NCBI GenBank assembly: GCA_030765065.1 | Contig: CM060990.1 | Location: forward strand, 666,140,618-666,204,617 | Source: Deroplatys truncata | Lineage: Eukaryota > Arthropoda > Insecta > Mantodea > Mantidae | Direction: 5' to 3' | DNA: 64,000 nucleotides | In this document: positions 1-64,000 of the stretch, in pieces | Position numbering within the stretch: position 1 is the first letter of the stretch | Layout of the letters: every line of letters starts with the position of its first letter | The notes under the pieces: generated by a model | Seen by the model: the letters and a program-made list of their open reading frames with translations, nothing else | Databases searched by the model: none | Told to the model about the DNA's origin: nothing | Program-made: the position numbers and the translations under genes

Positions 1-643
1 CCAAAAATAATGACGAAGATAGCGCAGCCAAACGAAAAACTCGGCGCACTTGGGAACCGAATAAAACTATTTGGTAAAGGTATCCCGATTAAAGGACAGG
101 CGCGGGAAATAATATGCTCTGTGAGAGAATATTTCCAAGAGGAGAAAATTCAGCGCTTGTTCGCCGCAATATACCTGTAAAGGAGGGACTGAAGAAAAGT
201 GAGCTACTGGAACTTGTGAAAGCAAACAAACCGCGGTTTCCAAGTTATGTAGTCGATGGCATTGCTGCAGAACATGGTCACAAAATGATTAGACTTCCCC
301 CTTATCATTGTCATTTTAACTCGATTGAATTAATTTGGGCCGACACAATAAAGGTTTCATTGTGTCGTCAGTAATAAAGCTTAAGAAGACGCACTAACAG
401 CAGTAAAAGCTGAAAACTGAAAAAAAAGCGATGACTTATACAAAGGGCGTAATAAGTGCAGTTTGGGAAAATGAAGGCGTTTTGAAAGAAACTATTGAAC
501 AGCTTGTCATTTCCATGGGTAATTCTAGCAGCTCTTCAGATGATGATGATGATGATGACGGTGGCAACATTGTCTATCGAACGAGCGGCAGCAACAACAG
601 CAGCGATGCAAGCGATTCGGAAATCTGGCATTTTTTCCATTAG
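1..643 (+). pseudogene. Internally deleted IS630/Tc1-type (DDE_3) transposase, family X copy E
   Basis: Three transposase pieces lie in order on the plus strand. An N-terminal piece (about 70-180) reads GIPIKGQAREIICSV, as in the helix-turn-helix linker region. A C-terminal piece (114-374, another frame) carries ELLELVKANKPRFPSY and RLPPYHCHFNSIELIW, the latter bearing the third catalytic residue (E of NxIEL). A tail (431-643) is rich in Ser/Asp and ends DSEIWHFF. The tail matches that of the 56.1-57.9 kb copy, so both belong to one family. The middle, with the first two catalytic Asp residues, is missing, and the pieces are out of frame, so it cannot make transposase. The 5' end is cut by the window edge and no terminal repeat is visible. 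Confidence 0.7.
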
Positions 644-660
644 TATAAGCATCAATACTT

Positions 661-1085
661 CACAGGTATGTCTCTTCTGTTAACGCAGGTTTTTGCACTG
701 ATATATTCTTGCATGTTCTATCCTCTGCACGTAGATTCATTATTTTACAATTGTCTTCGTATACGAATATAAATAATACCCGCTCTACAATGCAGGCGCA
801 ACCCAGTCTCCTTCTCCACGTGGTCGCGATGAGCGGCAACGTCGCCTCTCTCTCTCCGCGAAATGTCAATCACCTTCTTGATTCGCGCCGAGTATACTAT
901 TATGCATCAAGGGGTAGATAATCTCCGGTGTATGCTGGTTATAATTAAACAAAGCTATCAGAGAGGGAGAGAAAGAGATTGGATCACCAATAGGCGAATA
1001 CTGGGCACAGGAACGAGACATTGGTTAATAATAATAATAATAATAATACATTGTATTTATATAGTTTCCATACTACCATTTCATA
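661..1085. other. Unassigned spacer with (TAA)n microsatellite
   Basis: No gene is recognisable. It holds a short TAA run near 1026-1049, followed by 'tacattgtatttatatag', which could be the 3' tail of a lost retroposon. Confidence 0.5.
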
Positions 1086-1465
1086 CCGAGCAACTTGGCT
1101 CCGCGGTAACGTGCGAGGCTCGCATTTAGGTCTTGGGTTCGATTGCTGGGGCCGGCCACACTGACCGTCGGATTTTCGTGGTTTTCCCTGGATGGCTAGT
1201 TATTGCTGGGGTGGTTTCTCTTCTACCAAAAATTTCCTTTCCCTTATTTTCAAACTTTTCGCTTCCACTTGTATATTTCAGGTAGTTCTAGGGGCTGCAC
1301 CGTGTCGGTCGGTGTCGAACAGATGGTGCAGAGGCTTGCTCGTTGGAGTTCTTCTCGGTCCTGTCAGATGGTAGCCTTCTCTGAGCCGCCTCAGGTGGGT
1401 CGAGGTCTCCTGTTTCCGCCAGAGGGAAGCCTTCTCTGAGAAGCCAGCAGGTGTTATCGTGTCAT
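1086..1465 (+). mobile_element. tRNA-derived SINE
   Basis: A tRNA-like head starts CCGAGCAACTTGGCTCCGCGG and has a pol III B box (gggttcgattg) near 1134. A body follows with ggttttccctgg, then a GC-rich tail containing 'cagatggt' and 'ctctgagccgcctc'. Comparable heads occur near 10393, 20272, 32237 and 63474, and comparable tails near 32460 and 53170. It ends where family X copy A begins, so the SINE probably replaced or truncated that copy's left end. Confidence 0.7.
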
Positions 1466-1771
1466 ATCCTTGTGGTTGGCGTAAGCGAACCTGAGCTAGC
1501 GCTTCATTGTTCTTCCCTCTCGCTCTATTGTTGTACACCCTGTTCCAAAGGTACTTATCGTTTCTTTCACGGAACAATAAATAATACGTGAAGTAGCATC
1601 AGTAATACATTATATTACGCATCATACAAAACAATTATGATCATACATTCAATAAGTAAACCCGTGAAGCCTGCATACATGTAAAACAATTAATTTATTC
1701 ACCATATACATATGAAACATTATTTAGACTACACCTATTGACAATGCTTTTGAACTGCTGGTGTCAAACTA

Positions 1772-2757
1772 CTCTGTATTCACTCTTAGGTTGATCTGCG
1801 TCAAAGCAAACCCCAGGTGACCAGTGCACCGCTATAATGTATCCTTCCGCCATTCGCACTAGAACTACTGTCACACTTTCAGACCATGTAGCGAGTACAA
1901 GCGGCACGTAGTGCAAAAGGAACAGAGTCCTTATTTCGACAACTGAAACGGTGACTATCGTATTCTGTTAAGGGTTAAAGGTGATAAGATTGATAGTTGC
2001 AACAAAATAAACGTTTGCACATATAATAATAATAGTTAATTCTAAAATAAATGAGCGAAAAATAAAGTAACAGGCATGCGATAACATAATTTATTCGCTC
2101 TCTGGAAGCGGCACTTTATTAACTGTTGGCGGCTCATTTAAAAAAAGAAATTGTGCATGTTACGCGAATTGCATTCTTCTTAAAATCACTACAATCTTGT
2201 ATCAAAGGATTTCATATGCTTTCTTTTTTTTTTCTCGAGTGTAACCACATTTCTCGTTTCAGATTTTTCTGCACAAGCACTGTTTATACTTGTACTCGAA
2301 ACACCGGTGAACTCAGAAGTTAATTTCACCATTTCTTTCGCGGAAAGTGTTGGATATTTCTCACATAACGTATAATAAAGATTCAACACAATTGTTTTTT
2401 CACCACTAGCCAATGGTTTGCGCGGCTAATGCTTTACGTAATTCGACGAAAACACAAGAGCAAATTCACCGTCCTCCATGATACTAAACACAATTGCTGG
2501 TTTCTGGCTGTAAACAATATTCTGCGCCTACTCGGATGTCAGGTGACTCATACGAATTGTGTCAAGGGACTTGTAGCTCTGTTAAATAAAACCTTAGGTA
2601 TTTGTATAAAATATTATATTATTTAAGGATAAATTCATTCTAAAATTCAGAGATTAGCATGGGACTACTTTCCTGGGGGCATTGTTACCGTGTTGCACCA
2701 CTGTGCACTGACCACGTGGGTTTGTTTTGCTGCGGATCAACCTAAGAGTGAATACAG
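1772..2757. mobile_element. Nested TA-type element with ~25-bp inverted repeats
   Basis: Inverted repeats 'ctgtattcactcttaggttg' (from about 1774) and its complement (ending about 2757) bound ~0.98 kb inserted into copy A. Similarity continues inside as 'caaagcaaac..ccaggtgacca' against 'tggtcagtgcac..'. It carries a transposase N-terminus on the minus strand (2189-2413). The end is uncertain by a few bases because the TA duplication is blurred. Confidence 0.65.
2189..2413 (-). pseudogene. N-terminal fragment of IS630/Tc1-type transposase
   Basis: The 74-codon frame begins MASGEKTIVLNLYYTLCEKYP and continues SAKEMVKLTSEFTGVS, which looks like the N-terminal helix-turn-helix of a widespread arthropod DDE_3 transposase group. 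Only the DNA-binding start is present; no DDE residues are found in the element, so it encodes no enzyme. Whether the first codon here is the real start is unclear. Family assignment rests on recalled pattern, not on a search. Confidence 0.5.
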
Positions 2758-2861
2758 TTTTCTTGCATCGTAGGCAAGAAGCTCTCTAATCCACTGCACG
2801 CTTACAGTTCAAGGACAAAGACAATTTCCTGAGTCACTCACAGTAACTTTGCCTATAGCCT

Positions 2862-2990
2862 CCTGCAGCTACTTCACCTCATCCTCCTCCTGGGAGCGGT
2901 AAGCACAAAAGATCCGCTTTGAGTTGAAACTCGAGGTGTGCCATCTATTCCCAGGTCATTCTCTACCATTTCCTTCTTTAATGGGTTCGG
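2862..2990 (+). mobile_element. SINE tail fragment
   Basis: It resembles the 3' part of the SINE at 53330-53450: 'ttcacctcatcc', 'gagcggtaagcacaaaag' and 'cgaggtgtgccat..ttcccaggtca'. The tRNA-like head is absent. Confidence 0.45.
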
Positions 2991-4640
2991 TTCTGCCGTG
3001 GAATTCTCTCAAGGATATCAGTATTATTAGAAATACCATCTCTATAGTATAGACCAATAGAAGCCTCAAGATTGGTTCCTTCGCTGCATCATTACACAAG
3101 AGATCTTTAATAGTCTTATATTAAGCAGTACTTTATAAATCTTATTCTGAATATAATGTAACTGGCATCATCACCTTCAGTAGACTTTTCTGTGATGTTT
3201 CTTTAAGATAAATCTTAAAGAACTTCACCTCTTTGTATCAGAATTATGTCATGTCGGCTTACCTAGGAGATTAGCCTCATTTCAAAGTGTTTTAGTCACA
3301 TGAAATAAAAAATAGTTGATAATGACAACAAAACATGAATTACTGGCACGTGTAATGCATACTAACAATACTAGCACGCGCAGAAAGTCTCGGCAATCAA
3401 TCAGTGCTGTGCTTATTTTTAATCGTTTGAAGAGATATTTATGTATTGTCACGTATAGAGTTGCAGGCAGCAAGATAATTTGTCACAGATTTGATACTTT
3501 ACTATATTGAGAAAACTTATACATTTTAACACATTCGGTCTATTTCATAAACTTTCTTGACTTGGGATTGTAGTTGAAGTAAACTTATAACAGGAAACCG
3601 TGGTCTGCTATTTCCCTTGACATTTCAAAGGGATTTTACCATGCCATCATTTCCTTAGGAATACTGCCTTTTTGCACATCACCCGATGGATCACGTGATC
3701 CTTAGGAAATCCTAGGCCCACGCACTTTCAGGGCGGCGGCACACCATACTTGGTAATGCTCATGGCATGATTGTCAAGACCCCCCTAGGCAGTGACTTTC
3801 TTTATAAGGAGATGCAGGCTCTTTCTGGGGATCGTTCTGATTCTGAACTCGTCAGCAGTTCATGCTGCTGGACCTGCAACAATACTTGGCAACTCTCCAA
3901 GGTAAGATCCCATTAGGGAGACTCACAATATTTTATCTAATACCTAAAGACCACATCAGTATACAGTGATATAATGTGTTTAGGGTTCAGTCATTTCAAG
4001 TCTGAATGTTAAGTCCCTTCAGGACTGGATTTGTTAAATACATAACTGGTCTCTTCAAGACCCAAAGCTGGGAACTGAAGCCCAGCATCATCATGTTCTA
4101 GTTAACATAATAAAATGGGCCACCAAGAAACATTGCGAGTTATTTGTTCTACTATCTACCTTCACCTCTAAGCTACGTTCCCCAGTCACAACCCCTTAAG
4201 GTTGCGAAAGTATTCTATTCCGATTTACTCGCGAAAAGTTTCGAAGCTAATATAAATATTTAACAAAGGGCCATACGCTCCCTTCTGGATGTTTATGGAA
4301 AACCAAGATAGTTGTTAATTGGACAGGAAATGTAATAACTAGGCATAGGAATTCTTAAGCAGTTAGCCTCAAGTTATCTCCATTCAAACAGTATCACTAC
4401 AAGGAATGCAAAACAACACAGGCCAAGGGTCATTGGCAGGCATTTAACAGGCGGTCCAAGTGCTGTCTGCAAAATACAAAAGACTGTACGAGGTTGGAGG
4501 ATGTTTTATTACCTACGACGTCCTTGCCTATATTCTAATGATAGTTCAAACTTATTTCCTTCCGTCATGGCATTCATGCTTAGACAATCCTATGTCTGGT
4601 AATTGCACCGAAACCTTGGTTTCTATAATTAAAACAACAC
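2991..4640. other. AT-rich intergenic stretch with one exon-like segment
   Basis: No recognisable gene. One GC-richer open segment at 3732-3901 lies between a possible acceptor (ctttcag) and a strong donor (aaggtaaga); see its own entry. The rest shows nothing I can name. Confidence 0.4.
3732..3901 (+). other. Possible internal exon (speculative)
   Basis: A 170-bp segment sits between 'gcactttcag' (3722-3731) and the donor 'ccaag|gtaaga' (split after 3901). One frame is open for about 57 codons through the segment and includes LGNAHGMIVKTPLGSD and WTCNNTWQLSK. I do not recognise the peptide. The upstream pyrimidine tract is weak. It could equally be a chance open frame or a non-coding RNA exon. 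Confidence 0.2.
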
Positions 4641-4649
4641 AGATACCAT

Positions 4650-5340
4650 AATATATACCTAGTCTACGTTTATGTGTGTTTGCACTGCATGCAAATAGCA
4701 TTACTGGAAGAAGTAACACAAGTGTAGCACCTAAAATTACACATAATAATGATGAAATACTTTGTCCACGAGACCAACTTTTGGGGGTAACAATTGACAA
4801 ATTCTTAACCTGGAAACGGCATATTCAGAACATAACTTCAAAAATTAATAAAGCATACAATATAGTATCTGTATTAAAATATTTGTAACCTACAGACACT
4901 AAAAATGATATATTTTTCTTATGTAGAATCTACTCTTGCTTATGGAATTTTTCATATGGGGTTCTGCTACAGAAATAAACACTCTTTTTGTAGCATAAAA
5001 GAAAATAATAAGAAAGACGTTTAGTATAAATAGGATCACTCACTTCCTTATTTTAAGGAAAACACATACTAACATTAACCTTCTTATATATTTTAGAAAC
5101 TGTTTGTTTCATAAATAACAACATTCAAAATATTCAGATGAATAATACAGTACATGATCATAAAACAAGGAACAACAATAAAATACAGTTTTACAAGGTT
5201 CCAGATTTACTAAAAGAGTTAACTCCATTTTACATAAAGGTATTCATATGTACAATTTAATCACTGAGAAAATAAAATGTAAGGATAAAAAAAATTCAGA
5301 AGAAATGCAAAAGGATTTCTAATAAATCATAGTTTCTATA
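4650..5340 (+). pseudogene. Non-LTR reverse transcriptase C-terminal remnant
   Basis: The clearest part (4745-4887) reads LLGVTIDKFLTWKRHIQNIT, the thumb-side motif 'LGV.ID..L.W..HI' found after the palm of non-LTR (Jockey/CR1-type) reverse transcriptases. Downstream, broken frames still show a 'YSCLWNFSYG' stretch (equivalent to the 'YGI.FWG' block) and 'FYKVPDLLKELTPFYIKVF', typical of the C-terminus. Several stops and frameshifts are present. The palm, endonuclease and ORF1 are absent. The same block occurs on the minus strand at 12.1-13.0 kb, probably from a related family. Confidence 0.6.
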
Positions 5341-5530
5341 GTACTCAAGAATTTTTTCAATATTTCGGATGTCATTGTTAGCGGTAAGATAGCAGACTTG
5401 TATTTAACCCTTTGTTATTATACGTGCATTTATATGAATAATAACTATAGATTTCACGTTTCAATTGTATTTGTACCAAAACACTTCATTATATATATTT
5501 TTTTTGTGTTACTGTATGTATTAATTAATA

Positions 5531-6419
5531 CGAGGGTGATCAATAAAGACTGAGACTAATTTTTTTTCACAGACATTTATTACTCCATTTCAATGTTGAC
5601 ATGGTCTTTTTCAAAGTAGTCCTCTCCTACTTGAATGCACTTTTTATGGCGTCTCTGCCAGTCCTCGAACACATAGTACAGGCCATTCTTTGTCAGGTCT
5701 TTGAGAATCGCCTCACTTAGCTTCAGCACTGCTTCAGTGCTCTCAAATCGAATGCCCCGGAGCTTTGCCTTTAGTGATGGGAATAAAATAAATCACAGGG
5801 GTCAAGATTGGGGCTATAAGGCAGATGCGGCACACAGGTAATGTTGAATTTAGCCAAAAATTCCTGGACTTTATTTGCAACGTGAGGCCGCACGTTGTTG
5901 TGATAAGTTCTGGATGTTTCCTTGCAATGTGCTTCCTCGGTGTAGCCACTGACGTGTAGTACGCTGCTGTAACAGTGGTGTGAGTGGGAACAACAATCAC
6001 AGCAGCTGTGTTGATGTTGACTTCAGTCATAGCAGAAGCCGAAGCACCAGGCCCACCTTGCTTAGCACAGAGGACTCGCTCTACCTTGAAGTCTTTGAAC
6101 CACCTAAACACTGTTGCACGAGGTAGTGCATCTTCACCGTATGCTTGCTTCAGCTTTCCCAAAGTGTCAGAGGTTGTATGATTTAAACGAAAACAAAATT
6201 TTATTGCTCCTCTTGTGTCACCTTCATTTTGTGGTATGCGAAATTCAACTAGGGTCAACAATATACTGCATTACTACCAACCTACCGATACGAGAGTGCT
6301 GCCGCCTATGGACATTATACATGAAACCCCGCTCTTTTCAAATATTCATGGTAGAGACAGGAAACTCTCAAGAAAGCTACAGGAAAAAATAAATCTCAGT
6401 CTTTATTGATCAGCCCTCG
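5531..6419 (-). mobile_element. Deleted mariner element with TA duplications
   Basis: The ends are inverted repeats: 'cgagggtgatcaataaagac' at 5531 and its near complement ending at 6419. TA lies outside both ends (5529-5530 and 6420-6421), as for mariners. At 889 bp it is shorter than a complete ~1.3-kb mariner. It contains the transposase fragments at 5743-6261. Confidence 0.9.
5743..6261 (-). pseudogene. Mariner transposase, internally deleted and frameshifted
   Basis: The N-terminal mariner DNA-binding region is clear at about residues 20-65: AIKFCFRLNHTTSDTLGKLK, then AYGEDALPRATVFRWFKDFK. After about residue 75 the sequence passes to a piece of the catalytic C-terminus ('LIAPILTPVIYFIP', corresponding to the 'YSPDLxPxDF' block in a shifted frame). 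The segment with the first catalytic Asp has been deleted, and neighbouring residues come from a wrong frame. It may still bind mariner ends but cannot cut DNA. Confidence 0.8.
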
Positions 6420-6421
6420 TA

Positions 6422-8759
6422 TATTTTGTCCAGTACATTGTATTGGATATATAGATTCTTATTGTATTCTATTTTAACTTCATTTTTACTAAGTTGGTAC
6501 TTTGTGTTTAAGATTAGGATGTTACCATGTTTCCTATATATATAAATTTTGATGTAAACATGAAATTGTATAATATTTCTAATTGTGAATAAGCACTTTG
6601 TTTTTAGATGCCAGCCATGAAAACAAAGTTCTGTGTCAAGTTCCCTACATCTGTAAGCCTTCATATGAAGCCTAGAACGGAAATCTCTTCCTGAACGTGA
6701 ACAGACGAATCTTTAACGTAACACCCATGAACTAGGTGCCGTTTTTATAAGCAGTTCTACATTCTGCCGTGTGCACAAAATTACAGTATGACCGTTTATT
6801 CCCAGGTCAGTGTTTTCTAAAACTGTCCTGAAATTCTTCCAAGGAAGTAGAATTAGGCGGTTGAACGCAGGTTATTTCTGTTGCGATTCTGTTCACCAAA
6901 TTCTACCGCACAGGCACATAACACAGATTTATCCTACCAAGAAGCTCAAGCTATGAATCTGTGTCTTGAAGTCTGACTTGGCAGAACATTTGAGTTTACG
7001 CTTTTTCTAGATGAGTCATTTGCTCTTCCTTGGACATCTCTCGATTAGAGGTATGGGTATTGCGAGATTCGGTGGTCTCTCGGACCATTTCAAAAACTGA
7101 GATGAATAAGATCAAAAGTGTTGGCTATTGTTTTCGTTGCAACGCATTTTAACACAACCTTCTTTTCCTACCCCATTCCTGCTCTTAAAACACGTTATCA
7201 TGCATTGTACATTTTTTAAAGGCACAAGGTAGTCTCAACACGTGGAACTTACACCTTAAGTGTGTTAAATTACCACTACTCTTAAAGTTCTCAATGGTTT
7301 TTCCTGAAATTTTAACGAATTATTCTATAAATAATGACATTTATTTCAAGTGGTTGTTTGCAATGATAGCTTATGTAGTTGAGTCCGTAAAAATTATTTC
7401 GTTCAACAGACAAATAATAAAATGTACTCTAAAAACATGTGACATGTACCTTTTAGCTATCTTCTGAACCTCAATTATTTAGTTATGTATATCAGTTCAC
7501 TAGAAATTGAAAAATCAATTATTTGCTAACTCAAAAAATAAAAATGTGGAAAATTTGTAATGTAGTTGCTTTCTTAATATCACGAATATACATTATAAAA
7601 TTATGATTGTGGTTGAGAAAGTTTAAATTTGTGTTGTATACCTGTACTGAAAATTTCAGCTCTCTACCTCTCATACATGGTACATAAGTATCCAAGAATG
7701 TTGTTTGAGAAAACTGAATTTAAAGTTTGAACATTAAAGTTCTAACACACTTTAGTACATTCAAAATCATAATCATCTTCACCTTCATTCCTGGATTGCT
7801 TCAGCTTTTCTGATTGCCTTCTCTTGGTCCTGGATTCTTTTAATTGCTGAACCGCTCGCTGGACATGATATAGTCATTCGTTGTTGAAAGATACAAAATT
7901 GTTCTTAAAAGGGGCGTTGTATGACAGCTTTAAAGGAATGCAGACTGGCATTAAATGGTATTTAAGTGTCTTAAAAACCTCTGAACAAGCAAACAGTATA
8001 TGTTTCCTGAAACTGGAAATAATAGAGATTTTATTAGTGCCTAAAATAAAAAATGTTATTTTTGACCATTTCAGAGTACTTTGTACCCTTAATGTGAAAC
8101 CTTAGATAATTCTTACATCGGTGAGGAGTAGTTTGAACTCAACTTTTGTGATTATGTAGGCTAATTTGGCTAAAAATAATTAAATAAATGCGCAGGGATA
8201 CCTTTGGGATGATATTTTCAACCGGTAAATTTTAGGAAATACAGCTATTTTGAAAACACAAATAAATTCCGAAACTAAAGTACTCTTTTGACCAGTGTTT
8301 GCCGCTCCTTCGACTATCGGAGCATGTTTAGCACTGAGAACTTTGTATGACCGAACACGAAGCTAAACGCTCATGTGCAGACATGCGAGGGCGAATCGAC
8401 CGCGGAGAAAATCTGATATGTCGCACTTACATGACATTCTCTACCTATTCCTCAACAATCTATTATTAAAAAGGCTTGTTCATCTACCTAATTAATGCTA
8501 ATCAAAATAAACATTTGCAGAAATGGTTTTATTGCATAGTTCCTTGGGGGCACAAGCGGATTAGGGGTAGGGAGTAGGTTTAAAGCAATAGTCAAATCTA
8601 TAAGAGGGTTCACTATGTGATGGCTTATAAATTCCGAATTAAAACCACTAACAGAATATTTTGAAAATATTTGACACCACAAAAAGTTTATCATAAGTTG
8701 TGTGTTTTAACGAGAACCACACTTTTTGTCTTTCTCTTACGGTTTACCAATTACACTTA
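6422..8759. other. AT-rich stretch without recognised genes
   Basis: Nothing here could be assigned. One minus-strand open frame ends at 7742 with a basic-then-acidic tail (SEKLKQSRNEGEDDYDFEC), which looks like a protein C-terminus but is only ~40 codons and unidentified. Confidence 0.4.
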
Positions 8760-9021
8760 ACTCATTCAGAATAAAGAGGACTCTCAGCCTATTCCAGAAA
8801 ATTGAAGATATACATTTTATTTGTTATGAAAATATCTTAAATATACGATGTTTTAATCTAAACCGTTACAACCATTTGTAACAATATTAAAAATACCGAA
8901 AAAGCTTCAATGCAAAGGTTATTTTGGGGTGGGGGATTTTCTTGAAAGTTTTCGTGTCTCTCCTTGGTAACAAACTTAAATATTAAGTTTGATATTTATC
9001 GGATATTTCGTTTTTTAGTTA
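8760..9021 (-). repeat. Dispersed repeat R1, truncated copy
   Basis: Read on the minus strand it matches R1 copies at 18570-18970 and 60740-61115 ('caaataaaatgtatatcttc', 'ttcaagaaaatcccccaccc'). It stops at the Tc1 insertion point (TA at 9020-9021). Confidence 0.6.
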
Positions 9022-10261
9022 CACTACGTGATCAAACGTATCCGGACACCTGGCTGAAAATGATGTACAAATTCGTGGCGCCCTCCATCGGTAATGCTAG
9101 AAGTCAATATGGTGTTGACCCACCCTTAGCCTTGATGACAGCGTTCACTTTCGCAGGCATACTTTCAATCAGGTGCTGGAAGGTTTCTTGGGGAATGGCA
9201 GCCCATTCTTCACGGAGTGCGGAACTGAGGAGAGGTATCGATGTAGGTCGGTGATGCCCGGCACGAAGTCGGCGTTCCAAAACATCCCAAAGGTGTTCTA
9301 TAGGATTCAAGTCAGAACTCTGTGTAGGCCAGTCCATTACAAGGATGTTGTTGTCGTGTAACCACTCCGACACGGCCCGTGCAGTATGAACAGGTGCTCG
9401 ATCGTGTTGAAAGATGCAATCGCCATCCCCGAATTGTTCTTCAACAGTGGGAAGCAAGAAGGTGCTTAAAATATCAATGTAGGTCTGCGCTGTGATCGTG
9501 CCACACAAAACAACAAGGGGTGCAAGCCCCCTCCGGTAAAAACACGACCACACCATAACACCACCACCACCACCACCACCACCACCTCCGAATTTCACTG
9601 TTGGCACTACACACGCTGGCAGATGACGTTCACCGGGCATTCGCCATACCCACACCCTGCCATCGGATCGCCACATTGTGTACCGTGATTCGTCACTCCA
9701 CACAACGTTTTGCCACTGTTTAATCGTGTAATGTAGACGCTCCTTACACCAAGCGAGGCTCTTTTGGCATTTTCCTGCGTGATGTGTGGCTTATGAGCAG
9801 CCACTTGACCATGGATCCAAGGTTTCCCACCTCACGCCTAACTGTCATACTACTTGGAGTGGATGCTGATGCAGTTTGGAATTCCTGTGTGATGGTCTGG
9901 ATAGATGTCTGTCTGTTACTCTTTTCGAACCTTTTCAAATGTCGGCGGTCTCTGTAAGTCAACAGACGAGGTCGGCCTGTACGCTTTTGTGCTGTACATG
10001 TTTCCACTTCACTATCACATCAGAAACAGTGGACCTAGGGATGTTTAGGAGTGTGGAAATCTCGCGTACAGAATTCTGACACAAGTGACACCCAATCACC
10101 TGACCACGTTCAAAGTCTGTGAGCTCCACGGAGCGTCCCATTCTGCTGTTTCACTACTGAGGTCGCGGATAATGAGTACCAGGCAGTAGGTGGCAGCACA
10201 ATGCACCTAAGATGAAAAACGTATATTTGTGGGGTATCCGGATACTTTTGATCACATAGTG
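9022..10261 (-). mobile_element. Tc1-like transposon, near full length
   Basis: Terminal inverted repeats of ~28 bp (cactacgtgatcaaacgtat at the left; its near complement at the right) are flanked by TA at 9020-9021 and 10262-10263. At 1,240 bp it carries one transposase gene on the minus strand. The left end of a second copy of this family lies inverted at 10703-10769. Confidence 0.92.
9104..10141 (-). pseudogene. Tc1-like DD34E transposase, frameshifted
   Basis: It starts at 10141 with MGRSVELTDFERGQVIGCHL, a paired-like helix-turn-helix; a second DNA-binding part with the AT-hook-like GRPRLLTYRDRR follows in another frame (9744-10007). The catalytic half (9104-9703) has the DDE residues in context: WSDESRY, FQHDRAPVHT and SSDLNPIEHLWDVLERRL. 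At least two frameshifts (near 9960-10007 and 9700-9750) break the gene. A (CCA)n expansion at about 9559-9587 encodes about ten consecutive glycines before VMVWSCF, where the family usually has two or three. Confidence 0.9.
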
Positions 10262-10392
10262 TATATTCCCATCTTTCTTAAGCTTTTTGCAAAATAATTT
10301 GATCCGCTTATTTACATAAACTTTACATACTCACAGATGTACAACACGAGTCTGAAAAACAGGCTTACCCTCAAAGGTAAACCCTTTACGTG

Positions 10393-10702
10393 CCGAGCGG
10401 GATGGCTACGTCTTTGGCCCGCATTCGGAAGGTCATGGGTTCGATTCCCGCGGCCGGCCTTCTTGAACCATGGGTTTTTTCGGAGGTTTCCCCCGGTGGC
10501 TAGACGAATGTTGAGAAGGATCATTACAATCCCCGAGTTTCGTGTCCCTCCATTTCACCTCCATTCTCATTTCACTTCACCTTTCATCGTCTTACTCTTT
10601 TTCAGGGTTGCAAGTGTCGGCGGGTGTCTCGGCAGGGGCAATGGATGTTCTGAGGTAACCTTCGTCCCCCGGAACGGGGGCGGTCTCAGAGTCCCGGGCC
10701 CC
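10393..10702 (+). mobile_element. tRNA-derived SINE
   Basis: The head 'ccgagcgggatggctacg', B box 'gggttcgattcccgcgg', body 'ccatttcacctccattctca' and tail 'gttgcaagtgtcgg' match the minus-strand SINEs at 61118-61387 and 51880-52155. It passes directly into an inverted Tc1 end at 10703. Confidence 0.8.
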
Positions 10703-10769
10703 CCAGGGCGCCACAAACTTGTACGTCATTTTCAAGCCAGGTTTCCGGATACTTTTGATCACTTAGTGT
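10703..10769 (-). mobile_element. Orphan left end of the Tc1-like family, inverted
   Basis: This segment is the near complement of the left terminus of the 9022-10261 element. It includes the subterminal 'gcgccac', 'cattttca.gccagg' and the terminal 'gatcacttagtgta'. No transposase or partner end is attached. Confidence 0.8.
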
Positions 10770-11842
10770 AAATATAGAAGCCCTCACTTACACCACATAA
10801 ATAACAACTGTCAACTTGCTGCACTGTAAAATCTATCACAGAGAAAGGACGGCTTTCTCTGAACCGGCACCAACAGTTTTAGTTTGCTGAAAACCTGGCT
10901 TTTATTGGCTAAGTGGTTGTATTAGACACCAATTTTCATTAAGAGAAAGTAATTGCAAAGCAAGTTTAGGATGAACATTTTTGGGTATTTGGGACTACTG
11001 GCGAGAGAAATAAGTTTTCAGTTTGCATAAATTTTGACGCCAGAGGTAAAAACTACTTAACATAAGAACTGTTCCAAATAACCTTGTGTTCCTGAAATAA
11101 CAAACAGCCGGCGGGGATATTTGTTTTCTGGAGTTCTATTTATAATTCTTTGCCATTGGGCTGTCCAGGTGCGTTCTGTGTGTGTTTTTATTGAAACACA
11201 GCCAGTACCAAACTTCCCCGAAAGGAAAATAATTTAGATATGAATAATCAAACAGGCTTTATAGAGAGGACCTTGAAACCTAATGGACATTGTATCATCT
11301 TACATCGTAAGAACCAGGTAATTCAGTTTGTAGTGTACTTATGTCGTTTTATAAAGTACATTTTAATGTACTGACTTTACTTCTTTATCTGTGCAATTCA
11401 GGTTCATTTAACTAAAATTAATTTAACAACAGCTACGTACAGTAAATACAAAGGCATAACAACACACCTGATATTCCTGCAGGTTCATCAGCAATATTGT
11501 ATAGTTAACTAAAATTTTTCAAATTTCAAGCTTCCTAGTTCAGTAATCCCAAATCTGCGGCCCTCGGATAACTTAGAATAAAATAAATCTGTTGTGTAAC
11601 ATTCACACGATTTTCTCTACCCTCCTGTTTCTACTTAATTCTGAGATAAACCCTTGTAGAAATAGCTACCTTACACGAAATCGTTATAGATATAAAGGAA
11701 AAAGGCGATAGTCAAACGTTTAAGAACTGGACGCTACATGCTGGCCTTAAAATTCCATACTTCTTGCATGAAATCGCGAGGAACAACTGAATATCTAGAA
11801 AGCTTTGAAAGAATAACACAGTATTGAACATTTCGAATCATA
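10770..11842. other. AT-rich stretch without recognised genes
   Basis: I see no coding, RNA or repeat signature here. Confidence 0.4.
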
Positions 11843-11995
11843 GACTGGCCCCGTGGCTCAGTCGGTAGAGCCACCCCCTGCTGTGCGAGGGGTCCAGGGT
11901 TCGATTTCCTGGAAATTTCTCTGTAGACAAGGTTACTCCCTATCCTCTCCAGAGCCTGGAAGTATGAATGAGAGTGTGAATGTGTGTATTATCTA
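11843..11995 (+). mobile_element. tRNA-like SINE
   Basis: The tRNA-like head has an A-box region 'gtggctcagtcggtagagcc' and a B box 'gggttcgatttcc' near 11897, followed by ~80 bp of non-tRNA body. It lacks a paired acceptor stem, so it is read as a SINE head and not a working tRNA gene. Confidence 0.6.
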
Positions 11996-12054
11996 ATGAT
12001 TAAAAACCAAAAGTGCAAGAAACCCAACGACAAGAGTTACACGAGTTAACACCA

Positions 12055-13035
12055 TTGCCAATATCAATATCAATTTATTGTCATGAAACAGTTATATAAC
12101 TGCAATAGACATTGTCAGTATATACAACAATACAAATCATAATACAACATAAACCACACCTTGTGCAACTTTTACAGCAAATAAGTAACCATTAAATATC
12201 AATATCAGATGCATTAAAATCAATAAATTCATTAATAGAGTAAAATGGATTATCCACAAGCCAAGAATGCAATCGCTTACAAAATATTTTATAAGGCAAA
12301 TCTTTTACAGCTTGAGGTAGCTTATTAAAAAGTTTAATGCCAATATAGGAGTAACTTTGAGAAGTTTTCTTAAGTCTATGCTGAGGAATATCAACCATTT
12401 GACCATTACGGATATTATAATTATGAATATTGGATTTCGTGTCATACATATGTTGATTCTGTTTCCTAAAACCCAATACAGTATAAATATACAAATTTAT
12501 AACAGTCAAAAGATTATATATTTTAAAATAGGGTTTACAATGTGTTCTAGTAGTTATCTTAGCCATAATTCTTATAGCTTTCTTTTGCACAAGTAACACA
12601 TCTTGGATATATGAGCTATTACCCCAAAGTAAAATACCATAATTAATAATAATGTGAAAGTATGAAAAATATGAGACACGTATATACTCTAAGGGTACAC
12701 AATTGCTAAGTTCCTCATCAAGAATAAAACCCTTGACAACTTTCTGCATAAAAATGTAATATGTGACTCCCAGGTTAAAAATCTATCAATAAAAATGCCT
12801 AAAAATTTTACATCAGTACAAAGCTTTTGGACAACAACATTATTTAAAGTAAAAAATATATGTTTAGTTTTAAAGTCATTAAGTAAAAAATTATTTGCTT
12901 GAAACCATTGTGATGTATACATTATATTATTTTGAACCTCACTTTCAAGATACTGTATATTTGCATTATTATGAATATAGGCAATAAGTTCCAAAGGAAA
13001 GGCCACCGATAAGACCAATGTTGTTAAAGGTCAGG
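12055..13035 (-). pseudogene. 5'-truncated non-LTR retrotransposon, RT C-terminus
   Basis: Two minus-strand frames carry reverse-transcriptase sequence. The upstream one (12689-13018) has NNFLLNDFKTKHIFF and KFLGIFIDRFLTWESHITFL. The downstream one (12192-12749) has YGILLWGNSSYIQ, VQKKAIRIMAK and IKLFNKLPQAVKDL. This is the order after the palm domain in Jockey/CR1-like elements. They overlap in different frames near 12689-12749, so a frameshift separates them. The catalytic YADD palm, endonuclease and ORF1 are missing. The 3' end carries short 'tgatat' repeats (near 12058-12075) in place of a long poly(A), as CR1-like elements often do. Confidence 0.8.
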
Positions 13036-13219
13036 TATAAATGGAACTAAAAAAATTAGAACCAATTAATAATAATAAATATCTCGGAAATGGCTTATGC
13101 AACAAAACAGTGATTTTAAATAAATTCTGTGTTTTAGATCTACATATTTTGTGTAGTACGTTTTCACCTATGGATTAACACATACCAGTTATACAAGATT
13201 ATACAAAATTCCTTCCGAA

Positions 13220-13610
13220 TGAAGAGGACTTCACAGGAAATTAAATATATAAATTTGATTTATCACGTAAATATCTTGAATATATAGTATTTTAATTAAA
13301 TTCCTTTGAGCCATATATTAAAAAAAATAGAAAATTTCGAAAAATCTACCATGTAAAGTATAGATTGGGAAGGGGGGATTTTCTTCAAAATCTTCATGTC
13401 ACATCTTTGGAAGGTACTGAACTTAAAGTTTGGTGTTTTACTGAGTTTCGTTTTTGAGTTATGCTATTCACAGTCACACAAAACAATTTTTGTTTATTTG
13501 TTTGTTCAGAGAGTCTCCAAAAGTGTATTTCCGTGAAGTTCTTGGTATCGAATTTTTGGGTGGAATGCAATACTTCCCCTAGTTACTATAGGTATGCAGT
13601 ATAGATAGTA
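13220..13610 (-). repeat. Dispersed repeat R1, full-length copy
   Basis: One end carries the complement of 'gcattccacccaaaaattcg' near 13550-13570, identical to the copy at 60765. The middle carries 'gtttcgtttttgagttat' and 'gggggattttcttcaaaatc'. No coding potential is apparent. Confidence 0.65.
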
Positions 13611-14267
13611 AAAATAAATTTGTGATCGAGAAATAGAGAAATTAATAGTATTAATTACAATATAAACAAAAAAGCATACCGGAAATATATATTTTCCGGC
13701 ATTGTTAATGCTCAAATCAGTTGAAATTACATTTGGAATTTATACTAATTTTTATCACATACTAATAATTCATGCTTGGAAAATAACGGGTCGTCAACTA
13801 AAATTATCATCGCAAATATCTCTGAAACAAAAGTAAGAATTGGAAAACAACTTTTACTGTCATGAAGGTAGAGAAGCGGCTCATTAAGTCAATAAAATAC
13901 ATAAGCCAATATGGTTTTCAACATAAAATTATGTTTCTAAAGGGAAGCCTCATATAATTTTATACGGATTTGATAACTTGGAAAATGACATGTCGTTTGT
14001 TGCTACTAAATGGGCCAATTACATACCGAGAAATTGTAACGTGAAGTTGGTGCTTGAGATGCAATGAAACCCACGTCTGTTGCACATTTTGAAGTTCAAC
14101 CGCGTCGTTGAGTCTCAAAGCACGAATTTTACGTTGCAGTTAATCGCGAGGTTATTGACGTATTACAACGCAACAACAGCTATTCTCAGTGTTATTTTTG
14201 TATTTTAAACTGTGCTGGAAATAGCACAGTATTTGCATTTACAAAAAAAGGAAAATAAATAAACGTT
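13611..14267. other. AT-rich spacer
   Basis: I see nothing assignable. Confidence 0.4.
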
Positions 14268-14269
14268 TA

Positions 14270-14665
14270 CTGTGTTTGACTCAGGAGTTTAGCTATGACC
14301 TTGTGGTTGACGTAAGCGAACTCCAGCGCTGTATTGTTCTTCCCTCTCGCTCTATTGTTTTACAGTTCCAAAGGTACTTATCCTTTCTTTCCGGTAACAA
14401 TAAATATTACGTGAGGTAGCATCAGTAATACATTATATTACCGCACCAAATAAAACAATTATGATCATACTTATAATAAGTATACCTGTAAAACTTCCAT
14501 ACATGTAAAACAATATAATTATGACCATACACGTGTATAACTGCACTTGTCAACAATACTTCTGAACTACTGGTGTTACACTATTTGCATCGTAGGCAAG
14601 AAGCTCTCTAGTCCACTGCACGCTGGTAGATCAAGGACAAAACCATTTTCCTGAGTCAACCACTG
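14270..14665. mobile_element. Family X MITE (copy B), intact ends
   Basis: The left end 'ctgtgtttgactcaggag' and the right-end complement '..tgactcagga' are flanked by TA (14268-14269 and 14666-14667). The 396-bp body consists only of the outer parts of the 1.87-kb copy at 56059-57927 and has no open frame. It is a deletion derivative that would depend on transposase from elsewhere. Confidence 0.8.
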
Positions 14666-17519
14666 TACCCCTTTAGTTGTTTTCCAAGCGTCAACTTCAC
14701 GTTACAATTTCTAGGGATGATGGAAAAAAAGAAAGAAAGAAACGCCAGTCTTAATGTTATCAATTTCGTCAAAAATAATAAAGGGTCTTTCCATTTAAAT
14801 ACACATTTACTTACATTTTTGAATGACCTATGTATAGTGCCTACTTTAATCAGCCTCTTTCCGCTTCATGTCTTTCAAAATGGTTTTTCAACTCCTATTT
14901 TGGTTTTGGAGATATTTAAAGTGGAGGTTTTAGGTGACTCTGCCTATTTAGAATAAATCTGTAAATTTCCTTGCCTTTCTTTTCTATAGGTGATTTAATG
15001 AAGAGGTACATCTACATAATTTTCAAATTGAATTTTGGTGGTCAAAGTAATCATTAAATTAAGTCAAAAACATGATTTTCAGTGTCAGTCTTAATTAGTC
15101 TATTCCTTTGATAACAGAATATGATTCAAAACAAACAGTTAGCCGCCAAAGGGACGACAGTAACTGTATTTCTGTGAATTTTAATTTTTTCTGTAATTTT
15201 ATAGCTCGTTAATGTGATAGAAGTAAATTTATTAATTCAAATACATATTTAAAACCCCCATACAGTGCTGCACTTTGGATTTAAAGATCATTTTACTGAA
15301 GGTTTTAGACTTACGATTATTTTTAAATATTTTAAATTGCGTTCCTGTTTCAAAAACATCTTCTGTAATTTTGATTAAAATTGCTGACTCTAATATTGTA
15401 AATTGTGAAACCAGCGCAGTTCTTCTAAATTATTTTCAAGTGTCAGTGTTTCTAAGGGGAAAGCATCAAGGTAAATGCGAAATTCTCCACGTCGACCCAG
15501 CTGAGAAATTTTGTAAACATAAGTCTTGCATGCAGGCGACGAAATGTGAAATATGTTCCAGCAGAAAACAGAACAGAAACCCTTCTTTACCGGCACTTTG
15601 CTTTCATTGATCACACTGTCGTTTGCATAACCAGGCGGAGAAGAAAATCCCCAGAGGTTAATATATTTTAGTGGTAGTCGGATTTCTGCACCGACGGAAA
15701 CTGCAGACAAGCGATTCTCAGCGGTATACTTGGTTGCAGATGTGATAGGCGCCGACACAAAGCAAGCCGAGTAGATCATTTTGCTTCCTTCATCGCTTGA
15801 CTTTTGATTATGTAAAATAATAATGAAATCGGTTCATGTTGTTCGAAAGTATCCCATAGTTCATTAATATTTGGGTGCCGTATGATTATTTCTTTATTTC
15901 TAGGCTGGTCCAAGGAAATGGATGGTTTACAGTAGAACTAAATCTTTTAAAGATGCCTATTTAAGTTTCCATATCATAACCCTGCTCTCAGTTTCTCAAG
16001 TTTATAAAAGTATGAAAAATAAAAATTTTAACACGTGTTTATTAATTATATTCCAACATTTTAACACTAACATTAAAACCATTGCAGGAAACATTAATGG
16101 AATGCTAAACTGAATTTGATTGTGTATTATGTACCAAATAAAATATGTTTACATTAAAAGGAGTTGCTAATATACCCATGTATCGACTAGACTATACATT
16201 TTGATATGGTATATAAGACAAAATCTCTGGTGTGTATTAAAAGAAACTGAAATTCAGAAACATGTAATACAGGCTATCAAAAGCTTATAGGTACATTTGT
16301 ATGAAATTTTTAATAAACTTTCCACATAAAACTCATATTCATAGAAACCAAATACCCACAAGTTTGTTCTCTTTCTTCAGTTTTATTTAATTTGTACATT
16401 ATGGACATTATTATATTAAAATAGTTATATGGTGATGATCAGACAGTAGAAGCCAGCGCAGTAGGTGATTTAAGCAAAAGTATTTTTAGTTTAAAAGGTC
16501 ATATTAACAGTATGCGTTTCAAATAAAATTGCAAAATTATAAAATACGAGCATTTAAGGAAAAAAATAAATAAGATTGTACCAATAAAGCCAATAAACCA
16601 ATATAATAAATTTTGCATTTTAATTACCTAGGTTAAGACATGCCATCTCATTATATCAATGATATACAGAGAATAGCGAAATTTCAAAGTACGTATGGTA
16701 AAATAAACTAAATGTAAAATAAAAATTCAATAAAATAAATGTATTTAAACCTTATAAAACATTAACAAAGAAGAAAGATTTAGAATTGTAGCAGCATTAA
16801 TGCACATTTTAATTTAGATTAATGAGGAACGCTTTGGAAGCCACAAAATTATTCGAAAAAATGAAACAAGACTGCTTTATTAATGTACAACTCTACTTAG
16901 CTGAAATAGTTAAATGCAAATTTGAAACTGGTTGCTTCTTTGTACTTGTGTCTTTTTCGCCTAATTTCATTCAGTGCTTATCTTAAAGGAACAAGTTACA
17001 TGGAGGAAGACAGATTAAGAAATTAAGGTACTCTCAATAGCTGCTAAATCTTTCTAACGTTCATGTGCGCCACACAACTTAAAAATTACACACGAGAGTC
17101 AAGAATTTCAGGAAAGTCACGAATTTGTCACGAATGTGTGTGTGATTAAGAATGCGTGCTCTTTTCTTAACTTAAGCTCCAACCATTTATCAGTACCCCT
17201 ACCAACTTCTTTCTGGCGCGGTCCAATCTTAAAATCCTACGTATGCGTCTATTACCTTGTTGCTAAGCCGTACCTTTCACTTTCCTAATTTAGAGAACTG
17301 CTGCCCACGTGACTTCACAAACGTACTGAACTCATCTCTCACTGCATCCCAGGAACCTTCGTACTAATGTATTTCCTTAAATAACTTGCTAATGACCTTT
17401 ATGTCCGCACAAATCTTTTAGTTCAGGCTTATTACGTTATACATTGATTTAGTATACGGAAATTATTTACTGCAATTATTTAATTTATAATTTCTTTATT
17501 TAGTTATTTATATCTTCCC

Positions 17520-17660
17520 GTCAATATTTACGGTTTTAACTCGGACCGGTGTTTACCTGTCAGTGACCCTTGGTCACTGCTGTTTACATTTTTTATAGTT
17601 AAAATGATTTGAGTGTAGGCCAACTGCTTAATAATTCGTATGCCTGCTTATGAAGTTAGG
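17520..17660 (+). repeat. Dispersed repeat R2, copy 1
   Basis: It matches 29110-29260 in order: 'accggtgtttacctgtcagtg', 'ctgctgtttacattttttatag' and 'aactgcttaa..tatgcctgctta'. The element class is unknown. Confidence 0.45.
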
Positions 17661-18069
17661 AGCATACAGACCACCTTTGTGCTGGTCGTAGAAGTAGGGA
17701 AGGGGTTCCTTTATTCGTAAGCATTTTAATGTTCAACTACTGTAATGCGCAAAATACAGGTATACATTCACGGATAACATAAATCACACGTATCAAGTAA
17801 AGAAATAGTTTAATTACATCATATTTCTGCATACTTTACACACCGCTGTTGTTATTAGCTGCGACCATTTAAAAGTAGTTCCACATTTTTCTCACACTTT
17901 ATTTAACTTCACTGCTCTACGTAATCTGGCACAATGAATCACACAACGTGTTTAATGAAACTGGTTGTACGGTACACAATGTGGGCTGCTCTTATGCCCA
18001 GGGTGTGTTTATGTAACCATAAAATAACTGAATGATTGAAAACCGCTCATTTACAACTTATTTAGTGTT

Positions 18070-18220
18070 ACAGGTTACAGGAGCACCTTTCCCCAATTCT
18101 CACTGTTTTGTGTGTTTAAATTTAGAGCCAATGGAATGTTATTTTGATTCACCTACAGGAAGCGTACCCATTGGCAGGGATCAAGAATCATAAATTCAGC
18201 AGTACTTTGGTGACACAGAC
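18070..18220 (+). repeat. Dispersed repeat R3, copy 1
   Basis: It shares 'atggaatgtt', 'cacctacaggaa', 'atcaagaatcataaattcag' and 'cactttgg'-like words in order with 57945-58065. The class is unknown. Confidence 0.4.
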
Positions 18221-18569
18221 TAGGAAATCATGTCTAGCCTCATTCACATCTTTCCCTCCCTGCTTCCCTTAGGAGAAGCTCAAGAATTACCAGTAATGGT
18301 GTCAGGGACAGAAATGTGCAATTTATCGAAAAAGTATTTAAATACGATTTATTTAAAAATATTAGTCATTTTTCAATACCATCGAGTATAGAGACTATTG
18401 GAGTCCTATTTGAAGTAAACAAAGAACCAGCTGATTTTTAATAAACACATATACATTGAACTGTGTTGAATCAGACAGCCATCTTACTCCTCACTCTTGG
18501 CGTCCAATTAGGTGTCATAGGACACAAAGGTTTTCAGATATTCTTGTTCTGTAACTATTTTTACTTTTT

Positions 18570-18970
18570 CTATCCTGCACCTGGTAGGGAGAGCTAGTAT
18601 AGCATTCCACCCAAACTTTTGATGTCGATGTTTCACCGTTTATATACATTTTGAGTCCACCTAGACCCCCAAAAAGGCATTTTAGAAAAATGAGTGTGCG
18701 TGCATATGCGCGCGCGCTCGTTTTTCTGTGAACACATAACTCAAAAACGAAACTGATAAGAACTAAACTTGGTATTTAAGTTCAGTATCTTCTAAAAATG
18801 TGACACGAAAATGTTTCAATAAAATTCTCCCTCAAAATACTCTTAACATAGAAAAATGTTTGTAATTTTTTAATTTATAAAGTGGCCCTAACGATTTTTA
18901 TTAAAATGCCATGTATTTAAGATATTTGCATGTCAAATAAAATGTATACTTCGAATTTTGAAATAAAATA
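18570..18970 (+). repeat. Dispersed repeat R1, plus-strand copy
   Basis: It runs from 'ggtagggagagctagtatag' with 'gcattccacccaaa' to 'caaataaaatgtatacttcg'. The same landmarks occur at 60740-61115, and inverted at 13220-13610. Confidence 0.65.
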
Positions 18971-19016
18971 AATATTTTGTTTGTTAACGACGCTGTCAAT
19001 TGCCAGGATCATATCA

Positions 19017-19182
19017 GCGCTGCCGGTGTGCCGGAATTTCGTCCCGCAGCAATTTTTATATGCTAGTAAATCTTCTAATATGGGCCTGTCACTTAAAAGC
19101 CATAGGTGTGCGCCGGGTTTGAAACCGTGACCTCGGGATCAGAAGGCCAGCGCCTAACCAACTAGCCACCCAGACCGATATT
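19017..19182 (-). mobile_element. Minus-strand tRNA-like SINE fragment
   Basis: The complement shows a tRNA-like head with B box 'ggtttcaaacccggcg', preceded by 'ctagttggttaggcgctggc'. Elements with this kind of head also occur at 25965 and 52735. Confidence 0.5.
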
Positions 19183-19189
19183 GAATTTT

Positions 19190-20270
19190 GAAGGAATAGC
19201 CTTTGAAGTTATCTTCTTCGGAAGAAATTGCATATAATTTTGTATAGATTGTAAACTATATGAAATAGAGAAAAACTGCTACCCCAAAAATCAAATCTCT
19301 TTAAAAAAAAAAAACAGATTATTTTTGTGGCATCAGCCACTACTTTGAATTTTTCAATACTTCGTCATTTTTAAAGTGCTGTCACTGTTCAGTTGTTTCT
19401 CGTGGTGTCGTGTAAAGAGTATGAAACTTCAAAGCCAACATAAAGCGACCCGTTTTTAAACATCTGACTGTAGATTCGTTTTCCCCTATCCATCTTGTGT
19501 CCACAACAAAATACGTGATGAAACTTATTTCTGCAAACGTTTATGTCGATTAACATGGAGTGAATAAAAATATTTTGCAAGAATAGTCCGTAGAAGCTTA
19601 TAAAAGTAAACGATAATAGGTATAAAAAGTCATGTGAACGCAGCTTTAATATTGTCACTACAAAGAGAAATAGAATACGCGGCAGATTGCATCCTCACTA
19701 CCGATTTGATTTGAAGCCTGACCATTTGCAAACCTCTTTTATCAGTAATAAAAACGTATGCTCTTAAAAGGGGAAACGAATCCTGCTTAGCCCTTATCAG
19801 AGATGAATAGCTTCAAAAGCATTCTTAATTTGAACAGCCTTCGGGCTATATTGAAAATAGATAGCCCTTATTCACTCCATAACAATGGGAGCATCTGTAT
19901 ACATATACAGCAACTCTCACCCTATTGTAATTTGTAGGAGGGCGGGTGCCTCTTTATGTACGCATGCACCCTATGAGCTCGCTGAAAAGATCCCCTCCTA
20001 TATCTTAATTCTTTACAAGCAACACACAATGGGTGGGGTGTTTAAGGTATTGAGTATTAACTGATAACTTGTTTTCTGGATGGGAAAGGGGTGGTTTATG
20101 CACATCACACAATGGAACTTTAAGGATAAGAGAAATGACCAGGACTACAAACACTTGCAATTAAAGCAGTGGAGTGGAAGACCAAGCTATAACTGTGTTA
20201 CAGTACGCGAAATACCGCAAAACGTACGGTACGATATTCGTAAAGTTATTGACCAGCATGGGGTAGGAAA
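19190..20270. other. Spacer without recognised genes
   Basis: Mostly AT-rich. I see no coding or RNA signature. Confidence 0.35.
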
Positions 20271-20271
20271 T

Positions 20272-21640
20272 CCGAGCGAGGTGGCGCCACGGTAAAGTGT
20301 GCGACTCAGGAGGTTCCGGGTTCGATCCCCGGCAAACGTCCACTATAGCCTATGGGTTTTTCGTGGTTTACCCGGGTCGGCAAGGGAATGCTAGAGTGAT
20401 TGCTTCTCTACCACGCTTTATTTCCTTTTCATTCCGTTTCCTCCTCATCTTTCACGTGTGATTCTAGGTCCTGACGTTACTAGAAGTACTAGTGTCTGAG
20501 CCCCTCCTGTCGGGAAGTTGTTCAGATTGGGTTGGACTCGGCGAGACAGTGGTTCACAATACCCATGGGAGATTGGGTACGTCTGGGCGGTGACGTCCAG
20601 GCGGGGTTGTGAGACGCCTCAAGGTCCTCCACTACTGCCCTGGACAGCCGCTAGACAGTGTACTGGATTCACTGTCGGCCCTACGGAGGTTTTTCGGTAG
20701 TCTTCCCCTTTGAGGGTTGACTCGGACAAGTGGCGTATCCACTTCCACTCTGTAACGGGGGGCCGGATTAAAATCTTCAGGTGCTGGCCCACAGGAAAGG
20801 TTCTTGGGGGAGAGAGAGTCACTCGGATGTCGCCCAGCTCCCAGAGTCACGTGGGGATAGAGTCCCCTGGTGTCTTGTATGCTTCTAGGTGCTCGTAGAG
20901 GGGGTTCCGACCTCTTCAACTGCCCTGGTTCGGGCGCTAGCTACCCCTAGCATTCGTGGTACTTATTAGAAGTATCTCGGGCCGAATGTCTGAGTCTCTC
21001 CTGTCGGGAGTTGTTCGGATTGGGTTGGACTCGCGGGGCACTGGCTCCCAATACCCATAGGAGATTGGATACGTCTGGTCGATGAACTCCACGCGAGGTT
21101 GTGAGCCACCTGAAGGTCCTCCGGCATCGCCCTAGATAGCCGTTAGACAGTGTGCTAGGTTCACTGTCGGCCCTATCGAGGTTTTTCGGTTATCTTCCTC
21201 TTTTTGGGTTAACGTACTAAATGGTGTATTCACGTTCGCCCCCGTAATGGGGCGGATTAAAATTTTCAGGTGCCGGTCCAGAGGAAAAGACCTCGGGGGT
21301 TCGGAGTGTCACTCGGGTGACGCCCTCCCCCACCAGCGGGTCTAATGGAGGCTTACTATGCTTCTGGGTTTCGTGGCGTATGACCGTGGACACCAGAGGG
21401 CTGCCTGATTGGTGGGTCGTTCATCGCCCTCTCTGAGCGGCTCCAGCTGTGAGACAGATCTGCGAGCTTCGAAATGTTAGGGTCTTCGGATGTCTCTTTG
21501 GCCTGTCTACCTACGGCCGTAGCCTCCTGTGGTTCCTTCATCTCATCCCTTACTCCTGGACGGTGGTAGCTGCAATAGATCTGTACAGGCCCCCTCCGTT
21601 GAATCACCTCACATATGTAACATATGTCCACTACTTCCCT
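20272..21640 (+). mobile_element. Long GC-rich SINE composite with tandem duplication
   Basis: A tRNA-like head (ccgagcgaggtggcgccacg, B box gggttcgatccccgg near 20320) is followed by the usual 'gtttttcgtggtttaccc' body. Then come two tandem copies of a GC-rich unit of ~496 bp. One starts at about 20493 (gtctgagcccctcctgtcgg), the other at about 20989 (gtctgagtctctcctgtcgg). Both contain 'ggttggactcg', 'cccat.ggagattgg', 'tgttgtgag'-like words and 'cggattaaaat.ttcaggtgc'. A SINE tail (21430-21625) ends it. No convincing protein frame spans the units. Confidence 0.65.
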
Positions 21641-22489
21641 TGATCGAATAATGTAGAGTATATGAGTAGGGGCAGCATTCAATATACTCATAGCACACAC
21701 GCTTCTACAGGATCATATTTTGTCATAATGTTATTAAACATGAGGAACACTGCTGGACGTTGTAGTTAGCATATTTAATTATATTTTGTCATTTTTGTTC
21801 CATATTAACAGGTTACAAACTACCATCATATGCATCCCACCCGAGGCATAGTGGAAGCATTGCTTTTGTTGTGTTGCCAAAATTGAGGACCCTAAGCCGC
21901 AAAGCGTAGCCGAGGGATGCCGAGCGACGACAAGGTGTAGCCTTAGGATCTGTGAGGCTAAACCCCAATGAACCTTTTATAGCAACATCTTCATCACAAA
22001 ATGTTGCCAGAAGCCGCTTTATACGAACGGCCGCTAAAAATGGAGGGTGGGTGGGTAATATGACTTCGTTCCGACAACAACTCCTGCATAAAAGAAACCC
22101 CCATGGCTTTCTGACACCTCTGGATGTCAAAACATTTCGGTTTCGTAATTATTTGCGCTGCGTTATGCTGCTACTTACATACCGTATCAGTGCCCCTTGA
22201 TTTACTGGATTAACCGTGTGAGAACTCTTTCAGATAACGCGGGAGTAAAACGCCCCTGAGGGTATGCTAGGTTGCATATGTTTCCGCCGACACTTAAACA
22301 CGCAACGGGTAATTAAAAGCCGCGCAAATCCCAACGCGTTTTTCAGCGAATCCTATTTAGCGTTGTTTTAAATATAGGTAACAAATATTTTGATGCAGCT
22401 ATATGCATCAATTATCGCGTAGAAAGCGCCAACCAACTGACCGGTTGAAGAAAAAGGAGATATAAGTAGAGGGAGTAGCGCTTTCACCC
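21641..22489. other. Moderately GC-rich non-repeat stretch upstream of a promoter
   Basis: Open frames on both strands (105 codons minus, 82 plus) have no recognisable motif. It does not resemble the SINEs or transposons nearby and leads directly into the heat-shock promoter at 22490. It may be host upstream sequence. Confidence 0.35.
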
Positions 22490-22525
22490 AGCGTAAACAC
22501 CAGAAGCGCTTTCAAGAGATAACCA

Positions 22526-22620
22526 GATCTTTCTGGAAGTTTCTTCTCTTGTTGCCGCGAACATTCCAGAAACTCCCGCTCTTGTATATAAGCTAGTGTG
22601 TTCGCGATTGAGTCAGCAAG
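22526..22620 (+). promoter_or_regulatory. Heat-shock promoter: two HSEs, TATA box and initiator
   Basis: Two perfect three-unit heat-shock elements are present: TTCtgGAAgtTTC (22531-22543) and GAAcaTTCcaGAA (22559-22571), each with a partial fourth unit. TATATAA follows at 22585-22591, and an arthropod-type initiator (TCAGCA, 22613-22618) lies ~28 bp downstream of it. This is the layout of hsp70- or hsp90-type promoters bound by heat-shock factor trimers. The predicted start is near 22615. No HSP coding sequence is present downstream in this window. Confidence 0.75.
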
Positions 22621-22690
22621 TGATAAAGTGAGGTGTTCTTGATGCAACAAACAGTCCTGGTTCTACCAGTGAGGTGATAGTTCACGTACA
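22615..22690 (+). other. Possible non-coding first exon of a stress gene
   Basis: The predicted transcript starts 'agcaagtgataaagtgagg', like insect hsp leaders, and meets a good splice donor at 22691 (aca|gtgagt). A non-coding first exon followed by an intron is known for insect hsp90 genes. The coding exons are not visible here, so the link is inference. A retrotransposon LTR that acquired HSEs, or a displaced promoter, are alternatives. Confidence 0.3.
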
Positions 22691-22696
22691 GTGAGT

Positions 22697-23836
22697 ACTG
22701 CTACTGCGAGAGATTACAGAGATCTTGTGTTCGGCGCCCCAGCGAGTGAAGCGGGATGAAGAAAAGGTTGCTTCGCGCGTATTTGATTACGCCGCTACGT
22801 CGCGAGAAAAATTGAAGCGACAGTGACAGCTGAACTAAATCGCATTAGTGAAGTGACAGTGGAAATTGGACTTAGTCAATATATGGCCATTATCGTCTTC
22901 GTTTATTTTACCTTCTACACTTTAACAAAAAAGAAGCGAAGCCTGAGATTGTGGTGCACCCAGTAATGGTACAGGAAAGTCATTGTTTAGTGATTTACAA
23001 AACTGTTTTATGACTTGAGAACGTACGACGCTAAGTTTTTAAATTACTTTCGCATGTCAGTATTTATCTTTTGTGAACTTCTGCATACGTTACACAACCA
23101 ACTCCTTCAAGTAAACATCAAAATGAGGGATTCCATGCAACAGCCTGCTGAACCCTTCGCTGTCACTATAAAATACGTGCAGTTATTTATCTTATATTTA
23201 ATTTTACCGTATTATGTTATTAACTTGGACCAAAGTTTATTGAGAAAGTAGCTTTAGCGGATGTGGACTTGAAGGACCCGCTGTGTGTGATGTATATATA
23301 CGTAAAAGCTACGTCCAATCAGAACTAACCGCGGGCCCGAGATCAGGACTCACTACGGAGCCTCCGCTCAAACATTTCTCCCGCTCGCGGTTACCCTCCG
23401 CAACCGCGTCAACTGAAAGGTTCTATTTTAACAATAATTTCTTAGTTTAAGTGGACCTGCGTTAAGCGCGGAAGCGGTTCTAACTGACGCAATTTGAACC
23501 AGGCCTAAATTTCACGGTAAAATGTTTCACGAATATCCCGTGGACTGTCCAGTTTGGGAAGGATTAGAGAAAGTTCTTCGCAAACAAGAATCTTAACACT
23601 GTATTTCTGCATTTATATCTATCTATATGATCATAAACTAAAACCCAACAACTCGTAAATTCTCTTCGAAGTGTAAAGCACGTAAACGTGGCATATGTGT
23701 CTTATTTTGCCATTGCGGTTTGATTTTAACAATTTCTTCCACTTTCTTCTAGTCTTCTTGTTTCCTCAGAAATAAATGTTAAATTTGGAATAATTACGGC
23801 GTGCTGAGTAGGAATGCGTTTGGCAACATTCTATGT
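22697..23836. other. Stretch downstream of the heat-shock promoter
   Basis: GC-richer to about 22870 and again at 23250-23420, where a CCAAT motif (gtccaatcag) sits near a TATA-like 'gtatatata'. A 78-codon frame (23015-23251) has no recognisable motif. 'ggcgccccagcgag' near 22733 resembles a tRNA-Lys primer-binding site but no retroelement genes follow. Confidence 0.35.
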
Positions 23837-24556
23837 GTGGCCATAATTAAAAGAGGAGGTGTTTGAAGGGCCATGAGTAAACAGCGGCGAGGCCAAATAA
23901 GTTGAATTTTGGTGCACACTTTTCAGACAATGGGAATTCCATTCTGAGAAAAGAAAAACATAGTTCCAAAAATCGCCACCAGAGAATGAAATGGCACTGT
24001 GTGGGGAGTGAAAGGAAGCAAAATTGGTGACCTTAATCCTACGCATTACAAATCGGGCTCAATATGCTGCCCTTGAACAGTGCGACAAACTCCTGTCTCT
24101 GAATCGCATTGTCCACTGCAGAACGTAGTAACAGTTGCAACCGTTTCCACATTCTCGTTGCATACAAACTTGCCTTCTCGTCCTGGATACACTTGTAAAG
24201 AACCAGTACGTTCAAAGTGAGATCATCTTTTGCAAATCAGTGATCGTCACGGAACCTCTCCGTAGGTTCCTCGCAACAGAACCATTGCTGTAATTTTGGT
24301 ACTAAGGCTTGACGAGCAAAGCACGATCACGTAAGCAGAGCATTGCGTACACAAGTGTATCCTAATAATTGTATCTAAAAATGTCACGATGAGACCTGCA
24401 TCACCCCCATACAGCGCCATTTCGGGGCAATTTTTGGAACTTTTCTTCTCAGAATAGAATTCGCATTGTCTGAAATGTATGTACGCCAAATATAAATGTA
24501 TTTGGCTCACGGTTGTTTACTTATGATCCTTCAAACATCTTTTTAATTCTGGCCAC
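23837..24556. mobile_element. Foldback element with ~170-bp inverted repeats
   Basis: 23837-24010 and 24395-24556 are inverted copies. Shared landmarks are 'gtggcca.aattaaaa', 'gtttgaagg', 'tcagacaatg.gaattc' and 'gttccaaaaat.gcc'. The centre (24040-24390) is unassigned. No transposase is visible, so it is probably a non-autonomous DNA element. Target duplication is unclear. Confidence 0.6.
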
Positions 24557-24901
24557 CTTGTACAATAAAAAGGTAGAAATAATGTTGCTTATGAAAGCTG
24601 TCATACAAATGTCGTAGTTGTCGTCCAGATTAACGATACATGCAAATAATCTTCACGCCTTTCTCTAGAAGGCCAAATGATGTATTGGTTAGCCTTTCTT
24701 TGTGTACCAATCATAGTGAAACTCTTTCATAGAGACGGTATGCAAACCACCCCTTCGTTTCACATCTATTTTAACATTGTTCAGTGGTTTGTTTTTCTGT
24801 TTGTGTCTTTTTGCTCCACAATTGTTTTATAGGCCGTCACATAGAGAAGTGGTACCGAATGCGAGGAGTCAATGTTTGGTTACTTGAAGTTGAAAGCCTT
24901 A

Positions 24902-25819
24902 AGGTGAGTCCACACTGCTCAATATATCAACAGTTAACATTCAACAATTAACAAAATGTCTCATTCAACATGTTGTAACTGTGAACGTTTAACATTCTAT
25001 CCACACCACTTGACTTGTTGGGACAACAAAATCTCTTAACTAAAAGCAAAATGGACTCCAGTGATTAGGATTTGACAATTGCTATTTGTATCTGGTCTGT
25101 AATAAAACAGAAAAGTGGAAGGTGATGAGGGTCTATTTTGTTAATCGCCACAGGAGTGTAAATATTTTGAATGAGTTTAAAATTCGGAGCAGGTTTGTCT
25201 TCAATATCTTGAGCACAAGTCAAAGTGACTTCAACTTTGTTTTGAGCAAGGTTTCTAACCTATAATTCACAAAAAGGACACACATTTGAGAGCAGCCATT
25301 CCAGCTGCCAGACTTGAGTCTTTTTGCAATTCTCTAGCAAAGTGAGGTTATTATTTTTTTCTGATATTACCTCTGGAACAAGAATAAATTGCACATAGTT
25401 TGGTATATTTGTCCATCCTTTTTATTATATATATTACAATGTTCCATAATGATAGCCTCAGCAAAGATTTTATTAATGAAAGTGTCTTTTCTTTCGTCCA
25501 TTCCATAACTTCACATGAAGCAAGCCAAATCAAAGATATAAGCACAGAACGAGTCAACATGGAACTACAGAACACAATAGCATGAAGGAATCACAATAGC
25601 TGCCATGTTTACAGTCTGAAAACTTCCGAAGTTCACCCAATCACATACACAAGTTTTCCATTAAAAACGGGAAACATCCAACATGTTAAAAGTGTCAAGC
25701 ACAACTCTTTCCGTTAACATGCTAAGTCAATACTGTCATCGAAATTTGGCCAACATGCAAACTGTTAATATGTTGCACTTGAAAAGTTTTGTTAAATGTT
25801 AATCAGTGTGAACAGAGCT
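24902..25819. mobile_element. PIF/Harbinger-type element, deleted
   Basis: The ends 'aggtgagtccacactg' and the complement of 'cagtgtgaacagagct' are inverted. They are flanked by TTA (24899-24901 and 25820-25822), the Harbinger three-base duplication. Inside is a minus-strand MADF/Myb-like start near 25510 (EWTKEKTLSLIKSLL, then LWN). On the plus strand, near 25160-25330, are broken remains resembling a Harbinger transposase N-terminus (SQSDFNFVLSKV). The two-gene content fits the superfamily. Confidence 0.6.
25351..25575 (-). pseudogene. MADF/Myb-like protein fragment of a Harbinger element
   Basis: The frame contains MEWTKEKTLSLIKSLLRLSL followed by WN, matching the start of MADF domains ('W..e.t..Li......LWn'). 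PIF/Harbinger elements carry such a DNA-binding partner of the transposase, encoded separately. The frame ends after ~35 residues of the domain, so only part of it is present. Upstream residues in this frame (SSMLTRSVLISLIW) are probably not part of the protein. Confidence 0.45.
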
Positions 25820-25964
25820 TTACGGAGGGAAAGACACTATTGCAACCTGGGGGAATGGGCCACTTTTTATGCTCGTCAGTGTACTTGCTCAGCATCGCTG
25901 CTCAGCCGTGAATACCAATGAAGACTTAACTAATGTTTGGCTGAATATGCCTGGTTTATGCATT

Positions 25965-26195
25965 GGCATAAGCATAGACTCTCACGCGGGTTCAAACCCG
26001 GCGGAGGGAGATGGGATTTTTCGGGCGTAAAAATACTTAGCATGGCTTCGTTTGGAAGGGAATTAAAGCCCGTGTCGTAGACTTACGGCACGCAAAAGAA
26101 CCTCAAGCCTAATAAAGAGGCCGTTGTACAAAATTTCCGGTCTTCCACGCCCAATATAGAATGAGAAGCTAAGAACCATAGTAGTTAAACAGCGT
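25965..26195 (+). mobile_element. SINE, second family
   Basis: A B box 'gggttcaaacccggcg' is followed by 'tttttcgggcgtaaaaatac', 'gtgtcgtagacttacggcac' and a tail 'atagaatgagaagctaagaa'. The inverted copy at 52735-52985 has the same landmarks. Confidence 0.6.
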
Positions 26196-27904
26196 CCATA
26201 AGTAAAACTTTAAAAAGAATTGTCTCACATAAATGTGGAGGAAACAGGTAATACAGAATATTTATATACCTCAACTAACAAACACATAGACTTTTGAGAG
26301 ACATCTGTGGCCGCGGGATGTATTAAAGCTCAATGTATGCACAAATAATCGAAGAGTGTAATAGTCACAAGAGAAACTGTGAGCACTTCATTCGTCCTCT
26401 ATGAAGGTAAGATATTTTAATTTGAGGTTATAGACTTTGACAGGTTTAGTGCCAAACGCTGTTTGCTCTTAGCACGTGCATATGTTCTGAAAGAGAGGAC
26501 ACGTGGATGAAAACCAAAATCAGCCTCAGGCGCGCCGTTTGGTTTTTTGAGACCAGTGTTTCGCTTGAGAGCTCGGGAAGTTTCAACTATAAACATCGAA
26601 CGGGTGAAGTATCCCCCCCCCCCTGGAAGAAGTAAACTTTGCTCTGAGTTCTTTTTGCTTTCCTTTAGCGGGAAATTCTCTTTCGTTGTGGATTCTAGGC
26701 AGAAGCACTATTTTCTTTCTCTGGAGAACCTTTAGTTTACTGACAGGCCGCGGTTCTGCAGCTTCAGCTCTCCCTGTCCTTCTAAAGGAATGTATAGACA
26801 ATGCTTGGTTTTAGGTGCGTTCGCATTGTGTCCGTCTGTTTTTAAGTATCAAATAACTCGCGAGTCATTATGCACTTTTTACCGAGTATTCGTCTTCACT
26901 TTAATATATTCTAGCAGCCAGATTAGTGCAATAAGGTTCTCTTTTTTTATACACAGAAAGAACAAATAGTGTTACATTTTACTGTTGTGGTTTTAAAAAT
27001 GTTTCATTTAGTAGTTTTATAATGTTTTGAAAATTGCAGTGATTTTTCAACCATTTAATCTGTGGTGTTTACAAAATTATTCCATATGCGCTTAGTAGTG
27101 CCCTTTTTGTGTATACAGCCTGATATTTTAACTGACATATGATTTAAACTGGTGGAGAAATAAATTTGTAAAGTCGTAAAGTATGAGCTTAATGAGAAAG
27201 AGAAAAATATTGAAAATCCCTGACTGACATTTTATTCTTCCTGCATATGTATATAAATAATGTATTTATAAAATATAATTACATTGAGCATATCTTGTCC
27301 AACTTGGCAATCCAGGTCACTCGACTTCAGACAAGACTGTAATGATTATCCTAAATTCTGTTTATTGCTGTAATTTTCTCCTACCTTAAAAGTCATTGTG
27401 ATTCATATGAATTGATCAGTATGCATGGTGTTATATTTTAGCTTTGTTGTGGTGTTTACTCAGTACCAGGTTAGTTAGAGATACAGTATGCGTTGTTCCC
27501 TGGATAATAATCATGTTTTTAGTGAAGTCTAATCTATGAAATTATTTTAAGCTCATTTACCAGCAGTTTGAGGCTAATAACAATATTTATTGCGCTGGAA
27601 TATCTCGCATTGAAATGGATGACGAGTGAACAGAGAGTACGTTTTTTGAAGTAATTTGTTAATTATTGATAAAAATAGCTCGAATCTGACAAATAATTTA
27701 CAGGCTTAGTGAAGTGATCCTGCAACAAAACTATAGGTAGTAAGAATGCTAGAAATGTTAATATTTAAGTCAATAAATTGAGGAATGAAAATAATAAAGA
27801 TTTCTGAAATAAAGATTTAATTGAATTTTCAACACAAATAGTTGAAAATAATGACATAAACATGAAATAAAATGTTCTCCCTTAGTAAATAATTTTTCGT
27901 CATA
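26196..27904. other. AT-rich stretch without recognised genes
   Basis: Contains a C10 run near 26614. Nothing else is assignable. Confidence 0.35.
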
Positions 27905-28265
27905 TACAAGTGGACCATTTAAATTGAGACTGTACAATATCTCCAAAATTAAGCGTTGTAAAAAGAAAGAAATGTCTTGAGTAAACGCTTGATATTTTTG
28001 GGTAAAGTAAATGGCATTAGTCGTGTTTTATTTGGAGGACGTTGTGATGGTCATTTTAGGGTCAATTTAATTTGACCCTAATTGTAGGTTCCCATTTTAA
28101 AAAAAATAATTTACCCTAAAATTACTATCAGAACGTTCTCCAAGCAAAACACTACAAATGGCATTTACTTTCCCCCATAATATCAAGCAACTTTTATTAA
28201 AGACATTTCTTTCTACAACGCTTGGTTTTGGAGATATTGTACAGTCTTATCTTAAATGGTCCACC
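27905..28265. mobile_element. Near-perfect foldback (long palindrome)
   Basis: Two arms of ~165 bp meet at about 28075 ('gggtcaatttaatttgaccc'). Shared words on both arms are 'tggaccattta', 'gactgtacaatatctccaaa', 'aagcgttgta' and 'aaagtaaatg'. There is no coding sequence. It fits a MITE-type element or an inverted duplication of a DNA transposon end. Confidence 0.65.
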
Positions 28266-30604
28266 CTGCATGTAGGTATGTATAATTTAATTTAATTTGT
28301 TGGGAATTCTTTTTCTGGCCTTATTAGTCCATGATGCAAAGAAAACCAATGCACTTGAATTTACAAGTAGCATCATTTGAGGGACAAAAATATAAACTAG
28401 GATCACCGCTAAAGTGTGATTTATTGACAAAGCAATATGATTGGGAGGCACTTTTAAACCAAAACTGTTGAAATTGCAACGCTTTCAATTTATTCGACAA
28501 GAAACTCTGTAATGTAAGTCATGCGTATAATATGATATTTGGTGATGACCCATTTTTAAACGGTTTGACAGCCATGCTTAAAATCCTACAGCGTGAGAAA
28601 TAATGTCAATTATGTTGTATTATTCATCCAGTGTGCAAGAAAATATCCACAAATATCCTGAACACTAGTTAAAGTGACCTTTGGGTTGCTGTATGTTTTA
28701 TTTTAAGCTTTTTAGACATAGAGAAATAAACCTAAAATTGAATAAAATGTTATCCTTAAAATATGGAATTTTACGAACGTTTTTAATTCTGGTTTCGTGG
28801 CATAGATTTTAAAACACAACATTCGCTTTATAAATACATCAATGTGTATAATCATGTATTCAAATAATAACTGTGATAAAATTATGACATATGGAATGCT
28901 TAAAATTTTGCATGAATCACAATCAATAAAAATATAACATTTTAATGTTCCAGGTACTATTCTTTCAAATTTGGTGAAATTAGTTGAGAATGTTATTAGC
29001 AGGCATAGTTATTTCTAAGCATTTAAGCCAGGATGGGGGAAAATACGGTCGAACTGTCACTGGACTATGGGCAGGGAGGTAACAAACTATCACCCATCTC
29101 TCGTACAGTTTTGTACCTTTGCAGACAGCACTCGAACCGGTTTTTCCCTGCCTGTCAGTGATCTTGGCCTCTGTTGTTTTGTATTTTTTGTAGTGATAAA
29201 GCTTTGAATATATATAACTTGAAGCCACCTGCTTAAGGATACTTATGCTTGTAAAATTTGAAGACAGCAGTTCAAAAATGTTGGGAAATCCTTCAAGGTT
29301 TCCTTGGTAGCTTAAATTAACTGTAACATAAGAGCAACCACATTGTGGTTAAATGTATATAGTTAAAATACTTAAATTAAGAACTTAACGTGCATATAAA
29401 GATTAACAGCAGCACCTTATATGTTTACTTATAACTAGACTCTTCGCCACGAGCGGTTGCCCTATAGCAAAAATTATGCAATATCATGGTCACTTGCCTC
29501 CTGATAATCAGCGGTAGTCCTCCAGAATGTGTTTGTGTGAACGTGTTGGCTCTTTAGCAGCGAAATTTGACAATTTCGAGCTATAAATCTACTCCGTTGT
29601 GCGTACATCTTCGGGTTTTTCACCCTGAAGGAGAATTCAACGACAAATAATAACAAAATAAGGTGTCGTCCGGTTCGCGCCAAACCACCACGAGCTTACG
29701 ACCACTGCTCTTCCCCCTTGTTCTTAGTCTGCGTTGCAACCGTCATTTACCGCCTTCGTTCTTGAAGGAGGCTATAGTCTTGAGTAAAGCATTACAGGGG
29801 TCAATATTTGAGGTAATTTGTACTTTGGATATAAAAATAGAACTGATTACTTCTATGAAGCAAGAGAAGTTACACTCCTCCAAGGCAATGAGATTAGAAG
29901 ACACTTTTTACAAGCCAGTTTATTCTCACAAGGAGAAGATAATATGCATGATTGGCAGATTACATTAAGATCCACCTAGTAATGTGGGCAGATTTTGCTT
30001 AGAAATTTGTGACAGGCATAGGGAAAATAAACTAATTTAATTCTCCAGCTCAATTTAGATTTCGCTTTCCTTATGGCACAAGTACGCACATTGTGTCTTA
30101 AAATGATTTCTTTTAGGTATATTTTTAAGAACCTAATTACGAGCAGAATTGCAGTTATTATTGTATGGAGTAGAAGCAGTAAGCCGTGCAGCATCTTCAC
30201 AGATATCAAGGCGTAAGCTTCTATGCCGTGCTGAAGCAAAGTTTTCATGCCTAATATGCAATTAAAATGTAACAAGTGGATTGCAAACATGTTTTATTTC
30301 TCGAGCGCCCACCCGAAACTAGACCTAACGAGGAACTCACCGATGCAGGTAGCCGAAGTCGTTGAGGCATGGACTCTTGAAGGGGAATTGCGCGGTTGAA
30401 ATACCGCCAAGACCATCCTTTCTGGCTAAGATTTTCTTTCAGTTTTTTCTCAGTCTACATCACTGGAAAATGCCGGAGATATACCTTAAACTTGGGCCCG
30501 GAACGTTTACTTTCCAAATTTCCTTTCCCAATTATAGTTTCATTTCATGTGTCACCAGTGCCCGCCAACTGTGGTGCAGTATTTGTATTTGCATTTTTTT
30601 TGTA
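28266..30604. other. AT-rich stretch; holds dispersed repeat R2
   Basis: No recognisable gene. 29110-29260 is a second copy of the repeat at 17520-17660. Open frames near 29663-29968 and 29976-30290 have no family motif. Confidence 0.35.
29110..29260 (+). repeat. Dispersed repeat R2, copy 2
   Basis: Shares with 17520-17660 the words 'aaccggtttttccctgcctg', 'ctgttgttttgtattttttg' and 'cacctgcttaaggatac' in the same order. Confidence 0.45.
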
Positions 30605-31410
30605 GATAGATAAGATAACTTTATTTATAGATTTTTATACACAATTCTTTTTACAATATTCCACTTATAAACTAACTTAACCTATGTACAAAGTTCCTTG
30701 CCAGCTATGCTGCTCTTTTTGCCTGGCACCCTGGCCTTCTGGCTCATCTGAGCATCCCTTGCTACCCTTAATCCCTATTGCCCATCCTCTCCTTCCTCCG
30801 TTTGCCTTTCTACCTTTCTTATCTCTCTTACTTTTCTAATCCATTTCTCTTTTACTTTCTTTAAGAACTACCCCATATTCTTATTTTGCTTTTCTTCTTT
30901 TCTTGTTAACATTTTAATTGCTACTATTTTTCCATCCATTTCCTCCCATACTTCTTGTCTCCATTCTGCTAATTCTTTGCATTCTGTCATATAATGCTCT
31001 GTGCTTTCACTACCTCCGCATAATTCACAAATTCGGTTGTTTTTTTTTTTTTTTTTTTTGTTTGGCCTCTTAGCCCTCTCAGATACATTGATCCTGTTCT
31101 CATCCATGCAAACGCTTCTTTCTCTGCTCTATTACAATAATTCACATACCCTTCTCTTCCCCGTTTCCTTTTTACTAATCTATAGAACCCTAGTGACTTT
31201 TTATTCTCTAAGCTTCCCCAAATCTCTTGTCTTTCTACGTCCTCCACTCTGTTTCTTACTGTTATCCAGAAGACATTGCTATTTCTTTCTCCTGCTCTCC
31301 AAATATCTCCCATTCTTATCTTCTCCATAATTTTTTCTACCCCTGTCCACCAGCTATTTTTATTTTTCATACTCTTTTGTTTTTTCCATGCATATCTTTA
31401 AAATTTCCTC
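30605..31410 (-). pseudogene. LINE 3' end with C-terminal zinc motif
   Basis: Minus-strand frames end a non-LTR polyprotein: WWTGVEKIMEKIR.., then after a frameshift at an A-run (31041-31060) ICELCGGSESTEHYMTECKE. That is the Cys-Cys-His-Cys motif common at the C-terminus of I/R1/Jockey-clade reverse transcriptases. The reverse-transcriptase domain itself is missing (5' truncation near 31410). The 3' end shows 'agataagataac' and 'tatctatct' repeats at 30605-30620. A ~20-bp poly(T) run disrupts the frame. Confidence 0.6.
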
Positions 31411-32236
31411 TTCATCTAAAACGGGCACTAACCGATACCAAATATACATAACAAACCGGAGTTGCGTTCGAGTTGAACGGCTAGAAGGCTGAAGTATTGT
31501 ACCCCTTCGAGCGCTGTGGTTTTCATTGGTCGGCCTTGAGCTCGACACATAGTCACACCACCAAAGCGCTAGCTTGTCGTTCTCTCTGACGTTTCCTGGC
31601 CTCTTCTGTTTCAATGCTCGAGCGCAAAGTCACCGCTGAAAATTTCAACCCTCGAAAAAGGTCCTGAGTTTCATTCTGGTCAAAAACCATTTCCACTTCA
31701 GACATCTACTCGTACAACGCGAGCGAAACAGTGAATTGGGCGTTCCTTGTGAGTACAGTTCTTTCGAGATGAACATGTCAATGCTTTGGTTTTTGTTGTG
31801 CGGCCCAAAACGTAGAAGATTGACGGAAGAGTCCCAGGGAAGAAAATGCACTGCAGAAAAGATGAGTTCATGAAACGGAAAGGGAGGGGGACAGAATGTG
31901 TGGTAGCAGATGAGGAAAACTGCCGGTGAAAAATTGGATTCATTCCACCCGTCACTGCCTCCGCCTGGAGCAAAAACCTCCGAGAGGAATAAGGGCTGTG
32001 GCAAAACAAGAAGCAATAAAGGAGAAAACCTCCTACCTCAGAAATTAACGCATTACTGCTTTATTGTCGTGATAGCAATACGCTTGAGAAAACAAGGTAG
32101 TGGTTCGTCTGTCGGAATAGCATTAACGCAGTCTTTGTTGCTTGAAAACCCTAAACAATTATAAAATATTGCCGGGAGTTTAACCGAAGTAGTATGTTGC
32201 ATAATATCATTTCTACAGGTTATAAAGGGTTAATCG
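31411..32236. other. Unassigned stretch
   Basis: Minus-strand frames of 103-123 codons overlap at 31645-32016 but neither resembles a known family. The GC content is somewhat higher than in neighbouring intergenic DNA. Confidence 0.35.
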
Positions 32237-32660
32237 CCGAGCAAGATGGCTCCGCGGTAGCGTGTAAGGCTCGCATTCGGAAGATCCCGAGTTTGATTCC
32301 CGGTGGCCGCCCATTGTGACCATGGGTTTTTCATGATTTTCCCTGGTTGACAAAGACGAATGCTGGAGTGGTGTATTCTATCACGGATTTCCTCTCTGGC
32401 CCATTTCCTTTTTCATGTTTCAGGTGTATTCCGGGATTGTAGTTTGGCCGGTGTCGGGCAGATGGCGCAGAGGCTTGCACTTTGTGAAATGTTTCCCCGG
32501 TCTCACTGGAGGGACGTCTCCGAGGGGCCCGCCCGTGGCCGGGTAGTCAAGCCTGGAACTTTTAGGGAACTCTGCGCGTCTCTGTCCACTTGCACCGGCT
32601 TCACTCTGCAACCCTTGTATCTCCTGCGGTTCTCTCACTTCATCTGTTCGATTGGATGTG
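32237..32660 (+). mobile_element. tRNA-derived SINE
   Basis: The head ccgagcaagatggctccgcgg, B box 'gagtttgattcccggtgg', body 'gggtttttcatgattttccc' and tail 'ggtgtcgggcagatggcgca' parallel the SINE at 1086-1465. A GC-rich unassigned stretch follows to about 33000. Confidence 0.75.
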
Positions 32661-33690
32661 TTACGCACAATAGATACGCTGACGGTCGCAGTGTTAAGTG
32701 TCCTCTCCGTTCATTAGTCCAGGCCAAAGCGTTCATCAGCGCCTCTTTTAAGACATATAGGCACCTCGCGCAATGCGACCTGCATATACTATTGCGGCTA
32801 CCACCCCCAGGAAGAAAGGGTCCCCGAAGGAACACCTGTCCGAAAGCATCCAAGGCGGGCGGAAAGACGGGTATCCAAATGAGCGGTCCCTTGACAACGT
32901 CAGAAAGATGCCGCATAGTCACCGCGCTACCCGCCGAACACCGTCGCCTGGTCTTACACCCTGAAAAAGATGACAAGGCGGGTAATGGGCACAGGTGAAA
33001 CAACATACAGTACTAGCCACGGGCAAACTAATACAATAACTCATTAATGTAATAAGATATCTAATTCACAGCTTCTCGGCGTCAACACATTAATAATTTC
33101 TTTCTTTAATATTCTTTTGTTCTAAGTTTTACGTGTTATGTATCTTCTTTGCAAATATTTTACGTATAATAATGAAGAGGATGTTAAAAACGCTTATATT
33201 CATAATGTACACGTGGTAGACGACAAGTATATAACGTTACAACTTATAAAATATAATATGAGGGGGAAAGGCCAATGTTAGTTATATAACCAGTAATATA
33301 AAATTACGAGAAATGCAGTAGTATCTACGTAAGCATATAATGAACCTTGGATTCATAATTAAGATGCTGTAAGTCTGTAAACATATATATGTAAAATATA
33401 CTGTTATTGGATGTTATTAGATAGTAGCACCAATCATTGATATATGCCTATAATTCAAATACGTACGTTAAAAAGAACGGTTTAAGGGAACGCTAACAGA
33501 AGCTTGTAAGTGTTCGAGCAGGAAGGTAGTGTATAAGCTCGTCTCCAAATAGACGCTAAAACTACGTATTTAAAGTCTACCAGTTATACATATTTTAACA
33601 TGACAAAGGTGGTAGTGAATTGTGAATATCATATGTGGTTTATGTAAAATGCAAGTGAAATAATTAACAGAATGCGTGTGTGCAAAATAT
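32661..33690. other. GC-rich block then AT-rich spacer
   Basis: 32661-33000 is GC-rich with overlapping open frames on both strands but no recognisable protein. 33001-33690 is AT-rich and featureless. Confidence 0.35.
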
Positions 33691-33691
33691 T

Positions 33692-33919
33692 TTAACCCTC
33701 TCCAAATATTTTAACCCTGAAGTTGGTGTTTTGTTGTATTGTTATTTGCCCCGCGCTTTGGGAGCCAATTTGAAGTAGGAGTTGTTTTGTTGTAGGGGAG
33801 TCGTATTGTAGTTCAACTGTTGCGGAGCTGAACTTGAAGTTCGTTGAAACCACACGTATAGTACCCGCTTTCCGGTAGCCTTCGCCCCAAATGTACTTTC
33901 CCGTGGCCTTTGTCCCCAA
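33692..33919 (-). CDS. Possible MBF2/salivary-peptide-like open frame (speculative)
   Basis: A 75-codon frame has a strand-rich composition and ends with NTNFRVKIFGEG before a stop. The alternation KYIWGEGYRKAGTIRVVST and the final 'F.V.I.G' recall the insect MBF2/'salivary secreted peptide' group, but the match is weak and no signal peptide is seen. It could be an exon with its start elsewhere, or a chance frame. Direct repeats of 'aaatattttaaccctc' flank its end. It is the only non-transposon frame in the window that looks protein-like to me. Confidence 0.2.
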   Translation of the reverse strand: MGTKATGKYIWGEGYRKAGTIRVVSTNFKFSSATVELQYDSPTTKQLLLQIGSQSAGQITIQQNTNFRVKIFGEG

Positions 33920-34447
33920 AAATGTTTAAAAATATTTTAACTTCGTAATTTTGATTGTTTCTTTAAATATTATATATTTATGTTTGCCTCGGCTGCGTCA
34001 GTATTTATTTTTTAGAGACATGGATATCTTAGCAGGGCGTGGTGCGACTGAAGAATGTAGGCTTAACAGATTATAATTTTATTTCACTCCTTTTATTATT
34101 GCTTGACACGATTTAAAGAACACTTCACTGATATAGAGAGAGCTGTGAGATTTTTTATTGTTAAATACTTGCACTTTTTAACACGTAAACTATTTTCGTC
34201 CCACACAAATACGTATTAAATTTCTCCAGGACTCATCTCACGTCAGGAACACTGTCTACAACCAACACATCCAGTTATGAGCACTGTCTACAAGCAACTG
34301 ACTTGAATTCCATTGCCTAAACTTGTAAATTTCTGTATTTCAAGTCTCTGATTGGCTATTCCTAATCCAATAGAATACTTTTATTTAACTTAAGCTTTTT
34401 TCTGGTTGTTGATTGGCTATTTTATAAACTGTCTCAAAATATACATT
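33920..34447. other. AT-rich left flank of the Polinton-type element
   Basis: Nothing assignable up to the target-site duplication. Confidence 0.35.
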
Positions 34448-34453
34448 ATTGTT
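34448..34453. repeat. Left target-site duplication (ATTGTT)
   Basis: ATTGTT directly precedes the AG that starts the left inverted repeat. The same six bases follow the right inverted repeat at 48382-48387. A six-base duplication is the size made by Polinton integrases. Confidence 0.9.
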
Positions 34454-36862
34454 AGTAGGATATATAGAGGAATTCGAGCATAGTTTTTTGCGTTTATATG
34501 GGAAAGGATAGGGAAAACGAGGCTAGATGCGACGGTTCAAGGAGGAAAATGCGTTTATATGGGAGAGATAGGGAATACGAGGACTGACGCTAGGCTAGAC
34601 AGTGGTAGGAGGGGGAGTGCGCTTTATATGAGACAGATAGGGAATACGTGGAGAGGTGCTAGGCTAGACAGAGGCTGAGTAATGTATGATTTATATGAGC
34701 GGTATAGGAAAACGATGAGAGGTGTTAGACTAGACAGGGCTTGAAACGTAGTGCATGGTTTATATGAGAGATATAGGAAAACGAGGAAAGGTGTTAGGCT
34801 AGACAGAAGTCGAGGAGTAGAGTATGGTTTATATGAGAAGTATAGGAAAACGAGGAGAGGTATTAGGTTAGGAGAATTGAGTTTGTGTTTATAAGGAGAG
34901 ACGAGAAAACGGAGAGAGATCCTATGCTAGGATAGACAGGTGTTAAAGTTAGGTTAGATAGGAAACCAAGGAGTGATACTCAGCTAGAGGGGGGCAGGAG
35001 GGAATGAGCTTTTGAGAGGTAGGGGATACGGGGAGTGGTGTTAGACTAGACAGGGCTTGAAACGTAGGGCATGGTTTATATGTATGAGAAGTATAGGAAC
35101 AGGAAGAGGGGTGCTAGGCTAGACAGAGGTTGAGGAGTAGAGTATAGTTTATATGAGAGGTATAGGAAAACGAGGAGAGGAGTTGGACTAGACAGAGGTT
35201 GAGGAGCAGAGTATGGTTTATGTGAGAGTCATAGGTAAACGAGAGAGGCGTTAGGCTAGACAGAGCTAGAGGAGTAGAGTATGGTTTATATGAGAGGAAT
35301 AGGAATAGGAGGAGAGGTGTTAGGCTAGACAGGTAGTGTAGCAGTAGGAATATGGACTTATATACAGGAGAGATAGGGAATAGGAGGTGCTAGACTTGAA
35401 AGCGACTTTAGACGTGAACTTAGTGGAAAACTGTTTCATGTCAATGTTCTAGACATGCCCATCACGTAACCTATTCAGGGAAAAGGTGACTCGTTCAGGG
35501 GAAAAAGGTGACTGCTCAGGGAAAAAGCAGGCCCACAAAGGGAAAAAGTTGACTAGCAAAGGGAAAAACGTGACCAGAAAAGGGAAAAAGGCGACCAGCA
35601 AAGGGAAAAAGGTGAGCCATAAAGGGAAAAAGGTGACCTGCAACGGGAAAAGCTAACCCACTAACACTAACAGGTAAGTAATTCAGGTAGTATTGCAAGA
35701 GGCTGACTGGATCATAGCAGTGTATGATTTCACAGGTAATTCAGCTAGTATCGTATGTATTTAGGCTAATTCGTCTAGTAACACAGGATAGATTCCAGAT
35801 GCTAACTGCATCATGGCTCTGCATGATTTCACAGATAATTGAGCTAGTATCGTAGGTATTTAGGCTAATTCAGCTAGTATCACAAGAGGATAGATTCTAG
35901 GGTTGGGTATAGCATAGTTTCATATTTCACAGGTAATTCAGAGGGTATCGTAGGTATTTAGGATAATTCAAGTAACATAGGTGTTTAGAGTAATTAAGCA
36001 AGCATTACAGGAGGGTAGGTTCCAGGGGTTGGTTATAACCTAGCTTCGTATTTCACAGATAGTTCAGGTAATATCGTAAGTATTTGAGGTAATCGACAGA
36101 GCTTCACAGATATTATTGATAATTTCGATCAGAGATTTGTATCCCAGCTATTTAAGGTAAATGCAGATGATTCAGGTTGTATCAATGGTATTTGAGTCAT
36201 TTTAACAGGTAATTCAGATAGTATCACAGGTGCTCGTGCTAATTTAGAGCAGGAATTCGTATCAGAGCTAGTTAAGGTAATTTCACATGATTTGGGTAGT
36301 ATCACAGGTATTTAAATCATTTTCATAGCCAATTCAGCTAGTATCGTGAGCATTTAAGCTAATTCAGCTAGTATCACAGGAGGCTAGATTCCAGAGGCTA
36401 ACTGCATCATAGCTATGCATGATTTCACAGCTAATTCAGCTAGTATCGTAGGTATTTAGGCTAATTCAGGTAGTATCACAGGAGGCTAGATTCCAGGGTT
36501 GGGTATAGCATAGTTTCATATTTCAAGGTAATTCAGCGGGTATCGTAGGTATTTAGGATAATTCAAGTAACATAGGTGTTTAGAGTAATTAAGCAAGCAT
36601 TACAGGAGGGTAGGTTCCAGGGGTTGGTTATAGCCTAGTTTCGTATTTTACAGATAGTTCAGGTAATATCGTAAGTATTTGGTTAATCAGCATAGTTTCA
36701 CAGATGCTCGTAATAATTTCGATCAGAGATTTGTATCACAGCTATTTAAGGTAAATGCAGCTGATTCAGGTTGTATAAATGGTATTTGAGTCATTTTAAC
36801 AGGTAATTCTGATATCACAGGTGCTCGTACTAATTTAGAGCAGGAATTCGTATCTGAGCTAT
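34454..36862. repeat. Left terminal inverted repeat (2,409 bp)
   Basis: Complementary to 45770-48381; the match ends at 'tctgagctat'. It is built of three zones: degenerate ~69-bp units (about 34500-35345, 'gtttatatgagaggtatagg', 'aggctagacagagg'), a 21-bp minisatellite (35466-35660), and a ~596-bp tandem repeat (from about 35720) built of 'aattcagctagtatc' subunits. Confidence 0.9.
35466..35660. repeat. 21-bp minisatellite, left arm
   Basis: About eight units of the form 'aaagggaaaaaggtgaccagc'. The right arm has about fourteen. Long apparent frames across it (FFPLL.. or KGKKVTS..) are repeat artefacts. Confidence 0.85.
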
Positions 36863-36965
36863 TTAATGTAATTTCACACGATTCGGGTAGTATCACAGGT
36901 ATTTAAGTCATTTTAACAGGCAATTCAACTAGTATCACAGGTACTCATGGTAATGTAGAGAGTAA
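35720..36965. repeat. ~596-bp tandem duplication in left arm
   Basis: 'gcatgatttcacag' recurs at 35821 and 36417, and long flanking stretches align in order. The second unit continues ~100 bp past the inner end of the inverted repeat, so the right arm has lost or never had that part. Confidence 0.8.
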
Positions 36966-37329
36966 TTCGATTATAAAACTTTTCTCATCCAGCGTTACAA
37001 CAATTTATATACTTTTTTCTAAATCTTACAAATTTTTATATGTTAAACAGTTATTGTACGATGCAGAGAGGGATAAACTGTATATGGTTTACAAACTGAA
37101 AAGCTTTGCGTCAACATACCTTTATTTCAGTTCGTTATAGATGTCTCTCCCCTTTTATCTAGGCTTGAGACTAGCACTAGGATTGCTCCTAATGGCAGGG
37201 TTACCACCTTCCCTTCCATCTTCTTCTTTCTTCATCAGGCGTCAGCTATCTGCATATACAGCACACAGATAACCTTCTTTTTAAGATTGTAGACTCACGA
37301 GAAAATCTTTATCTTTAACTTACATTCTT
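36966..37329. other. Spacer between left arm and polB
   Basis: AT-rich, with no recognised gene; it probably holds the polB 3' end. Confidence 0.4.
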
Positions 37330-38604
37330 TTAAGCACTGTTTGTAATGGCGTAATGTCCATACGCATATGTCGTTATCCCATCCTCAGCAATAATTCTTT
37401 TATCATCAAACGGAGTCAATGCAATTTTATTCACTTGCACTGTGGTAACAGCATGCTTTCGTGATAGGATTAGATTCATGGGCGTTCTGATGATTTCACT
37501 GGTTTTAAGACAGTCTGTATAGCTGTCAAACGAAATGTACTGCTTAATAGCGCTACGTTTTATACCTTTAATCTTTTTTATCATTGACCCTCGAATATCT
37601 AACGCATACATCTTAGGACGTAGTCCAACAAAGCGTAGGATGATTTTGCTATTAGCCTCATCTTTAAATTTTCCCAATACCTTCTTGTTCTGAGTAGAGT
37701 AACATATATGGTTGGCAGGGTAATCAGATGTATCGAGATGCTCAAGAAAACGTAGCTTGTCCTGGTACACATCTTCAGTTGTAACACGATGAATGAACGA
37801 ATCAGTGTCCATATACATAAGCTTCAGGTTTTCAGCTCCATAATAAGGCAACAACACGTCGTAATGATAGTTATACATTAATGTCTTGGAGATGTCCAAC
37901 ACACTCATACCAATGTATACAGGCCTGTTGAATACAATCTGACGAGAGGCCATATGTACAGCAGCTAGATTATCAGCATATATCGTCCTGTCGATAAACG
38001 TAGGCTTGGCGATCAGCTTCTCTAGAGTTTTTTCATTGCTCACCAGTCGTATATCCATACGGTTACGCAGGTTCTCCATAGTTTTTCCAAACATGGCGTT
38101 GTTAAAGAGTTTGTAGAGATCCTTCTCGAAATCATTTGCAGCTTGTTGTCGTAGCCTGTTGTTAAAATCCACATAAGGTTTCAACCACCGAGACTGTAGG
38201 AATTGTAGCACACGATGGATTTTTGTTAGTCGTAGTCCATGACTAAGAGCTTGCTTCAAAGCCATGTAATGCACTACATACTTCTTTCGAGGTCCAAGAT
38301 GGGGTATCAGTTTCTTTGTAGATGCTTCCAATGGTTTCATACACTCTGGCAGGAAAGGTAGATCGTTGTGTAGATCGTGAAGTTCTGCAGGATACTCGAT
38401 GTCGACTTCTAATATGTACCCATGAGGATCATCTTCTTGTAGTGTTTCTAAGTTGATTTCTTCAGGCAAAACCCACTGAAATCCACCAAAAGGAAGGGCG
38501 TGACACATTGCCCAGCCATATTGGTTATTAGCGTCCTCGTATGTGATAAATTGGGTTGGTCTCGACGGATCAAACTTCTCCATATGTGTTATTAGCCTCA
38601 GCAT
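37330..38604 (-). pseudogene. PolB piece 5: palm and thumb with catalytic motifs
   Basis: The 424-codon frame has motif A (YEDANNQYGWAM, about residue 23), motif B (KLFNNAMFGKTMENLRN, about 165), motif C with both catalytic Asp (YMDTDSF, about 265) and a natural C-terminus (YAYGHYAITNSA). No internal stop occurs in this piece, so the core was intact until recently. The catalytic residues are all present. Its frame is not continuous with piece 4. Confidence 0.9.
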
Positions 38605-39100
38605 ACCGATGAGAAACTTGGCATAAACCTCCTCTTATACCTGATTCCACCATGAGTAGTTGATCATAATCTTGTAACAGCTCTAACTTAATTCCAGTAT
38701 ACAGTAACATAGCGTCCCATGTTAGACCTGGAGAGGTAAAATAATGGGCGGGATCGACTTTGTGTGTTTTAAGGGTTTGCTCTCTGAACGTCTCAAAGAC
38801 GTCAGCTAGAAGAAGTACATCCGAAGTTAAGTAGAGATCGCTGTACTCTCCCAGGTTTCTCACATTAAACAGCTCCCATACATTTCTAGCATGATCGTAG
38901 TCAGCATCAGTAATTTCTTCTTCATTTAATCTATTGTAGAAGGAGTCCTTAGGAGGCAAGCAGGTCTCGTTCAGGGCATCCCATGACGTAACAAAATCAT
39001 ATGGAAATACACCCTTACGGGTCATCAACTTCAATTTGTCTTCTCCAAAGTACTTTAGCGTTTCAGGATACGAGGTTAGATTTTTTACCAACTTATCCAA
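38570..39100 (-). pseudogene. PolB piece 4: linker before the palm
   Basis: The frame includes FPYDFVTSWDALNET, YLTSDVLLLADVFETFR and YFTSPGLTWDAMLLYTGI, the stretch between exonuclease and palm in Polinton-type and related protein-primed polymerases. It ends with SHRYAEANNTYGEV, where a one-base shift moves the true frame into piece 5. The real upstream residues continue before 39100, so the displayed start codon is not biological. Confidence 0.85.
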
Positions 39101-39116
39101 GCTTGTACTGAGGAAT

Positions 39117-39124
39117 CGGAAGCT
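39117..39124. repeat. Target-site duplication of the retrocopy, 3' side
   Basis: CGGAAGCT, adjoining the T-run that is the copy's poly(A) tail on the minus strand. The last base is shared with the tail, so the duplication is 7 or 8 bp. Confidence 0.85.
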
Positions 39125-40931
39125 TTTTTTTGGGGGGGGGAACAGGAATAAAGGTTTAAGGAAAAACAGATATATATATAGGTTGTAGGAAGGAAAAAGG
39201 AAGAGGAAAAGAAGGATCTTATACTGTGGTGGCGCTATTTATTGGGGGCATAATTGGTATTGTGTGGCTGGTACCGCCGAAGCAAACCTGCGGTTCGTGG
39301 GTACTTACTAAAATACGGAGAGGCCCAAAGTGGACAATCTCCTTAGTGGGGAATAGGTAAGAGTCATGGCCGAGGCCCTGAACAGTAACCTAGGAACAGT
39401 GGTGTCATAACAGTGTAATTTGGTTCCGTGTCCGGGCCTGTTACCTCCGGGCAGCGGATGTTGATGTAGAGCTGTGTCGGCGGAGATGCGGTGTCTATCT
39501 GTTGCGGCGTCTGTTTTGTTGAGCGGGTTGATGTAGGACGTGTTGCTCCATGAAGTTTCGAATGAGTTGATATCCTTCCTCCAGCTTGTGGTGGCTGTCC
39601 TGTAGCTGGCGTAGGCTGGTGGCGATGTCTGCAGTGGTCTGTAGTTGTTCTTCGCGGATACCGGCGACTGAGGCCTCAATGGCCGTCAACCGCGCGTCCC
39701 GGTCGTCGGTTGTGTCATTGTCATGTTCTTCTTCCAGGTAGCTTTCTATTCGGTACAGCTTTCGCTGTATTGACGGCAGGAGGTCTGGGTCGTCGTAGTG
39801 GGATAACTCCTCAATTGACGCCCTGAGTCTGTTAAGGCTGCCAGTGGCGCTGGCGTAGTTCCTGATTGATGTGCGCTGCCTTGCTTCAATGCCAGCAAAT
39901 CGCCGGTTGGCGGCCTGCCGAAGCGTTTCCAGCTTTTGGTTGAGTTTGGCGATCTCTGCCTGTACGGTTGCTGAGGCTGCTAGAAGCTCGGTGATTGAGG
40001 CCTCTATGGCTGTCAGTGTAGAAGCTGTGTGCGTGTTGGTGACGTCTGCGTTGTTACGCTCCCGGCGAGAGCGTGGTGGTTGAGGTGGTGCGTCTTGTTG
40101 CGTCTGGGTTGAAGCTGCCCGCCTCGGGTAAAGCGGGCAGCAAGCTTGGCCCGTGAAGTGATCCATCCTGCAGCAGGTGGCGCAGAACCTTCTACGGCGA
40201 GAAAGATCATGCTGCTTGCAGGTGGGCGTCAAGGCCGGTGAGCCACAGTAGTGGCAGCGTGGTGAGTAGGTGCATTGTTCCGCCGAATGCCCATACTGGC
40301 AGCATCGGCGGCATGGTGGTGTCCGTTGTGTGCGGCTGGCTTCAAAGCGGATTGTGGTGCCGAGGAGCTCCACGTCCGTCTGAAGAGCGGCGTCGTAGTG
40401 CGCCTTGTTGAGGAAAGCAAGGCGCACCAATGGAGTCGGTCCGCTCCTAGAAACAATTCTGGTCGCCTTCACCATTGAAGGCCAGCGTTGTTGGAGTTGT
40501 TCCAGGAGAATCTGCGTTGCCAGGTTTCTCTGTACCCTGACCGCGACTGCGCTGAAGCGGCCTTCTTGGTCGGGGGTGTTGTCCGGAGAGTCATCTGCGT
40601 TGTCGGTTGAGGCCGTCTGCTGGTTCGATAAGACGCTGAGTTCCTCAGCGGTGCGGTTATGTCCAGCTACAGCGGCGGCGTAGCTCCTTCGAGGTGCTGC
40701 AGTTGAGTCGCTGGAGGTAGATGAAGAAGTAGGGGGCGGGCCGCGATCCCGCAGCCAGCTGAGTTTTGGTAGCCACATGATTTCACTGGGGTGGAAGTAT
40801 CTTGAGAAGTGTCCAGAGAGTTCGGCGGATTCCAATGATCGTCCGCGAGGCGACAGTGAAGTCCGGCGTTTGGGCCTGAGAGCGCTTTGTCCTCTTCGTC
40901 TCATCTCGTCGAGAGCTGGAAGCGAAGTCTC
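39125..40931 (-). mobile_element. Gag-only retrocopy inserted in polB
   Basis: A 1,807-bp insertion bounded by the 8-bp duplication CGGAAGCT (39117-39124 and 40932-40939). On the minus strand it begins 27 bp before an intact gag-like frame, has an AATAAA signal near 39240, and ends in C9 then A7-8 at 39124-39140. It is GC-rich compared with the host element. No reverse transcriptase or endonuclease frame is present. It is either a processed copy of a gag-type mRNA or a non-autonomous, ORF1-only retroposon moved by a LINE. Confidence 0.85.
39495..40904 (-). CDS. Gag/ORF1-like protein with CCHC zinc knuckles
   Basis: An intact 469-codon frame. Residues 1-60 are basic and low-complexity. About 110-180 resembles the small RNA-binding fold before the knuckles of insect non-LTR gag proteins (LVRLAFLNKAHYDAALQ). 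About 190-260 hold two clear knuckles (CRRCCQYGHSAEQC and CATCCRMDHFTGQAC) with a further Cys/His segment between them. About 290-460 is coiled-coil-like and contains LTAIEAS twice. In most LINE ORF1 proteins the coiled coil precedes the nucleic-acid-binding part, so this order is unusual. The protein would bind RNA and self-associate. The start has only a 27-nt leader, and no ORF2 follows. Confidence 0.75.
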   Translation of the reverse strand: MRRRGQSALRPKRRTSLSPRGRSLESAELSGHFSRYFHPSEIMWLPKLSWLRDRGPPPTSSSTSSDSTAAPRRSYAAAVAGHNRTAEELSVLSNQQTASTDNADDSPDNTPDQEGRFSAVAVRVQRNLATQILLEQLQQRWPSMVKATRIVSRSGPTPLVRLAFLNKAHYDAALQTDVELLGTTIRFEASRTQRTPPCRRCCQYGHSAEQCTYSPRCHYCGSPALTPTCKQHDLSRRRRFCATCCRMDHFTGQACCPLYPRRAASTQTQQDAPPQPPRSRRERNNADVTNTHTASTLTAIEASITELLAASATVQAEIAKLNQKLETLRQAANRRFAGIEARQRTSIRNYASATGSLNRLRASIEELSHYDDPDLLPSIQRKLYRIESYLEEEHDNDTTDDRDARLTAIEASVAGIREEQLQTTADIATSLRQLQDSHHKLEEGYQLIRNFMEQHVLHQPAQQNRRRNR

Positions 40932-41782
40932 CGGAAGCTATCCACAAATCGAAGCTTTATATCTCCTACATACTTGGTGAATGAGATATAGCTTTCTTCA
41001 GAGTTAGGAATTACCTCCACACGTTCACTTGTACAACCCAGCTCCTTAACAATGAAATGAGAGTCATATCCGCTAAGGTTATGCATGAAGACTGGTATAT
41101 ATTTAGGTGTTTTGCAGGCTAAATTACATTCATTATGAAGACTTCCACGATATTCACCGCTGATGTGATCATGGTCGCGTACTTTATAGTTCTCTTCTGT
41201 AAAGGGTTTTTCACACAAGTAGCATGTCGTAGAAGACTCGAAATCCTTTTGCTGTTGATCCGTAAGTTTCAGAGGCTTAGCAGATTTGTATATATTACCA
41301 ATCATTTTTGCAACAGATGTCAGGTACAGCATAAATTTCTGAGCTGCATCAGCACCACGATACACATAGGGTTGCTTAGGAAGATCAGTTTCGAGATGTT
41401 CAACACTGGATGTAGGTTTCACGTAAACACAGAAGCTCATTGCTGTGTGCTCTTGATAAGGGGTTGTATAGGAAGTTTCAGGATTGGGTGTACACGTATG
41501 GCATGGAGTGAGAATACTCTCAAAATCAGCATAGATGACATAAGGTACTTTCAGCATCCTCTCAACATTTTTAAACTGTGCAATTGCTTTCTCCTTGCTA
41601 GTCATAACAACCCTTGCAATACCATGTTGAATACAGACGGCTGCATGTTCTTGTAGTTTTTCCAGTCCACTTCGTCCATATCGATTATCAAAATGTGTAA
41701 AACAGCGCTTGCAGGTATAAACACGTTCATTACATTTAGTTTTCTGGCGTCGAACGAGCTTCTCAAAATTCCTTATATACAC
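40901..41782 (-). pseudogene. PolB piece 3: duplicated exonuclease segment
   Basis: It repeats piece 2 and runs on to exonuclease motif III (RFVDSFR), after which the frame enters the retrocopy and reads RLRFQLSTR before stopping. Without the insertion the frame would continue as FLSTSLDKLVKNL at piece 4. This confirms that the insertion site is inside the motif. Confidence 0.85.
40932..40939. repeat. Target-site duplication of the retrocopy, 5' side
   Basis: CGGAAGCT again, directly before the copy's 5' end. Removing the insertion rejoins polymerase sequence in frame. Confidence 0.85.
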
Positions 41783-42685
41783 GTAGTGATGTTTCCACTG
41801 CTGTCATTCAATAGACAAATCGAAGCTTTATATCTCCTACATACTTGGTGAATGAGATATAGCTTTCTTCAGAGTTAGGAATTACCTCCACACGTTCACT
41901 TGTACAACCCAGCTCCTTAACAATGAAATGAGAGTCATATCCGCTAAGGTTATGCATGAAGACTGGTATATATTTAGGTGTTTTGCAGGCTAAATTACAT
42001 TCATTATGAAGACTTCCACGATATTCACCGCTGATGTGATCATGGTCGCGTACTTTATAGTTCTCTTCTGTAAAGGGTTTTTCACACAAGTAGCATGTCG
42101 TAGAAGACTCGAAATCCTTTTGCTGTTGATCCGTAAGTTTCAGAGGCTTAGCAGATTTGTATATATTACCAATCATTTTTGCAACAGATGTCAGGTACAG
42201 CATAAATTTCTGAGCAGCATCAGCACCACGATACACATAGGGTTGCTTAGGAAGATCAGTTTCGAGATGTTCAACACTGGATGTAGGTTTCACGTAAACA
42301 CAGAAGCTCATTGCTGTGTGCTCTTGATAAGGGGTTGTATAGGAAGTTTCAGGATTGGGTGTACACGTATGGCATGGAGTGAGAATACTCTCAAAATCAG
42401 CATAGATGACATAAGGTACTTTCAGCATCCTCTCAACATTTTTAAACTGTGCAATTGCTTTCTCCTTGCTAGTCATAACAACCCTTGCAATACCATGTTG
42501 AATACAGACGGCTGCATGTTCTTGTAGTTTTTCCAGTCCACTTCGTCCATATCGATTATCAAAATGTGTAAAACAGCGCTTGCAGGTATAAACACGTTCA
42601 TTACATTTAGTTTTCTGGCGTCGAACGAGCTTCTCAAAATTCCTTATATACACGTAGTGATGTTTCCACTGCTGTCATTCAATAG
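40944..42685. repeat. 871-bp near-perfect tandem duplication inside polB
   Basis: Unit 1 is 41815-42685 and unit 2 is 40944-41814. Each starts 'acaaatcgaagc' and ends 'cattcaatag'. I saw one mismatch (a 'gagctgc/gagcagc' change). The lower breakpoint lies 4 bp from the target duplication of the nested retrocopy. The duplication must be very young, or it is an assembly artefact. Confidence 0.9.
41808..42653 (-). pseudogene. PolB piece 2: HNH-like zinc region and exonuclease
   Basis: A 281-codon frame. Order: a Cys-rich finger (CKRCFTHF..), exonuclease motif I YADFES (about residue 86), CYLCEKPF with RDHDHISGEYRG and HNECNL (about 190-220, resembling the endonuclease VII/HNH zinc fold often found in this polymerase family), then exonuclease motif II NLSGYDSHF (about 236). 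It ends KLRFVY, where the tandem duplication joins back to earlier sequence and creates a stop. One silent base difference from piece 3 was seen (Ala codon, near 42214). Confidence 0.85.
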
Positions 42686-42865
42686 TAGCAGGTCGCGATG
42701 TTCAGGTAGTTCAATATCAGCAACCTTTATCGGATACACTTCGTGCTTCTCATCCAGCCCGAAAACGTTAATAGACATATTGTTAAGCTTCTCAAATTTA
42801 GGTATTTGAGAAAGTGGAGTAGGGTAGGAAACACAGCTGAAGTCGTACTTGTCTTGAAGTTGTTT

Positions 42866-43666
42866 TTATTTGTTCACACGCTGTGCCTTCTTCCCTATGA
42901 ATTTAGCTAATATAGAGTACATGAAACATTTATCGTCGGTAAAGTTCTGAATGTTTATACACGCTTCTTTAGCTCCGACAGATGGTGGTAGTGGTATGTA
43001 GCTACTTCCTCGTAACGGGTTGTACTTGTTGATACGAAGTCGAACTCCTTCCACAGCAAGCAAAGCCCAGCTGCTACCCTTAAGCTGAGACTCCTCCATT
43101 TCAGTCACCAATTTCTTGAATTTCGCTTCCAGTGTTGAGTCCAGATCTGTTTCTAGGAAAACAGGATGATTCCTTGTTTTAAATGTTTTGTCACAGGTTT
43201 CTCCAATACTGTTAACAAATCGACACTCAGCCAGCAGATTAATTTTAACACTCTTATGAATGCTAAGCTCCTTATGCACAGCCTGGATTATACGTTGTTT
43301 TGCCTCTTGCAGATACATATTCAGGTCCTTAGGTGACTCGCATCGTATAAAATACGATTTTAATCGTCCTTCGAATGAAGTTTCGTATTCTTTCATATCA
43401 GAGTCCTCCATTGTTGACAGCAACTGATGTTTAGTTGGCTCCAATCTTCTTTTCTTCTGAGGGCTGCTTATTTCACATATATCGTCGTGTCGCTGCCCCT
43501 TATAACCATCTTTGAAGGTTACATTACAATGTTTACATTTGAAGAGCTTCTTGCAGCTCATCTCGTGTCTTCTCATGTCATAACCTCGGAGGAACTTCTT
43601 CCCACATTTTCCGCATGCATATCCAGTAGCGCTTGGAATAATATCCTTATACGCTGAGTTATTCAT
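42866..43666 (-). pseudogene. PolB piece 1: N-terminal zinc-finger region
   Basis: The 266-codon frame starts MNNSAYKDIIPSATGYACGK. It has two C2H2-type fingers near residues 18-63 (CGKCGKKF..RRHEMSC and CKHCNVTF..RHDDIC), then a Lys/Arg patch (KKRRLEPTK). Residues ~75-260 look like the N-terminal region found on arthropod Polinton-type polymerases (FEGRLKSYFIRCESPKDLNM; RINKYNPLRGSSYIPLP). The frame stops at 42866, after which polymerase-like sequence continues in the same and shifted frames towards piece 2 (SINVFGLDEKHEVYPI, about 42720-42775). The stop, and a later 1- or 2-base shift before HYVYIRNF, separate it from the catalytic part. Confidence 0.8.
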
Positions 43667-44056
43667 CTTTATTCTTGATGTAATAACGTATTAATCACTG
43701 ATCAATGAAATGTAGACATCTTCACCTTGATACCACTTTAGAAGGCTGATTATTCTTGGAGAGAACACGATGTTAACACCTCAAGACTAATTAGCACAAT
43801 GAAGTCCAATGCCCTAGATCACCATATTTATAGAGGGAGCACGAACCTTTTAGATCAATCATAAACTCGTTTCATAACCAACTGTGTATGATCGCTCAAC
43901 GTGTATTAACCCCCCAGCCATATAACCTCAAGTCTAGAGACAGGATGTTTATGACGTCACACCCAGAGACAGGATGTCTGGCAGCATCAAACACGTTTAA
44001 ACTCGTCTCATAACTACCTGATTATGCTGTCACACCAGCAAGAGAAGCATTCTCCC
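43667..44056. other. polB upstream region
   Basis: It presumably holds the polB promoter. I see no certain TATA box or initiator. An imperfect direct repeat 'gagacaggatgt' occurs at 43938 and 43966. Confidence 0.35.
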
Positions 44057-44590
44057 ACGCTCATTCAGACATATATTTCAAATTCAAAGCCTACCACCAC
44101 CACCACCACCACCACCACCACCACCACCACCACCACCACCACCACCACCACCACCTATTGTACCAAGGTTAATGCCAGCTGTATTATCGCAACACTTAAA
44201 GTAAAAGCTTAAAAGGTAACGAGAAGATTTTCCTCCTTATTTACTTAATTATTTCATGTTTTCATTCCCTTTTCAATTCTTCCTTTCCATCTTCCCACAG
44301 AAAGACCATTACATTTCACTGCAATCACGAGAAAAGCAAACGCTCATTCAGGCATATATTTCGAATTCAAAGCCTACCACCACCACCACCACCACCACCG
44401 CCATCACCTATTGTACCAAGGTTAATTCCAGCTGTATTATCACAATTCTTAAAGTAAAAGCTTAAAAGGTAATGTAGAAGATTTTCCTCTTATTTACTTA
44501 ATTATTTCATGTTTTATTCCCTTTTCAATTCTTCCTTTCCATCTTCTCACAGAAAGACCATTACATTTCACTACAATCATGAGAAAAGCA
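44057..44590. repeat. Tandem duplication carrying (ACC)n arrays
   Basis: Units start 'acgctcattcag' at 44057 and 44339. Each holds 'ttcaaagcctacc' followed by ACC repeats (about 22 units in the first, about 9 in the second) and 'tattgtaccaaggttaat'. Poly-Thr reading frames here are repeat artefacts. Confidence 0.85.
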
Positions 44591-44619
44591 ATTTTTGCAG
44601 AGTTACACGGATTCTAAGC

Positions 44620-45769
44620 TTCTAAATCGAACCCGGTAATACTTTTAATAAATGTATTTTAGCTCCCCAATATCAGCATCTACCATTTAATCTTTACTCG
44701 AACCTGATATGGTCCATAAGCTTGAAGATATATGAAATCACCCCTTCGGGATTCGATCTGAGTACTTTAACGTAATATTTGTCATGATAACGATATTTAA
44801 GGACTAGATACTCTGTTTACGTTTACCTTGACATGTCTATCTAAATTAAATTACAAGTTATTAAATTTTTGCAAGTAAATTTCATTGAATCGGTATTCGA
44901 ACCCAGAACACCAAGAACAAAATAATTTATAATATTCGTCTGACATGTTAAGCAAAGCTGCATGCAGTTACATCATCGATCTAAGTGATATATTCTAGTG
45001 TACAGAAGAAAATTAAGGAAGTCATTAAAAGATGGGGAATCGAACCAAGCACAACTGATCGACAGTTATATACAACATTAATCACCCAGTACAGAACCTA
45101 TCAATCATGCTTTGGTACACTCCTCTACCTCACTTAGTTCCCGAGATAATGACGATTTAAAATTTAGGATCGTACCCAGAATGTCAGGTATCTAATTACA
45201 CATCTACAAGATACTACCTAATAACATAAACGCAATAAGGTTTATTTGGCGTCTTTATCTTAATTAGTTTAAGAGTTATTAAATTTATAATTAAATTACA
45301 TTTTATCGGTATTCGAACCCAGAACACCAGAAACAAAATTATTTACAATATGAGTTTGATATGTTTAAAGGTGCTGTATGTAGTTACAGCATCAATCTAA
45401 GCGATTATTTTAGAGTATAGAGGAAAATTAAGGAAGTGATTGAAAAATCGGGATTCGAACTAGGGACAACTGACTGGAAATTATATACCGTATTAGTTAC
45501 CCATCACAGGAGCTATCAAACATGCTTTAGTCCATCCCTCTACCTTTCTTAGTTTCCGAGATAATGGAATTTTTAAAATTAAGGATCGAACCGAGGACAC
45601 CAGGTACCAAAATATACATTTAGAAGAAACTACCTAATGACAATAATGTAATAAACTTTATTTGGCGACTTTATCTTAATTAGTCTCTGAGTTATTAGAA
45701 GATGAATTTGTAATCACTCACAGGATTCGAACCCAGGCATCCCGGTCAACTTGGAACAATACGCTAATG
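44620..45769 (-). repeat. Array of nine tRNA-like B-box cassettes
   Basis: Reverse-oriented B-box cores (complement of 'ggttcgaatcc'-type words) occur near 44627, 44749, 44894, 45036, 45167, 45309, 45450, 45583 and 45722. Spacing is 122-145 bp. Cassettes 3-5 and 6-8 form two ~416-bp higher-order units (for example 'tattcgaacccagaacacc' at 44894 and 45309). Upstream of each B box on the minus strand is a tRNA-like stretch such as 'ttgaccgggatgcctggg' or 'agttgtccctagttcgaat'. Acceptor stems and full cloverleaves are not evident, so these are degenerate tRNA-like or SINE-derived units. The last abuts the right inverted repeat. Confidence 0.7.
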
Positions 45770-48381
45770 ATAGCTCAGATACGAATTCCTGCTCTAAATT
45801 AGTACGAGCACCTGTGATATCAGAATTACCTGTTAAAATGACTCAAATACCATTTATACAACCTGAATCAGCTGCATTTACCTTAAATAGCTGTGATACA
45901 AATCTCTGATCGAAATTATTACGAGCATCTGTGAAACTATGCTGATTACCCAAATACTTACGATATTACCTGAACTATCTGTAAAATACGAAACTAGGCT
46001 ATAACCAACCCCTGGAACCTACCCTCCTGTAATGCTTGCTTAATTACTCTAAACACCTATGTTACTTGAATTATCCTAAATACCTACGATACCCGCTGAA
46101 TTACCTTGAAATATGAAACTATGCTATACCCAACCCTGGAATCTAGCCTCCTGTGATACTACCTGAATTAGCCTAAATACCTACGATACTAGCTGAATTA
46201 GCTGTGAAATCATGCATAGCTATGATGCAGTTAGCCTCTGGAATCTAGCCTCCTGTGATACTAGCTGAATTAGCTTAAATGCTCACGATACTAGCTGAAT
46301 TGGCTATGAAAATGATTTAAATACCTGTGATACTACCCAAATCATGTGAAATTACCTTAACTAGCTCTGATACGAATTCCTGCTCTAAATTAGCACGAGC
46401 ACCTGTGATACTATCTGAATTACCTGTTAAAATGACTCAAATACCATTGATACAACCTGAATCATCTGCATTTACCTTAAATAGCTGGGATACAAATCTC
46501 TGATCGAAATTATCAATAATATCTGTGAAGCTCTGTCGATTACCTCAAATACTTACGATATTACCTGAACTATCTGTGAAATACGAAGCTAGGTTATAAC
46601 CAACCCCTGGAACCTACCCTCCTGTAATGCTTGCTTAATTACTCTAAACACCTATGTTACTTGAATTATCCTAAATACCTACGATACCCTCTGAATTACC
46701 TGTGAAATATGAAACTATGCTATACCCAACCCTAGAATCTATCCTCTTGTGATACTAGCTGAATTAGCCTAAATACCTACGATACTAGCTCAATTATCTG
46801 TGAAATCATGCAGAGCCATGATGCAGTTAGCATCTGGAATCTATCCTGTGTTACTAGACGAATTAGCCTAAATACATACGATACTAGCTGAATTACCTGT
46901 GAAATCATACACTGCTATAATCCAGTCAGCCTCTTGCAATACTACCTGAATTACTTACCTGTTAGTGTTAGTGGGTTAGCTTTTCCCGTTGCAGGTCACC
47001 TTTTTCCCTTTATGGCTCACCTTTTACCCTTTGGTGGTCGCCTTTTTCCCTTTGCTGGTGACATTTTTCCCTTTACTGGTCACCTTTTTCCCGTTGCATG
47101 TCGCCTTTTTCCCTTTGCTGGTCACCTTTTTCCCTTTGCTGGTCACATTTTTCCCTTTGCTGGTCGCCTTTTTCCCTTTTCTGGTCACGTTTTTCCCTTT
47201 GCTAGTCAACTTTTTCCCTTTGTGGGCCTCCTTTTTCCCTGAGCAGTCACCTTTTTCCCCTGAACGAGTCACCTTTTCCCTGAATAGGTTACGTGATGGG
47301 CATGTCTAGAACATTGACATGAAACAGTTTTCCACTAAGTTCACGCCTAAAGTCGCTTTCAAGTCTAGCACCTCCTATTCCCTATCTCTCCTGTATATAA
47401 GTCCACATTCCTACTGCTACACTACCTGTCTAGCCTAACACCTCTCCTCCTATTCCTATACCTCTCATATAAACCATACTCTACTCCTCTAGCTCTGTCT
47501 AGCCTAACGCCTCTCTCGTTTACCTATGACTCTCACATAAACTCTACTCTGCTCCTCTGCTCCTCAACCTCTGTCTAGTCTAACTCCTCTCCTCGTTTTC
47601 CTATACCTCTCATATAAACTATACTCTACTCCTCACCTCTGTCTAGCCTAGCACCCCTCTTCCTGTTCCTATACTTCTCATACATATAAACCATGCCCTA
47701 CGTTTCAAGCCCTGTCTAGTCTAACACCACTCCCCGTATCCCCTACCTCTCAAAAGCTCATTCCCTCCTGCCCCCCCTCTAGCTGAGTATCACTCCTTGG
47801 TTTCCTATCTAACCTAACTTTAACACCTGTCTATCCTAGCATAGGATCTCTCTCCGTTTTCTCGTCTCTCCTTATAAACACAAACTCAATTCTCCTAACC
47901 TAATACCTCTCCTCGTTTTCCTATACTTCTCATATAAACCATACTCTACTCCTCGACTTCTGTCTAGCCTAACACCTTTCCTCGTTTTCCTATATCTCTC
48001 ATATAAACCATGCACTACGTTTCAAGCCCTGTCTAGTCTAACACCTCTCATCGTTTTCCTATACCGCTCATATAAATCATACATTACTCAGCCTCTGTCT
48101 AGCCTAGCACCTCTCCACGTATTCCCTATCTGTCTCATATAAAGCGCACTCCCCCTCCTACCACTGTCTAGCCTAGCGTCAGTCTTCGTATTCCCTATCT
48201 GTCTCATATAAAGCGCACTCCCCCTCCTACCACCGTCTAGCCTAGCGTCAGTACTCGTATTCCCTATCTCTCCCATATAAACGCATTTTCCTCCTTGAAC
48301 CGTCGCATCTAGCCTCGTTTTCCCTATCCTTTCCCATATAAACGCAAAAAACTGTGCTCGAATTCCTCTATATATCCTACT
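45770..48381. repeat. Right terminal inverted repeat (2,612 bp)
   Basis: Mirror of 34454-36862 with the same three zones. It is ~200 bp longer. About 126 bp of the difference comes from six extra minisatellite units at 46975-47290. Confidence 0.9.
46975..47290. repeat. 21-bp minisatellite, right arm
   Basis: About fourteen units of 'tttttccctttgctggtcacc' type with base changes. The left arm has about eight. Long frames across it are not genes. Confidence 0.85.
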
Positions 48382-48387
48382 ATTGTT
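48382..48387. repeat. Right target-site duplication (ATTGTT)
   Basis: Identical to 34448-34453 and directly outside the terminal 'cctact'. Confidence 0.9.
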
Positions 48388-48895
48388 GCTCGAAGAATGA
48401 CTAGTAGCATTATTACTTTCTAATTCATTGTTGCCTCAAGGTTACCTCATTGTTGCCTCATTGTTAGCAACTTTTAACCTATTATTCTCACAGCTCCTAC
48501 ATTATTAAATTACGTAATACATTCACATAACATTATTGTATTATACAATAATATAAATATTTACAATGACTGTAATATACACTTTTTATATATTGTTACA
48601 TACACATATTGCTTTAAGGCGGGCTGTTATTATATGATTTATTATATAATTTGACTAAAATCATTTAAGTGTTAAAAATACTGCCTCAACCCTGACAAGA
48701 CACAAGTGCTCTCCGAAAGAAATACAGCAGCCGTGGCACAATTATAAAATAATATTTACAACAAACCAATACATACACAAGAATATAGATACACTATCAT
48801 CAGATCCTAGTCTACGAGAACGTCGAGATACATCACAAGAGTACGGGCATCAAGACGACCTACAGGTACGTAACACAGCATCCATCATCAACGTA
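48388..48895. other. AT-rich right flank
   Basis: Short 'attgttgcctca' repeats near 48427-48465. Otherwise nothing assignable. Confidence 0.4.
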
Positions 48896-49085
48896 GTGGG
48901 GCCTACCAAGGAGGAAATGAGGGACAAGAGAGTCGTGGTAGAAAAACCCCCCAGTATTCGCATGCCTACCCGGGAAAACAACGAAAAAACCTATGGGTCA
49001 GGGCGGTTGTCGCCGGGATCGAATCTGGGACCTTCCGAACACGACTCGCACACGTTACCACGGCGCCAGCTCGCACGGTTCTCGC
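48896..49085 (-). mobile_element. tRNA-headed SINE, minus strand
   Basis: The complement shows head 'gcgagctggcgccgtggtaa' and B box 'gattcgatcccggcg'; its body 'ttttcgttgttttcccggg' matches the plus-strand SINE at 20272. Confidence 0.65.
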
Positions 49086-51559
49086 TGGGTGGAGTCTAAG
49101 GTTGGTTGCCTGAAAGTGAAAACCTTAAGGATGGAAAACTCTAATGTGATGTAAGAGAATGGACCACGTTCTATGCCTGTCACTGTACGATAGCAATGCG
49201 AAGCGAGTGTGTGGATCAGTTATGCCTGTTGTGACGTCATAACTTCGACGTAAATTAGATTTGTATAAAACAAAAATGTTGAAATTGAATACAACAAAAA
49301 ATGAGGATTTGTTGCTGCTCTATCATATATAGGTACTTCAATAAGACATGTTTTAATCGTTCTGTATGTGAATTATGATGTGACGAAATGTGCTAAAACC
49401 CTTTCGACTGAATTAAATGTTCACAGACTAAAATGGTGTTGTAATGTTTCATTCGCCTTTGTATATAGAGTCACTTACATAGAGACGACAAAAGTTAGTG
49501 TAGAATTTCTAGACAACCCATAAACTGGATTGCTGTCTGATGTAAGGCACGAACATGTGTGAGAATTTTCAGAACCTTCTCTCAAGAACACGAATACTAA
49601 ACAAGTTTAGGTGCCGGCTGGCTTTGCGATGATCTCACCATCCTTAATATACTCTTGAGAGGTTTTACTTAATAATGTGATGTTTCAGCACATCATCCAT
49701 CACAGCTCTTAAATGGTTTTGACGACAAGCCCTTACTCTCTACTTGCACCTCTTTGATACGTGAAACCGTGCCAGCTGCTTGCCTTGTCGTTGCTTTGGC
49801 TGAGTCCTTAAGAAATTCATATCTACATTTTTCACATTTGCTTCGGTGTTCAGCAATATAGCTAAAAATAGTTCTGACATTTCGTCCCAGTAATTTGCGT
49901 TTCACAGAGCAAGATTTTTTGATCATCTCTAATTCCAAAAATGCCCCAGGGCTGTGATGCCCCCCAATAATAACAGTTATTTTGGAAACTCCTACCATAT
50001 ATACCAAGAAAATCACGTCCGTAAGATTTTTGGAGTTTATGCAACCTCCCTAGCAGTGATTTATGACCATCTTTCCTGACCCCTTTAAAGCTCGTTTATA
50101 ACTTAGATTGACAAAGGTTTCACACTCAGTAAAAACGCTATTTATATAATATGGAGGATACGAGAAAACTTCAAAGTTGAATCTTGACCCAGGCGGAGCT
50201 CAGAAGATTCAACTGGGAAGTTTTCTCGCATCCTCCATATTCACCAGATCTTTTCCCAAGTGATTTTCACATGTTACCCTGACTCAAAGGTCATCTTGGA
50301 GGTAAGCACTTTAACACCATGACGAAGATGAATCAGAAGTGAACCAGCAGTCGGGTCCTGTGCTCGTAACCAGCTGTCGCCTGAAGCCACTCTCACTACG
50401 AAATGTGAGGCATTTCATAGTAAATTCAACGCTTTATTTTACAGCTCCCATCCTGACATCTTCAAAATAATTTGTTTTAAAAAAACATCCAAATGGAAAC
50501 TTATTTCAAAATTAATGGCATGCACCTGCAGGCTAATAAAAGAAGGAAAGTAGTAAACAAAGAAAGGAAGATAGAAAATAATTATATATATATAAATACA
50601 GATAAGGCCAAATACCTCGTATTGCTTTTGTAAAGTACATCTCCCATTTGAACTTACCCCTCGCATTACAACCTATAGTTGAAAATATGAAGTTACGAGT
50701 ATGACGTGTACAAGCCCAATTTTTAATATAAAGTATACAAGTACTAACTTTAATCATTTCATCAATTTAATCTTTAATACGTATGTTGCGACAATTTTTA
50801 ACAACACCACGCACATGTTCGCGTGTCAGTCGTCAGTCTGTAAGTGGGACGGAAAATTGTCACACCATCTTAACGTGGTGCCAACCTAGGAACAAAAATG
50901 TACGGATTAAGTTTGAGTTATTAGCGCAAATTCATTACGGATATGCAGCAACACATTGTGACCCGAACTAACATATGTTTAACAGGTTCGCCAATATAAA
51001 GTTGTCGAAAACATAAAAGTTTGAATTATTTACTATCGAACTTTACTTAGAAACGCCGATCGTATTCAGTATGGAATTGATTCAAATTGATTTAAATTCC
51101 CCATGGACATGTAGTATATATTGCTTGGCTGATCAGGATACTGATTTGTTCACTTGAGCTGTTGTACTTGGCAAAAATTACAGGGAACCTTACAACTTCA
51201 AAAAAATATACTCTTATTCATATTTTTAACCCTTTAAAAATCACTACGATTCTTATTTTCAACCACTTACTGAATACACAGTCATAATGTCGGGTAAGAT
51301 ACTTTAGTAACTTATACTGCTAACATTTTTAGAAGCACTGTAAAGACACTTCTACATTCAATTAAGGAACTATACTGCAGCCCCGGTTACATTAACTTAA
51401 TATTTTCGCGATTAAAATTAATATTGGTTTTACGTTTTCGGATCAGATGATAAAGCATTAAAACGAGATACATAATTATAACAGAAGTACCTATTATAGT
51501 CCTAGGTTTGAACCGCTGACCTTCGATCACACCTCGTTTGTTTCCGCGATAATCCAATG
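49086..51559. other. AT-rich stretch with a weak coding remnant
   Basis: Minus-strand frames at 49693-50110 read RLHKLQKSYGRDF and KCEKCRYEFLKDSAK, perhaps a decayed transposase with a Cys pair, but I cannot assign a family. A short inverted repeat 'aggatacgagaaaacttc' / 'gaagttttctcgcatcctc' lies at 50156 and 50216. The rest is unassigned. Confidence 0.35.
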
Positions 51560-52155
51560 GAACTGTTTGGTTGGATTGGATTGGCTACGGAGGAGACTCG
51601 GCACTGATTGACATAGGGGATATTTTACCTACGACCCACAAGGGGGTGTCCCTGGGAGGAAGGATGAGGCGATAGGAGACACCGGACGGCCGGAACCAGG
51701 AGTGACGTTACAGGAATGGCAGGGTCTCTAAGCAGCCCGATAGAGACTCCGCGGTAGACGGACAGGCAGAACGACCGGGGATCCCACCCCACACAGAAGG
51801 GTTCCAGCGCCCCTCAAGGGGGTTCGGTTACCCCAGGCAGCCAGCCGAAGATCGAGGGACAGAGAGAGTCACAAAGAGCATCCTTTTCAACTGCCACGCT
51901 GCACCTAAATACCATTACCGACACTTCCAACTCTCAAAAAGATCAGCATTTTAAAGATGAGGTTAAATGAGAATGGAGATGAAATGGAGGGACAGAAGAT
52001 TCGACGGATATGAAAATCCTTCCCAGCATTTGCCTGGTGACCTGGGAAAGCCCCCCCCCAATAAAACCCATGGGTCAGGAAGGTCGGCGACAGGAATCGA
52101 ACCCACGATCTCCCGAATGCGGGCAAAAGACGCAACCACCTGATTCACCCCACTC
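51560..52155 (-). mobile_element. Long tRNA-headed SINE, minus strand
   Basis: The complement has a tRNA-like head with 'tgcccgcattcgggagat' and B box 'gggttcgattcctgtcg' near 52090, body 'tccatttcatctccattctc', and a ~320-bp GC-rich tail (51570-51880). The head and body match the SINEs at 10393 and 61118. Confidence 0.7.
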
Positions 52156-52734
52156 AGTAATGGAGCTATTGCTGTTAAAACGAGAATTTCTCTATAGTAC
52201 TGCTTTCAAATATGCACCAGACTACTGCTTTTTATGTTTTCTTCAGGTTGATTTTATCTGCACTATATATAGTAATTAATGCTTATTAAGACAGGAACGA
52301 ATTAACATGTTACGAGAAGTGTAGCTGCAGAAGAGGGCATTTTTTTAAAAAATGGGTAATGTTTTCAAGTAAAGCTATGATCTTCAGGTTACATAATTAA
52401 CGAAACCTGTGAATGGCGGATTTGTCTGCTATAATACAACAGTAGGAATGCTGCATTCATACCTATTAATTTTGTTTCTGTAACCAGTGACACGCATTTT
52501 TTCAACGGAACTAAAACTGAGTTATTTTAGAAATAACCAAATTTATTTTTACAGGCAGCAGTAAAACATGTATATAAATGTATACCAAAATGCATGGCAA
52601 TATGCATAATCGTCTGAATAACAAACGCTTAAAATAAATTATTCTCTTTTTGGTGACTGTTAAAGGAAGAAAACTTATCTTAAGTATTTCCACATGGTAA
52701 AATTAAAGTAAATTGAGTTTATTTATGGACGCTC
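52156..52734. other. AT-rich spacer
   Basis: Nothing assignable. Confidence 0.4.
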
Positions 52735-52985
52735 TTTAACTGCTATGGTTCTTAGCGTGCCATTCTATATTGGGTGTGAAAGACAGGAAATTTTGCTCAG
52801 AGGCTTGATGTTCTTTTACGTGCCGTAAATCTAAGATACGAGACCACCGGCTTTACCTCCCTTCCGAAGGAAGCCACGCTAAGGATTTTTATGCCCGAAA
52901 AAAATTCAACGCCCTCCATCGGGTTTGAACACGCGACCTCGGAAACTAGATGCTAGCATGACACCCCTAGACCACGGAGGACGAC
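52735..52985 (-). mobile_element. SINE, second family, minus strand
   Basis: The inverted counterpart of 25965-26195. It shows the complement of 'gggcataaaaatccttagcg' and of the tail 'gcacgctaagaaccatag'; B box 'gttcaaacccgatgg'. Confidence 0.6.
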
Positions 52986-53154
52986 TCCACACATGTAGCT
53001 TATATTTCTATCACTGAAGAAATGTTTAATTATTTAACTTTTTTCTATGCTGCGTTTAACAGGAGCATGAGAAATAATTATTCTGGTGAACTCCCTTTTA
53101 GACTCAGTTGTTTTGACATTCTCTATGCCCAGAAATTTTATTTAATCCTTAGTT

Positions 53155-53455
53155 TATATAATTCTCGGCTCTGCCAGATGGCAGCCTTCTCTAAGCCGCC
53201 TCCGGTGGCTCGAGTTCTCCCCGACTCCGCCAGAGGGAAGCCTCTCTGAGCAACCCGCCAGTAAGACCGTACAAGATTGGAATCGTTAGGGGCTTCTGCA
53301 CAGCTCTGTCGGTCGGCCTGCCTGCGGCTTGTAGCTTTCTGTGGTTCCTTCACCTCATCCATTCCTCCTGAGAGTGATAAGAGCAAAGGTCAGCGTTGTT
53401 TCGAGGTATGAGGTGTCATTTCAGTTCCCTGGTCACTGGTCAAGTTTATAGAATG
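53155..53455 (+). mobile_element. SINE tail, headless
   Basis: Matches the 3' half of the SINE at 1086 ('tctgccagatggcagccttct', 'cagagggaagcctctctgag') and continues with 'ggttccttcacctcatcc'. No B box is present. Confidence 0.6.
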
Positions 53456-53499
53456 CTAGTTAAGCATCATCGCAAGTTTCTACAGACACAAAGATTGAA

Positions 53500-55340
53500 A
53501 TGTTGTTTATCTATGAAGGTCTACATTGAGCTGAGTTACAAAATGGACAGGTTTGAATACGTGCTAGTACTGTAAATGTAGGAATAATACAAATTAAATG
53601 GATTTAAATTTGTGGTAATGCTGAACAGTGGGATACAAAATGGACAGTTATAATTTTCATCAATGCTGAAAATACAGAAAAATAAAAAATGAATAGGCTT
53701 GAATTTGTGTTACTGTTGAACATTATGATAAAAAATAGATATTTTTGAATTTGTGCAAACCTTAAATAATATACCCCAAAACGGACAGTTTCGAGTTTGT
53801 ATTGATGCTGAATATCTAGATACAGACTGACCCAGATGTAGGTATACAGTACAGACTGAATGATATTTCTTCACAGATATTTGGAATGTTACGTTTATAC
53901 ATTTGGTAATTCGTGTAATCGTTACTATGGAAACTGAAATAGCAGAATGTAAATTCTATCTATGTAGAAAATTAGCAGAAAACCTGTCAGAGAATTTGAA
54001 TAATGCACAGCAAAGCTGTTATAGGACCGGTTTTCTTCGATACAGCTATGGATGATAACAATAAATCTAAAACATTTTGCGAAACGTTGTGTTGTCACAA
54101 CTCGGGAACAGAAATGACTTACGTAAACTACTGTACTTCCAAAACGATGGGTTACCTTGTCGTTTTGCTGTGCTGGTAAGGAACTAACTACCTTTACAAC
54201 AGTTTACCACAGCATTGGATTGGACGACGCGGTAGTATTGACTGGCCGCCACGTTCACTCGATCTGACACCTATGGACTTCTTATTGGAGTATATTGAAG
54301 AAGATATTTGAGAAGAGACCTCACACAATAGACAATTTAAAATGGTTCATCACAGATGCATTTCATAACATTTAAACTGTCCGCAATTTATGTATTGCTT
54401 GTGTCGCAGTGTTCTGCTCATTCCGAACTGTGTTTAAGGGAAATGGAGGACATTCTGAACACTTAAAAGGCTAAACACTCAATACTCAGACAATATACAC
54501 GAAAAAACCAATAAAGTAAACGTAATGAACGGTATACCTATATTTGGGTCATTCTGTATAATCCAAAATGGATAGTTCTGATTTTGTAATGATTCTGGAC
54601 ACTATGATCCGAAAACGACAACTTTGAACTTGAGTCAGTAATGAAAATTTAGGTATATCTAAAATGATAGGTTTTGGTTCATACTGAGCATGATGAACAA
54701 AATGAACAAGTATGAATTGTGCTATTGCTGAACATTTGGGCACAACCAAAGTGAATAGTTCTGAATTTGTGTAAATCTTGATCAATATCATCCAAAATAG
54801 ACAGGTTGAAAAATCATTTCTATGCTGGAAATTTAGAAATAATCCAAAATGTAGAGACCTGTTTTAGTGATAATGCTGAATATTACGATTCAAAATGGAC
54901 AGATTTAAATTTGCGTCAGAGTTACAAATTTAGGAATATACCACAGTAAATCTAAACGTTATGACCCAATGATACATATTTTTATTTGTGCCAATATTGA
55001 AAATTTAGGAATAATCGAAATCGATAGTGTTAAATATGTGTTAATGCTGACTTTAAGATCCGAATTGGACAAGTCCAAATATGTTAAGTGAACACCTAGA
55101 TTTAACCCGAAATTAATAGGTTTTAGTTTGTGTTAATACTAGCCATTATGATCCAAATTCGCTGAAAATTTAACAACAATCTAAAATGTATAGCTTGAAC
55201 TTGCATTAGTGCTGAACATTATGAATAATTTTAAATATTTGGCAGTGCCGAAAGTGTCGGAATGGTTAAATCTTGATAGATTTGAATTTGTATTCATCTA
55301 AACATTTATTTATGATCCCAATGAACAGGTTTGTTGTAAC
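53500..55340. repeat. Degenerate ~57-bp satellite, interrupted
   Basis: Diverged units around 'atccaaaatggacaggttt', 'gaatttgtgttaatgctgaa' and 'aatttaggaataat' fill 53500-53820 and 54559-55340. The 53823-54556 element splits the array. Divergence between units suggests an old array. Confidence 0.65.
53823..54556 (+). mobile_element. TA-flanked Tc1/mariner-type element, deleted
   Basis: Inverted ends 'cagactgacccagatgtagg' (53823) and the complement of 'cctatatttgggtcattctg' (ending 54556) are flanked by TA (53821-53822 and 54557-54558). Inside, at about 54200-54345, a broken plus-strand frame reads WIGRRGSIDWPPRSLDLTPM, then DFLL. That is the block with the last catalytic residue of a common insect mariner-like transposase. 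The first half of the transposase is missing. Confidence 0.75.
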
Positions 55341-55661
55341 GTCAACAAAAAAGTTTATTTTTAACTTAGTAAAGTAGGAACTAGTGATGGGACGATACCA
55401 TCATTTCTCGATACCCTAAACTCGATAACGATACTGATTTTTGAGCATCGATACTCACTTTATAAGAAACTGTAAAGGCGATAGCTTGTTCACTGAGTTT
55501 ATGTTCTTATTAGTATGTAGTTTTCTGTATATAAACGCATGAACCAATTTTGTCTTGTATGCTGATTCCGAAAATGTTCCGATTTGATAGTTTCCAGTTG
55601 GCAAAATTTTGTATCTTTTTAATGCTATAGGTTATATATTCCCTATTGTTGTTCAAGGCTG

Positions 55662-55708
<47 letters not shown>

Positions 55709-56058
55709 TTCTTTGCTTCTTCTATATTTCGTGCTGAAAACGTTCTTTTAAAGGATTATCTATCCATATTATGGACATTTGTCGTACGGGATACCTATAA
55801 GCTACGCTCGTGACCCGAGTGACTTGCATAAACACAAACTAACAGATGGAAGAAAAAACAAATATTTCCCTGCGCTGTGTTATCTCACGTCTTAAGTTAT
55901 GATTTATTTCTGCTGGATTCCAGATTCTGGTCACCGGAGTAGGTAAACGTAAAGGCTGAGAGCGATTCACCATGCCATGCTATTACAAAAACCTGATTCA
56001 GTGCGTCAGTTAAATCGGTTTCATCACAACTCAGTTAACGCTGCATGTTACATGAGTA
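55341..56058. other. AT-rich spacer with microsatellite
   Basis: Holds an (AAT)n run at about 55661-55706. 'ctcgataccctaaactcgat' and similar words (55410) recur inverted near 58160-58200, so a further short element may bracket family X copy C. Confidence 0.4.
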
Positions 56059-57927
56059 CTGTCTGTGACTCAGGAGTTTAGCTTTGTCCTTGAGGTTGAC
56101 GTAAGCGAACCTGAGAGAGGGTTGTGTTATTCTTTCCTATCGCTTTATTGTTTACCCCCTGTTCCAAAGGTACATATCCTTTCTTTCAGTGACAACAAAT
56201 ATTAGGCGAAGTAACATCAATAGTACATTATTACCGCATCAAGCAAAACAATTAGGATCATACTTTCAATAAGTGAACTTGTAAAGCGTGTATACATGCA
56301 AAACAGTATATTTATGACACAATAAATGTGGAATATTATTTTAATAACCTCATTAATCCAAAGGGTATGCCAGATCGATGCAGATGATTCGGAGTCCGAG
56401 TCATCGGATGATATCCCTTCTTGCTCATCAGAAGAACTGTCGTTTGCATTTGAAATAACAATCTGATCGATCATATCAGAAACCACACGATCCATGGACC
56501 AGTAACAATCTTCTAATTTGCTAACATGCCGGTGATATCCTACCCAGTGTTCTGCAGGTACCGCAGAGATTCCTTCGTTGGTTAAACTCAATAAACGAGA
56601 TAACGAAAATTCGCCAGTAACATCGCTCCCTTATGACGTGCTTTACTGTCGCCCATGGGATTAAGATCGTAATTGTAAGGCGGCAGATACAGAGTGGAGT
56701 GGAGTGTCCATGTGCACTGAGGATGCGGTCAATCTTAAATACCTTTTCTCTTGGTCTGTTCAATTCTATCAAAGAAAAAAGTTGATGCTTTAGCATGCTT
56801 TCTTTGCAACGAACTCTGAAGCCATGGCATCATGCTAACTTTAGTGTCGTATTTATTTGGGGCTTATTAATCTAAATGGTGTGATAAGGACCATTATCTA
56901 GAATGATTACAGATTTTTCCGGAAGGTTTGGAATCAAGCATTCATTCACCCATCGTTCGAAGTTGACACCGTTCATTTGCCCATGGTAATCACCTGTTAC
57001 TGATCCTTCCTTGTAAATCAGCAATGCTCCAGAAACAAATCCATTCTCGGAGCATGCGTGAACAACAATGAGTCTGTTTCCTGCACTACCATCAGTAAGT
57101 ACCCCTGTGATCCCATCAGCTTGCCAACATTTCTTGAATGTTAAATTATTGTCCATCCACATTTCATCCAAATAAACGATATCCCGGTATCTTCGGTATT
57201 CCCTTAGCTCAGCCAAGTATTTGCATCTCCATTCAACAATTCTTGTGTTTTCGATTAAGATTGTTCGCTTTCCTCGGCACTTGCACCATCTAAATCCCAA
57301 TTTCCGAATAACTCTCCTTAACTCTCCCCCCAAGGAAATTGTATGTTACTTCTAACTACAGGAGTAATTTTCTGCATGTCAGAACTATCTTTTTATTGAA
57401 CGTAGAAGTCCATTATTGTCCGCTTAATGAGCACATGTCGAAATCGTCTATATTTATATTTCGTTCTGGATTTGGAGGTCTTGTCTTGCCTGCAGTGCGT
57501 AAAGGGCTTCCTTCTGTTCTCTTCGCATTTTCTTGTCTTATATTCTTAATAATTCCCACAGACACACCGCAGTAATTGCCTGCTCTCTCATCCCTCGCGA
57601 AATCGGCAGAATTAGTTGTTTCTCCTCTGCTTCCTTTTTGCATTGCTCGTTTACATGGTTTATTATTTCGCGAGCCTCGCTATGAATGGTTTTTTCCCTT
57701 TTTCCGAAAGTTAGCCATTTCACTAATGGATTATATTAATTTGACACCCGCGATACAACGCGTTTTAACACTGTAGCATCCTCCGACACTGCCTACAGTA
57801 AGACTGCACTTGTTAACAATATTTTTGAACTGTTGGTGTTATACTATCTACACCTTACGCAAGACACTCCCAGTCCACTGCACGCTTGCAGTTCAAGGAC
57901 AAAGTCAATCTCCTGAGTCACTGACAG
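56059..57927 (-). mobile_element. Family X IS630/Tc1-type element, longest copy (C)
   Basis: A 1,869-bp element. The ends 'ctgtctgtgactcaggag' and the complement 'ctgtcagtgactcaggag' are inverted and flanked by TA (56057-56058 and 57928-57929). It carries a dead transposase on the minus strand. Copies A and B share its outer parts. Confidence 0.88.
56330..57723 (-). pseudogene. IS630/Tc1-type (DDE_3) transposase, degraded
   Basis: Pieces read from 57723: an N-terminal part (REKTIHSEAREIINHVNEQC, then GVSVGIIKNIRQENAKR in another frame), a DNA-binding linker (LRRVIRKLGFRWCKCRGKR), the catalytic part with first Asp (DIVYLDEMWMDNN) and second Asp (VIILDNGPYHTI). Then comes a decayed third block where the usual NPIEL reads NPMGD in a shifted frame. 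An acidic tail (SSSDEQEGISSDDSDSESS) ends it. At least three frame breaks plus loss of the third catalytic residue make it inactive. The tail and linker match copy E at 1-643. Confidence 0.8.
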
Positions 57928-57929
57928 TA

Positions 57930-59595
57930 CCTCTACTGCTTCCCCCATTGCTTTGCATGTTTTCATTTAGACACAAGAGTCTATGGAATGTTCCATTGAC
58001 TCACCCACAGGAAATGCAGTCAATGTCTATCAAGAACTACAGTCCGGCAACACTTTGGGAACACGAACGAGGCAATAACGTGAACTCTCGACTTCTTTAA
58101 TTCCTTATCTAGCATAAGTTAAACCCAGCATCGAAAGTTAACCTCAAAGTATTAGATATACTTCGATATCACCTAGTATCGATAGTATCGAGGTATCGAG
58201 GTCCCGTACCTAGTAGGAACCATAAAAAAATATCTACAGTCCACTTTGTGTTGGTATTCTCGTGTTTGCTGTCTTTCTTTAAATTGAAATGTCAAATGTT
58301 TGCATTAATTGTTTGAGCTGATTTACCTGTTATTCCAGAAACACCAGAAATACCTTTACAGCTATAGTGGAGTTGCTAGAGCTTATCAAATTAGCATATT
58401 ATACTCGCAGCCTTAACAACCCAGGTAAGCATTTTCTTCCTGAATGCAAATAATAACCCTTCCTTGTTATAACTTGTTTAAAGAATCTTTCCACCTAACT
58501 CTAAAACCTGAAAAACATCTTAAGTGTGAAGTTCCTGTTAATCACCACAGAAAACTACGATCTTTCTTCCAACGTTGATATTCTCTTCCTATTCTATTAA
58601 CTGTGCTTTCTGAGGCGTTATTAACTACGCCCCCGTTTTAATTCTTCTACCCTTTTTATCCCGGTCGACGTAGTTCGCTGCTAGCCAAGCTACGCTTCGG
58701 ATAGACTTCGTATATTTGCTTCAAGAAATTGCAACTTCATTCACACGCCTTAAAAGATTTGTTGAAAAGTTTCTGAAAACAGTTTGATTTTTTTATACAG
58801 CACAGAACTTGGAAAGGCAATTCACAATTATTATGCTGGATTATTACATAATCCGAAAGGTAGATGCAGGATTCTGTTTTGTTGATCTTAATAAAATTCA
58901 CACTATCGTATTATCCCTTAACCCGGTAGCCATAGATTTAAATACGATACACCTAACTCCTAAATATTTAGATGTTTTTGGGAAAAGAGCGAAGAACTTT
59001 AACCAGAAAATATATTATAGCTTTACAGTTGGCGTGGTTATGTCCTTGATATTGAGGTTTGCAGCATACTAAAAAAATGATTATTTTATGCGTTTCTGAA
59101 AGAATATGGTGATTTTTATATTTTGGGTTTTGTGTTTTATATTTTCGAAATTTATTACACTCTGAAAATAAAATCCATGTTTTAATTGTGATTGTATATT
59201 ACAACAGTCAGAAACCTCTTGTTCCAATATCCGGGACAAATAAGAACTTTTAGATCGTCTTTTGTCAAGATGGAACTCGTGGCATGGAAATTAGAGACGT
59301 ATGCTACCATGAAAAGCTGAAAACAAAATACAGTGTAAACAAAAGCTTATGAAGTCAGATATTATTGTATTTGCATGCGAATTTAAAGCATTTTAAATGA
59401 AATAATCATATAACTCTTCTTAGCAACATTTCACACTCATTTTGAATTGTAATAATAATAATAATATCCGAAACCCTACCACTTACTGTTTTTACTCTGC
59501 ACTCCTTACCTATGGTAGGAAAGACATTTTTTGACGTCCCTGAAACAAAAATCTACACGGGTGAGAGGAGGAGAGAGAGAGTCAAATAAATGTTT
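57930..59595. other. AT-rich stretch; holds dispersed repeat R3
   Basis: 57945-58065 resembles 18070-18220. An 87-codon frame at 58809-59072 (DLNTIHLTPKYLDVFGKRAK) is unrecognised. An (AAT)n run lies near 59449. Confidence 0.35.
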
Positions 59596-59599
59596 TCCT

Positions 59600-59985
59600 T
59601 CATTCATTATCTGTTTACCCTCCTCTTATGTAGGACTTTACACCCCCAGGACTTACAAGCGGGTGCCTGGGGTCAGAGGCCCGTCGAGGAGCAGATACTC
59701 ACGGATCAGACAGAGCATCCAGGATGGGTGATCAGCCCGATGCCTGGTATGGGATGAAGGAAGTAGATGAAACGAAATGTTGGTGAAATGGATGAAAGGA
59801 AAGGTGATGATGGAGCAGTTGGTGGAATGAATGGCGGGGAAAACCGGAGAACCCGGAGAAAACCCGCCCAGACGCCGCTTCGTCCACCACAAATCCCACA
59901 TGCAGGTCCCTGGGATTGAACCCGGGCCGCCTCGGTGGGAGGCGAGCGGTCTAACCACTCGGCCAGGGCGCCGCCAGAGTCGCAT
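59600..59985 (-). mobile_element. tRNA-headed SINE, minus strand
   Basis: The complement shows the head 'ggcgccctggccgagtggtt' with A-box-like sequence and B box 'gggttcaatcccaggg' near 59915, followed by 'gcgggttttctccggg' and a ~280-bp body. Confidence 0.75.
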
Positions 59986-60030
59986 AAATCAAACATAAAA
60001 AAAAAATTACCAATCTTCATATTTAAGTAT

Positions 60031-60064
60031 GTCTTTCTTTCTTTCTTTTTTTCTTTCTTTCTTT
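60031..60064. repeat. (TTTC)n microsatellite
   Basis: A TTTC/TTCT run between two same-orientation SINEs. It could be the extended tail of the neighbouring SINE at 60065-60345. Confidence 0.7.
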
Positions 60065-60345
60065 GATGGATTATTCTTCCCTTTGGAGGACTTACAAGAC
60101 AATGTCTTGGTCAGTAGCCTGTCGAGGAGCAAGCAAACTCTATATCATAGTATATCCAGTATGGGTGGTGGTGAAGAAGAAGAAAATGAAGTGCAGTGAT
60201 GAAAGGGATGATAGGAAAATACGTGGATCAAATTATCCAACCCAGCATTCACCTAGCGGCCGAGGAAAACCTTCGGTCAGAGCCGCGGTGGTTTGATCCT
60301 CCCGAATGCGAATCGTTCACGTTACCACGGTGAGACCTTGCTCGA
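60065..60345 (-). mobile_element. tRNA-headed SINE, minus strand
   Basis: The complement has 'gagcaaggtctcaccgtggt', a head with 'cgcattcgggaggatcaaac' and body 'ccgaaggttttcctcgg'. Its inner part ('ggaggacttacaag', 'gtcgaggagca') matches the SINE at 59600-59985. Confidence 0.65.
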
Positions 60346-60739
60346 TCTTTCAGGAGTACAACAGGAAAATTTCCATGAAATTCTCCCAGCTCCATACTTC
60401 CCATTGCATGAAAAGCGTTTTGTAATTTTTTTTATTTCCTCTTTTTTATTCGTATATTGTGATTTTCATATGTCCAACGTATATTTTGCATTTACTGTTA
60501 ATAACTTGTGAAGTCCTCTTCATTTTTATTGGATTCTATATAACTGGAAAACCAAAGAAAATATTTTAATACAGGAAACATATTAAAACTCGTTTATGCT
60601 CAGTGACATTTTTGTATCACTACCTAATTTGGAAGTATTCATTACTTTGTCTAAGTTTTTCCTTGCTGACGTCTAAATTGTTCGCCATGTACAAACGTTT
60701 AAACCTCTGCAATTCTTATCTTTTTACTTTCTCTACCAC
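60346..60739. other. AT-rich spacer
   Basis: Nothing assignable. Confidence 0.35.
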
Positions 60740-61115
60740 TACCTATAGGTAGAGAAGGTATTGCATTCCACCCAAAAATTCGATACATGATTTCACCGGG
60801 AATACATGTTTTGAGGTCCCCTGAATAAAAAGAAGCATTTATAGAAAAAGGTTGGTGTGTCTGTGTGTGTGAAAGCATAAATTAAAAACGAAATGCCGGA
60901 CAAATATCAAACTTGTATTTTGGTTCAGTAATTTCCAAAGATGCGACACGAAGAATTTAAAGAAAATTCCCCCTCCCCATAAAAACTACCCTTTATATAG
61001 AACATTTTTCGAAATTGTTGTATTTTCTAAAAGATTGCCCCAACGATTGTGATTAAAATACCATATATATTCAAATATTTATGTTATAAATAAAATGTAT
61101 ATCTTGAATTTTCTG
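60740..61115 (+). repeat. Dispersed repeat R1, plus-strand copy
   Basis: Runs from 'acctataggtagagaagg' and 'gcattccacccaaaaattcg' to 'aaataaaatgtatatcttg'. The 3' end meets the SINE at 61118 directly. Confidence 0.65.
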
Positions 61116-61117
61116 AG

Positions 61118-61387
61118 AATAGCCATACAGCCCCGTAACACCATCGCCGACACTTCCAAACTTGAAAGAATCTAACGAATGAAAGATGAAGTGAAATGAG
61201 AATGGAGATGAAATGGAGGGACAGGAAATTCGGGGGATGTGAGAAGAATCCTTCCCAACATTGGCCTGGCGACCCGGGGAAAAACCCGAAAAAACCCATG
61301 GGTCAGGAAGGTCGGCCACGGGGATCAAATCCACCACTTTCCGAATGCGGGCCAGAGACGAAACCGCCTGAGCCATCCCGCTCGGTC
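61118..61387 (-). mobile_element. tRNA-headed SINE, minus strand
   Basis: The complement starts 'ccgagcgggatggctcagg', with 'cccgcattcggaaagtgg' and a degenerate B box 'gatttgatccccgtgg', then 'ccatgggttttttcgggttt'. It is the best match to the SINE at 10393. Confidence 0.75.
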
Positions 61388-62430
61388 AATAACGGTTACC
61401 AAAGAAATGAGACGGTTACCGAGCCTGGATGACATTCACTGCGGCATTGGTATCGCTCATCGGGAACTAGCTACCTCAATATTCGTTTACAACTTGAGTC
61501 TTCCTCGCACGGAGTTGCAAATACGTATTTGTTTATTCCAGCATGTTGCTTATCGCTTTGAATTTAGGTCACAGGCCACAGATGACAGGTCAGTCAGTAC
61601 TCCAGCTGCATACATTGCATTAAGATAGTTATTCGCATACGATTAAAGGTGCACAAATTTTTATACATCACGGATAGATGGGTGTGAATAATCAATGAAT
61701 GCTGTTTAGTAGCAAAATACGCGCGGCCGCTAAGCTCAAACAACGACATCGTTCATATTGAAACGCAGTTACATCTAATGGTTACTGGTAACCGTTAATT
61801 TAATGTAAGTGCGACAATTATAAGCGTTACTCGAAAATAACTGCCACATCCCTATACAGAGAGCACTGCAAGGTCACAAGCGCTTCCAACTTGCCTCGAC
61901 ACCAACCCTTGGTGCTTCACTAACTTGATTAGTTGCTTACTAAAATTAACAAGGCATTCCTGTGAAATGGTATCAGGTATATGAACTTCGAGGTATTGTT
62001 GTCCAATCCACAGTTGAAATATAAAGTTACTTGAACGATGTCGCGACGGTTAAAATTTCTTTAATTGAGACTGATGTTAGAAGACGCAAAACTATGGATG
62101 CGTTAATGATCCTCAGAGCTTTTGTTGTACCTATGTGGAGGTTACTTTTAAATCACAAAAGATGAAGTTAACCCCCATTGTTGAAAAGCACACAACCTCA
62201 TTTTAGCAGCAGGGTAGGGGAACAGGATAAGGCATTTGCACCCATTTTTGCTTCCGTATTGTTTCTCAAATCCGCTCGAGTGGCTGTATGGAAAGAACGA
62301 TCTACGAATTTCACTATACCAGTGGTATGGAGGGAACAAAGAAGCCATATAAATGATTGCTGCTTGTTATTAGTATGAGAGGTAAGAAAAACTTACCCAA
62401 ATATTCCTTCCCTCGCTTGTTTCACAGATA
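61388..62430. other. Spacer without recognised genes
   Basis: Nothing assignable. Confidence 0.35.
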
Positions 62431-63266
62431 CGAGGGCGGATCGAAAAGTAACGCACAATAATTTTTTCTGCCTTGGTATTGAAGTTGGAATGTTGCAATT
62501 TTACACAGATATAGTTCGAAGTTTTCACTACAGAGGGTATGTTTTGTTTCATGTACAGCTCTAGCGAGAGAAGCGTGAACTATGCAACAGGGATGGCGCG
62601 CATGTTACTGTCGCCCACGTGTGAAGTGCAAAGAGGTGTGGTTCGATATTTGTGGGCCAAAGGGTATAAACCGAGTGATATTCACAGGGACATGCGTGGC
62701 GTGTATGGGGCTGATTGTATGGACCGTAGCAATGTCTCCAGGTGGTGTGCATTCTTCCTAGAGGGCCGTGTGAACCTTCGGGATTCGCCACGCTCCGGAA
62801 GGCCGGTAACAGCTGCAAACCCTCAGAATGTCAGAGGCACTGAGGCGGCAATTTTGAACGACCGGCGTGTGCAACTGCGAACCTTATCGCAACAGTTCAA
62901 CATTTCCTATGGTGCAGTGTACGATATTCATGACAATGCTCGCCCCCATGTTGCTACTGCTGTTCGTCAGAATATCACCAAATTTGTTTGGGAGGTGTTC
63001 CAACATCCACCATACAGTACGGACCTTGCATTGTCGGACTTTCAGGTCCCATGAAGATATTCCTAATCGGCCAACGCTTTGCGACAGATGCGGAAGTGAA
63101 ATCAGCAGTCCGCAGATGGCTATACTCCAAGGAAACGGACTTCTACGAACAGGGCATATTGAAACTGGTATCACGATGGGAGAGATTAATTGTGATATTT
63201 TTGTTGTTTTAACTATTAAACTTTTTTGTAAAAAATTATTGTGCGTTACTTTTCCATCCGCCCTAG
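62431..63266 (+). mobile_element. Second deleted mariner element
   Basis: The ends 'cgagggcggatcgaaaagta' and the near complement of 'ttttccatccgccctag' are inverted and flanked by TA (62429-62430 and 63267-63268). The 836-bp length points to an internal deletion. Confidence 0.9.
62539..63054 (+). pseudogene. Mariner transposase with central deletion
   Basis: The 171-codon frame has the DNA-binding part (GVVRYLWAKGYKPSDIHRDM, CAFFLEGRVNLRDSPRSGRP; residues ~35-90) and LRTLSQQFNISYGAVYDI. It then jumps straight to the C-terminal HDNARPHVATAVRQNI and PPYSTDLALSDF, which hold the second and third catalytic Asp. The ~100 residues with the first Asp are gone, without a frameshift. After residue 171 the C-terminus continues in another frame (MKIFLIGQRFATDAEVKSAV). 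It can bind mariner ends at most. Confidence 0.85.
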
Positions 63267-63473
63267 TATTAATAGCCAATCCTTCAGTTTCCTACCAGTT
63301 TTGTCGACGAATACAACACATAAAGCGGCTACATATGAACCAGTGAAGCAATGCAGACACATCTCAGGATGCAGTGTAAACCCTAATGGGTTTCTGAAAC
63401 CCATTAACTGGTCCAAATACAGCCAAACAAGATACAGTTACTACCGTCAAAAAATTCACCTATTCCAAAATGG

Positions 63474-63850
63474 AGCTTGATGGCTCCGCGGTAAAATGTG
63501 AGGTTGGTACTTGGGGAGGTCCCGGATTCAGCTCTCGTTGGGCCGTCCAGTTTGACTTTGAGTATTTTCGCGGTGTTCCCTGGTTGGTAGGCGAATACTG
63601 AGTTATAATATACACATGCTCCAATTGTTTCTGTCCCCCATTTTTTGTCATTTTATTTCCTGATCATGTTTCAGGGTCGAAGGAATAGGCGAGTGGACGG
63701 CGGACGTATGGCGGTAGAGTTTCTTTTGTGGAACTGTCTGCCCTGGCGTTCGGTGTGGGTCGGAAGAGACACCTCTCCCCAGGTCTGTGATGCAGAGTGC
63801 CGCCGGCGTTAGGATTTAATATCTTAAGCGCCGAAATCCTGTTCCGCTTC
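63474..63850 (+). mobile_element. tRNA-headed SINE
   Basis: The head 'gcttgatggctccgcggtaa', degenerate B box 'cccggattcagctctcg', body 'ttcgcggtgttccctggttgg' and a GC-rich tail from 63675 repeat the pattern at 1086 and 32237. Confidence 0.7.
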
Positions 63851-64000
63851 CTGATGACCATAACAACCTATTCCAAAACCATATACAGGGTGCTCCGAAA
63901 CCTCATTCAAAATAATACAGGTGGTAGAGAAAATTAAAGCAAATATATTCCGATAAGGAATACATGGTTTATGAAGTCAACTTGTCATGTTAGGGAACTG
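63851..64000. other. Right window edge
   Basis: 'atacagggtgctccgaaacc' near 63883 could be the start of another element cut by the window end. Confidence 0.25.

Follow-up and report, generated by a model that had tools for sequence, protein, structure and literature searches.

A palindromic transposon family with a predicted protein-primed DNA polymerase as its only recognised gene, probably derived from Polintons or adintoviruses

Relatives of the family

PMC11071308 puts Polintons (Mavericks) close to the root of many DNA viruses of eukaryotes and of many linear plasmids, and describes loss of the morphogenetic module as the route to cytoplasmic plasmids. The terminal inverted repeats (TIRs) of intact vertebrate Mavericks measure 46–1447 bp in the accessible portion of PMC8097293. 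The family described here, from the mantis Deroplatys truncata, resembles insect Mavericks (e.g. Sf Maverick 1 and 2, PMC5803895) in its 6-bp target-site duplication (TSD) and AGT-type ends. It also shares with Polintons the terminal inverted repeats, with motifs as in that portion of PMC8097293, and a long PolB in which both a Recombination endonuclease VII and a DNA_pol_B_2 domain are present. Unlike in Polintons, integrase, ATPase, protease and capsid genes were not found in the family by the searches described below, and the inverted repeat spans nearly the whole element and contains the gene.

The adintovirus-like metagenomic contigs L010/L011 and L012 encode PolBs whose palms are 45% and 43% identical to that of the family, with homology along almost the entire protein. 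In contrast to the family, L011 carries an rve integrase, a Pox_A32-type ATPase and GIY-YIG, together with a weak capsid match that stays under the threshold, and no long inverted repeat was present in the part of these contigs examined. Cytoplasmic and mitochondrial protein-primed linear plasmids are likewise PolB-centred replicons without virion genes, whereas the family is palindromic, is integrated in nuclear chromosomes with TSDs, and showed none of the other plasmid genes. Bidnaviruses possess a related protein-primed PolB and few genes per molecule; the family differs from them in having no capsid-like frame and in its Polinton-type integration signature. Snap-back or palindromic defective viral genomes are known, for example of adenovirus. 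They resemble the family as inverted dimers of one genome end with a replication origin, but the family retains its own polymerase gene under purifying selection and is present in high copy in chromosomes.

The copy in the window

The window, i.e. the whole 64,000-nt stretch of DNA analysed, contains a copy with the termini AGTAGG..CCTACT at 34454 and 48381 (Table 1). The AG..CT ends, the perfect 6-bp duplication and the inverted repeats of 2.4 and 2.6 kb of the original prediction were all confirmed. When aligned, the two TIRs are identical in 2398 of 2408 columns, and their difference in length corresponds to gaps inside tandem-repeat tracts. The left one contains 69-bp, 21-bp and ~100–125-bp tandem repeats and is G-rich on the + strand. 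ATTGTT is frequent locally, with several occurrences in the right flank, yet it exactly abuts both element ends.

Table 1. Features of the window copy (positions in the window)
Feature	Start	End	Strand	Remark
Left 6-bp TSD, ATTGTT	34448	34453		
Left TIR, terminal portion of arm 1, 2409 nt	34454	36862		
PolB C-terminal (palm) piece	37333	38586	-	alignment, fold search
PolB exonuclease-to-palm piece (DNA_pol_B_2)	38576	39116	-	frame differs from palm piece
Retroelement insertion in PolB, including 8-bp duplications	39117	40939	-	
871-bp tandem duplication, copy 1 (Endonuclease_7/exonuclease part of PolB)	40944	41814	-	
871-bp tandem duplication, copy 2	41815	42685	-	870/871 identical to copy 1
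PolB frame from in-frame stop to first frame change, homologous as far as about 42665	42647	42865	-	
PolB N-terminal piece	42869	43690	-	
416-bp tandem repeat, close to inner end of arm 1	44838	45697		
Deletion junction	45769	45770		mapping to family unit
Right TIR, retained outer portion of arm 2, 2612 nt	45770	48381		
Right 6-bp TSD, ATTGTT	48382	48387		

The sole gene of this copy is PolB, which lies on the minus strand and is broken into pieces, with an in-frame stop at 42866–42868 and a change of frame at two places, close to 42665 and to 38580. The retroelement insert proper (39125–40931, 1807 bp) has a poly-A end and is flanked by the 8-bp duplication CGGAAGCT at 39117–39124 and 40932–40939; its 480-aa frame (39498–40937), which we take to be gag-like, has no significant Pfam match. 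The palm piece contains the motifs DANNQYG, NNAMFGKTMEN and YMDTDS. The N-terminal piece has weak C2H2-finger matches that do not reach the cut-off, as well as a conserved CFxYSIL block that may represent an OTU-like region, so named after PMC11071308. The predicted single gene of protein-primed type was thus found, but its breakage had been missed. Since its PolB is not intact, the window copy did not retain self-replication, contrary to what had been proposed.

Mapping to the family unit revealed that arm 1 ends at unit position 8474 and arm 2 restarts at unit position 2539, and that the second PolB arm is absent. The window copy is a palindrome minus one PolB arm, i.e. a deletion derivative, and its TIRs are the stubs of a far larger palindrome.

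Recurrence and gene content in the host genome

The host assembly searched comprises 4.29 Gb, and copies were found from a 42-row list of ends, leaving out 11 ends without a listed partner. Seven of the ten copies compared arm to arm are near-perfect complete palindromes of 16.6–17.6 kb, with arms of 8079–8773 bp that are 98.8–99.9% identical, while the other three have 727, 1107 and 4323 nt unpaired. Each palindrome arm comprises the terminal repeats and one PolB gene, giving two PolB genes per element. The unpaired centre measures 68–73 nt in five of the seven complete palindromes, and 203 and 822 nt in the other two. By eye, the loop sequence is the same in four of five centres and in all three further centres; the 69-nt centre of copy 281M is unrelated to this common sequence. 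In its recurrent form, the element is an inverted dimer built from one ~8.1–8.8-kb unit (terminal repeats, PolB and 416-bp repeats), joined head to head, usually with a ~70-nt loop; it has AGTAGG..CCTACT at its ends and a 6-bp TSD on either side. The architecture first proposed, one PolB between 2.4–2.6-kb TIRs, belongs to a deletion derivative of this form. The element had also been considered a plain one-PolB Polinton relic, a view dropped once the copies had been compared.

A perfect 6-bp TSD, different in each case, surrounds the whole element in all 15 copies including that in the window, so that the predicted Polinton-type ends and TSD were borne out by 14 other read copies. Of three further copies, the two with both ends readable also have a 6-bp TSD of their own, and the third lacks its left end. 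The combination of a 6-bp TSD and AG(T)-type ends is that of Polintons/Mavericks, in the motif forms given in the available part of PMC8097293. In the PolB region, sister arms are mutually nearest in 8 of 11 copies; in the remaining three, C1_224M among them, the distance to some other copy is no greater than that to the sister arm. For the terminal region, sister arms are nearest in only 9 of 15, but arm distances there are inflated by tandem-unit shifts in projection and were not relied on. PolB is broken in several copies, that in the window among them. Among the best 100 of 24191 PolB candidates, 71 have uninterrupted frames of at least 1215 aa, and 72 make up 36 outward-facing (-,+) pairs, 25 of them spaced 9891–9932 bp; no other arrangement within 20 kb occurred in these 100.

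Outside the PolB region, there was no frame of at least 150 aa in ten copies, no ATG frame of at least 60 aa in one unit, and no integrase or capsid in the six frames of one arm. A six-frame Pfam search of the element's interior in the window gave no more than Endonuclease_7, plus two chance matches that missed the cut-off (MHYT, 0.044; ZrgA, 0.013), the whole-frame scans of this interior being weak and missing the PolB domain itself, and tblastn of 70 relatives' frames detected no rve integrase in the window. ATPase, cysteine protease and capsid were not found by the interior Pfam search, in the one arm, in the ten-copy frame list or by tblastn, homology being a weaker test for capsid and protease, both of which are poorly conserved. 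The same held for adintovirus virion genes and integrase in the window interior, the tblastn search, the ten-copy frame list and the one arm, and no capsid-size frame besides PolB, as expected of the parvovirus-like capsid gene of bidnaviruses, was present in ten copies and one unit. As predicted, no integrase or capsid gene was found in the window or in the 14 other same-end copies (ten by the list of frames of at least 150 aa, four by unit mapping, one of these with 1.1 kb unmapped). Full-length copies with these termini that carry both genes, named beforehand as the sign of a plain deletion, did not occur among those 14.

Polymerase, integrase source and proposed origin

We compared one PolB frame from each of ten copies. 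The dN/dS values were 0.20–0.35 in all 17 pairs involving 301M and 180M, 0.93–1.61, i.e. about 1, in the 10 pairs formed by the five closest copies and 0.33–0.93 in the remaining 18, after removal of codons in windows of <60% amino-acid identity (frame-changed tails), which lowers dN somewhat. These values show purifying selection on PolB between subfamilies. The palm is 38–45% identical to those of six adintovirus-like PolBs. In a fold search with the palm model, whose confidence is modest (mean pLDDT 62.7), all eight PDB matches at E<=0.001 were phi29 DNA polymerase, a protein-primed enzyme. The palm motifs, these identities and the phi29 fold point to a protein-primed PolB of the Polinton/Maverick kind. 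The fold ranking places it in the adintovirus/bidnavirus group, with MELD-virus, adintovirus, parvo-like and bidnavirus polymerases as the nearest. Scanning viral contigs with single protein pieces from the window, or with one degenerate pattern, gave no match, and PDB sequence searches gave chance matches only. A motif-B pattern yielded ten stretches, one of which was a true relative by tblastn; a scan with the PolB of this relative retrieved only itself. A first structure model, from three sequences, was too poor (mean pLDDT 37.7) and was set aside. A PolB 36–40% identical to that of the palindrome family was treated as distinct from it.

One full-length Polinton with an integrase was delimited in the same genome (18.9 kb, TSD GCTGTC). 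Its ends, AGTAGTGATATATA, have nearly the same motif as those of the palindrome family, AGTAGGATATATA. The 302 kb searched contain this motif 31 times: it is present once at each element end examined, save one variant end, and never inside an element. The PolB of this Polinton is only about 25% identical to the family PolB over a short stretch, and the stretches compared with the family unit revealed no DNA similarity. Polinton-type integrases are abundant (134 and 126 scored matches), many with uninterrupted frames. No integrase match lay within an element's span, the nearest to any of the best 100 PolB matches being 82 kb away in one search and 31 kb in another. Given that a resident Polinton has a 6-bp duplication and similar ends, and that integrases are abundant, integrase is likely supplied to the family in trans, a reading based only on the similar ends and the length of the TSD, for the one Polinton delimited. 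The borrowing of integrase in the original prediction has thereby gained a plausible source, while we infer the use itself.

Beyond the demonstrated structure, recurrence, integration hallmark, PolB selection and lack of any other recognised gene, we consider it probable that the window copy arose by deletion from a member of a palindromic transposon family that has the polymerase as its sole gene and descends from Polintons/adintoviruses. The family would be their self-copying fold-back derivative, integrating in trans. PolB would start DNA synthesis at the common end by protein priming; the displaced palindrome strand would fold into a duplex hairpin with this end exposed once more, and synthesis around the loop would restore the palindrome with identical arms. 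The integrase of a resident Polinton, such as the one with nearly the same end motif, would insert the product, and later one-sided deletions would give rise to copies like that in the window. We give an even chance to a self-synthesising hairpin transposon in the full sense, a one-gene, whole-element palindrome with one kind of origin and one protein, borrowing the integrase of resident Polintons. One origin kind and one protein would suffice for copying, since every displaced strand would form a duplex by folding on itself. Replication would then act in cis and integration in trans, opposite to the arrangement in usual non-autonomous transposons.

A lineage reduced to its polymerase and turned into a whole-element palindrome would stand naturally between virus, transposon and protein-primed plasmid. 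It would indicate that a family can be maintained at high copy number by replication alone, with neither packaging nor an integrase of its own, and near-perfect 16-kb palindromes at many places in the chromosomes would be unusual in nature. It would be missed by surveys in which an integrase near PolB is required, as in PMC8097293.

If the window copy were simply an ordinary Polinton with capsid genes that had lost internal sequence, one of many differently shaped copies, this would accord with its large deletion and with the full-length Polinton in this genome. This account is very unlikely and already largely refuted by the 14 other same-end copies without a detected integrase or capsid gene, by the undeleted form with its two PolB genes, and by the distance of the delimited Polinton in both PolB and DNA. 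An assembly or library artefact, through inverted duplication of reads, is scarcely credible: artefacts in the form of long palindromic reads are well known, but every palindrome lies between its own flanks with its own TSD on both sides, the arms differ by up to 1.2%, and one spacing is common to 25 of the 36 PolB pairs, at different loci, among the best 100 candidates. Unlikely, too, is a virus satellite, i.e. a defective-interfering-like palindrome that particles of resident Polinton/adintovirus or bidna-like type would package and whose insertion would depend on their integrase. The structurally nearest polymerases listed above would suit it, as would a frame in L055 and L060 that we take to be capsid-like (no Pfam match). 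Segments of multi-segment bidna-like viruses have terminal repeats. Such viruses include Vesanto virus, whose segments carry a PolB homologue according to the available text of PMC8363768, in keeping with a satellite. Against it, the family PolB retains the Cys block, of putative OTU type, whereas the OTU domain of bidnavirus PolBs is described as inactivated in the available text of PMC11071308.

It is possible, if rather doubtful, that gene conversion keeps the arms alike in a long-TIR element with ordinary linear protein-primed replication, the hairpin having no role. Gene conversion between inverted repeats is general, the arm differences (0.1–1.2%) are copy-specific, and the arms of C1_224M are 2.3% apart over 1314 sites, as if from two sources, the left arm being nearer the 301M/180M subfamily (1.75%). 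On the other side, the arms of the divergent copies 181M, 301M and 180M are only 0.08–0.16% apart in PolB and 1.75–2.3% from any other copy, which is not decisive but fits arms identical at insertion. As to fold-back copying, the C1_224M arm pattern is not predicted by its plain hairpin form, and arm identity could also arise by chromosomal gene conversion.

Palindromic elements across the host genome

The palindromes form a recurrent family with a common structure, an integration hallmark and a PolB under selection. A 300-bp end probe listed 42 matches in the 4.29-Gb host assembly (40 scored among 2151 candidates), comprising the window's own end, 14 facing pairs, 11 ends with no partner in the list and two partial matches. 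The 14 facing pairs were read as copies, each as two halves, and the 11 partnerless ends were left out; the copies were chosen for having both ends, and the target site duplication (TSD) played no part in the choice. A perfect 6-bp TSD, different in sequence every time, flanks all 14 copies and the window element, all with AGTAGG/CCTACT ends. Compared half against half, seven of ten copies are palindromic throughout (16565–17580 bp in total), with arm identities of 98.8–99.9% and unpaired centres of 68, 68, 69, 203, 822, 73 and 69 nt. Their arms measure 8079–8773 bp, whereas the terminal inverted repeats of intact vertebrate Mavericks span 46–1447 bp according to PMC8097293. The other three copies leave 727, 1107 and 4323 nt unpaired, and the last four of the 14, like the window copy, follow the palindrome plan with a deletion on one side.

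By eye, one loop sequence, in either orientation, is common to four of five centres compared. The 69-nt centre of copy 281M (inner end of host stretch L031) is unrelated to this loop, and its own ends are inverted repeats. Three more copies, sampled at the ends and centre only, all have palindromic centres with the common loop and 71–84 nt unpaired; a perfect TSD flanks both of the extra copies whose two ends fall inside the sampled stretches.

When the host assembly was queried with the PolB palm, 71 of the best 100 scored matches (of 24191 first-look candidates) lay in uninterrupted frames of at least 1215 aa. Among these best 100, 72 formed 36 outward-facing (−,+) pairs and 28 were unpaired; the spacing was 9891–9932 bp in 25 of the 36 pairs, both arms were open in 22, and no close pair had any other arrangement. 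One bit score was common to 76 of the best 100, which suggests a recent burst of the family. In a dN/dS analysis of ten copies, with one frame each (45 pairs), the ratio was 0.20–0.35 in the 17 pairs with copies 301M or 180M and 0.93–1.61 in the 10 pairs formed by the five closest copies; the remaining 18 pairs ranged over 0.33–0.93. Such a pattern is expected if PolB was under selection while the family spread and decayed neutrally once copies had inserted.

Over the PolB region, eight of 11 copies have arms that are closer to one another than to any other copy. For the exceptions 152M and C5_207M, within-copy distances overlap between-copy distances. In the third, the deleted copy C1_224M (L049/L050), the arms are 2.3% apart over 1314 sites of the shared PolB part and the left arm is closer to another subfamily; this sequence comparison suggests that copies recombined or underwent conversion, not that a hairpin was simply copied. 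The arms of C1_224M seem to come from different subfamilies, as if two elements had recombined.

The window copy

Re-reading of the sequence bore out the AG..CT termini, the 6-bp ATTGTT duplication and the long inverted repeats of the original prediction. The arms agree in 2398 of 2408 aligned columns, and differ in length because of gaps in tandem-repeat tracts. The interior holds a single recognisable element gene, PolB, again as predicted; it lies on the minus strand. Mapped to the unit, the element comprises 1–8474 followed by 2539–36 in reverse: this copy is a one-sided deletion of the palindromic plan, with one arm nearly whole and the other without PolB. The single gene of the predicted one-PolB layout stands for this copy, and the layout itself is a deleted two-arm palindrome. 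The strands are strongly asymmetric: GC skew in the outer kilobase reaches +0.60 on the left and −0.58 on the right, against a mean of −0.02 (sd 0.09) for 1-kb windows of the flanks, a single one of which is as extreme as −0.45.

Features of the window copy, with PolB damage mapped from the relatives' homology and stop-to-stop frames
Feature	Window position	Details
Left arm	34454–36862	
Right arm	45770–48381	
In-frame stop	42866–42868	minus-strand PolB
Frame change 1	near 42665	PolB
Frame change 2	near 38580	PolB
Tandem duplication		PolB; 871 bp, copies match 870/871
Retroelement insertion	39117–40939, including 8-bp duplication	PolB; 1807 bp, poly-A
11-bp tandem repeat TCATTGTTGCC	48425–48465	immediately right of insertion site; includes target hexamer

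Because of the insertion and the duplication, PolB is broken here even if the small changes are sequence errors, and the proposal that the element kept self-replication fails for this copy. The 1.8-kb insert has an uninterrupted 480-aa cysteine-rich frame, which we take to be gag-like, and no room for a reverse transcriptase, which makes it an ORF1-only ('half-LINE'-like) element. The edges of the insert and of the 871-bp duplication are 4 bp apart, and the two are perhaps a linked event.

The polymerase and a proposed mode of copying

In the PolB pieces, Pfam detected Endonuclease_7 above the cut-off (E 2.2e-06) and DNA_pol_B_2 at E 6.5e-06 (25.7 bits, cut-off 25.8). The palm piece of the window PolB had no Pfam match; it bears family-B polymerase motifs, and aligns with six metagenomic relatives at 38–45% identity. 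In fold searches with a predicted PolB model of moderate confidence (mean pLDDT 62.7), all eight PDB matches at E<=0.001 were phi29 DNA polymerase, a protein-primed enzyme, and the nearest viral folds were the MELD virus, adintovirus, parvo-like and bidnavirus polymerases.

Judging from fold and clade, PolB would prime with protein. In the proposed mode of copying, the displaced strand would fold back and be copied. The palindrome probably originated as the snap-back product of one Polinton-like genome end that chanced to retain the polymerase. Hairpin or cruciform DNA could be a substrate of the endonuclease VII-like domain, but PMC5803895 reports this domain in ordinary Mavericks as well, and so it does not set the palindrome family apart. 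The PolB domain plan is that given in PMC11071308.

A full-text literature search, with most subscription papers outside its scope, found no papers on non-autonomous or truncated Polinton/Maverick elements, and among the papers listed for palindromes and Polintons, titles and abstract openings described no such palindromic element, which does not establish absence from print. The Maverick screen of PMC8097293 demanded integrase and PolB together.

Gene content, relatives and a proposed source of integrase

All frames of at least 150 aa in ten copies lie at PolB's arm position, as placed by position and not each by homology. In one unit, ATG frames of at least 60 aa are limited to the 1217-aa PolB and a pair of frames antisense to PolB, and the six-frame whole-frame Pfam scan of this arm, of modest sensitivity, gave only Endonuclease_7 (22.3 bits, just under the cut-off of 23.6). 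Given these frame lists, no intact integrase or capsid gene fits in the copies concerned, for which the predicted lack of both genes holds.

Full-length PolB relatives occur on two IMG/VR contigs (L010/L011/L013 and L012). Besides PolB, the adintovirus-like L011 carries an rve integrase convergent with PolB, a Pox_A32-type ATPase and GIY-YIG; its capsid match is weak and falls below the threshold. Five further Polinton/adintovirus-type relatives (L014–L018) lie on contigs filed in bacterial MAGs (Spirochaetes, Alphaproteobacteria, Oligoflexia and Ectothiorhodospiraceae), which are probably misbinned eukaryotic or viral DNA; an rve integrase adjoins PolB in one of the five. In tblastn of 70 frames from seven relative loci against the whole window, nothing matched outside the PolB region at E<=0.001, and two of the frames matching that region are antisense to PolB.

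Integrase would act in trans. Queried with a Polinton integrase, the host assembly had 134 scored matches among 3921 candidates, many in uninterrupted ~340–365-aa frames. The four loci read (L055–L058) share an ATPase-like frame, the integrase and a further frame, and L055 also has the start of a capsid-like frame. Pfam confirmed rve and a chromodomain in the integrase; ATPase and capsid are our provisional labels, to which Pfam lends no support, and a protease match was weak (E 0.086, below cut-off). One delimited Polinton of this kind (L059/L060) is about 18.9 kb long, with ~570-bp inverted repeats, DNA_pol_B_2 frames, a 6-bp TSD (GCTGTC) and AGTAGT ends, its end sequence being AGTAGTGATATATA as against AGTAGGATATATA in the palindromes. 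The motif AGTAG(N)GATATATA occurs 31 times in the 302 kb searched, once at each element end within that stretch save one variant end, and nowhere else. The PolB of this Polinton is 25% identical to the palindrome's over a short stretch, and is of another lineage.

With another integrase as the query, 126 matches were scored among 9142 candidates. This second family (L070–L075) is high-copy, with frames often of 309 aa. In three of its six loci read, a PolB of the palindrome's clade (36–40% identical) lies beside the integrase; integrase-bearing relatives are present in the host, and none seen is the palindrome's direct parent. The shortest distance between an integrase match and any of the best 100 PolB matches was 82 kb with the first query and 31 kb with the second; between a match of the second query and the left end of any of the 14 copies it was 79 kb. 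By these comparisons no scored integrase match falls inside the elements. At C72 of the host assembly, two integrase matches, 159931–160512 (−) and 165191–165772 (+), face outward as an inverted pair some 5 kb apart and may mark a further palindromic element.
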